Source: Halichondria panicea (Eukaryota; Porifera; Demospongiae; Suberitida; Halichondriidae). Taken from it: 64,000 bases of DNA. The notes under the pieces were generated by a model. The model saw only the letters and a list, made by a program, of their open reading frames with translations. It made no database searches and was not told the DNA's origin. Location: contig NC_087382.1 of assembly GCF_963675165.1 (NCBI RefSeq), forward strand, positions 6,062,315 to 6,126,314, read 5' to 3'. The position numbers and the translations under genes are program-made. This document shows positions 1 through 64,000 of the stretch, one piece after another (within the stretch, counting starts at the first letter, position 1; each line of letters opens with the position of its first letter).

Positions 1-59
1 CCCTGAAGGAGTACTGAAGTATGTAAACAACTGCTGTACATTTGTACAAATATTCACAG

Positions 60-3000
60 AGGTGATCACATGTTCACCACTTGCACCTCCTGTCAATGGA
101 ACCCTCACGTTCACTCCTGGTGTTGATAACAGCAACATTGGACTGGGATCAGTGGCCACCTACTCCTGTAACCTCGGCTATGTGCTAGTGGGACAATCTA
201 TAAGAGAATGTCTAACTACAAATGGTGGAGCTTGGAGTGGATTGGTCCCTATATGTGAAGGTATCTAATGTACCATCATTACCACGTAACTAGATGTATA
301 AGGGATTTGCAATGTCATACATAGTGATTATGTAATGCAGTTTGTTAAAAACATGTACTGCTATCTTTGATAAGTATTGTGTAGCGTGAGTGTGCACCAG
401 TATTTAATTTAGTCTTGCGAGCAGCCGTCGAAGGGGGAAGGACGTCTGGTAAAACCCGCCGCTTTTCCATGAGCCCATTTTGGAATGTGTCGCACCAATC
501 AGATTGCCAGATTTTAATATTTTGGGTGGGGTTTTACGTAACCTGTAGAAAGGAAATGTGCACTATAAAGAAAAGCAGCTATAGATCTACATGTAGACGC
601 CAGAGTGTAGAAGCCTAAAAGCTAGACTAGCTGCTGCTATTTGATTTGTGACAGTGTTGCTGCCATAAAGCTAGGTTATAAGGAGCTCAAACCCAAACAA
701 AAGTTAGCTGTGTGAAGGAAATGTGTGCAGATCTGGAGACGTGTTGCTTATCTGGGAGCAGCTTTTGAGGGAACAGTGCGTCCTGTAGTGGGACTCTGTA
801 GCAGACTCAGTATTATGACATGTTCTGACAACATTTAAATTATAGTGACATAATAATTAATAATCATACACATATCACATTCCTGAGTATCATGGAAAAG
901 CGGCGGGTTTTACCAGACGTCCTTCCCCCTTTGACGGCTGCTCGCGAGACTATATTTAATTAAGGACTGTCCGAAGATGATAATCATATAATTATTATGC
1001 AGAGGCTGTCTTCTGTCCAATACTAACGGCCCCAGGCAATGGTAGTGTGACTATCAGTTCTGGTGTCAACCCCCTCAGTGTGGGGTCAGTGGCTACCTAC
1101 TCATGTGACCCAGGTTACGCCCTCCTGGGACCCCCCACCAGGGCTTGTGAGGACCCAAACACTGACTCAGTGGGAACATGGAACGGAACAATGCCAGATT
1201 GTGAAGGTGAAGTTGTGATCAAACTGTCTCTAAGTGAATACCCTGTGGTTATTAGATGCCAATAATTCAATAGGGGATCAAACGTTGGTCTCGCTTAAAC
1301 GCCTCACCCTGGAACCTCAGTTAGGAATTTGAAGAAAAGTGTCCGTGTAGTGTTACTTTACACAATGTGATTTCTAGTAATCTTACTTATTGTACTAATG
1401 CGTAATACTAGAATATTTTGCGAGGTCAACATATGCGAATTTATATGCAAGTGTTGATCACTTCGCAAACGTAAAATTGCAAAATCTAAATTAGTACTGG
1501 TAATTAAACACGATTGCCAGAACGCAATAGTTTAGATTGCAAAGATTCAATTATTCTGCTGATTTGGCTCATTCGTGAAGGTTTTTCACCAGCAAGTAAT
1601 ATATAGCTACGGTACTTTGAACGTTTATTATTTCTCACAATTTATTTTGCTCGATGATTATTGTGTTGATTTCTTTTATAAGGTGTGTAACTCATTTTCA
1701 TAGTGATTCTTTGCCCTGAGATCATGGCCCCTGTTAATGGCACCCTCATCATTTCCACCCCCTCACCAACCCAACCTCTTGGTGTGGGCACCACTGCCAC
1801 CTACTCGTGTGACCCTGGCTATGTTCTGGTTGGTGATCTCACTAGGACTTGTGAAGACCCTGGAACTGGAACAGTAGTCGGAACTTGGAGTGGCTCAGAA
1901 GTGGATCCTACATGTGAGTATTTTGTGTACATTTTAAGTTTAGGGTGTACAGTTAATCACTGGAACATTTTTGGATCACTAGCTACATATGTACATAGTT
2001 TTTATTGAGATTGAATTTGCTAACTTAATTATTAAACTGGTAGTTTGCTCCAGGGTTACCTCCGTATGTGGGATAACCCATTTTAACTGCAGGTGCTATA
2101 CCAAACAGAGCTCTCATGGACTGTGAGGATACAACATGTCGATACGAACAGCTGGTGTGTCCCGATCGAGACAACTGTACAATAAACTGTAATGACACGG
2201 AACCATACGCTTGTTTCAGGACTGGTGTTGTGTGTCCGAGTGTGTTGGGAGATTGTAATCTCAATTGTGATGATTCTTTTGCATGCTTACAAGCTAACAC
2301 CACATGCCCTCAAGGGAACTGTAATGTGAACTGTCCGAGTGATTACTCATGTCAAAATTCAGTGATGCAATGCTCGGGTGACAACTGTCTCCTATCCTGT
2401 GAGGGCCAAGAATCATGCTCGTATTCAACTATCGAATCCTCAGGGGAAAACTACCTACTCAACTGCGAAGGACAAGATTCATGCTCTTATTTAGACTCCG
2501 AATGTTCGGGTGAAAGTTGCCGCACAAATTGTTACAATGACCGATCATGCTCACACTCAACCTTAGACTGCTCTAATGGAAACTGCAGCTTACACTGCAC
2601 TGATGAGCATTCTTGTCAATATTCGACAATGATGTGCTCACAGGGTACCTTTTGTGATGTGAATTGTATCAATGAAGTGCGAGCATGCCAGCAGTCCGAA
2701 TTTGTGTGTGAACAAGGCAGTACCTGTGTCTTCAATTTCGATGGAGGGAACAATGGTGACTATATTGGCTCGAGTACAGACATCACATGTGAAGAGAACA
2801 GTACCTGCAGCATCAGGTGCACTGGACTGCGTAATAATGCTAGTCACCAATGTTCTAATGCTGATATCATCTGTCCCACGAGTAATGGAGAGTGTACTGT
2901 TGAGTGCAGTGGTTACTATTCCTGTCAATTGTCACGCATTACATGTGGACCAAATAGTGACTGCTTAACTTGTAGCGGAGAGTCGTCATGCCGTGAATCA

Positions 3001-3390
3001 ACTATCACACTACAAGCCGGTTCAAATGCACCTATTATGAACTGTAATGGCCTTTCATCTTGTCAATCCTCTCGTATCACTTGCCAAGCTAACAACAATT
3101 GCAATATCAACTGTAATGCACAGAACTCGTGTCAATCCTCTACCATCATTTGCCCAACTAACAACAACTGCACTATCAACTGTGATGGCCAGTATTCCTG
3201 TAATAATGCTCGAGTGACCTGTCCCACTGGAGACTACAACTGCAACATACGCTGCACTGACCCACTGTCCTGTCAAGGCTTGAGTATCACCAACACACAC
3301 AATGTCAACCTGCTCTGTTGTGGTGGTCCCACTGCTTGTGCAGGAACGAGTGTGGTACCCACCTCCATCGAATGCCCCTACATTAATTAA
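60..3390 (+). CDS. Sushi (CCP) domain protein with C-terminal cysteine-rich repeat domain, 5' end outside window
   Basis: Four exons are visible: 60-260, 1003-1206, 1704-1913 and 2093-3390. All splice in phase 1 with AG/GT borders. The first three each encode one sushi domain of 67-70 residues with four cysteines, the PVNGT and GSVATYSC motifs, a GYVLVG-type segment and a late tryptophan. Such domains are extracellular and bind proteins or glycans in complement-like and adhesion proteins. The last exon (about 432 residues, TAA stop) is one long array of cysteine pairs spaced roughly 20-24 residues apart, with recurring NCNINC- and SCQSSTI-like units. It looks like a disulphide-ladder solenoid; I recognise no named family. 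Signal peptide and any membrane anchor lie outside the window. The damaged relative at 5.5-12.65 kb starts with a membrane segment and coiled coil, so this gene may too. Ligand unknown. Confidence 0.85.
410..952. mobile_element. MITE-like element with 62-bp terminal inverted repeats
   Basis: Bases 410-471 are repeated as the reverse complement at 891-952 with very few mismatches. The 8-bp sequence tatttaat lies at 401-408 and again at 953-960, consistent with a target-site duplication, with one extra base on the left. The 420-bp interior has no convincing gene. It lies in the intron between the first two visible sushi exons. An 8-bp duplication would suit a hAT-type origin, but that is inference. 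Confidence 0.75.
1400..1614. repeat. Dispersed repeat, family also at 33201-33409
   Basis: This intronic stretch shares a long, collinear, diverged sequence with 33201-33409, including the shared words aaattagtactggtaa and ctgctgatttggct. The better-preserved copy begins with taccgta and ends with tacggta, so this is probably a small non-autonomous DNA transposon. Confidence 0.65.
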
Positions 3391-5520
3391 CTGTTGATTG
3401 ACGAATTTCGTTGACTGTTGTAACTAAATGTACATGTCATGTGACATTAATTGCTAATCAACTGAACAGAAATTGATTTTAGTTTTTATACATGATTTGT
3501 ATTAATTTTTGTCTATAGTTGTGGGTTCTCATTTCTTAGCTCAATTCATTGTCTGCATGGTAGTTTTTGGAGAGGTCTTTGTGAGGCAGCACTATTGAGT
3601 TGAGCATGCACCATTCTCTCAGAGTGGACACTCACACCCTCACCTTAATATGGATGGAAGTACACTTCTATATGCCGGTATAACACAACGCATGTGTTTC
3701 CCTCTGTGAATATAAGCATGTTGGAGACATTTCTATATATGTTCTAATATGGATCCGGAGTTAACAAATCAGTCGTATAGTATACCGCGCACCGAGGCAT
3801 AATGACACATAAACTCATCACTATAGTCAACATGCAGACTCAGTTATTGTTTGAAATCGTCTCTTGCTCTCCTCTGACATCGATATCGTCATGCACTCCC
3901 AAACCCCACACAGCATGTGCGCTGCTTGAACTGATGTCCAAAGAACAAGCGAGGATAATAGCAATATTGAGTGGATCACTCACTAAAATTGGTTTGTTCC
4001 AGGTGGGGTATCTAATACTGTAAAGTTTATCGATCTAGTGCAATGATTACATGACTCTGATGATTTTCCAGGCAAGGATACACTAAAGGATTCAAGTTGA
4101 CTATACACTATATACGTGAAAGAAGGTGTTTTTGAATTATCATTGTGCACACACACATGCACGCACACACACATCTTGAGTATCAGAGTGTACTAATCCC
4201 GTCCCTCTCTCTCACAGATTGTTTTGTTCTGCTACTTTCTTTGGGATTACCGGAGGAGTGACTGACAGTGACTGTGTGCAAATTAAAGTTGATGCTTGAA
4301 TTCCTTATCTAGCTATAGAGGTCTGGAAAGTCTGTTACTTTGATTGATTGACTATCTAGATTTTATAGCTGTATAATTATTTGTGGAAATTTTTTCTCAT
4401 TAACTGACTGCATGCAGCTTGTCGACCAACAATCAAATACTTCGTTAGCTGATGAAATTAGGGTGTTTTTTCTGAGGCCTGATCTATACCGTGAAACCAG
4501 TCAGTGTTTGGGTTGGTATGAATATAATAGGGCGGAGGTGACCGTTATGTTTAGTGTGGTCATTCGTGCATGGTGACCATGCATGAGAGAATTTGTTTGT
4601 AACTCTAAGCTAGAATTACAGTATAATTATGTGTATGCATGGGTTTCCTTGTCTGGGTGTGAGTGAATCTATAAAGGTACCGCATGACTGCCCTGTTGTT
4701 ATTTTAAATTACCGTTGCTTAAAATTGGTTATTTTCACTTTTTACTCTTTCCTAGATATATTCCATGCATCGTGTTGAATGAGCATAGCCACTTGTTTTG
4801 TTTTATGCATTTGCAGAGCTATGAATGTGTGGGAGTGGTAGTGACTTTTCTGTCAACAGTTCTGAAGTTGCTCGTGCATGCGTGTCCTCAGGTTTTTGAA
4901 GTTGTGTGGTGCTAAAAGTTTTGTACGAGTGAGTGGTTAGGATGAACATTTCCAAACTGTAGTAGCTTGCTGGAATGAATCAACACCATGATTAGCAATA
5001 TGACTCGCTGGTTTTAAAACGAGAGTATTTCATGATTCCATAACAACACATAATAAAAGCACACGTGTACACACACTTGCAGCCATTGGTCCGTACAGTA
5101 TATGTGTGATGAGATGTTTCTAACTGGCTATTCTATTTTCATTGTTAAAATGATATCTCAATAGTAAAATTTGAAGTCTATCTTTGTAGTATAGTCATGC
5201 AAACCAGTGTGATACACGAAAGTGTTGCATGTGTTTGTATTGACAACTTGATACATTTATGGCTGTCAGTTGAAATTTTTGTGTTGGTTTTGTTGCATCA
5301 CTGCTCAAATAGCGAAAGAATTTATTTACTCAATGGTTGATCTCATTTTCCGATGGAATAGGAATCAACAACTTGTGAAATCGTAAACATTGTCAAAATG
5401 AAAAGACACAACATGCAATTGTGGAATGATAATAGACATGTCTAATTATGCAAACAGCATGTGCTGCATACATATGCACTATGACAGGGACAACAACATC
5501 AGTCATATCCAATTCAAACA
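3391..5520. other. Intergenic stretch between the two sushi gene copies
   Basis: The first 40 bases still match the 3' flank at about 29600-29640. A GMPPA exon fragment lies at 3561-3660. A short CA-rich tract lies near 4146-4173. No other gene is supported. Confidence 0.5.
3561..3660 (-). pseudogene. Fragment copy of the last GMPPA exon
   Basis: This stretch is nearly identical to 29776-29875, which holds most of the final GMPPA coding exon. On the minus strand it encodes the conserved [11 protein letters not shown] segment. A small insertion near the caccattctc word breaks the frame, the splice acceptor is altered, and the last codons to the stop are missing. It lies just downstream of the cysteine-rich terminal exon, the same neighbour order as at 29.2-29.9 kb, so it came with a segmental duplication. 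Confidence 0.85.
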
Positions 5521-6373
5521 ATGGAGATTAATCCAGTGTGTGAGTTCATCAAAAGCAACCCTGATAATACCTCGCTATCTGACATCAGAACGAATGTCCT
5601 ACAACCTGCCAGTACTGCAAGGTACGAACAAGCTACAGGTTTCTGGTCAGACATGCGTATCTGCAACGTTTGCAGTGGTGACTGTGCTTACTTTACTCCT
5701 TCTTGCTGGAGTGGTAATTACTGTAGTTTTGAGACCACAGGATGCCCAGACTGAGTCTAACACAGAGCTTGATTCCCTAAAACAAGAGCTGGAAAGTTTG
5801 AAAGAGTTTACGAGCCAGCAAGCGAATGTAACCAACGAACTAACAAAGTTTATTCGATTTCAAGAAAGTGAGATAAAATTTTTAAAGCTTAATTCACAGC
5901 ATTCGAATGATAATACTACCGCGTTACGAAGTGAGATTGAATCTTTGAAGCAACATTTTAATGAGAGTAATTATCAGACACACATTCGTACATTGAGTTA
6001 AAACTTCACTACACTAACTGAAGTTGCCAATGTACAACAATTTGTGATGGAAAAGATTAACGAAACGAAACACAATGTGATGGAACAAATTAAAAGTCTC
6101 CAGGCATCTTCAAGTGAGAGCATCCAAGAACTGCATTTGTTACTTCATGCTTCAAATGAGACAACATTCATTTCTGAGATTGATAATATCTGGGAAAGAC
6201 AGAACCAGGATGCGCTTCACTGCATGGTAAAGGTCAACCAGACACAAAATGAAGCACAAATAAAAACTGAAAAAATAAATGGTCGAATTGATCAACTTGT
6301 AAGAATTTTACGTCAGATGTGGAAGAAATCAGAATTCAAGTTGTTGCTATCCTTAATGCCACTGACCCACAAG
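5521..6373 (+). pseudogene. Membrane segment plus coiled-coil exon with stop and frameshifts
   Basis: An ATG at 5521 opens a frame that seems to shift near 5630. The second frame encodes a strong transmembrane segment (VVTVLTLLLLAGVVITVVL) at about 5660-5735, then a long heptad-like coiled coil rich in leucine, glutamate and lysine with several N-glycosylation sequons. A TAA at 5999-6001 interrupts it, although the same frame continues as coiled coil to about 6310. Near there a +1 shift gives the more protein-like ending VVAILNATDPQ before a donor at 6373/6374. No cleavable signal peptide is seen, so a type II topology is likely. Confidence 0.65.
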
Positions 6374-6587
6374 GTAAATGCAATGTCCGTATATATAGTG
6401 CTAGAAATATATACGAGCATTAAAGGGATATTTTTTAAGGCTCATGCAATTTTATTTACACACTCATCTTATTTTTTCTAAATGCCGTGGTTTAAATGGG
6501 ATGATATACATGCATGTAATTGACATTCGCTTCTCTAAAATAAAGATCACTGTAACTCTTGACCATTATACAAACACACACACATAG

Positions 6588-6806
6588 ATGGACCGCTAAC
6601 TTGTGAAATACTTTCCCCACCCACCAATGGAGGGGTCAGTATAGAGGCAGGACCAAACTCACTGAGTGGTGGACTAGGCTCAGTGGCTACCTACACATGT
6701 GACCCTGGCTATGCTCTAGTGGGACAGAGGACCAGGACTTGTGAGGACATCAATGGAGGGACAGTCACCATAGGAACATGGAGTGGAGCACCACCATCTT
6801 GTCAAG
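6588..6806 (+). pseudogene. Sushi exon, still open, in decayed gene
   Basis: A 219-nt exon (73 codons, phase 1 at both ends) encodes a complete sushi domain: LTCEILSPPTNGG, GSVATYTCDPGYALVG, RTCED and APPSCQG. The exon itself is undamaged; the surrounding gene is not. Confidence 0.8.
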
Positions 6807-6967
6807 GTATAATAATTTATTGTAATAGTAGTATTAATAAAGGGCATAATGCCCTATAGTCCATGTATAACTGCATTTATAATCATACATGTGCATGCAG
6901 CTATCCAATTAATATTGTTCTTTATCCGGACCTGCTGTCCTTTATAACTCCTTTTCTTGTGTACTAG

Positions 6968-7142
6968 AAATATTTTGCTTGGAGCCTCCCACACTAGCAA
7001 ATGGAGATGTTATGTTGAGCAGAATTCTACCTATACTCCTGTGACTATGGATACGTTCTTGTCGGCCTGGTAAGCAGAACTTGTGAGGATGTTAGAGGAG
7101 AGACAATTGGAACTTGGAGTGGAAGTACACCAGCATGTGAAG
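6968..7142 (+). pseudogene. Sushi exon with internal deletion
   Basis: The start (EIFCLEPPTLANGDV) and end (GTWSGSTPACEG) match a sushi domain. The middle, before YSCDYGYVLVG, is shortened, and the 175-nt length is not a multiple of three, so the frame is lost. Confidence 0.75.
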
Positions 7143-7296
7143 GTACAACAGTAAACAAACATAGAAGGTGAACATGCAGCTACAGTATTGTAAAAAAACT
7201 ATTCCGTTATCTTCATCTTTTTATAGTCTGTTCTCACTTACATGCAGTATTAATGTTCTTACTATGTATACCCACTACTGCCATGCTTCCATACAG

Positions 7297-7505
7297 TGAT
7301 CGTTAGATGCCAACCGTTGACTGAACCCACAAACGGAGAAGTCAGTGTTTCTACTGGTATACACACGGAGTGAGCCTCGGTGTGGGAGCTGTAGCTACCT
7401 ACTCCTGCAGCAATGGCTATAGACTAGTGGGACAAGCTACCAGGACTTGTGTTGTTAATAGAGGTAGTTCAGGAACATGGAGTGAGAGTGAACTTATATG
7501 TGAAG
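7297..7505 (+). pseudogene. Sushi exon with one-base frameshift
   Basis: The exon reads VIVRCQPLTEPTNGEV, then loses frame at about 7362-7370 and resumes as GVGAVATYSCSNGYRLVG and WSESELICEG. Its length is 209 nt, one short of 210. Confidence 0.75.
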
Positions 7506-7764
7506 GTCAGTTTTGACTATCTATACCAGCTAAAATTGCGTGCATATGCCATGATAATTAAGTCAAGACAAAATTTATACAGGGCCGAGGTTATAGCAAT
7601 TTGATTGATATTTTAGCCCTAACAATTTCCACAAAGCTACATCGTATGCAGTAATAGATTGATATTTTCACTCGTTTTGTTATTTGTTAGTATATAATAG
7701 CTGTGCGGAGTTCGATGAAATAATTATGTAAACAACTGCTGTTTGTTTACACAACTATTCACAG

Positions 7765-7969
7765 AGGTGATAACATGTCCGTCACTTGCACCTCCTGTCA
7801 ATGGAGTCCTCACATTCACTCCTGGTGTTGATAACAGCAACATTGGACTGGGCTCAGTGGCCACCTATTCCTGCAACCTCGGCTATGTGCTATATAGTGG
7901 GACAATCTACAAGAGTGTGTCTAACTGCAAATGGTGGAGCTTGGAGTGGAAATGTTCCAGTATGTGAAG
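7765..7969 (+). pseudogene. Sushi exon with 4-nt insertion, copy of 60-260
   Basis: This exon is almost identical to exon 60-260 but has gtgctatatagtggg where that exon has gtgctagtggg. The 4-nt insertion makes the length 205 nt and breaks the frame after the GYVL motif. Confidence 0.85.
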
Positions 7970-8216
7970 GTATCCATAATTAATTTATTGTATTAAAGGC
8001 TACAGTCACCCTAAGTGTCAGATCTAGAGAATTGAACCCCTCTCAGACAGAAGTGAGTGGGAGGCTTACCAATGCAAGTTTTCTTGTATTACTAGCTTTC
8101 ACATGCACTTATTACTTACATTTAGTTCCTATAAGCCCTACTAAGCTATTTTGTCCAGTTTAAGGTTAAAAACTCTCCATGGCTAGCCTATTAGCTATAG
8201 CTAGTTATTAAACAGA

Positions 8217-8290
8217 TACCGTATAGCGGGAAATTTTTGCGGGTACAACTTTTCGCTATTTGGCTCCAGAGCCCTCAGCAGAAATTTTCA
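8217..8290. repeat. One end of the taccgtatagcggg element family
   Basis: The stretch begins with taccgtatagcggg and continues into a sequence that matches the reverse complement of about 42800-42872. It is a single end; no matching second end was seen nearby. Confidence 0.6.
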
Positions 8291-8746
8291 TTAGTCTAAT
8301 ATTCGCCTGTGGCATCCGCGGTAGACACATTCAACACACGCGGTTAAACCCAATGCTCGCGCACGCAGTTAAACAAAAAACCAACAACATTATTATTTTC
8401 AGGTAAGTCTGCACAAGGTCAGAAGTCATCGATGCAAGTCCGGTGAGTACAATTTGGTCCTACTCTATACTATGCTAGTGATTTCATCTATTTAGACACT
8501 CCTCACCTGCACAGTGCATCATTGGCCATTTCAGCAAAAGGAATACGTTAGAATGCAGACAGGATTCCTTGACCTTTGACCGTGTGCTGCAAACTGACCT
8601 GAAAAATTGTTTGTTTAATTGCGCGCATTGTGTGTCTCCTAAAGCTTTGGCGCACAATTAATTGGGAGGCGGGTGACCCTTCTCGGCTACCATAAGAATT
8701 CTAGTAGCAATCCAATGATAAGTGTGGTGCAGTTTATAAGATGCAG

Positions 8747-8947
8747 AGGCGGTCTACTGTCCTCCACTAACAACCCCTGGCAATGGTACAGGTAGTGTGA
8801 CTATCAGTTTTCTGGTGTCAACCTCCTCAGTGTGGGGTCAGTGGCTACCTACTCATATGACTCAGGCTGGGACCCCCACCAGGACTTGTGAGGACCCAGA
8901 CACTGACTTAGTTGGAACATGGACCGGAACAATGTCAGATTGTGAAG
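8747..8947 (+). pseudogene. Degenerate sushi exon, copy of 1003-1206
   Basis: The exon matches 1003-1206 closely but has two extra t in the catcagttttctggt region, a tyrosine codon (tat) in place of a conserved cysteine, and loss of the GYALLG segment. The overall length happens to be 201 nt, but the frame is broken internally. Confidence 0.75.
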
Positions 8948-9052
8948 GTGATTTCTTACTCTAGCTATCTATAGAGTTGAATTAGCTACTTTCACGATAC
9001 TCCTCTAGAGGTGCATGCTAATAATTATTAGTTAAATTGCTAAATACGATCT

Positions 9053-9209
9053 CGCTCCTCCACCATAGTCAGCTCTGTTGTTTGTCAGTTTGCTGTCGGA
9101 AATGAACACACTGCTTGAGTAAACACTATAATCGCTCCACCATATTCAGCAGCTCTGTTGTTTAATTTGTCAGTGTGCTGTCAGAGATAGACGCACTGCT
9201 TGAGTAAAC
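9053..9209 (-). pseudogene. Fragment of beta-helix gene inside a sushi intron
   Basis: About 157 bp match 16316-16465, inside the repeat array of the beta-helix gene, in the same orientation. Two small insertions break its frame. It holds just over two repeat units and none of the gene's ends. It has no coding role here and looks like a stray copy made by recombination or repair. Confidence 0.85.
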
Positions 9210-9255
9210 TAACCTATCGTAGTTTTCCAGTTCATTTTTGCTCATTTGATTTCAG

Positions 9256-9462
9256 TGATTTTTTGTCTTGAAGTCACTGCCCCAGTTAATGCCACCTTTA
9301 TCATTTTCAACCACTTACCAACCCAACTTCTTGGTGTGGGGTCAGTGGCTACCTACTCATGTGACCCAGGCTACACCCTCCTGGGATCCCCTACCAGGAC
9401 GTGTGAGAACCCAGATACTGACTCAATGGGAACATGGACTGGAGCAATGCCAGATTGTGAAG
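9256..9462 (+). pseudogene. Sushi exon, still open, in decayed gene
   Basis: A 207-nt, phase-1 exon encodes a full sushi domain: VIFCLEVTAPVNATF, GSVATYSCDPGYTLLG, RTCENPDTD and MPDCEG. It resembles 1003-1206 in its second half and 1704-1913 in its first half, so it may be a hybrid of the two types. Confidence 0.8.
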
Positions 9463-9616
9463 GTAAATACGAGTTGAATTACTTTTACGAGTTGTGTAAA
9501 TAATTATTATTGCTAAAATTTAATATTGTGTAAATAGTATTGCTAAATACAATTTTCTAATCTCCTTTTGTTCGTTGTTTGCTCCTTATGGGATTTTGAT
9601 TTCATTATCCATACAG

Positions 9617-9811
9617 TGATTTTTTGCCCTGAGATCACAGCTCCTGTTAATGGCACCCTCATCATTTCCACACTCTCACAACCCAACTCTTTGGTGTGGG
9701 CACCACTGTCATCTACTCGTGTGACCCTGGCTATGTTCTGGTTGGTGATCTCACTATAGGACTTGTGAAGACTCGGACACTGGAAGTGTCGGAACTTGGA
9801 GTGGCAGTGGG
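9617..9811 (+). pseudogene. Degenerate sushi exon, copy of 1704-1913
   Basis: It matches 1704-1913 but has a deletion in the caacccaactctttgg region and a ta insertion in ctcactataggacttg. The end loses similarity before the expected donor. Confidence 0.75.
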
Positions 9812-12399
9812 GTTATGGAATCATTGGAATCTGTTCTGTTCTGTCCACAGAGGCTAATATGCATTATGGGTTGTATCTGGTTTTCACTAACTGACACTGA
9901 AAAATAAACACTAGTTTATGGTCTTTAACTAGCCAATATGCTCCTTCTCAACTCTATTATCCTGATTTAGGAGCTAAATTATGCCGAAATACTAATGTTA
10001 TAGATGAATAAAGGGAAGTAGGCAACATTATTTTTCTGGTATACCTGGACTCTGCAGCGCTGATGAGCAGAGAGAGAGACGAAAATTGTACTGTTTTTTC
10101 TGGCAAGAAGGTTTGCACCAAGCAGAAGATTCAGCCCAATTAATGCAGTTTTATGATCAACTGCATGAGGATCAACTGCATGAGGCTACGTCAATTCGAA
10201 GGTAGGACAATTCGTATAGTGCTGAAATTTTAGTTGTCGCAATTGTTTGTCAATCACATATTACATCAATCGTTTGGCAATAACTGATTTATTATGTATA
10301 TAATAAGAGAGCTAACTGTTTGACAATGTTCCCAGTCACCCACGCATACGCATAAGCCAAGGGATTCATTGATCTGCTACTTCTCCTGTTAATCAGTTTA
10401 CATTAGCTTTGCTGGTTTGATTGTCTGTCTGAGCTTTAACATGGCATGTACACAATGCACATGCAGTCATTGCAGGTATATGAGAATGGAACAGCAATTG
10501 ATCTGTCACACAGTGCTTGTTAAACTGTGCATTGACATCATGCAATTTTGATCTGATCAGCTCCATGCATATGCTCAATTAGTTATCTTAATTTCTTCTT
10601 TTCCTATTTTTCATCCACCTATTTTCTCAAATATGCTACTATAAATTATTGATTCTGAAATGAATTACACTGATTTTAGGAGTCTAATGAGTCTGTGCGG
10701 TATAGCAAGATGACGTACACGTAGAACAAAACTACAGCCAGCTGTGTATACATGTAGGTAGTCTTCTATACATGTATTCAAGCTGTGAGAAAACAAGCTG
10801 CTGGCAGTTTTTTTGCTTAGAAACTTACTTGTTAGTGCCTATATTTTTCATATCGAAATCTGCCTATTTTTCCTAGCATTATTCTCAATCCTCATAAGGA
10901 CCTATTTTTCCTGAGATCCATAATTATGACATGAGGCTCAGTTAAACTGAAAAAACGAATTGTCGTACCCTCAAACTGACATAGCCTCATGCAGTTGAAT
11001 ATATGCATTTGATTTAACGTAGCCTCAGTGTCATGTATGCATGCAGGGCCATTGTACCCCTACTGCTGTTGACCAATGAGATTTTAAAAAATGTGCATTT
11101 GAAAACTGTATTAAGGACTGTATTATGTCATTCCATATACACTTAAAGCAGTGACTGTATCATTGTAAACCGTAGCAACCACATAGCACACATTTTCCCT
11201 TCCACAAACCCACCACAGTACATACATACACAGTGCTTCCCTGCTTTCAATTGCAAATAATTATACATTGCATGGTTTCTGGCTTAATTGCCCTTGGGTG
11301 ACCTTGTTCGCAGATGTCGCAGTTGACAGTACTTTGTTCTTGTAACTTAATAACAGCAGTAGACAACAGAAACAGCATAATACTCATACATACATTGCAC
11401 AAAACTCAAAAACTTATATACAGAACACATACTCTAGAATGTTCTACAGTGCCTGTAACCTAGGGAGTAGAATACCACACATTTGTGAATTTTGGTACAT
11501 AAATGTGAATATCTTGACATTAAAACATTTCTAAGAAATTTTGATGATACCAAAGTGTAGGCGAATGCTTGAGCTTCAATATATCCAAACATGTTTCCAT
11601 GGCAACCTGAGGTGGTGGGTATGTGGTTGCTTTTACAACAGCAACAAATTGTTTTAGTGAGCAAAAGCTTAGGGAGGAAAAACACCAACCGTTGTCGGCT
11701 AAGGTCTGGAACTCTGGCATAACATCAGTGAATAGTTTAGCTAACATATGCATGGATTAAAATCGTTTACATAAGTACACACGCTGTTTCGTACTCCATT
11801 ATGTGTGTTTTTGGGTGCCTTTTCGCTTAGGGAGAGATTTCAAGTAAAATTTTCGGCTAAGGTCTAATTTTTGTACACATGTATTGTTAATAAATTGTGT
11901 ATCTTTTGGTAGAAGCAATTTTTCCAGAAACACTTTACTTACAGAGATAATTGATGTTATATACATTTTCTTACGATCATCCCCGTTTTCACCTAAATGA
12001 TTTTCCACTCTAACAATTTTTTAGAAATAATTTTGAATACGTTTGTAGCTTATTCATTCACCTACACAATGGTATCAGCACAATTTCTTAGAAATGTTCC
12101 AATCTCAAGATACACTTACAGTTGTACTACTCACCCTATGGTGGTATTCTACTCCCTAGGTTACAGGCACTGTACCTAGTTCTCTAATGTCAAAGTTCAG
12201 CAGCAGCTACAGTTCTAGAACAAACATTACTAGAAGAATTTAGATGTACAGTCTAAGTGAAGAGTTCACTTAATCACTACACTTGTGATTACCACTTGAT
12301 CAATTACCTCCTCTAACAGGCCTGGGAGCATTAACACAGTCTGTCTTATACATACGATTATTATAGGTTGATTTCACAACTCAAATGTTTAAATTTCAG
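9812..12399. other. Long remnant intron of the decayed sushi gene
   Basis: There is no supported gene here. It contains the inverted-repeat element at 11447-12172 and several atgaggctacgt-like words repeated in both orientations between about 10170 and 11030. Confidence 0.5.
11447..12172. mobile_element. MITE with about 110-130-bp inverted repeats and TA flanks
   Basis: The left end (cagtgcctgtaacctaggga) returns as its reverse complement at 12153-12172. A second inverted block pairs the regions near 11520-11570 and 12055-12100. TA dinucleotides flank both ends (11445-11446 and 12173-12174), as for Tc1/mariner-type insertions. No transposase is encoded. Confidence 0.75.
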
Positions 12400-12653
12400 G
12401 TGCTATTCCGAACAGAGCTGTCGTAGACTGTGAGGACACAACCTGTCGATACAAACAGCTGGTGTGTCCCGATCGAGACAACTGTACAATAAACTGTAAT
12501 GACATGGAACCGTACGCTTGTTTCAGGACTGGTGTTGCGTGTCCAAGTGTATTGGGAAATTGCTCTCTCAATTGTGATGATTCGTACGCCTCCATACAAG
12601 CTAACACCATATACCCCCAGGGGAACTGTAATGTAAACTGTCCGAGTGGTTAG
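12400..12653 (+). pseudogene. Truncated cysteine-rich exon
   Basis: It begins at the same acceptor context and codons (AIPNRAVVDCEDTTCRY) as the exon at 2093 and is highly similar for about 250 bp. Similarity ends abruptly after NVNCPSG, and a TAG follows at 12651-12653. One conserved cysteine is also lost (tac in place of tgc near TIYPQGNC). The missing end of such an exon appears at 29195-29345. Confidence 0.85.
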
Positions 12654-12892
12654 CTTTGTATATAAGAAGGTTCTGTACTGTGCTCTGTGTGTGTGTTCTA
12701 TTCTACCCTAGCTTGTTGCAATCAAGAATATTTATCTGTGTTAAAGTGAAGACAATTAACAGATACAACACATACAAATTAAAATAGCACAACCATTTTG
12801 ACTATAGTAACATTAAACAATTGCCAAGGGCAGTAACTGTTGGAATTATAATTACATTATTTTATGTGTACATGTATGTATAATAAGACAGT

Positions 12893-15800
12893 TCACACTT
12901 CATTACTTATGAGGCCTATTTCTGTGTGTGTAACAGCAGGACGACGGTTGAATTTTGGAGGGGGAGGGGCTGGTCTGTAGTCCTCTGTGGTGAGGGGGGC
13001 TAGTACGTCCAGGGCAGGCTCTCTCAGCTGGTCTGGCCTCGTGGCTGGTCTGATGATGGGAGGGGTCATGTAACGATCAGGGTCAGCTTCTTCCATGGCT
13101 CCATCAGTGTAAGGTTGTGGGTCCACAATGCCTATTTGCTCAGCTAAAAGTCCTTCATTGTCATCGTCATCAATTTCATTTGCTGCCAACAGATGTATTT
13201 CCATGGCATTGTTAGGTTCTCGGTTCTTTTTGTATGCAACACCAGTTGTCAAGTTTTTTGCGACTTGCTTTATCTTAAGCCATGTCTTGGTCTTCTTTAG
13301 TATGAATTGGTGGAAATGGTAGCTGATTATTGTCACAAAGAGAATGAAAGCTATGGACATTGAAAGAATGGTCAGTGTTTCTTGCTGTTGGTGTGTTTCA
13401 ACAACATATGAAGTGCCAATAGATAGAATACCGAGATTAAACAAAAAGAATGTTTCTAGATATTCGTTAAGTTGCTTTTTGTGCACTCGATTGGTCAATG
13501 ATATCAGTCCGAATGCAATACACCCAGATGATAGAACAGGGAGAGAAGTGTTTGGAGCCATGGCAACTACTAGATTATGTGCAATCAGAGCAAAAAGGAG
13601 CAGCCCCACCCAGTAGCGATGCTTGGGAGTGAATGGAGCATGGTATACATCCATGAAACCATTGTAATATGTGTTCTTGGTCCATATCATAACCTTGGAA
13701 CAGCGAGGAAACCATTGTCCAAAAAAGAGTAATACAGTGAACAATCCACCGGCAATGAGGATAATGGCTGCAGCAACAAACCGAGGGATGTGATTGGGAG
13801 TGAAGTATGGTACATTACCATCAAACAACCAAACAGTCTTGGTTGAGCCATCAGGATATTTCAAGACCCTATTTTGTAGTGCAGCAACGATAAACCGTAA
13901 GAATTTAGAATAAGAGAGTAAAACGAGTGTGCCTAGGGCAGCAACTGGGTTCCTGTTGGAGAGAAGCTTTGCAAATAAGTCAGAGTACTTACTTAAAATG
14001 ATTATTAAGAATACTAGAAGAAACAAGTAAGCAGGAAAGACGAGTTGAAGAAGCACTTTTGCTTGAGAGTTCATTCCATCGTAAAAGCATGTCTCGATTC
14101 CCAGGTCAAGATTCACCCATGATATGAAAACTGTTACAAAGTTGTTTAGTTTAGGAAAGAAAATGGCTCTATTAGCAGCTACTATGTTGGCGTAAAATAT
14201 GAGGCCATGAATACTTCCAGTTGCTATAGTGATGTTGAGCACGAGAATTAAAGCAACTAGCAATATCCCAACGAGCGCAAATGGTATTAGTAGAAGAAGG
14301 TAAAGATTAGAGCATTCTTTACAATTTGACGTAGCCAACACAATACTGAGTCCTGATTCACATTCTCCACACAAGACACCACTTCGATTGTAGGCACATT
14401 GTTTGTCAGGGCTACTTAGGCTGATGTTGACTGGTTTTTCTACACAATAGTCAAATGTGCAGTTACTAACAACATACCCCGTTCCATTGGTAGTTATGAA
14501 TTCTATCCATATGTTGTTATTACTTTCCAGCTTTAAAATTCCATTTTCCTCAGAACAGTTTATTATCTGATATTGTTCCAAGTCTGGATCACAGTCACAC
14601 TTGCACTCAGTATCAGACTGAATTGGTTTGAGTCCAATAGGGCATGTGCAGGGTAGAAAAGAAATATTGATAATTTGTCTTGAAATTCCCAAATTGATGC
14701 ATGGACCCTCGGCATAGAGTTCCACTTGAGCAGAGCTGTCTTGTGAGAATACACTGTACTCTAATTCTGTACACTGATTGCCAACTTTTTGTTTTGCCTG
14801 TCCTTCTTTGAGACGACCAACTCCACTCTCAGTGACAACAGAACTATAAATTGTGGCGTTCACTGGATTTCCAACTTGGTCAATAGCCATAAAACTGATT
14901 CTAAATGTGTGTCCCTTTCTTGTATATGTTAAATGTTGCGAATTGTTACAAAACATTACTCGAACAGGCCTAGATGAGATTGCTAATTCGGTGGAGGATT
15001 TTACGGTACTATTTGTGTAATCAAATCCGTTTGAAGAACTGTTATATTCAGCATTTTGAATTGCTGTACACCTATCCAACAGACCTCCATAGATGTCTCC
15101 TCCTGACTGGGTAGCTGTGTTGTTAGTCATGAATGTGTTGAAGTGGTTTATTTCTATGTTCAACGTGTATCCATACGAATTGATTGTTTGAATAAAGCAA
15201 TCCTTAAAAATTGTTTGAGTAGCATCAGTTTCTATGACCCCACCTCCACACACACTCCTTTGTGTGTCATCTGCCACAAATATTCCCCCTCCGTGCTGAG
15301 CTGAGTTGTTTTTAATCGTTAACGTGACTAATGTAATATCTTGAGGCTTTTCTACCACATCTTCATAGTGTTTTTTAAATAAGTACAGTCTCGAACTTTG
15401 CTGTAGAAACACTCCACCTCCTTTAGCACTTGCTGTGTTTGAGTCAATGTTAACATGTGCCTGAGTTAGTTCAATGGTTGTAGCTACTGCATAAATACCT
15501 CCGCCATTCTCGGCAATGTTGTCAACAATCTCACTGTGTTTATTTGTGCCCCTGAAAATTGGTAACACAGATTGAAATTCAACTTTGCTAAAATAAGTAT
15601 AAATGCCTCCACCATTCTGTGCTGTGTTGTGATAGATCTTTATTGTCTTGTTTACAAAAAGTGTACTCTCTCTTAGAAATATTCCTCCTCCAGAGGTAGC
15701 CGTGTTGTTTTTCAGTGTACTGTCGGAGATAGACACAGTACTGCCTAGGTTACCATAAATCGCTCCACCACTCCTGTCAGCTCTGTTGTTAGTCAGTGTG

Positions 15801-17800
15801 CTGTTGGAGATGAATATGCATACAGTGCCTGAGTAAACACTAATCGCCCCACCATCATAGCCAGCACTGTTGTTTGTTAGTTTGCTGTTGGAGATGGACA
15901 CGCTACCTGAACCAATACTAATCGCTCCACCAATATAGACAGCACTGTTGTTTGTCAGTGTGTTGTCGGAGATAGTCAGACTGCTAGTCAGACTGCTTGA
16001 AGTAACGTACAACACTCCACCATAGTCAGCTCTGTTGTTTGTCAATGTGCTGTTGGAGATGGACATATTGCTTGAGTCAACACTAATCGCTCCACCATAG
16101 TCAGCTCTGTTGCTTGTCAGTGTGCTTTCGGAGATGGATACACTGCTTGAGTAAACACTAAGCATTCCACCGGTGTTAGCACTATTGTTTATAAGTTTGC
16201 TGTCGGAGATGAACACACTGCTTGAGAAAACAGTAATCGCTCCACCATAGTCAGCTCTGTTGCTTGTCAGTGTGCTTTCGGAGATAGACACACTGCAGCT
16301 GAAACCAACACTGATCGCTCCTCCACCATAGTCAGCTCTGTTGTTTGTCAGTTTGCTGTCGGAAATGAACACACTGCTTGAGTAAACACTAATCGCTCCA
16401 CCATATTCAGCAGCTCTGTTGTTTGCCAGTGTGCTGTCGGAGATAGACGCACTGCTTGAGTAAACACTAAGCATTCCACCGGTGTTAGCACTATTGTTTA
16501 TAAGTTTGCTGTTGGAGATGGACACGCTACCTGAACCAACACTAATCGCTCCACCAATATAGACAGCACTGTTGTTTGTCAGTGTGTTGTCGGAGATAGA
16601 CAGACTGCTTGAAGTAACGTAAAACGCTCCACCATAGTCAGCTCTGTTGTTTGTCAGTGTGCTGTTGGAGATGGACATACTGCTTGAGTCAACACTAATC
16701 GCTCCACCACCAATGTTAGCTCTGTTGCTTGTCAGCTCACTGTTGGAGATGGAGACACTGCCTGAGTGAGCATAAATTGCTCCACCCCTTTTGTCAGCAC
16801 TGTTGTTTGTCAGTGTGCTGCCAGAGATAAACACTCTGCCTGAGTCAACATTAATCGCTCCAACAATCTCATCAGTACTGTTAATGTTGCGTGTCAGTGT
16901 GCTGTTGGAAATAGACACACTCCTGCCTGAGGAAAAAGCAATCGCTCCACCATCATTGTTAGCACTGTTATTTGTCAGTATGCTGTTGGAGATGGACACA
17001 CTGCTTGAGTAAATACTAATCGCTCCACCATACAGAGAAGCTTCATTATTTGTAAAGTTACACGAAGTGATCACTACTGTACCAGATACCAATTCTACTG
17101 CTCCTCCGCTCCAAGCACTGTTATAGTTGAACTCTGTGTTGTTGATCAGAGAGTTGTTTGATTCAATGTAAACTGCACCTCCATCATTTCTTGTGAAGTC
17201 GCTATTTGTTATGTACACATCAATAGCCTCAACATGCATTGCCCGGCCAGTGTTGTTCATAAAGAGAGTGCTTTTAATTGTTACAATTTGAGTATTAGCA
17301 ATCTTAACTAGGTGGGTTTCCACTTGATTGAGTAGTACAAAAAAGTTCATAAAGTAGCAGTCGTTGATATAGACATTGTGGGCACTGTCAATGGTCAAAT
17401 CTCGATGTGAGTTTCGTGGTCCAACATTCGCTCCATTAATGAAACCCAAGCGTTCAATACTCAATTCAGTGGTACTAAAAAAACGTATCACACCATTGCT
17501 ATAGAATCTAATTACAGCTGTACTTTTGCTCTGACTGGTAATATGCACATGTCTAAAGTTACGAATCAATAACTGCTCAGTTAACACATGATCTCCAGGT
17601 AGAAAGCTTAAGGTGAGATTGACTCCACCAGATAACAGGTCTGTTTGAACAAGCTGCTCGAGAGTGAAACAAGTTACATTTCGGTATCCATTGCACAAGT
17701 CAGTTGAATCCACCAACACAATTTGATAGTGCTCACTCCTGATAACAGTAACTATGGTCAGGAATAGCACTAACCAGTTGAGAATATTTCTAGACAGCAT
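12893..17800 (-). CDS. Parallel beta-helix repeat membrane protein (Pmp-like ectodomain, about 9 TM), intronless
   Basis: The first ATG of the frame (17798-17800) starts a signal peptide, MLSRNILNWLVLFLTIVTVI; the product is 1635 aa. Residues about 170-900 are a solenoid of 23-24-residue units (SISNSTLTNN...GGAISV), the pattern of right-handed parallel beta-helices also seen in chlamydial polymorphic membrane proteins. Many units carry an NNS/NNT glycosylation sequon. A cysteine-rich module follows at about 1050-1160 (CTCPIGLKPI, CECESGL-like motif LCGECESGLS), then about nine hydrophobic segments between 1165 and 1495, and an acidic, proline-rich cytoplasmic tail containing PAPPPP. Topology suggests a surface receptor or adhesion protein. 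The ligand is unknown and I know no characterised counterpart. It stands in tandem with the copy at 21245-25550. A single 4.9-kb exon is unusual beside intron-rich neighbours. Confidence 0.85.
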   Translation of the reverse strand: MLSRNILNWLVLFLTIVTVIRSEHYQIVLVDSTDLCNGYRNVTCFTLEQLVQTDLLSGGVNLTLSFLPGDHVLTEQLLIRNFRHVHITSQSKSTAVIRFYSNGVIRFFSTTELSIERLGFINGANVGPRNSHRDLTIDSAHNVYINDCYFMNFFVLLNQVETHLVKIANTQIVTIKSTLFMNNTGRAMHVEAIDVYITNSDFTRNDGGAVYIESNNSLINNTEFNYNSAWSGGAVELVSGTVVITSCNFTNNEASLYGGAISIYSSSVSISNSILTNNSANNDGGAIAFSSGRSVSISNSTLTRNINSTDEIVGAINVDSGRVFISGSTLTNNSADKRGGAIYAHSGSVSISNSELTSNRANIGGGAISVDSSSMSISNSTLTNNRADYGGAFYVTSSSLSISDNTLTNNSAVYIGGAISVGSGSVSISNSKLINNSANTGGMLSVYSSSASISDSTLANNRAAEYGGAISVYSSSVFISDSKLTNNRADYGGGAISVGFSCSVSISESTLTSNRADYGGAITVFSSSVFISDSKLINNSANTGGMLSVYSSSVSISESTLTSNRADYGGAISVDSSNMSISNSTLTNNRADYGGVLYVTSSSLTSSLTISDNTLTNNSAVYIGGAISIGSGSVSISNSKLTNNSAGYDGGAISVYSGTVCIFISNSTLTNNRADRSGGAIYGNLGSTVSISDSTLKNNTATSGGGIFLRESTLFVNKTIKIYHNTAQNGGGIYTYFSKVEFQSVLPIFRGTNKHSEIVDNIAENGGGIYAVATTIELTQAHVNIDSNTASAKGGGVFLQQSSRLYLFKKHYEDVVEKPQDITLVTLTIKNNSAQHGGGIFVADDTQRSVCGGGVIETDATQTIFKDCFIQTINSYGYTLNIEINHFNTFMTNNTATQSGGDIYGGLLDRCTAIQNAEYNSSSNGFDYTNSTVKSSTELAISSRPVRVMFCNNSQHLTYTRKGHTFRISFMAIDQVGNPVNATIYSSVVTESGVGRLKEGQAKQKVGNQCTELEYSVFSQDSSAQVELYAEGPCINLGISRQIINISFLPCTCPIGLKPIQSDTECKCDCDPDLEQYQIINCSEENGILKLESNNNIWIEFITTNGTGYVVSNCTFDYCVEKPVNISLSSPDKQCAYNRSGVLCGECESGLSIVLATSNCKECSNLYLLLLIPFALVGILLVALILVLNITIATGSIHGLIFYANIVAANRAIFFPKLNNFVTVFISWVNLDLGIETCFYDGMNSQAKVLLQLVFPAYLFLLVFLIIILSKYSDLFAKLLSNRNPVAALGTLVLLSYSKFLRFIVAALQNRVLKYPDGSTKTVWLFDGNVPYFTPNHIPRFVAAAIILIAGGLFTVLLFFGQWFPRCSKVMIWTKNTYYNGFMDVYHAPFTPKHRYWVGLLLFALIAHNLVVAMAPNTSLPVLSSGCIAFGLISLTNRVHKKQLNEYLETFFLFNLGILSIGTSYVVETHQQQETLTILSMSIAFILFVTIISYHFHQFILKKTKTWLKIKQVAKNLTTGVAYKKNREPNNAMEIHLLAANEIDDDDNEGLLAEQIGIVDPQPYTDGAMEEADPDRYMTPPIIRPATRPDQLREPALDVLAPLTTEDYRPAPPPPKFNRRPAVTHTEIGLISNEV

Positions 17801-18940
17801 CTCTCTGAGGTGAATGTGATGGTAATTGTTGTTATAATAATAATAATAATAATGTTGCTGCTCCAAGAATGGTTATGTACGTAGTACCTATTGTATACAA
17901 TGCATGCATAATAGTAACTGCAACGATAATTAATCTTAAACTCACTGTTTAATCGATGGTGCACTCTTTTTCTGTTTAACTACTTTTGCTATTCAATGAG
18001 CGCTTTAAATGTTGTGTTTTATAGTAATTGTCATATCCCATGCTCTTAGGGGAGTTTGAAAACATAAAAGCACCAGTTTTAACCACATAATGGCGGCCAT
18101 CTGCTGATCATCTGCTGTATAATACAGCAGATAGCCATTATTATTGTTGTCAGGTTGACCTATATTGCCATGTGGTTCTCCAGGACAGGGGTCCAGTTGT
18201 TGGATAGAAGCTAGCTCTAACATGTAAAGCATGAAGCCCCACACATAGAGCGCCTCCAGCGGGGCGGAAGGGCAAACGCCCTCCCTCCTGGACCCTGGAC
18301 CCACTCCCTATTGCCGCCTATCCCAGGAGTTTCGCCCCCATTTTTATTTTGTGCCCCCCCACCATATAATATCTACTTACGGCCCTGCCAAGAATATGAG
18401 AACACTATAGTATGTAGTGCTTGTATGGGTGTGCAGTATTCGGCTAGTGTACATCAATCATGGTCATATACATGCATGTACGTAGATTGCGTTAAGTTAG
18501 AGATTATAGCGTTATGGTTAGGGTTACCCCTCCCTTAGGCAGAAGTGGCTTGTTTTGCATAAGCATAATAATGCTAGGGAGATTTTGAACTAGAGACAGT
18601 AGTTGGTGGCTTTAATAACAGTGCACTGAGTCACTATAACCAAGCATTCATTTGTGGTGTATCATACACCACCAACTAGTCTCTAATTCAAAATGCTTCA
18701 ACCTATGCACTTGATGTGGTGAGCTTAGCTTCCTATACAAATTGATTGTGGATGCAAACAAACCACTGGTTGAGTGCAGTCAATCAACCATGACCACTAA
18801 TTGTATTGACAGTCTACCAACCATGACCACTAATTGTATTGACAGGCTAGTGAGTCTTCTACCAACCATGTCATGAGTACATTCTTGATCTTATGTAGCT
18901 TTTATTATGGGGTGCCGTTTGTCTCAAAACTAATAAACAG

Positions 18941-19054
18941 TCGATGTTTACCAAAGAGGTCGATGTTTACCAAGGAGGTCGATGTTTAGCAGCCAGGTCG
19001 ATGTTTAGCAACCAGGTCGATGTTTAGCAACCATGTCGATGTTTAGCAAAGCTA
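18941..19054. repeat. Minisatellite, six copies of a 19-bp unit
   Basis: The unit tcgatgtttagcaaccagg starts at 18941, 18960, 18979, 18998, 19017 and 19036. Early copies read ttaccaa and later ones ttagcaa. Confidence 0.9.
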
Positions 19055-19342
19055 CCAGATCACACAATGTGCAGATATTAGGGCGTGGTTTCTTGTGATA
19101 CGCCTTAATTAGAATTATGCTAGAGATGAATGCCGCCCCTAGCCCTAGGCCCTACTGCCTAATTATAGCCAGTGCTATTTTCATCTTCAGAATCTACTAA
19201 GTAAACCGCTGTTTGTAACAGCAGTAGTAAGAGCAATGGCTATAACATCTTGCAACTAGCCTCGACTCCAGCCTAGTCTGGCCACGCCCTCCCATACTTC
19301 ATATCTTGCAAAGAGGCTGGAAATCGAGACTAACTCCAGCCC

Positions 19343-19771
19343 AGAGGAGGCTGGAACCACTTGACCTTAGCTAATTAAGGTCACTAATTGGATTTATCCA
19401 AACCTCTCTTGCAGACTACTTCAAGCCTAGTTTTTAGTGTCTATCAGTTTAAAACGTTATTTTTTAGGGGAGGTCAAATTTTGTTTTCGCCAATTTTGCT
19501 CAGAAGCAGAGATACAATCAAAAGTCTTGCTCTTGCACTAGCCTCGATATCATGAGCGGCTTGTTTTCGAGGTCACTGCATACCGGCTTTGAAACTTGTA
19601 TCTCTGCTTCTGAGCAAAATTGGCGAAAATAAAATTTGACCCCCCCCTAAAAAATAAGGTTTTAAACTGATAGACACTAAAAACTAGGCTTGAAGTAGTC
19701 TGCAAGAGAAGTTTGGATAAATCCAATTAGTGACCTTAATTAGCTAAGGTCAAGTGGTTCCAGCCTCCTCT
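19343..19771. mobile_element. Fold-back element with about 173-bp inverted arms
   Basis: Bases 19343-19515 reappear as the reverse complement at 19597-19771, leaving an 80-bp loop. Divergence between arms is low. One arm end is found alone at 60599-60698, so this is a dispersed family. No coding sequence. Confidence 0.85.
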
Positions 19772-20276
19772 GACTCCAGCCCCTTGAATAGTGGGCCTGG
19801 TATTTACTGTTGGCGCGTGGGTGGACAATTAATTTATTATTTACCGTATTTATCTCATTGAACGTTAAAACAGTATTTTATCTAAAGAACAGAAAAAAGA
19901 AAAAGAGGCTACCTCTCTGTATACACTGTAGACAGAGACTGCTAAGTAAAACATCAGCTCTGTAGATTTATTCATTAACTTGAGGCTCGGATCGGATACA
20001 CACTCAGGCGACAAGTTAATCTCATAAGAAATTAGTTAAACCTGTGGGTAAAAAATAAATGTGGATAAGTACAGTGGCTGTGACGTAACATAATGTGAGG
20101 ACTACTTATTGATTTACACAATAGATTTACCATTGAAAGCACTATCCATTAATACACACTCAAGCAACAAGTCTCTTGGATCGGATACACACAAGTCCCT
20201 CGGATTGTAAACACATTCAGGCCACACAGTTCTCGGATCAGATACTACTTACTCTGTGACCAATTTTCGGCAAATG

Positions 20277-20625
20277 TCACAACAATACTTCCTTCCAGAG
20301 AGAATGGCACTGAACGTCGAACAGACACACCAACACTTTGAAGATGGCTTCACTCAGAGAAACAAGAGGAGAAATCACCATCACAACACTTTTTTCAGAG
20401 AGAGGTGCACTGGTCCTGTCAAGCTTCACATCAATCAAGAAAGGGAGTGTCTGGAAAGCAGATGGACTTGCTCTGGGACTTGCCATAGCCGGTCGGTACG
20501 GTACCCACATAAACACCAGCGTACAGACACTTCAACGCCTCCAGCTGCTTGTCTTTCAAGACTAGACCTGGTATTCCAACACAGGATAACGCGTACACGA
20601 GAGCAGAAGAGAAGGTAGCAGCCAT
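20277..20625 (-). pseudogene. RecQ-like DNA helicase fragment with frameshift
   Basis: From an ATG at 20623-20625 the minus strand encodes GIPGLVLKDKQLEALKCLY, then VPTGYGKS, a Walker A motif in the position expected for RecQ-type helicases. After a small insertion and a shift near 20445-20455, the next frame gives QTLPFLIDVKL and SVVMVISPLVSL (motif Ia region). No later helicase motif follows. The motif order supports a RecQ-family N-terminal helicase piece; whether it belonged to a host gene or a mobile element is not visible. Confidence 0.65.
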
Positions 20626-21244
20626 TACACAACTTGGACTAGATTTCTTTTTTTAAATGACATCATTATAAATGAAACGGATATCAATGTTTTACAAACT
20701 AATGCGGAATAAGAATACTGATAAATATACTGCAATTTACGATTACCAAGATTCTTGGTAATTCTGGCGCATGCGTAAACAGTGTATACCAGGCCGCCTT
20801 TCTCAGCGGCTTGGAATCGAGGCTACGTACGTACGTGCTGATGGCACCATCTAGAAAACAGTGGGCGTTGCCGACAAAAGGGGCGTGACCCAGGAAGTGG
20901 GCGTGGTCTAAATTTTGCGGCTCGCTTTGCGCGCAATGAGCACCCCCATTGACAGAATCCTAGGATCGCCCCTGTGTACCCGCGAACATTTCCCATTATA
21001 TACAGCATTTCTTTCTGAAAATCATCTCGTAATTGACCTCTGATGATGGTAGCCAAAAAATATATAGCCAACATTAATTTTTGTGGGAACTTGCAAATTA
21101 TAATAGCAAAACCATTTTTATCTCTTTTTAAACTATAGTAACATTAACAATTATTGTCAACAACAGTAATATAACTGTGTATACAATGCCTACGAACATT
21201 ATTTTATGTACTTGTGTGTATATATATATGCATAATAAGACAGT

Positions 21245-24200
21245 TCACACTTCATTGCGTATGGGGCCGATTTCTGTGTGTGTAACAACAGGATAACAGT
21301 TGGCTCTTTGAGGGGGAGGGGCTGGTCTTCTGTAGTCCTCTACGGTGAGGGGGGCTAGTACGTCCAGGGCAGGCTCTCTCAGCTGGTCCGGCCTTGTGGC
21401 TGGTCTGATAATGGGAGGAGTGATGTAACGATCAGGGTCAGCTGCTTTTACTGCTTCATCAGTGTAAAGTGGTGTGCCCACAATGTCTATTTGCTCAGCT
21501 ATAAATCGTTCATTGTCATCGTTATCAATTTCAAACTGATGCATTGCCATGGTATTGTTAGGTTCTCGGTTCTTTTTGTATGCAACTTCACCAGTTGTCA
21601 AGTTTTTTGCAACTTGCTTTATCTTGAGCCATGTTTTAGTCTTCTTTAGTATGAAGTGGTGGAAATGGTAGCTGATTATTGTCACAAAGAGAATGAAAGC
21701 TATGGACATTGAAACAATGGTCAGTGTTTCTTGCTGTTGGTGTGTTTCAACAATGTATGAAGTGCCAATAGATAGAATGCCGAGATTAAGCAGAAATATT
21801 ATTTCTAGATATTTGTTAAATTGGCTTTTGTGCACTCCGTTGGTCAATGTTATCAGTCCGAATGCAATACACCCTGATGATAGAACTGGTAGAAAAGTGT
21901 TTGGAGCCATGGCAACTACTAGATTATGAGCAATCAGAGCAAAGAGGAGCAGTCCCACCCAATAGCGATGCTTAGGAGTGAATGGAGCATGGTATGCGTC
22001 CATGAAGCCAATGTACTTTGTGTTCTTGGTCCATATCATAATCTTGGAACAGCGTGGAAACCATTGTCCAAAAAAGAGCAATACAGTGAACAATCCACCG
22101 GCAATGAGGATTATGGCTGCAGCAACAAAGTGTGGAATGTGATTGGGAGTAAAGTATGGTACATTGCTGTCAAACAACCAAACAGTCTTGGTTGAACCAT
22201 CGGAATATTCCAAGACCCTGTTTTGTAGTGCAGCAACGATAAACCGTAACAATTTTGAATAAGAGAGTAAAACGAGTTTGCCTAGGGCAGCAACTGGGTT
22301 CCTGTTGGAGAGGAGCTTTGAAAATGAGTCAGAGTACATGCTCAAAATGATTATTAAGAATACTAGAAGAAACAAGTAAGCAGGAAAGACAAGTTGAAGA
22401 AGCACTTTTGATTGAGAGTTCATTCCATCGTAAAAGCATGTCTCGATTCCCAGGTCAAGATTCACCCATGATATGAAAACTGTTACAAAGTTGTTTAGTT
22501 TAGGAAAGAAAATTGCTCTATTAGCAGCTACTATGTTGGCGTAAAATATGAGGCCATGAATACTTCCAGTTGCTATAGTGATGTTGAGCACGAGAATTAA
22601 AGCAACTAGCAATATCCCAGCAAGCGCAAATGGTACTAGTAGAAGAAGGAAAAGATTAGAGCATTCTTTACAGTTTGATGTAGCCAACATAACACTGAGT
22701 CCTGATTCACATTCTCCACACAAGACACCACTTCGATTATAGGCACACTGTTTGTCAGGGCTACTTAGACTGATGTTGACTGGTTTTTCTACACAATAGT
22801 CAAATGTGCAGTTACTAACAACATACCCTACTGTTCCTGTTGTGGTATTTATGAATTCTATCCATATGTTGTTATTACTTTCCAGCTTTAAGGTTCCGTA
22901 TTTCTCAGAACAGTTTGTTATCTGATATTGTTGCAAGTCTGGATCACAGTCACACTTGCACTCAGTATCGGACTGAATAGGTTTCAGTCCAATAGGGCAT
23001 GTGCAGGGTTGAAAAGAAATATTGATAAGTTGTCTTGAAATTCCCAAATTAATGCATGGACCCTCAGCATAGAGTTCCACTTGAGCAGAGCTGTCTTGTG
23101 AGAATACATTGTACTCTAATTCTGTGCACTGATTGACAACTTCTTGTTTTGTCTGTCCTTCTTTAAGACGATCAAATCCACTCTCACTGACAACAGAACT
23201 GCGAATTGTTGCATTCATTGGATTTCCAACTTGGTCAACAGCCATAACACTGATTTTAAATGTGTGTCCCTTTTTTGGAGAAACATAGTCACTTTGTGAA
23301 TAGTTACAAAACATCACCTGCAGGGGCCTAGAGGAAATTGATAATTCGGTGGAGGATTTCATGGTGTTATTTATGTAGTCCAATCCAGATCCATTTGAAG
23401 AAATTTCATATTCAGCATTTTGACTTATTTTACACCTATCCAACAGACCTCCGTAGATGTCTGCTCCTGATTGGATAGCCGTGTTGTTAGTCATGAATGT
23501 GTTGATATAGTTCGGATTATTGTTGTCCTCCTCATACAGTTTAATTGTTTGAATGAAGCAGTCAGCAAAAATGGTGCGAGTATCATCATCTTCTGTGACC
23601 ACTCCTCCACACGCACTCCTCTGTGTGTCATCTGCCACAAAGATCCCCCCTCCGTATTGAGCCAAGTTGTTGTTAATCGTTAACTTGACATACATACCAG
23701 TTCTTTTAAATAGGTACAGTTTCGAACTTTGCTGTAGATAAACTCCACCTCCACTAGCTTTAGCTGTATTTGAATCAATGTGAATGAGTAAATTTAATAG
23801 TTGAAGATACTGCATGTATACCCCCACCATTCTCAGCAATGTTGTGAGCAATCTCACTCAGTTTATTTGGAGGAAGTGGATCACCATATGCATCTACCAT
23901 CTGCACTGATTGGAATTCAACTCTGCTAGAATATGCATAAATCCCTCCACCATTCTGTGCTGTGTTTTGATATATCTTTATTGGCTTATTTACAAAGAGT
24001 GTACTCTCTCTCAGAAATATTCCTCCTCCAAAGGTAGCCGTGTTGTTGTTGATGATAACTCCTTCTGTGTTAACGTATACTTCACTCTGGACAATGCTGA
24101 TGGCTCCTCCCAGCATACCACGATTGTTACTGAGTGTCGTAGGTCCAATAAACTCGATTCGACTATTGAAAGCATAAATGGGACCATTGTTGCTGACAAT

Positions 24201-25550
24201 ATTAATTCCAGTGAATGTTACATTTGATTGCGAAATGTTCAAACTGCGTATGTTGTTAGTAATGTTAGTGTTGTTGATGATCAAGGTGGAAGATTGGAAG
24301 ACATCAATTACCCCACCTTCATTAGCAACGTTGTTTTTAAGCTCACTGTCGGAGATGGAAACAGTACCTGAGTAAACACTGATCGCTCCACCATAGTCAG
24401 CTCTGTTGTTTGTCAGCTCACTGTTGGAGATGGACAAATTACCTGAGTCAACACTAATCGCTCCACCCTCATTAGCAACATTGTTTGTCAGCGTACTGTC
24501 GGAGATAAATACACTGCCTGAGTAAACAATATAAATCACTCCACCATAATAGTTAGCACTGTTGTTTGTCAGCTCACTGTTGAAGATGGACACATTGCCT
24601 GAGACAACATTAATCGCTCCACCACTATTGGTAGTTGCACTGTTGTTTGTCAGCATACAGCCGGAGATGGATACACTGCCTGAGTAAACACTGATCGCTC
24701 CGCCGCCGCTGTCGGCACTGTTGTTTGTCAGCTCACTGTCGGAGATGATTACACTGCTTGAAACAGCAGTGATGGCTCCACCATACTGAGAAACTTTGTT
24801 ATTTGTAAAGTTACACCAAGTGATTACTACAGTACCAGATACCACTTTTAATGCTCCTCCGTTCCTAGCACTGTTATAGTTGAACTTTGTGTTGTTGATC
24901 AGTGTGTTGTTTAAATCAATGTCAACTGCACCTCCATCATTTCTAGTGAACTCGCTATTTGTTATGTACACATCATCAACCTCAATGTGCAGTGCCCGAC
25001 CGGTGTTGTTCATAAAGAGAGTGTTCTCAATTGTTGCAGTTTGAGTATTAGCAATCTTAACAACACAGGTTTCCACCTGATTGAGTAATTTAAAGTCCGA
25101 AAAGTAGCAGTCTTTGATATAGATATCATGGGCACTGTCAATGATGATCAAACTTTGATCAAAGTTTTGTCGTCCAATATTCCCTCCAACGAAACCCAAG
25201 TCTTCAATGCTCAATTCAGTAATACTAACAAAACGTATCGCACCATTGCTATGAAATCCAATTACAGTTGTACTTGTATTCTGGCCAGTGATTTGCACAT
25301 GTGAGAAGTTACAAATCAGTAACTGCTCAGTTAGCACATGATCTCCAGGTAGAAAGCTCAAGGTGAGATTGTCTCCATCAGATAACAGGTCTGTTTGAAC
25401 AAGCTGCTCGAGAGCGAAACAGGTTCCATTTCGATACCCATTACACAAGTCAGTTGAATCCACTGGCACAATGTGATAGTGCTCACTCCTGGTAACAGTA
25501 GCTAGGGTCAGTGGCAGTACTAACCAGCTGAGAATATTTCTAGACAGCAT
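21245..25550 (-). pseudogene. Tandem copy of beta-helix membrane protein, one frameshift
   Basis: Start chosen at the ATG matching the neighbour's MLSRN (25548-25550); an in-frame ATG at 25571 is also possible. It has the same signal peptide, beta-helix array, cysteine-rich module, about nine membrane segments and proline-rich tail as 12893-17800, but fewer repeat units. Near 23780-23800 a net loss of about 8 nt relative to the neighbour shifts the frame after STIKFTHSH; the other frame resumes at HIDSNTAKASGGG. Both halves are otherwise fully open and the membrane half is very similar to the neighbour, so the damage is recent, or is an assembly error, or is bypassed in a way not visible here. 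If real, the first half could be a secreted beta-helix without membrane anchor. Confidence 0.8.
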
Positions 25551-26619
25551 ATCCATCTGCATGAGGTGCATGTATAAAGGATTGTTAGCATGGTGAAGCG
25601 AAATAGTAGACTCACAATCCGCCACTGTTGCACGGCGAACAACTGTGGCGGCTTATGAGTATAGCGAAATAGCTGCATGAGCTAGTATACATTGCATGCC
25701 CTATACGTCTCTATACTGCATGCATATAATCTTCAACTCACTTGCTAATTGATGCTGCATGCACTATCAGTTTTTGCTTCACTAAACTTTTTCAATTAAG
25801 TGCTTCCTTTATATTCAACTAATCTGTAATCAGCTGTTGCGAGTATCCTGTTTTAGAAACTCCCACATTATGATATATGATATTATGCGTGTTTGGGATC
25901 ATACCATATTTAGTAAAAACAATGACATGCATAATTATAATTATGCATGCATGTCATTGCAGTTGGACTGTTTTGACCTGATCAAGCATCAAAGCATCTA
26001 TGCATGTACCTCCATTCTGTTCAGTATAACACATCACATGATGGCATGCATGGACTCAAGCACCAGGTCCTCTGTGTGCTCCCCTGGTGAGTATACATAT
26101 ACAGACCCCCAGTGGCTGCATGTATATATATCACAATACTATGCATTAATCATGGCTGGAAGAGCCTGAGAAATAGATAACATTCTTTCTACCTGCATGT
26201 GAGGCCTTTTGACCCTATCTTAATACGTACCATATAATGTATATACATGTATGATTGGCCTATAGCGGGTAAAAATACTATAGATAGGTGCATTGCTTTT
26301 TCTCCCGTTTATAGTCTTGTTATCCCTTGTAGTTTCATTCCAATATTCTACTATACGTGCAGCGTAGCAACATATCTGTTGTTGTAAAGATTCTGCATTT
26401 GTGCTGCTTTGATCAGGTGTACATGTGCATGTGTTGATGCTGTGCTATGGCTTTTATTGCATAGTCAAAACTCATGGTGATGCATGTGCACATACTGAAC
26501 TATAATACTAATTGAAGCCACATGCATGCACGTCTGCACTGCTGTTAAAATAATTAAATGCACATTTTTGCGTCAGTTCTGATTTCCGTAAAGTTTTGCA
26601 TCAAAATTTACACGGTGTG

Positions 26620-26620
<1 letters not shown>

Positions 26621-26696
<76 letters not shown>
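26621..26696. repeat. (TG)n microsatellite
   Basis: About 37 uninterrupted TG units. Confidence 0.95.
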
Positions 26697-28454
26697 ATGT
26701 GACTGTGCGCGTTACAGTGATGGGGCATAATAGAACCTCTCTTAGCACAAAAACATATTGGCATTGCCATGCAGGTAGAAATAAGTGCTATTCAAATCCT
26801 CTGTATAGTTCAATGACAAAGAGCTAGTACCAATAATTGTACCAATAATTATTTGGCGGTTGAGAATGAATGTAATTGGTGTTTTAATTTGGCGTCTCAT
26901 GCAGGCGTTACTATGCAAAGGACGTTGTGTCCACTGGAAAACTTTAATTTGACGGTTTTTAATTTGGCGATCTACGGTAAAATTCACCAAATCACCACAA
27001 ATTAAAAAACTCATTAAAATTATGTCCAGTTATGCGGTGGTGTTTACATGCAGTTTTAGGCCACAAGTCGACATAACTGGCCATGCGTGTTAAGCTGCGT
27101 GGATTATTCATTATTAATTCTCCCGGGCCCGGGCCCTTCTATATCGCTGCCACACTTGTAGTGGTGTCACTGCATGTGATATTGTATAGCATCAACGTCA
27201 TGTGGATTCATGCACTGTCAGCAATCCACTAATTAACATCTCCATTGCCTGGCAATTATGATGGTGCATGTCTATATACTTGGCTGGCGTGCGACTTACG
27301 GTTCATATTTATTCCATTCATTATTTATTTCAAAGAGCATAGCATACAAAAGATATGGGTACCCCCTCCGATTTCAACGAAACTTGTCATAATTATACAT
27401 ACCTTACACACCCAATTTAGATCCATAATTATGTCGGTGACCCACTTACGATTTATAACTTCTGCTGCGTGCGATAATGGTTTGCTAAGTAAGCCTCTGC
27501 ATGGCCTAAAACTGCATGCATGCATGGTTTCCTACAGCAGGAATAATTATTGTTTACTTCAGTGATGTGCCCAAGCATTTTAAGCATTGCATCCTCAATC
27601 TCAATCCAATACACAAATTTGCCTCTTTCATACATGTATAGCCTAATATATGCTAATATGGTAAAAGTATATTAACCCTATAGTCTATAAGATTTTTTGT
27701 TTATATAATTATATCACAAGTCCTTAATTTACATTTCCTGCATAGTGTATGTGCATGGTTGTTGGTTCCATGCAGAGTTTTTTTGAAGTGTGTTTTAACA
27801 CTTCCCTCGTGTACATGCACAGTGTGGCTTCCTTTGTGTGTATGTCTTCTGATGGAGGAAACGTTAGAGATGAATAAACACATCCTGGATGCTAAATTTC
27901 CCTTCTTTATTTAATTGCTCATTTGTATATGTACACTGTGTAAACAACTTGCATGGTGACAAATTCGTATAATTATAGTTTTATATGACATTCCCATTTC
28001 GATAGTGCACTCCCTACACCAAGATGTCAATCGAAGAACAGCGTTCTCTCGTTTGCATAAGTTCCTCGAGTTGAAGTTCTACTCTGAGACGTATTATGGT
28101 ACTCATGCATTACCAAAGTGACCAGAACTCAGTGCATGCTCACTCTGTCCACAAACACTATAATTATGTGCAGTACTCTTACTCAAAGACAAGCTGCATG
28201 CATGGCTGCCTTCCAGTATATGAACAGGCACACACACACATAGGCACACTATACATGCACACATGCACATCAAACTAAATATGCAGCACACATCTCATCC
28301 ATCTATATACATGTACAAACAAAAGCGATTTTTTAGCTTGAGCAAATAATCGTAGCACTTTAGCAGTTATCAATGAATTCCCGTTAGAACCTCTCGCTTT
28401 TAAGACTTTGCCAGTGCAGTTATATTTCTGTTCTCACACCTCTCAAACCTCCCA

Positions 28455-28518
28455 CACATACACAGGCCAGACACGGTTGACAATTATATAGGTCAACCTT
28501 GTCTGGCCTGTGTATGTG
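28455..28518. repeat. Near-perfect 64-bp hairpin
   Basis: The arm cacatacacaggccagac pairs with gtctggcctgtgtatgtg; arms of about 27 bp carry one mismatch around an AT-rich loop. A smaller hairpin (catagatactatcaa) follows near 28575-28615. Confidence 0.8.
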
Positions 28519-28906
28519 AATGGTTCTCGGACGACTGTCCAATAGGGACTCGTTCCTCCGAAGACCATTTGTATCAACCATAGATACTATCAATTTATAG
28601 TATCTATGTATCAACACTCCTAGCCGGAGGTTCTACCTGGACTTCAAAAGAAGAAATGTGAGAACATTATGCATGTACTTGTGTAGTGCTATAACTACTA
28701 TAATCATTTTGTTTTGCACTCTTTTTCCTGTAGCATGTCATGATCATACATGGTATGTATAGTGAACTCGTGCTCGGAAATGTGAATAACACTGATATGG
28801 TGGATTTGGTCACCCTCTACAGTGAGTGCATGTATGGCTTGTTTGCATAGGTGGAATGCTAGGGAGAATTTGAAGCTTCTTGGTGTGGCTAGATAGTTGG
28901 CAGTGG

Positions 28907-29058
28907 TGTGTACATGCAGGGTTTTGCAGAATCTTTGCAATACATCCACAAAACGTTGAGTGTTCCTTATATGGTTATCTGTGTATATGACACCACAATT
29001 AATGTGATATCCATATAAGGAACGCTCTACGCCAAAGATTCTGCAAAACCCTGTGTAC
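28907..29058. mobile_element. Fold-back MITE of about 150 bp
   Basis: The left arm (gggttttgcagaatctttg, then tgttccttatatgg) pairs with the right arm (ccatataaggaac, then caaagattctgcaaaaccc). Arms are about 60 bp with small bulges. Confidence 0.75.
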
Positions 29059-29194
29059 CTTCACAGCTTTATGTGGTGTGCTATGTTGTGACCACATTCT
29101 GTTAGACAACCACTGAAGACATAATTATATCAATTAACTGTGACAGTCGGTTTCCTGTAAGTTTCCAGCTGTAATATTATACTGCTCAAGTGAC

Positions 29195-29345
29195 TGAAGA
29201 CTACAGCTGCAACATACGCTGCTGCACCGTATGTATGGCTGCACTGACCCACTGCATGTATCATCAACACACACAATGTCAACCTGCTCTGCTGTGGTGG
29301 TGGTCTCACTGCTTGTGCAGGAACGAGTGTGGTACCTAACTGGGC
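29195..29345 (+). pseudogene. 3' fragment of a cysteine-rich exon
   Basis: It matches 3226-3362, the last part of the intact cysteine-rich exon: gactacagctgcaacatacg, then tcaacacacacaatgtcaac through gcaggaacgagtgtggtacc. A small insertion near 29220 and a deletion break the frame. The downstream 3' flank also matches at 29607-29625, after an inserted stretch that contains a taccgtatag-like repeat. Together with 12400-12653 it probably represents the two ends of one disrupted exon. Confidence 0.8.
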
Positions 29346-29753
29346 GTGGCCCGGCCAACAGGACATTGTCACAGGATTTGTATCTCAGTGCAGCCCAATC
29401 AGCTAGCTATAGGTTGCAGTATTTCTAAGATAACAATAATTTTTTTTATTCACAACTCAAATACCAATATTCGTAACCGGTTCACAATTCTTTGTATACC
29501 GTATAGCAGATAATTTTCAGGGAACAAAATATTCGTGGTTCAGCAATATTGAGACATTTCGTGGATAATATTTTCGTGGTACCCACCTACACCTTACCAA
29601 TTGCTATTAATTAACTGTTGACTCAACAAAATTATTACGATTATGTATATAATTATGTACAGTGTTTAATATAACAACAGGAGTTTATGAGCAAGCATAA
29701 TTTTGCGAATTGTTAGAAATCAACACACAGTGGTGCATGTTTGTTCGTGCACT

Positions 29754-32700
29754 TCAGAGGATAATTTGGTTCTTGTAGTTGTTGGAGAGGTCTTTGTGAG
29801 GCAGCACTATTGAGTTGAGCACCATTCTCTCAGAGTGGACACTCACACCTTCACCTGTGGTATGGTGGAAGTAGCTACAGTTAATATTAACTTATTATGC
29901 CTCGGTGCGCATGCGCAAGCGAGGTATACGGTAGTGTGTTTGTGTGTGTGTGTGTGTGTTTGTGTAGACTGCTACAGCTGCTCAAGGATCAATGAAGTGA
30001 AAGTAAGAGTTTCTATAGGCTTCTAGTCATGTTTTCTTGGATTTTAATTCGTGGATTTGCAAAATAATGCTTCGTTCTCGAGTTATGCCTAGTTTTGCTT
30101 ACTTGGAATGCCATTACAGCCTTTCATGTTTGAATACTATAGCTATACATGCAGTTGTATATTTGTTATATATGATACTGGGGTGCTTTCATATTATTAT
30201 AGTGAACGTAGCGTTGGCTATACCCACGTATGTTATAATTATGGAGTTAACAAAAGCTGTAGCCATGCTGGACATAAAGTCAAAGAAGGTGGGCATTACA
30301 ATAAACATACAACGTAGCTAGAATATCATCCAGGGCACCGGCCTTTAGAATATTGATGAATGCCACACATGAATGGAGGATACATTTTAAACTGTAATTC
30401 TAATGTAAGTGTCAGAGCTTACAAGGAAGCGTGAGTTGACTGTGCATTAGCATTTCAGACAAACAAAACCTAAGAGTACATTGTAGACCAAGAGGACAAT
30501 CTTATAATCATGAGAGTACATAAATGAACTTGGAATTTGGATATCTCAATAGAGCAAAAACTTCCCTATTTTTATTTTACTCTGCAGAGCATGGTGTCTC
30601 CCTACTAACTTACCTAGTATAGTGATGCTGGGGTTGAGTCGTCCCTCCTGATTGAATAGACTCTCGCTCTGCACACTGGCCAGAGGGTCATTAGGGTTTG
30701 GATCACAGGGGTACCCCTCGACACGAGACCACTCCCCCAACACACAGTTCCACCCAACCACACTGTGCAACACGCAACTGTGGTCCTGCAGAGGAGGGGA
30801 TCGTGCGGTTACTTTGAGCTTTACATGCATAACAGTACATGCATGGTGCTGACTACAGTGAGAGCTTGAGGCCTGGCTGTAGTATAGACTAAGAGAAGGG
30901 GGACTTGCTTATAAAGTGTCAAATACAGGCTTCACTGTACAAGGAAGACTGTAATTAACTAGTGTTCAAGCTGGCGCTGTGCTAATACCTCTCGCCATGG
31001 TTTTGCTTTCGCTGAAAAGTATTAGAGTGTTATATTAGTTTCTATAATGAATTTTATATTAAAGTTAGCTTATCTATATAAAGTCACTGAGAAGAAAAGA
31101 CTTATTTATATGCATCTATTGTTGTATTATGTGGCTTACTAGGATCTCAAGAAAGAAGAAAATTGATTCTTCCAGGATCTGTAGTTCAGTGTATATAATA
31201 TCTAAGAAGAAAAGACCTGTGTACATGCATATTGTTATCTATATTGTTATATGGTAGTGATTTGTGGCTTACCAGGCCTTCAAGACAAAGATGATTCTGC
31301 CAGGAGGATCTGGATCTGGATCTTGGATATTATTTCTCACACATGGGGATTGAGCGCGCATGCGCATTACATCCACAGGAATAATTAAAGGGTGTGTCCA
31401 AAGAGATCAATTTCACAAATGGCTACTTAGCTAGCTGTTTTAACAGATATTTTCTGAATATTGTAGCTAACAAAAAGCTAGCGCTTTAGTGCAAGGCTAA
31501 CTCATATGTTGAATAGAAAGTTTGTGCAGACAGATGATGCTATGAAAGATTCTGAAGAGACTGCAACAGCCTTCAATGTGAGTCAAACTAGCCATAACTC
31601 GAGAAAGAAGCTTTAGTTTGCTAATCCACGAATCAAAATCCAAGAGAACGTGGCTAGAAGCCTATAGAAGCTGTTAGTTTTCGTCGCATTGCAACCGTTG
31701 AGCAGTTACTGCTGGAATACACACACAGACACACACACACACAGTCAGCTTTACCGTATCCCTCCTGCGGCTACGCCTCGAGGCATAATTAGTCAATACA
31801 AGAATGAAAACTAGGAAATACAAAAAAGTTGACACACATTTGCTACATGTACATCATGTATATCTGTGAGATAATTAATTTATGCACGAGACACTCAAAC
31901 ACGTAACTATCCCGAACCTGAATCTCTGCCCTGTCCAGGACAATGGCCTCCTTCACCCTAGCCCCAGGACCAATGTTGACTCCAGCTCCCACGTAGACGT
32001 TAGGACCCAGCTGTTGAGGGGGGGGGGGGGGGGAACAGGTGTAAATATGGATAACTAACTTTGCTTTTTGTGTAAAGCATGATGTGGCACATTGCTACGA
32101 TTTGAAAAGCTTATTATACACGTACAGTATTAATGCACACTTAAAAGCTTATTTTGCTTGCCTGCATGTATGCCACGTTACTATGCATGTGTACATGGCC
32201 AATCTGTATAGTACTGTCATCTAGTGGGGGGTGGGGAGCAGGAGTGAACCTTCCCCCTCAAAATGCTCAGCTCCCCCCCCCCCCAAACGTTGTAGAATAA
32301 CGAATTATCACATTAGTACTGTCTATGATGTGTAACTATAGGTCTACTGTGATGCACCAGCATGTAATAGAGGATGTGGTCAACAAATTCCGGCCAGGTC
32401 TCACATTTGCAGCCTTAAAACATCAACAAATGAGTGAGGTTTGTCTAAATAGAAGAACTAAAAGAGAGAACCATAAGTGTTGTTGTGACAAGAATTCAGT
32501 GTACACCAAGTTTGGAGATCGAGCTCCCAACTGCTACAGCTAAATCCTCCCCATGCACTCAATGATCAAACTGTCTCAAGAATAACTTCTACGAGGGGAA
32601 AGCTCAATGTGGTTGTCAGATTGAGATATTAATTATCGTCCAACATTTAATCCGTGAAACAGATATCAATTTGGTGTGGCCTTATTACATGTGTACAGTT

Positions 32701-35700
32701 TAGTCTAACCACATAATCCACAACAACCATGCAGATAATAATTATTTATGACAAGTATTTGGCGTAGCTCCCCCCCTCCACACACAAGTCATGCATGGAG
32801 CCACACACACACTTACCGTGGCAGATCTGTCCACATTGGCTGTAGGATGAATTCTAACATCACCAATGATACATGGCCCCTCGTCAGAGCTCTGTTGTCT
32901 TGCCAACAGCTCCGGATGGTTCTCACTCATTAGAGACAGATAGAGACGATTGGCATAGATTGCAGAACTGAAAGAAAAAAGTGGGGGAAGTGTTAATACA
33001 GTGTAAAGGTAATGCAAATAATTATGTTCATGATGATAATGTCATTGTGTGTATAAAGCTATTGTTAAAGCTATTGCTAATAGCTAGTAGCTTTATGTTA
33101 TGTAGCTTGACACCTCCATCGAGGCATCAGCACCTGCGGTGCTTTCATTATGCACATTACTCGAGTGACATAATTACTATAGTATACTCTTTGTGCTATA
33201 TACCGTATTACTAAAACGTTTTGCGACATATGGAAAAATTGCGAGGGTCGATTAATTCGCAACAATAAAATCGCAAAACCTAAATTAGTACTGGTAAATC
33301 ACACGATCCTTGCCAGAACACAGTAGTTAGATCGCAACGGTCAAATTTTCTGCTGATTTGGCTTAATAGCAAAGGTTTTTAACCAGCAAAATATTCTAGG
33401 AATACGGTAGCACTACATGTACATCATACCCAGCGTTCTTGACCTGGCACCAGAATCCAGTCTTCATCTTGTAGACGAACAGCTCCCCAGTGCCGGCTAA
33501 TGGAGAGAGGAGGCTTCGCTCGAGGTCAATAGTGTCCCTTGCTTGCTCCGGACTGTGTGGGGGAGGAGAGGTGTGGTTTACCGCTTAATAACTACTAAGT
33601 AAATAGCGAGAAGGGGAAAAGTTGGGTTGGGTAAATACTAAAGATAAAGGTCAGGAACCCATGTCCCAAATAAAATTAACCTCTCCACAAAGGCCATCCA
33701 TACACGTGTATATAAATAACCAAAGCCCCAACTCAATAGAAACACGTAGAAACAATTATTATCAGGGCCACCTCAAAACACGTTTTTTAGCTGTGTACAT
33801 TTAGAGGTTCCACTGTGCAAATATGTACCTTCTACATGCAACAGCTGCAAACAGAAAGGTCTTGAAACAGTATACATGCACCTACATATTACACATTATG
33901 TACCACACATTTCAGCCTATGTCTGTGTCTTTTAGTAATTATGGGTACATGTACAACCTGTACACGCCACTGCGCACAGATCATAATAAACATTGTGATT
34001 ATCTGTGTACGTATATAGCTATCCTCCTCACATGAGCTCATTCTCGTGGTTGGCTTGGAACACTTTGCCCAGTTGGTCAAACACTGCCGGTGTGAAAATG
34101 TATGCCCCAGCATTCACTATACTGCTCACAAACGTCTCGGGCTTCTCAACATAGTGCAGCACCTGAGGGCAGAGAGGGCGAAGGCCCCGGGGCGTTGAAC
34201 AAGGTCAAACTTGTGCACGAAGCATGAACAACTTTTCTTAGAGTACGAAATTTGTCTAAAACCACATTATTTTTGGCCAATGAGGATAACACCAAAAGAA
34301 ACACGAGTCTCGCACTACATTCATAGCATACATTTTCAGACTCAATGGTTCTACTGTTCAGATCGAAGTACACACACATTAAACGACATACCTTTATAGC
34401 CTGTTTTGAAATGTACAACTGTATAGCTAGTATTCAAAGGCTCACACCAAAACAACAATGTGGGTATAGATCATATGAGTACGGATTAATCGTAGCCATG
34501 ATGACATGCAGTGTACCTGATGTGTGGCGGGGTCCTCTGCAATGCAGCCATAGTTGATTGCCTGACTCTCGTTAGCCTACAAAAATAACAATAATATCGA
34601 TCATCCTCCTCTAAAAAGTACGCAGGTACAACTTTATTCATACATTGTACATTTGTAAGAGTGGTTAATCTTAAATACTGTAGAACGACTTAAGAAAGAG
34701 AAATACCGTAGAGCACGTATATTTTGAGGGTATAAATGTTCCCGGTTTTCGTTGATCAAGCATGTACCGCCAACATTTATACCCACAACTTTAATATCTG
34801 CATGCATGCTGCACAAAGGCTGCTATTCCGCGAAAAATAAATCTGTGAAAACCTTTCTAACGGTCAATCCGCGAAAGTTTATACACTTGAAATATACCCG
34901 CTATACAGTAACTAGCCAATGAATCCAGTGCGCATCATAAGAGTACATTTCATTGTTGGGAAGGTCCCTATTGCCTACTCAAATACATAATTATATGAAA
35001 TACTCAATCTAAGGAGCACCAGTTATTTATCATGACCTCACCACACCGCACTTTTGCCTCTCCCCTCCCACTACACACTACACACACCTCTGCTCCCAAG
35101 ATCACAAATCCTTTGCCCTTAGCGACTTTCTCATGGAATGCGTTCATCTCCACAACAGGAAAGTTACAACAGACGTCAGAGTGGAACACAAAGAACCCCC
35201 GGGGATTTCCCCTCATGATCTGATCGCGGAAGTGATAGATACCGCCTGCAGTACCAAGGGGGCAGTACTCTTGCAGATACCTGGAGTGGTGGGGGGGGGG
35301 GGATACAAGTATAATGTAAAAGGGTGAGTGGAGAGTTTGAATGATTTAACAAACCAAATTGTAACCACTAATTCAGGCTGCAACTCAAAAACTAGAGCAC
35401 TGAAGTGCTAACCCTCGGCTGTTGACATGAACAATAAAACCAGAGGAGTAGCAACAAAATACAATTCTATTTTTAATCGAGACCGGTAAAGGATCACTTC
35501 ATCTGCAAATATGTACATCTACCTCGAATAAAGGTCGCATGTAGAGCCAACGTGCTTCTTAGCTTTTGCTCATTTTTATACGACAACGAAGCAATCTGCT
35601 GCCACTATTAACTAATAACTTGTTGTGTGAAGGCTATCCATTGTAAACGCAGTGCTATGGCAACCAGGTAAGCAGACTCACACATTACAAACAGACAAAC

Positions 35701-37243
35701 TAGAGCACTAAAGTGCGAACCCTCGGCTGGTGACATGATTATAAAGAAACCAGAAGAGTGATGTATATGACTGAGCTGTCTAGCACAGCAACTCAGGAGC
35801 AATAAAACTAAACCAGACTGGAGGCATACATGCTGAAACATTAATTTTTAGAACAGGTGGTATATCAGGCATGCAGTGGACTAGGTCCTAGTCTAGGATC
35901 ACAGCAAAGAAGCCTGGAGTCTCAGAGAAGTATGGCTCCTGGGGTAGGATCCCAGAGTCAGCAGAGCAACAAATCAGTCACAATTCTAGCTTTCTATTGT
36001 AGTGACCCTTTTCCAATGTTCTTGGTACGGGATCCCTTCAGCTGTAAATACGTAGGGTACCTCGAATAAAGGCTGCGTGTAGCTAGCTAGCTAGCTGCCA
36101 ATGTGCATAGTTCAAGCTTCTTAGTTTTTGCTCGCTTTTTTTCGACAACGAAGCTCTAACATCGGAATCTACCATTAGTAACTTATTGTGTGAAGGCTAT
36201 CCATGCTGTAAATGCAGTGCTATGACATCCAGGTAAGCAGACTCACGCATTACAAACAGACAAACCAAACGACTACTATACCCGTGGCCACCCACGCACG
36301 CCTCGGGTAACAAAGATCTACACACCACACTTCCAACACTGATCCTATTAATCGGCCGTTATTTTCTTGTACTTTTTTCATTTAGCTATTACTACTTAAG
36401 CAACATAAACAAATCAGAGCTTCCCGCGAGGTGCCTGCGTATAATATATATACGTATGCCCTAGTATTATAGTGCCTGTATGTTACTTGATCAGTATGCC
36501 GTAGTGTTTATGCATGTCCTGGAAGAACCGTGTCATCTCCCTGCTCTGCTGGTAGAACCCGATCAGTAGAATCTCCTTGATGTCCGGCAGCTGTACGGGG
36601 AATTAATAGGAAGTGGAGGATATAATTATAACGATATAATGCTAACCAGCTCAGACTAAGATTTAACTTTTTTTCTTTTTCTGTTTCCCGTTGATGAGGC
36701 CCACTTTCTAATACCTAGGCCCAGGCGATTTGCAATCACATACTGATCTCCCTTCGGGTGTTACAGAAACATGTGGCTTACTGGTGCAATGAAAGAGGGC
36801 ATGTGCAGCACTGATTTAAAGCATTAAAGCGGTTATTGTTTGCATTTGTTTCTGACAACGACGACGACGAAATAATCGAGACAATTATAAATGGAGATCA
36901 CTACACACTCTGATTCACACCACCCACACACCCTTTCCACCCTAACCTTGGTGCATGCCTCGATGTGGTGCTGTAGTAGAGGCACTCCAGCAATGGGGAA
37001 CAACGGCTGAGGGAGCTCCAGTGACAGGGGGCGGAATCTAGGATCTGGGGGGGGGGGGGGGGGGGGGTAAATGACTATGCATGAGCTGGCTGGTTTAGAT
37101 AGTAGGCGTTTCAAATAAGGGGTAAAGGGTTAGTATTTGAGCGTCCTGTGTTTTGTATGCCACATGATCCCTGTGCTTTTCACCAAATCATCTAGTCCGT
37201 GCTCACCGACGTGGGGCCCTCCAATGAGAATCACAGCTTTCAT
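29754..37243 (-). CDS. GMPPA: Mannose-1-phosphate guanylyltransferase regulatory subunit alpha
   Basis: Eleven exons, all GT-AG, in coding order: 37207-37243, 36947-37044, 36487-36590, 35088-35280, 34517-34576, 34032-34162, 33430-33552, 32817-32967, 31918-32010, 30614-30785, 29754-29854. The joined frame is open for 420 codons, the length of the human protein. Landmarks: N-terminal [67 protein letters not shown] (left-handed beta-helix hexapeptides), [14 protein letters not shown] and the ending [16 protein letters not shown] is the cytosolic partner of the catalytic GMPPB; it senses GDP-mannose and restrains its synthesis, which feeds N-glycosylation. The first exon is only 37 nt. The gene is divergent from PA2G4. 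Introns carry several MITEs and a tandem repeat. Confidence 0.96.
29898..30100. repeat. Dispersed repeat, inverted copy at about 31600-31790
   Basis: Lies in GMPPA intron 10. Its reverse complement is recognisable in intron 9 at about 31600-31790, with shared words such as gcctcg, a GT/CA tract, and the ttttcttggattttaattcg region. The two copies flank exon 10. Confidence 0.6.
31600..31790. repeat. Inverted partner of the repeat at 29898-30100
   Basis: Lies in GMPPA intron 9 and is diverged but collinear with the reverse complement of the intron-10 copy. It includes a CA tract near 31720-31742. Confidence 0.6.
33201..33409. mobile_element. MITE with taccgta ends, family of 1400-1614
   Basis: It begins taccgtattac and ends tacggta, and shares the aaattagtactggtaa core with the copy at 1400-1614. 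It lies in GMPPA intron 7 next to exon 7. Confidence 0.65.
34704..34910. mobile_element. MITE of the taccgtatagcggg family
   Basis: Left end taccgtagagc then tatattttgagggtataaa; right end tttatacacttgaaatata then ctatacagta. The ends are inverted copies of each other and match the cleaner element at 54194-54466. It lies in GMPPA intron 4. Confidence 0.7.
35391..36270. repeat. Tandem repeat of about 300 bp in GMPPA intron 3
   Basis: The words agagcactgaagtgc...aaccctcggctg recur at about 35395 and 35702. The block from cctcgaataaagg to attacaaacagacaaac recurs at about 35520-35700 and 36060-36266. Copies are diverged and have small indels. Confidence 0.7.
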
Positions 37244-37590
37244 GGCTCCCTGAAACATCTGACTGCTGCTCTGTCGTCTGTACATCCTCGATCACAATGC
37301 TAGATACAAGCTATACTAGAGGTACGTACATGTAGCTAGAAAATAGTGGATTCCCCAAAGGCTTTTAGATTAAAAGTCTACATGTGGGTAACCTTTGAAC
37401 TCTAGCGGCCACTTCTTATAATGCGAAAAAGACGGAAGAGCAATTTTGAAGATTAATTCTACTGCGCATGTCCATCTCATTGCACCAACAGCCACGTGTT
37501 TCTGCAATACCCGGACCCAAAGGTCCATTATATAAAAGGTGTACGTGTGAATTGCCTTGCAGTACAAGTGCAGTGAAGAGCTTGCAAGCC
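37244..37590. promoter_or_regulatory. Bidirectional promoter between GMPPA and PA2G4
   Basis: The start codons of GMPPA (minus) and PA2G4 (plus) are 347 bp apart and point away from each other, so both promoters must lie in or overlap this stretch. No TATA box at a standard distance is obvious on either side; ccattatataaaagg near 37526 is a possible weak one for PA2G4. Shared regulation of the two housekeeping genes is inference. Confidence 0.6.
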
Positions 37591-40500
37591 ATGGCAGAGA
37601 AGGGAGATAGTTCTGACGAGGAGCCCACCATTGCAGAGGATGTTGTGGTCACCAAGTACAAAATGGCTGGAGACATGTCCAACAGTGAGTCAGTGGGTGC
37701 TGCTTGTCGTATGTCGATCCTCTATAAATAATATCATGATGAACCAGCTATACACACATCACTGAGCCGAGGTAGTTAGGTGTTGGTTGACACAGTGTAG
37801 TAAGTCATGTATAGTTAGATTGGGCGGAGCCAAACCCTGGACGCTCACTTTAATAGGGTTGGGCACACTGCACTGTCAGGTTTTGTTCCACTGGTACTAG
37901 TCTTAGGGTGTGGCTGAGCATGATTATGAGCACTTAAATGCTGCAATCTGATTGAGCTGCAACATTTCTGCAGCAGGAACAAAACCTGACATTGCGATGG
38001 TGCCCAATACTATATGAGCGTCCAGGGCTTGGCTCCGCCCAACTATGTTGGTACATGTACTATCCGCACATTGCCCATTAATATTGCGTCCACTGTACCC
38101 GTTAAAATATGATACCAATAGTCCACCGAAAAAGTTATTGAGAATTTGTCTGCTAGTTATTTTAGTACTATTACGGGTCCTTGATTTGAATTATTTTCGA
38201 GAGCACAAATAAATCGGTGGGGTGATTGTTGTGATCTGTATCCCCTCCCCCTCTAGGAGTGTTGGCGCAGGTGTTGGAGGCGTGTGTTGAGGGGGCGGTG
38301 ATAACGGATCTATGTGAGATGGGAGACAAGCTTGTTCTGGAAGAGACAAAGAAAGTATACAAAAAAGAAAAAAATATGAAGAAAGGTTATTACATAAGAA
38401 TGATGTCACTTAATTAATTATCTACTTTTATCTACTTCACTGGCCTTTTTGTAAGAGGAGACTCGAGTGTCCAGTGAAAAAGCCAGATTTAGAATTGTGG
38501 TTATTCGACAGATCTATTGTCACACAGTTTTGATGATTACATCAGATTGATTGGTTGGTAGGCCTTTCGCTAACTTCAGTACTGAGCGGTGATTAAGCAT
38601 GATTTTTGAGGTCAATAACCAGCATTGTGTGTGCTTACTGTGAAGCCAGGGAAATTGAATTGAGGTTAAAATCATGGTGAATACAATTCATTAACCTTTA
38701 ACCTTTATAACCAGGTGATCGTAGATATACATGTGTTATCCCTTCTCAGGTATTGCGTTTCCTACGTGTGTGTCTGTGGACAACTGTGTATGTCACTTCT
38801 CCCCCCTAAAGTCAGACGCCCCCGTCCGTCTCAAAAAAGGGGACCTTGTTAAAATGTAAGAGAAATACGGATTCAGATTGCACCTCCACTGGTTGAGAAT
38901 AACAATATTCTGATTGTGACAGTTTGTGTATTGTGCACCTGCAGAGAGCTTGGTGTCCATGTCGACGGGTTCATTGCAACAATGGGACACACTTTAGTCG
39001 TCGGATCTTCAAAAGTGGGTCATCTTTTATATGTATGTAGTTAGTATGGTACGTGGGCGTGTGGACCTTTAACTCTTGACCTGCTTGCCGAAATGTTGGT
39101 TTCCAAACTTGTACTGTCTATTTAAGGCGACACCTATAAAGCCAGAGGTCGTTTAGAGGTCAGAAAACTGCCTAAGCTCAAGGGTGTCACATATTTGGAG
39201 AGTCGCCTTAAATATATGTGTTACGGTAATTGAATCGCAGTCTATTTGCTTAACCAGTACAGTGGGTAATGTAATTAAAATAAAAGGCAGGAAACCAACT
39301 AAAAGCATTTATTCCTTTATTGGTTCCATACCACCTTGTTGTTCTTTTCTCTTACTATGTTGTACCACCTCACGCCTATACTGCTTGCATTACAGTGCTC
39401 TCAATTCTGCAGTACTCATATAGGGTAGGCTATACCATTTGCTCAAATCCTCATGCACCCGTACAGGAGAACAAGGTGACTGGTCGACAAGCTGACGTGA
39501 TGCAGGCAGCCTACTTGGCCGGAGAGATTGCTCACAGAATGGTCGTCCCTGGAGGAGAGGTGTGTACATGTACTTCAGTTTACACGCACACATAATGTAG
39601 CGGTAACCATGCAGTGCATGCCATTCCGAAGGTGGCCACATCGGTATATGTCTAGTGATATTTTTAATTACTGCCAAACATTTAGTTGAAACCAATCATT
39701 CATCGAACAACCTGCAACAAAACAAAAAAAAACCGTGAACTGTAGCATCTAAAATTTGTTGATTTTATTGCACCTCCTCCCACACGCACACACTTGCACA
39801 CAGAGTATAGCAGTGGCCAATGCCATTCAGAAGGTGGCTACATCGTTCAACTGCAATGCAGTCGAGGGCATCATCTGTCACAGACTCAGGAAGAACTGTT
39901 ACGACAATGAGAAAAACATCATCCTCAACCCACCACCAGAGCAGCTCAAGTGAGTGTGCGTATTAGTGCAACTGACGTCTCTATGACTCCTAAGCTGTGG
40001 CAGTGCAAATTTTAGTAAACTTGAACCTCCATCAAGGCGTACTGGGAAGTTTTGGCCATTATGAATACAGAAGTGGTCCTTGTTGAGAGTCTATTTTGTA
40101 TGTAGACTGTTAGAGCCTATAGTAGGTGCCTGGCATTTAAATAGCAGTTGGTCTCTCTTCAGGGGTGGCCATGCAGGTTCCACTGTATGCAATATCACTA
40201 AAATCATTCTTTACTAGTACTCTGTCTTCTTTCCTGCAGACGTGACGTGAAGAGTTGTGAGTTTGAACTGTACGAAGCGTACGCTATTGACATCCTCATG
40301 AGCACAGGAGAGGGGAAGGTGAGACCATGAACCAAGATTTAGTGTGTGTGTGTGTGTGTGTGGGTTTTCAAAAAGTTTAGTGCTAGTTGGTGCATGGGTG
40401 ATATTTCACCCCCTGGAGAGCAAGCCTACTTGCAACCTGTCAATCATTTGGAACCCACATTTTCGTTGGGTTATAATTTTTGAGTTACGAATGTTCGTGC

Positions 40501-42418
40501 AAACGTCCCATAGTTTTATCGTAACTACCGTATATAGCTGGTTATTTCGAGTTTTTCGAGGATTGATTCAGAAACACGAAAATTGGGTATTGAAACCTCT
40601 CTACTGTAGGGGTGTGGTCATTTGAACCTCTATCCTCAAAATGTTTAGTTTGGGCAATCCGCGAGAATGTAGTGCCTCGAAAATAACCCGCTATACGGTA
40701 TGTGTTCGCAATGAACCGAGAAATGTTATGTGACCATTATCCCCACAGACCAGACAAGCAGACTCGAGAACAACGATATTCAGGAAGACAGACGAAGTGT
40801 ACAAATTAAAGATGAAAAACTCGCGAGGTGAGGCAGTGGCTGTGATGATAGGAATTAATTATAGAGAAAATATAATTTTCTTACTTCCTAAAAGCTCCCT
40901 CGTAGCAATGACTGGAAGTGATAATACATTTTTCTCTGTCGCACATGAATTGTGTTAAATATCTGATTTCATTGTTACAGCGTTTTACAGTGAGGTGTGT
41001 GCCAAGTTCACCTCCATGCCATTTTCTCTGAGGTGAGGATACTATCTGAATACTATATCCCTTTAAACTGTGTTTATGGCTGCTGTGAGTAACTGTGTAT
41101 TGTCATTTGCTCACTGTACACTTACAAGACAGTTGTCATTATTTGAAGATTCCTTCGCTTAATAATAATTATTATTATTAGAGCATGTGAAGAGGAGGCC
41201 AAGGCGAGGATGGGGCTAGTGGAGTGTGTCAACCACAACCTAGTGGAGCCCTACGATGTCATTTACGAGAAAGACGGTGATTATGTACTCCGAACCTTCA
41301 TACCTTTGGTTACTACACGATAAATTAAATCTAGTGCCCCGTATTTTCGCTTTTATAGCCGTTATAATAGTCTCACTCTGTATTCTAAATTAGTAAAGTG
41401 ACTTGTTCTTTGTATCGGGGTGGTTTCATCTAGTGGGGGAGGGGGGGGGGGCTTCCACCCAAAGCATTTTAGCTGAAACTGTATTAACTATTATTATAAG
41501 TGTTTTGATCCAAGCTCGAGGGGTTTTCTCGGCAATCGATTTCAAAAATGAGCATGGCCCAAAATATTCCTCTGTGGTAGTCCTTTTTCTGAGGTACGTC
41601 CATATTGAAGTAGGAGAGTAATTGAACTAGTAGACTGAAGCACTGTCCTCCGTAGCTGAAATGTTTAATGAAGTGTCCCGAGGATCTTTTACCACTGGTA
41701 TTAATATATTGATATTGTTACTGTGTTTCTTGTGTAGGGGAGTATGTTTCACAAATCAAGTTCACTCTGCTTCTAATGCCCAATGGACCACAAAGGTAAA
41801 CATCTGAAATGGTGTTTTAACTTGCTATTGTGGATACGCTTATTATCGAGTAATAATCCAGTTTCTATACACGGTAGCCGTATTGCATCATTGCCATCCT
41901 TGTATAGTGTTCGATGTGCTATTATGTGTACACTAAAATACGCAGTGATTGTCTGTCACCGCAGAATCACCAGTGGCTCCTATGATCCTGAGGTAGTGTC
42001 TTCAGAGCTGAAACTGGAAGACCCTGAACTGAATGTGAGTCAATACAAATTAGCTTATTAGGCTAGTCGAGCGGTATTTCCACAATCAGAGTTTCATGTG
42101 TGCATTCTTGAAACTGTTGCAGGCTTTGCTGACATCATCTACTAGTAGGAAGAATAAGAAAAAGAAGAAAAAGGTTCGCTTGCATTTGTACGGTTTCAGT
42201 CACTTACTCATAGTCGAGTAGACATAATATGGATAGACAGACCTAACCCAGTGCGCCTCAATCAAAACTTTAGAGCCTGTTGATTCAGCTAATTAATGAA
42301 TGATGCATGCATGTCGAACCTCCTCTAGACCTGAAAGTCACATGTTGTTGTTATCTGTTTGCAGGCCGGGAAGACTGCGGACACTGAGGCCACAGACACA
42401 CCCACTACTGAAACGTAA
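37591..42418 (+). CDS. PA2G4: Proliferation-associated protein 2G4 (EBP1), methionine aminopeptidase fold
   Basis: Fourteen GT-AG exons: 37591-37684, 38257-38385, 38750-38855, 38945-39014, 39467-39559, 39804-39949, 40240-40318, 40749-40827, 40981-41032, 41182-41276, 41738-41795, 41965-42034, 42123-42173, 42365-42418. The joined frame encodes 391 aa (human 394). Landmarks: [69 protein letters not shown] and a lysine-rich end (NKKKKKK). The family is a catalytically inactive relative of type II methionine aminopeptidase. EBP1 binds ribosomes near the peptide exit tunnel and structured RNA through the lysine-rich tail, and acts in growth control. Introns hold MITEs and a decayed copy of part of exon 6. 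Confidence 0.96.
37819..38043. mobile_element. MITE with inverted repeats in PA2G4 intron 1
   Basis: The left end (ttgggcggagccaaaccctg, then gcactgtcaggttttgttcc) and right end (ggaacaaaacctgaca, then gggcttggctccgcccaac) are inverted copies over about 70 bp each, with a short middle. No coding sequence. Confidence 0.75.
39602..39650 (+). pseudogene. Decayed partial copy of PA2G4 exon 6
   Basis: The words tgccattccgaaggtggc and cacatcg match exon 6 at about 39820-39847 with a few substitutions. It lies in intron 5, about 200 bp upstream of the real exon, and has no usable splice frame. Confidence 0.6.
40526..40700. mobile_element. MITE of the taccgtatagcggg family
   Basis: Left end taccgtatatagctggttat then ttcgag; right end ctcgaaaataacccgctata then cggta, inverted relative to each other. 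It lies in PA2G4 intron 7. Confidence 0.7.
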
Positions 42419-42447
42419 CTCTTGTGCACTAGACTATAATTATAGTT

Positions 42448-42453
42448 AATAAA
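42448..42453 (+). promoter_or_regulatory. Polyadenylation signal of PA2G4
   Basis: AATAAA occurs 30 nt after the stop codon, the only such signal close to the end of the gene. Confidence 0.7.
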
Positions 42454-42645
42454 GTTCACTGGACTGTCGACTTATTGCAGAGTTTGTGGGCACACTTTGT
42501 ATTATTTTTTGTCAGCAACGCTTTAAAAAGAGAAAGTTGCCGTGGCTAATTTACGGTCTTGTCTCAATCCAATGGCTCGATATCGTTAAACGAATACATC
42601 TCGAGAATAATGAACTGTTTTGCCAAACTACACCCAAAAATTGTA

Positions 42646-42872
42646 TACCGTATAGCGGGAAATTTCGTGGGGTGCAACATTTCGCGTTTTTCGATGGCAG
42701 AGCACTAATTAAAACTAGGATAAACTTCCACACACTGGTATTTCACATGCAAAGCTATTGGTGGGTGTGATTTCTTGGCATTGAAACGCAGAACCCACAA
42801 ACATTTCTGCTGAGAGCTCTGGAGCCAAATAGCGAAAATTTGCACCCTCAAAAGTTTCCCGCTATTCGGGTA
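42646..42872. mobile_element. MITE of the taccgtatagcggg family
   Basis: Left end taccgtatagcgggaaattt; right end aaaagtttcccgctattcgg then gta, inverted. The inner part shares words with the single end at 8217-8290. It lies just downstream of PA2G4. Confidence 0.75.
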
Positions 42873-43411
42873 TCATTGTAAATAATACCGTTTATAATTA
42901 AGGTTATGAAGCTTTCCGAGCACTCGTTATTAATAAACTTTACACGAGTGTCCACCACACTACTATAAATGTTCATCAATTATCTATTTTCACTTCATCA
43001 GCATTAGTGCTGTATATCGTATCTACGTGCTTATAACACTGGTGGATGTCTTGCCAGATACGACGAGTCTTTTCAGGAGTAGAATAGCCATTGAACCAAA
43101 TTCGCTCTCTTCTATTGATGGTAAATTGCTAGTATAACAGTGTTCACGCCTATTTCTAGTGGGCGGTTGGCTAAATATAGTCTGCTGACTTCGTCCCTGT
43201 GATTCTGCATGCAGCGCAAAAATGTTTGATAGTCATGATATCAATTTAATTATATCATGTGAAATATCTAGTAGCTTTATGTTATGTAGCTTTGACACAA
43301 CATAGAATTAGGGAACCTTGCAAAGCAGAGTTCTAATGTGTAAGTGCTGAATCAGCAATGAGCCCCACCCACCCCTATGCAATGAGCCACACCCACACGT
43401 ATTGTTAGCTA

Positions 43412-43417
43412 TATAAA
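43412..43417 (+). promoter_or_regulatory. TATA box of the ankyrin-ZU5 gene
   Basis: TATAAA lies 42 nt upstream of the first ATG (43459), implying a very short 5' leader. Context: tagctatataaagcag. Confidence 0.55.
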
Positions 43418-43458
43418 GCAGTTCACCGCATGCCAGTTTCTGTGAACATTTTAATTCA

Positions 43459-52707
<9,249 letters not shown>

Positions 52708-52954
52708 TTACTAACTCAACATGTGCATGAATGTACGTGCGTATTTTTACTTTGGCCATAGTTTTGATATGCATCGGCTTTTTCTCTGATTTTTGTGGCT
52801 TTTATATGTTGATATTTTTGTTGCTCCAACATTATGTTGTAAATAATAGAACTGACCATCTTTACCTAATTATGCACCAAACCAAAGACCCCTGCATGTA
52901 TAGAGCTATACTCTGAAGAATGACATTCTCTTGTAAAACTGTTCAAGTCGCCAA

Positions 52955-53660
52955 ATTAGAGCATCTGAAGATCAAGGAGGGCAAGGCGAGGACGGGACTG
53001 GCCCGTGGGAGTTTGTCAACCACCCTAGTGCGACCTTACGAGGACAGTATCTATAGTGTACACGTACGTACATAGATATTATGCTATAATTATTGTTACT
53101 CATGCGCGAGGGCTGTACTGTACATAATATTATGCTGCATGTACACACTAGTTTTATAGTAATTTTGTAAATGGACAGGTGTCTCTGTGTGGTATACCTT
53201 TCATTTTTTCATAGGGACTGAAGTAATTTTATTCAAATTGTGGACTTAAGCTTGTATAGTTATGTTTAATTCAGTGTCCCTTATTCGGAGATTTCTTATC
53301 GGAGTTTAATATTAATTATGATGTTAAATTGTTACTGTGTATGTAATTTATGTGAGTACATTGCACAGATCCAGTTCACCCTGCGCTAATATTAATTATG
53401 CCCAATTGACCACAAATTTAAGGTGAACATCTGAAAACTCTCTGGTAACAATTCATGTTTTGTATAGTGCATGCAGACACTATAAATTAAAGTACATGAT
53501 GTCTTGTCACTCTTGTGTTATGTATAATACTAAAGCATGCAGTGATTGTCATTCACCACTCTCTCACAGTGGCTATACATTTACCTGAGGTTGTGTCTTG
53601 AGCTAATTCAGAAACTGGAACACCCTAAACTGAAGGTGAGTCCATACAAATTACCGTATA
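52955..53660 (+). pseudogene. Unprocessed partial copy of PA2G4 (exons 10-12 with introns)
   Basis: Three blocks match PA2G4 in order: 52961-53045 (exon 10, caaggcgaggacgggactgg), 53368-53425 (exon 11 and its donor, ccagttcaccctgc and aggtgaacatctgaaa) and 53535-53655 (exon 12 and its donor, tgaggttgtgtcttgagc and gtgagtccatacaaatta). Intron flanks are copied too, so this arose by DNA duplication, not through RNA. The frames are broken by indels and substitutions. It lies just after the ankyrin-ZU5 gene. Confidence 0.85.
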
Positions 53661-54193
53661 TAGATCGTATGTTAATTTTAAGCGCATGCTCAACTGCAAG
53701 TGTTTGTATTCAGGTTTATACGCATTTCCAAGGAAATTAGTGAAATTTTAGAAGTAGTTCAGCTAGCTAGCTAACTCATACAGTGTATGGTAGCTATAAT
53801 TATAGCTACTGGAAAGACTCTTCGGGCACACTCTGTTGTTGAAAGATTGTAAGACTTAATTGGATGAGGTGGACTGACCATTTTTGTTCCGGTTTCTGGT
53901 AAAATATAGATGTAATTAGGGTTTCCTGCTGCCTATAGCTCGCTCACTTTCCAACACAGCTAGCTAGCGAGTCATTACTCGTCACAGGGACATCCGGTTA
54001 CTAGGTGCATATATATATAAGGCTCAAAAATGACTGTATGCATTTGATGAAGTAATACTTATTCTAGCCTATAGAGGTTGCACTTTCATTATAGGTCAAA
54101 CTGAAAGATTAAGCGTAGTTGAAATATATATAAAGACAGAACCATTGGGGCAACCCAACTTGATTAGTAAAACCAGGAGTGTATGAAGAGGAG

Positions 54194-54466
54194 TACCGTA
54201 TAGCGGGTATATTTCGAGGGTATAAATTTTCGCTTATGGACCATTATAAAGGATTTCGCGGACTTTATTTTCGTGGTCTGAGTTCCAGCCTTTTGGCGCA
54301 TGCGCACATCAACATGCAGCTGTACCTCCACACCGTTAGCCTCGAATCCATAATACTGAACACGCCTACTATTCATAAATTTTCGTGGGTATAAATTTCG
54401 CGGTACAGGCTCAATCCGCGAAAACCGCGAAAATTTATACCCTCGAAATATACCCGCTATACGGTA
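54194..54466. mobile_element. Best-preserved MITE of the taccgtatagcggg family
   Basis: Left end taccgtatagcgggtatatt then tcgagggtataaattttcgc; right end is its inverted copy, ending in tatacccgctatacggta. Inverted repeats are about 40 bp; the whole element is 273 bp. No coding sequence. Confidence 0.85.
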
Positions 54467-54554
54467 TCCAATTGTAGCAGTTGTAGTGTAAACCAGGTTT
54501 CGGTACAAGTATGTCATACCACGTCACTATCAGATTCTTAAGTGGGTGCGTATA

Positions 54555-54688
54555 GCCTCCTTCGCAGCCTCTCCTTTTTCTGTTCTTTGTCACACAGGTC
54601 AATAAGATAAAATACGGTAAAAATTGGAGGAACAAAGAAAGAAAGAACGAATCGTCCAAGAAAAAGGGAGAGCCTGCCTCGCTAAGTC
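54555..54688. mobile_element. Fold-back MITE copy 1
   Basis: About 134 bp, itself quasi-palindromic: cagcctctcctttttctg at one end pairs with aagaaaaagggagagcct at the other. It is the inverted counterpart of 55831-55950. Confidence 0.7.
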
Positions 54689-55830
54689 GCGTGACGGTGG
54701 CACAGTGAAAATGAGCGTGGGCTTTCAGTATATGGGCGGAGCCTGACAGGCAACAAAGCCATAGGATGCCTACGCATTGCAGACTCACTTAATTAAGCTG
54801 TAGCCAGAATCAAGTCTGGAGATATATACATAGACGAGGGCTTACCTAGCATAGTAAAGACTAAAGATCTATCCTTAAGGCTTGAGATTAATTGAGCAGT
54901 AGCCTAGATACAGTGTATATTTGTGAGAATAAGGTTGTGACCTCATGAGTACTGACAGACTAAACCCTTGGAGTAGCTGACTGACATACTAATTGTGTGC
55001 ATGAGACAGTTTCCACAGGGGCACGAGCACAATGTCGAATGTTCACTTAGTTCAATACCAGGAGTACATGAATGCACTCCTGTCAATACATGTAATAGAT
55101 CGATAGGGTCCAGTCAATTCCATAGTCGTGCAATCCTATTGAAGTACTTTTAGAGGTTCTGCTCTTTTGGGGAACTTTCTGGCAGTAGAACCAGCTCTAG
55201 TGGATGCGGAAATAATACCTGCAGGTAAGCACTCAGGTCTACATTGTCTGGTAAATATTTGAGACACTCGACTAGGAGTGTTAATCGAACGTGAGGTCTT
55301 GAAGCTCAAACAATAGAGACAGTGGGAGCATATTGAGTTTGATAAGGTGAGTCTTGTAGTCTGTAGTTTAGCTGTAGTTTTGCTGTAATTATCCGAGGAT
55401 GAAATTGGTTGCCCTTGCCCTTCTAGTTTGGATAGTGTGATTTTACCAGGGCAATCTATAGCTTCTTCTTAATTTATATGACTTCAGTTGGACTAAAACA
55501 TTCCTTCTGAAGGGATCTGTAGGATTTTTGGCATGTCAGAAGTATTGCTGTGAGTTGTCCAGGATCTGGGATAGGTTTCTTCTTTGCCCAGGTCCTTTTT
55601 AACAAGGGCTATTATCAGATACAGTAGTACTCTAGCCTTTCATGATTCATTTTGCAAAGCTAAAAGTCTACATAGTCTACTGTTCTGCATGTAGCTTCAC
55701 ACACTGCTTTGCCTCTAGTTCCTGGTAAATACGCTCCAAGTACTGTGTCACAGTGTGTGGGAGGACAGATATTGCGGTTTACTCTTGCCCACACTCAATT
55801 AAATTTGGCTACGTCAGTAGCAGATCACCA

Positions 55831-55950
55831 GACTTAGCGGGGCAGGCTCTCCTTTTTCTTATAGACGGTTTGTTCTTTTTTTCTTTGTTCCTCCAATTTT
55901 TACCTGTGTGACAAAGAACAGAAAAAGGAGAGGCTGCGAAGGAGGAGGCT
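55831..55950. mobile_element. Fold-back MITE copy 2, opposite orientation
   Basis: The reverse complement is collinear with 54555-54688 (shared ctccaatttttacc, caaagaacagaaaaaggaga and others), with small indels. Confidence 0.7.
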
Positions 55951-56620
55951 AGGGTGCGTAGGTGTAGTGGTTAATTATAATATCAGCATACACACGTGTG
56001 GTTTGTACCTCCAGCCCACATTTAATTTTATTCATGGTTAACAGTTTACACAACTACAATTGTTAGTGACAAATTCAGTCCGAGATGTAGAATGGAATGT
56101 GCGTGGGAGTCGCATACTCCTCTTCATACACTCATGTATGTATATATAGCTAGCAATCAGTGGTATATAATTATACTCACCTGTTTGGTTACAATTTAGA
56201 ATTTAGAGCACCACTGTACCTACACAGCAAAATGACTTCGACATGACTGATGTGAGCTATACTTATACATACATAATTATACTTGCATAGCCGTTATAGC
56301 ATAATACTTATCATGCACTTTACAGCCTACGCATTAGCCTGAGATAATGAGAACCTAATATCTATAGTGTCGTATAAATTTAAATTCCTACAATGATCGG
56401 GTTCTATTCATGCATTTCAGTTGTATAAACTGACAGTTGTGGATTCCAAAGACCATGCACATTATACTTTGTACTAGCTTATAGCTCACACGATAATACT
56501 GTTCCATTGATTTTGTTAAGTGCACGGGGAGCTGGAGTTTACACTAATTAGTGCATGTGGTTCGGGAGTTAAGTCATGATCAGCATGGGGAGATATTTTT
56601 AGGGGCGGGGGTGCTGCACA

Positions 56621-56650
56621 CTAACCCTAACCCTAACCCTAACCCTAACC
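56621..56650. repeat. Interstitial telomere-type repeat, five CCCTAA units
   Basis: Five consecutive ctaacc/ccctaa units, the complement of the metazoan TTAGGG telomere repeat, lie within otherwise unrelated intergenic DNA. Confidence 0.9.
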
Positions 56651-57268
56651 TTATACAACACGTCCGTAACTATTCATTTGTGTTCAAGCTCTGCACCACA
56701 ACACTCGAGCTCAGAGTTTTTCTGATGAAGCGTCTGCCTGGTGAGAACCACCTCCTCCTTCTTCAGCTGCAAGTAGTCCTAAAAAATGCATTTCATTAAG
56801 ACAAGCACATTATTCATTTTTTGTGAACCCATAATTGGTTTCCGATAATAACATCCTTCAAATAATTGTTTGGTAATTTATCATAATTATAGCGGGTGTA
56901 TGGTGTCATTTGTGTCAAACACCATGTGTAAAAACTGCATGTTAAAGGTACATGAAAATGCTCTTCACTACGGTCTCCCGATTTACTGAATTGGGCTTAT
57001 AGCTTTACTAAATCGGTTTTTCGATTTATTGCGCTGTTTGTGACATTTATGTGCCACACAGTTTAGTGCAGTTTGTGATGCTTTAAAGCGTCAACAGCGC
57101 AGGTAAAGGGTTAAGGCTGTGCAGTAAAACACAGCGTGAGGACATTGTAAACCTGGACACCAATCTAAACTTAGAATGACCTCGCAATAGCCACGCCCAT
57201 TTATTGGCTTCATTTCCGGTTGTTTCTGTTTAGTGCCGTTCCTGTTTAGTGGTCCTATATACACACGT

Positions 57269-57307
57269 GTCGTACCTCCTCTGGGTACAAACCAGAGGAG
57301 GTACGAC
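57269..57307. repeat. Perfect 39-bp hairpin
   Basis: gtcgtacctcctctgggt and its near-exact reverse complement (accagaggaggtacgac) are separated by four bases. The word gtcgtacctcctctgggt recurs at 57434-57451, about 165 bp away. Confidence 0.8.
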
Positions 57308-57461
57308 ATGTAGAAGCAATTAGGCTTGATTAATTAAAACACTTGACTAGCCGACTCAGCATTAAAAAACCTAGGCCTACACGTGAACAGAATGTAATTA
57401 AAGTCGGTTCAATCCAGCCTAATTGCTCCTCATGTCGTACCTCCTCTGGGTAAAAACATAA

Positions 57462-57514
57462 ACTCGCAAGCCGCTCATGCACTGTTGCACGGCAACAGTG
57501 AGCGGCTTGCGAGT
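57462..57514. repeat. Perfect 53-bp hairpin
   Basis: The 16-bp arm actcgcaagccgctca and its exact reverse complement enclose a second small hairpin (ctgttgc acg gcaacag). A similar inner motif (ctgttgcacggcgaac) occurs at about 25625. Confidence 0.85.
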
Positions 57515-57958
57515 CTATATAGCTAGTACAAACACAGCACTATTGCAGAGCCAGGAGACTGGAGTATATAGAATACACAGAACGACAGGCAGACAGATGG
57601 ACTACTACTATAGGGGAGTTCTGAAAGCATTGTGTGGGGCGAGCCTTTATAATTAATAGCGAAGTTGTCTATTAAACGTAGTGAGAGGTAACATGAGTAA
57701 TGTTGAAAACTAAAGGATAATGTGCCTCGATCTGCTCTCTTTATTATGACTTGGTTGCTAAAAAATTATTTTCACCATAATTAAATTTCTACAAATTATT
57801 ATTTTTCTTGGAATTCATAAATTTTACAGCAACAATTATCATATAACACATGCAAAGCAACGTTGTTCAGACAAATTCATGCCCACTATAATTATATACC
57901 GGATAAGCTAATCTAATACATTATAACGTTCTCGACAATGTGTATCTGCATGTTCTCT

Positions 57959-60070
57959 TCAGGCAGTTACTGTCGGCCTCATTGAGAAAATGATATCGTT
58001 TCCCAGATTACTATTGATGTAGCCAATGTCGTACTTTCCCACTTTCAGAGTGAGGCTTTTCCCTTCGTAGTTGACTTTATCATACACTAATCATTCGCCA
58101 AAGGTGACCTCAATAGAAGAAACAATGTTATTGAAATCTAGCGGAATAAAGCTCGAAATATCTTCGTACAACTTCAGGCTTTTCCCTTTGAAACTGCCAG
58201 CATCGTACAGGATTATCTCAGCAGGTCTAGCAGAGGAAATTACGTCACTTCCAATTTTCTCCGAGATAAATCCGAAGTCGTACTTCCCAACTCCCAGAGT
58301 GAGCCTGTACCCTTCGTAGTTGACGGACTCATAGACAGTCCACACACCACTCTCAACCTCAATGGAGGAGGCTTTGTTGTCGAAGCCGAGAGGAGTGAAG
58401 TTAGGGGTAGCTTTAGAAAGAGGAAGAACTTTCCCCTGAAAATAGCCAGTGTCGTACAAGATAAGTTTAGGTATCTTTCTGCAAGGGAAGAGGGAATCAT
58501 AATTACAATGGATTTATGTGAGAACAGTACATGCACATGCACAATGCCTAATAATACTTAAACTTCCATCTCACTATCTCTATACCTTCACTACACACGG
58601 CATTGTACATCTACTGCTAGTATACATGTATATATAGTCAAGGTGTCATACAGGGGGGAAGGGGGATATCCCCCCCTAGCTCCAATTCCCCCCCCCCTTT
58701 CAATTATGACTGAGTGTCCATACCTGGGCATTGAAATAACAGTTGACCTTTTTTTAGCAACATTTTCTGATTACTTTTCTCATTTCCCCCCTCTACTTCA
58801 AAATCCTGTATGACACCCTGATAGTACTATTTAAACATTACAGCATGATTACGTATTAGTATAGTGCTCACCTCAGTCCCACGGAAGAGATGACATCGTT
58901 TCCAAGAGTCTTGGTGATGTAGTGAAAGTCGTACTTTCCGACATTCAGATCGAGTCTTGCTCCTTGGTAATCGCAGTGCGTGTACACTGACCATTCACCA
59001 AAGGTGACCTTAATAGAGGAGACAATAATTATTGTTAAAACCCAATGAAATAAGGCTCTGAGCATCATACAACTTCAGAGTTTTCCCTTTGAAACCAGCA
59101 GCATCATACAGGGTTATCTCAGCAGGTCTAGCAGAGGATATGACATTACTTCTAATTCTCTCCGAGATAAAGCTGAAATCGTACTTTCCAACTCCCAGAG
59201 TGAGCCTGTACCCTTCGTAGTTGACGGACTCGTATATAGTCCACACACCACTCTTGACTTCAATGGAGGAGGCTTTATTGTCGAAGCCGAGAGGAATTAA
59301 GTTGGAGGCAGTTTTGGTGAGGGAAAGGGTTTTTCCTTGGAATTGGCGTGCGTTGTACAGGATAAGTGTGGGCATTTTTCTGTAAGGGGAAGAGGAATAT
59401 TCACAAAAACAATAAAAAGTGTACTTTAACATGCCACATTCTTTTAGATATAATTATGGTTTTTACTACTGTTTTCAAACAGTGTTCTCATGGCAATAAT
59501 TATGTTCACCTCAGTCCCATGGAAGAGATGACATCTTTCCCCAGATTCTTGGTGATGTAGTTTATGTCGTACTTTCCAACATTCAGATCGAGTCTTGCTC
59601 CTTGGTAGTCGACGTGATTGTACACTGACCATTGACCAAAGGTGACCTCAATAGAGGAGACACAGTTGTTTAAATCTAGCGGAATCAAGCTCTGAGTATC
59701 ATCGTACAACTTCAGGACTTTTCCCTTGAAACCGCCAGCATCATACAGGATTATCTGAAGCCGAGAGGAAAGAAGTTGGAGGTGCTTCGGTAAGGGGAAG
59801 GGTTCTTCCCTGAAATTGGGTCGCCTCGTACAGGATAAGTTTATAGGCATCATGCATTCTGCAAGAGAAAAAGGGAATTACACTATAGTAATTATTGAAC
59901 ACAAAATTAATTATCAATTCGCGAACAGTCGGAACAATTTAGCTCTAATTGAATGCATAAAATAAATATTATAATAAGAAGAATAATGCTTGGAATGATC
60001 ATTAAACTTATACTCACATATTGAAGCTTGACAGAGATTAAGCGATTGTTAATTTGTTCCTTGATGATAT
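57959..60070 (-). pseudogene. Beta/gamma-crystallin gene, left palindrome arm, damaged in all three coding exons
   Basis: Minus-strand exons: leader near 60020-60070, 59510-59858, 58872-59379, and 57959-58478 to the stop. Each full exon should encode four Greek-key motifs (LILYDxxxFQGK, WTIYESVNYEGYRLTLGVG, ITLYDAAGFKGK, WSVYxxxDYQGARLDLNVG). The calcium-site consensus N/D-N/D-x-x-S/T-S occurs as DNKASS, NNIVSS and NDVISS. Damage: a large internal deletion of about 150 nt and a 2-nt insertion in the first exon, a 4-nt insertion near 59035 in the second (508 nt instead of 504), and a TGA at 58091-58093 where the motif needs tryptophan in the third. After that stop the frame continues sensibly to TGA at 57959-57961. 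Confidence 0.8.
58639..58820. mobile_element. 182-bp MITE insertion with 5-bp target duplication
   Basis: The ends caaggtgtcatacagg and cctgtatgacaccctg are inverted copies, flanked by atagt on both sides (58634-58638 and 58821-58825). The equivalent position in the other palindrome arm (about 63810) is empty. Confidence 0.85.
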
Positions 60071-60110
60071 TTCAGAGCAACTGTCTGAGTTGGCCTAACT
60101 GCATGTTCTC

Positions 60111-60117
60111 TTTTATA
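60111..60117 (-). promoter_or_regulatory. TATA box of left crystallin copy
   Basis: On the minus strand the sequence reads tataaaa, about 45 nt before the conserved leader exon, and mirrors tataaaa at 62367-62373 in the other arm. Confidence 0.65.
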
Positions 60118-60598
60118 CTGCTCAACTTAATTTGTTGCATAATCTCATAATTATAATTATTGCTGCATAATTATTATTATTTGTTCCAGGAAGCAAAATA
60201 TTTTGATTAATCCCATATAGTGTAGAAGAGAAAATGATATCATATAAGACTAAGGTCCATATAGAGTGTTGTATCCTGTGTAGTCTAATTATAAGTATAG
60301 TTAAGATACTTTGATCTAACTGTGGTGGATTCATATAGTTGCAATTGTATCCTCAATTCCTGTAAAGTCTAATTATTAGTCTAGAAGATGCTTTGATGAA
60401 TCTATTACTGTACTGGTGGATTCATAAGTGTTGTATCCTCTATAGTCTATATAGGATGCTTTGATGAATCTGCATTATGCCAGCATGTGTAGAAAGAACT
60501 GATTAGAATGATATCATGTATTATGACTGGATCTAAGTGCATTCATTATTAATTGTTTGATAGTGTGTAAAGGAAATTATACTTTTTTTTTACTTACA

Positions 60599-60698
60599 GA
60601 CACTAAAAACTAGGCTTGAAGTAGTCTGCAAGAGAAGTTTGGATAAATCCAATTAGTGACCTTAATTAGCCAAGGTCAAGTGGTTACAGCCTCCTCTG
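60599..60698. repeat. Single arm end of the fold-back element family of 19343-19771
   Basis: About 100 bp nearly identical to 19671-19771 (agacactaaaaactaggctt through ccagcctcctctg). It sits exactly where the left palindrome arm ends. Confidence 0.85.
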
Positions 60699-61480
60699 GA
60701 CTAAGAGTCCCAGTGGGGAGCTGTGAATGATAGTAATAACATTTCTCGCTGGGTCTAGAGGCGAAACACGGATCAACTTTTGGCATTGCACAGAAGTGAT
60801 TGTGCGCACGTGCTCCGTTTCCCATTCCTCTCCCTTCTTAATCTTATATATGATTCCAGTATAATAGCCAACAGTTATAGCTAAAATCATTATAGGTGTT
60901 TACAGAGTCACATGTTAATTGTTGCATGCAGGCCGGGAAGATTGGACTATATATACAAGACATTGCACAAAAGAAATCCAGGTTTAAGTCGAGAAGGTGC
61001 AATGTCATAAATTAAAACATTATGTGGACTTATGAATTCTCCATTGCCTCCCCCCCCCCCCCAGATAAGGGAGTTGGCTGTTAGAACTTGACACTTATAC
61101 TTATTCTGTTTACTAATTAGTTGGGCAATTTTTGTTATAGGAATGTATAATTCGCTCTTAATTATTTCCTGTATGAATTGTTCTTTTGTGTAGAGCTGAG
61201 GCCATTGTCTCCTACAATAGACCTTTGTTTTTTTGTGAAGGCCCTATACTTGTATTTAACAGTATAGCTGCATGTCCTCAGTTTTTTTATTGCGATTTGC
61301 AAATCACAATTGTTAATGTGTTTATTGAACAACATCATCATAATTATACTCTCTATAATTGTATACACCACACACAAACGTTTTAATCAGTCATATAATT
61401 ATAATGTCTATAAAAATGGTTTAGGGCTATCATATAGTAGTAGCTTCGTTCCCAGTTCTCAAAATCGAACACTACAGTAA

Positions 61481-61850
61481 CAGTAGACTCTCGTTAATCC
61501 GGTGAATAGCGAGGTGGTTGTATTTCAGGAAATAGCTACGGTAACCTTACCTCGAATCTAATGACTAATTTGCAGTTCTTGTCTCGAGGATAATGAAGGA
61601 TAATGAATAATGAATCATTCTGCTCTCTATTTAAGTGTAATCTGCCAAACCACACCCAAAACGTCGTATCCAGCCGTAATAAATGAAAACCTAGTTTGGG
61701 GCAGCCAGCACTGGCCAGTATACGGAATAACAAGTGGCTGTACATCAGGGTGAGTTTTGTGCAGTAAACATCTATAGCTAGCAATCCTTGCCTATATATC
61801 GAGGTGCACGTGGCCGTATACTTCAGAGAGCCGGAATAGCGAGTGTCTAC
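61481..61850. mobile_element. Pogo/Tigger-like MITE
   Basis: The left end cagtagactctcgttaatcc then gg and the right end ccggaatagcgagtgtctac then ta are inverted, diverged copies. The form of this end resembles Tigger/pogo termini as I know them. No transposase frame is seen. Confidence 0.6.
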
Positions 61851-62366
61851 TATATACTAAAGAGGCTGTCATAATATTTATAATAGTATAGCCACTTATG
61901 ACTCTGCATGATGATTGGGACAACAGTCACAACATTGTCCAGGGTGATCTAACTACAAATGTATTAAAGAACTAATCAAAAAGACTAATTTCCTTTACAC
62001 ACCATCAAACAAGTGAATGCACTTAGATTCAGTCATAATACATGATATCATTCTAATCAGTTCTTTCTACACATGCTGGCATAATGCAGATTCATCAAAG
62101 CATCCTATAATATAGACTATCAAAGCATCTTCTAGACTAATAATTAGACTTTACAGGAATTGAGGATACAATTGCAACTATATGAATCCACCACAGTTAG
62201 ATCAAAGTATCTTAACTACACTTATAATTAGACTACACAGGATACAACACTCTATGGACCTTAGTCTTATATAATATCATTTTCTAATTAGTTCTTCTAC
62301 ACCACTTGGGATTAATCAAAATATTTTGCTTCCATAATAATTATGCAGCAAATTAAAGTTGAGCAG

Positions 62367-62373
62367 TATAAAA
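62367..62373 (+). promoter_or_regulatory. TATA box of right crystallin copy
   Basis: tataaaa lies about 30 nt before a stretch conserved between the two arms that ends at a splice donor (62460/62461), so that stretch is the 5' leader exon. Confidence 0.7.
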
Positions 62374-62399
62374 AAGAACAGTTAGGCCAACTCAGACAG

Positions 62400-64000
62400 T
62401 TGCTCTGAAATATCATCAAGAAACAAATTAACAGTCGCTTAATCTCTGTCAAGCTTCAATGTGAGTATAAGTTTAATGATCATTCCAAGCATTATTATTG
62501 TTATTATTATAATCATTATTGCATGACATGTATTCAATTATAGAGCTAAATTGTTTTGACTGTTCGCAAATTGATAATTCGTGTTCAATAATTACTATAG
62601 TGTAATTCCCTTTTTCTCTTGCAGAGTGATGCCTAAACTTATCCTGTACGAGGCGACCCAATTCCAGGGAAAAACCCTTCCCCTTACCGAAGCTACCTCC
62701 AACTTTTTTCCTCTCGGCTTCAACAATAAATCCTCCTCCATTGAGGTCAAGAGTGGTGTGTGGACTATCTACGAGGCTGTCAACTACGAAGGGAGCAGCC
62801 TCACTCTAAGGGTGGGAAAGTATGACCTGGAGTACATCGTTAACAACCTAGGAAGTGACATAATTTCCTCTGCGGGAAAGTCCTGAAGTTGTACGATGAT
62901 ACTCAGAGCTTGATTCCGCTCGATTTAAACAACTGTGTCTCCTCTATTGAGGTGACCTTTGGTCAATGGTCAGTGTACAATCACGTCGACTACCAAGGAG
63001 CAAGACTCGATCTGAATGTCGGAAAGTACGACATTGACTACATCACCAAGAATCTGGGAAATGATGTCATCTCTTCCGTGAGACTGAGGTGAACATAATT
63101 ATTGCAATGAGCACAATATACTTTCAATTGTATCTGTTTGAAACAGTAGTAAAAACCATAATTATATCTAAAAGAATGTGGCATGTTAAAGTACTTTTAT
63201 TGTTTTTGTGAATATACCTCTTCCCCTTACAGAAAAATGCCCACACTTATCCTATACGACGCACGCCAATTCCAAGGAAAAACCCTTTCCCTCACCAAAG
63301 CTGCCTCCAACTTAATTCCTCTCGGCTTCGACAACAAAGCCTCCTCCATTGAAGTCAAGAGTGGTGTGTGGACTATATATGAGTCCGTCAACTACGAAGG
63401 GTACAGGCTCACTCTGGGAGTTGGAAAGTACGATTTCAACTTTATCGCGGAGACAATTGGAAGTAATGTCATATCCTCTGCTAGACCTGCTGAGATAACC
63501 CTGTACGATGCTGCCGGTTTCAAAGGTAAAACTCTGAAGTTGTACGATGCTCAGAGCCTTATTTCGTTGGGTTTTAACAATATTATCTCCTCTATTGAGG
63601 TCACCTTTGGTGAATGGTCAGTGTACACGCATTGCGACTACCAAGGAGCAAGACTCGATCTGAATGTCGGAAAGTACGACATTGACTACATCACCAAGAC
63701 TCTTGGAAACGATGTCATCTCTTCTGTGGGACTGAGGTGAGCACTATATTTTCAATGCTAATACATGATTAGTAATTAAATTAAAAGGCATACTGTAATG
63801 TTTAAATAGTACTGTATACATGCATGTATACTAGCAGTAGATGTACAATGCCGTGTGTAGCACTGAAGAGAAGTGAGACGGAAGTTTAAGTATTTATTAG
63901 GCATCGTGTGCATGTACTGTTCTCACATAAATCCATTGTAACTATGATTCCCTCTTCCCTTGCAGAAAGATACCTAAACTTATCTTGTACGACACTGGCT
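62400..64000 (+). CDS. Beta/gamma-crystallin multi-domain protein, right palindrome arm, 3' end outside window
   Basis: Leader exon to 62460, then 62625-63088 (ATG at 62629), 63233-63736 and 63966 onward, all GT-AG and joining in phase 2. Exon 63233-63736 is a clean 168 codons with four Greek-key motifs, that is two beta/gamma-crystallin domains, with calcium-site motifs DNKASS, SNVISS, NNIISS and NDVISS. In exon 62625-63088 the third motif is missing: about 40 nt are lost after IISSAG relative to the next exon, giving TGA at 62883-62885, so a full-length product is not made from this reading. Known sponge relatives (for example geodin) are small calcium-binding crystallins. No signal peptide is seen. 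Use of the ATG at 63237 or skipping of the damaged exon could still give protein. Confidence 0.75.

Follow-up and report, generated by a model that had tools for sequence, protein, structure and literature searches.

A clustered sponge gene family with a diversified Pmp-type beta-helix ectodomain: candidate surface recognition receptors in Halichondria panicea

The genome of the sponge Halichondria panicea contains a large family of genes whose products are probably a repertoire of receptors for recognition at the cell surface, each with a diversified beta-helix face on a constant nine-pass membrane unit. This reading comes from the pattern of selection along the genes. The window, the whole stretch of DNA that was analysed, covers 64,000 nt of contig NC_087382.1 from an assembly of 131.5 Mb in 39 contigs. 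Profiles of Wnt (10 exon matches) and integrin beta (24 exon matches) hit this genome, which marks it as that of an animal, and its compactness and small number of Wnt loci point towards a sponge. The window holds two neighbouring gene copies, A and B (Table 1), out of a family that numbers 119-121 copies or more.

Table 1. Features of the two gene copies (window positions; residues are those of copy A)
Feature	Positions	Strand	Remarks
Copy A, whole coding frame	12893..17800	-	ATG at 17800; 1635 aa plus stop; single uninterrupted frame, no coding intron
Copy A, putative signal peptide (residues 1-21)	17738..17800	-	Predicted from hydrophobic N-terminus
Copy A, N-terminal cap and first beta-helix rungs (22-225)	17126..17737	-	
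Copy A, Pmp-type rung array (226-735)	15596..17125	-	Rung pattern: 19 rungs of ~25-28 aa each
Copy A, irregular C-terminal beta-helix rungs (736-935)	14996..15595	-	Hypervariable loops
Copy A, membrane-proximal ectodomain (936-1134)	14399..14995	-	No sites significantly above dN/dS 1
Copy A, Cys module (1135-1166)	14303..14398	-	Weak DUF7630 match
Copy A, membrane domain (1167-1500)	13301..14302	-	About nine passes
Copy A, cytoplasmic tail (1501-1635)	12896..13300	-	DPDRYMTPP and EDYRPAPPPP motifs
Copy B	21245..25550	-	Upstream of copy A, same orientation; same parts, broken frame
Copy B, N-terminal open frame	23775..25550	-	From ATG (25550); signal peptide, cap, shorter array
Copy B, C-terminal open frame	21245..23857	-	Beta-helix end, Cys module, membrane domain, tail; out of frame with N-terminal frame
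Copy B, 8-nt deletion site	23771..23790	-	Relative to paralogues
Copy B, membrane domain	21650..22651	-	91% identical to copy A

The predicted protein of copy A bears out the original prediction of a Pmp-like beta-helix joined to a Cys module, about nine membrane passes and an acidic, proline-rich tail. The Pfam scan gave Beta_helix (2.4e-27) and Chlam_PMP (PF02415; 8.9e-27, 90.7 bits against a cut-off of 20.6), both over their cut-offs, and the NCBIfam repeat POMP_repeat (TIGR01376) matched at 1.2e-11 (43.8 bits against a cut-off of 15). The ectodomain was found to fit the fold of right-handed parallel beta-helix proteins. A tandem repeat score of 1044, for 16.9 copies of ~78 nt, shows that the repeat array is not due to chance. 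In addition, 33 sequons within residues 24-1185 are putative N-glycosylation sites. The final 115 residues contain 22 D+E, 11 K+R and 16 P. The Cys module resembles DUF7630 (PF24633) at 17.8 bits in copy A and 17.7 bits in copy B, both below the cut-off of 27; DUF7630 is over the cut-off at four places in the genome, three of which lie directly before membrane domains of paralogous family members. At G000:C2:466376-466471, outside the 121 membrane-domain matches described below, DUF7630 is over the cut-off in a frame of 717 aa, which is possibly a relative with another membrane part. The genes had been described as intronless. This holds for the coding part; the sequence CTCAG precedes the start codon in many family copies and could be the splice acceptor of an intron in the 5' UTR.

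Copy B, which had been taken for a second gene in tandem, is not intact, since the 8-nt deletion breaks its frame near 23780. Its membrane part matches that of copy A over 334 aa, and at the identity given in Table 1 the earlier wording, "nearly identical", was loose. Copy B is probably a recent pseudogene, and its break may possibly be an assembly error or a null allele. Another family member, L048, is broken at the same place, but by a 4-nt insertion where copy B has the 8-nt deletion, so that the two lesions are independent. A programmed frameshift or an intron in copy B was rejected on the ground of these independent lesions. The shared place of breakage is possibly a mutation hotspot.

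The neighbours of the two copies in the window include Sushi, ZU5 and beta/gamma-crystallin genes. A Sushi repeat exon followed by a Cys-rich repeat frame of 437 aa without a Pfam match lies at 1691-3390, and a piece resembling this sequence lies beside copy A at 12389-12710. A sub-threshold ZU5 match (20.3 of 21 bits) is at 49716-50276, and the region up to 52707 has further open stretches without a Pfam match. The beta/gamma-crystallin genes form a cluster on both strands at 58091-63740. Between copies A and B, at 19342-19772, is a fold-back element with 146-nt arms that are 94% complementary. Of this element, 231 bases have at least 81 matches in the genome (40 of 272 candidates were scored), many with 95-100% identity; it is probably MITE-like and was active until recently. 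Neither the Rfam nor the tRNA scan matched anything in the window.

The original prediction proposed counting the family members, and the scale of the family had been missed. The membrane domain has at least 121 matches in the genome, a lower bound since 120 of 376 candidates were scored, and the DNA motif for KHRYW(V/M)G occurs 119 times, as against zero occurrences of the reversed control. Contig 6, which makes up 5.8% of the assembly, carries 81 of the 121 matches. There are 61 neighbouring pairs within 20 kb; 56 of them are on the same strand, an arrangement mostly head to tail. An open frame of at least 1250 aa is present in 65 of the 121 matches. In another 43 the frame is shorter and the matched stretch is free of stops, and in 13 this stretch contains stops, so that a large share of the family may be dead or fragmentary. 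In at least 57 genes the N-cap and the membrane domain share one frame, and the ectodomain measures 822-1707 aa; the count covers near full-length matches in long frames, which were 57 of the 142 for the N-cap and 57 of the 121 for the membrane domain. One locus, L028 (G000:C6:3204076), has an open frame of 2847 aa where the median is 1545 aa. Two pairs of matches, G000:C6:1274785/1391446 and 4477735/4503489, agree fully or almost fully in score and frame length, and the members of the first have a stop in common; both pairs are likely segmental duplications.

The expectation that the array differs in length was confirmed among the paralogues, where it ranges from 193 to 585 aa across 16 genes. 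Length is, however, not the only way in which the array varies; specific exposed rung positions vary as well. For the analysis of dN/dS, 16 of 20 fetched long loci (longest frame of at least 1300 aa) were used, one of which, L044, has a stop in the signal peptide; the four interrupted genes were analysed apart. All the variation analysed is among paralogues of one genome. Over the 120 pairs of the 16 genes, dN/dS was lowest in the membrane domain (0.24) and rose through the membrane-proximal part (0.37), the Cys module (0.41), the C-terminal helix (0.49) and the N-cap (0.52) to the array (0.56) and the tail (0.57). The membrane unit is under purifying selection, and in 46 of 56 genes the N-cap has diverged further from copy A than the membrane domain has. 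The idea of a variable region on a constant part thus stands for the array and the membrane domain, but not for the tail, whose variability matches that of the array; constancy does not extend to the intracellular side.

These regional averages conceal a pattern at the level of single positions. The arrays of the 16 genes were cut into 204 rungs, which have the 25-residue consensus GGAIxVxSGSVSISNSTLTNNSAxx. Entropy peaks at rung positions 4, 6, 23 and 24, and did so in 500 of 500 random halves of the genes. IQ-TREE codon models of the rung subsets gave a large likelihood ratio but the short subsets were saturated, and they were replaced by a pairwise codon model, fitted to 8 disjoint pairs under one common synonymous rate. 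With this model dN/dS was 2.37 at positions 4 and 6, 2.72 at positions 23 and 24, and 0.49 elsewhere. The four positions, which were selected from the genes tested, together gave 2.54 (bootstrap range 2.05-3.23), and 2.41-2.87 under four alignment filters. With the rates of the pairwise model held fixed, single positions gave 2.15 (position 4), 0.77 (5), 2.58 (6), 2.70 (16), 1.76 (23) and 4.17 (24), whereas position 12 gave 0.03 and the Asn of FxxN 0.01. Five rung positions (4, 6, 16, 23 and 24) therefore have a dN/dS of 1.8-4.2, and the remaining positions average 0.43. The five comprise the loop between the FxxN-like and GGAI motifs, the outward residues of the following strand and one residue before FxxN. 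The high-low-high alternation at positions 4, 5 and 6 is that of a strand with one side facing in and the other facing out.

A held-out test was done in which the most variable 16% of sites were picked in half of the genes and tested in the other half, over 12 splits. dN/dS significantly exceeded 1 in every split for both the array and the C-terminal helix (12 of 12 each), in 10 of 12 for the N-cap and in 5 of 12 for the tail, with p-values that are optimistic because the splits have common ancestry. The membrane-proximal part (median 1.11) and the membrane domain (median 1.02) reached this in none of the 12 splits, which shows that choosing variable sites does not by itself yield a dN/dS above 1. 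In ten further genes, with the sites picked from the first 16, dN/dS was 2.50 (LRT 13.9) in the C-terminal helix, 1.83 (LRT 6.2) in the tail, 1.11 in the membrane-proximal part and 1.05 in the membrane domain. In the four interrupted genes, whose arrays were analysed piecewise, dN/dS was 1.27 at the four positions, indistinguishable from 1 (LRT 1.43), and 0.48 elsewhere. Diversifying selection was found at exposed positions of the ectodomain and not in the anchor; the value from the four interrupted genes counts against it.

Trees built from the N-cap, C-terminal helix, membrane-proximal, membrane and tail regions conflict with one another (AU p at most 0.0092 in the 19 comparisons listed of 20). 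The SH test keeps one combination, the membrane-proximal data on the membrane tree (0.059). The conflicting trees indicate that paralogues exchange segments, and along the gene a pair of paralogues can be almost identical in one stretch and strongly diverged in another. The exchange is most simply explained by gene conversion or unequal crossing-over.

Hydropathy of 17 paralogues showed a first transmembrane segment (TM1), two weak segments and seven clear helices. The loop charges alternate (-0.9, +2.1, -1.0, +4.8, short, +1.2, -0.8), and together these fit nine crossings with the tail inside. The AlphaFold model of the membrane part has nine main helices, but with a mean pLDDT of 36 it is not evidence. 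An acidic intramembrane motif, SWxNLDxGIETCF, is conserved in the domain. Searches for relatives of the membrane domain gave none among PDB sequences up to E 10. A Pfam scan of 17 members up to E 5 gave sub-threshold matches only, with no seven-pass family, and no transporter family was matched in the Pfam and PDB sequence searches. Pattern scans, which detect only relatives with common short conserved peptides, gave 27 matches in prokaryotic genome contigs and 19 in viral contigs, with no relatives in either, and the PHROGs search gave nothing useful. As judged by sequence, the membrane unit appears to fit none of the families tested. The ectodomain had no match among PDB sequences up to E 1. 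In 26 family tails DRYxTPP is present in 23, EDY followed by PAPP in 19 and NPx[YF] in 7, and acidic runs are also present. Adaptor proteins may bind the conserved tyrosines, which stand in proline-rich surroundings. Four of the 26 tails (L040, L041, L046 and L023) contain an ITIM-like VTYTEI, to which no weight was given as evidence; elsewhere the Y is replaced mostly by H and sometimes by R.

These data are best explained by a repertoire of recognition receptors that would work as follows. Each protein would be exported, and its ectodomain would fold as a right-handed beta-helix of Pmp-type rungs, anchored by the Cys module and about nine passes that lead into a cytoplasmic tail rich in tyrosine and proline. 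The selected rung positions may form a ligand-contacting face that differs from gene to gene on a common membrane unit, and the tail may relay a signal or drive uptake through its conserved tyrosines. The ligands may be self markers, microbes, food particles or glycans. The repertoire would be renewed by gene conversion, by altered rung numbers and by the birth and death of genes.

The evidence from selection would be accounted for identically if the proteins were diversified homophilic or heterophilic adhesion molecules for cell sorting, strict allorecognition included, with the beta-helix binding cells and the nine-pass part as an anchor. Trichomonad Pmp proteins raise adhesion and have NPx[YF] and acidic clusters in their tails (PMC6701047), features also seen in some of the family tails, and sponges have a polymorphic self/nonself system (PMC5450542). 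About nine passes conserved at the dN/dS of the membrane domain are, however, needless for a mere anchor, and adhesion is inseparable from microbe recognition on present data; we regard this explanation as unlikely. It is improbable that the proteins are receptors for uptake or transport, with a beta-helix that catches glycans, particles or bacteria for transport or internalisation by the membrane unit. The conserved acidic motif within the membrane and the NPxY-type motifs of some tails would suit such a function, and many proteins of beta-helix fold bind polysaccharides, but the fold alone reveals no function and the Pfam and PDB sequence searches matched no transporter family.

If the family were no recognition system at all but a repetitive, partly dead set of genes under relaxed selection and with unequal crossing-over, this would explain why about half of the matches are without a long open frame, why array lengths change and why the broken copies give 1.27. 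Relaxation would predict a dN/dS near 1, not 2.4-2.9 beside 0.3-0.5 at neighbouring positions, and the signal is also present in parts of the beta-helix that are not repeated, which makes this explanation very improbable. Chemoreceptors typically form large, clustered families whose coding parts lack introns. The present family has these features, and its loop charges place the last seven helices from the outside to the cytoplasmic tail, N-out and C-in like a seven-pass receptor. A chemosensory or G-protein-coupled-like receptor is nevertheless the explanation to which we give least credence, since no seven-pass Pfam family was matched in 17 members up to E 5 and there are two extra passes.

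In diversified solenoid receptors, such as the lamprey VLR with its leucine-rich repeats, exposed residues at fixed repeat positions change fast and buried ones stay. The sponge family is alike in this respect but differs in fold, and it consists of separate genes with segment exchange, without sign of somatic assembly. Sponge aggregation factors, which are secreted Calx-beta/Wreath proteins, are candidates for self/nonself recognition, as is the beta-helix family; the latter, however, is a family of membrane proteins, and no Calx-beta match was found in the Pfam scan of the window copies. With the chlamydial Pmp proteins (PF02415/TIGR01376) the family shares rungs of the GGA(I,V,L) and FxxN type, a right-handed beta-helix and variable positions in the loop between the motifs (PMC10715098). 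It differs in being encoded by animal genes, in being much larger, in having strand residues among the selected positions and in having a Cys module, about nine helical passes and a cytoplasmic tail in place of the autotransporter barrel. The autotransporter beta-barrel PF03797 was matched (up to E 1) neither by copy A nor by the two frames of copy B, and the family is not of the chlamydial autotransporter type. The trichomonad proteins share a eukaryotic, membrane-bound Pmp ectodomain, an acidic cluster and NPx[YF] in some tails, and have a conserved transmembrane domain and tail of their own (PMC6701047), where the sponge proteins have about nine passes and a DUF7630-like module.

In the open-licence literature, with most subscription journals outside it, no paper was found that joins Pmp-type proteins with sponges or gives this architecture. 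We put forward tentatively, and with more doubt than confidence, that the family is a novel class of animal recognition receptors, a beta-helix counterpart of the leucine-rich-repeat receptors with more than 100 genes and an unclassified nine-pass unit, serving sponge self/nonself or microbe recognition and renewed by segment exchange and changes in rung number. To our knowledge, the receptors by which sponges discriminate self from nonself and recognise microbes are poorly known. The discrimination itself is behaviourally precise and is ascribed to a polymorphic genetic system (PMC5450542). The family provides a concrete candidate repertoire for sponge recognition, with named positions that can be typed in individuals. 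If the reading is true, the Pmp beta-helix, known mainly from chlamydial adhesins, would serve as a diversified recognition scaffold in an animal.
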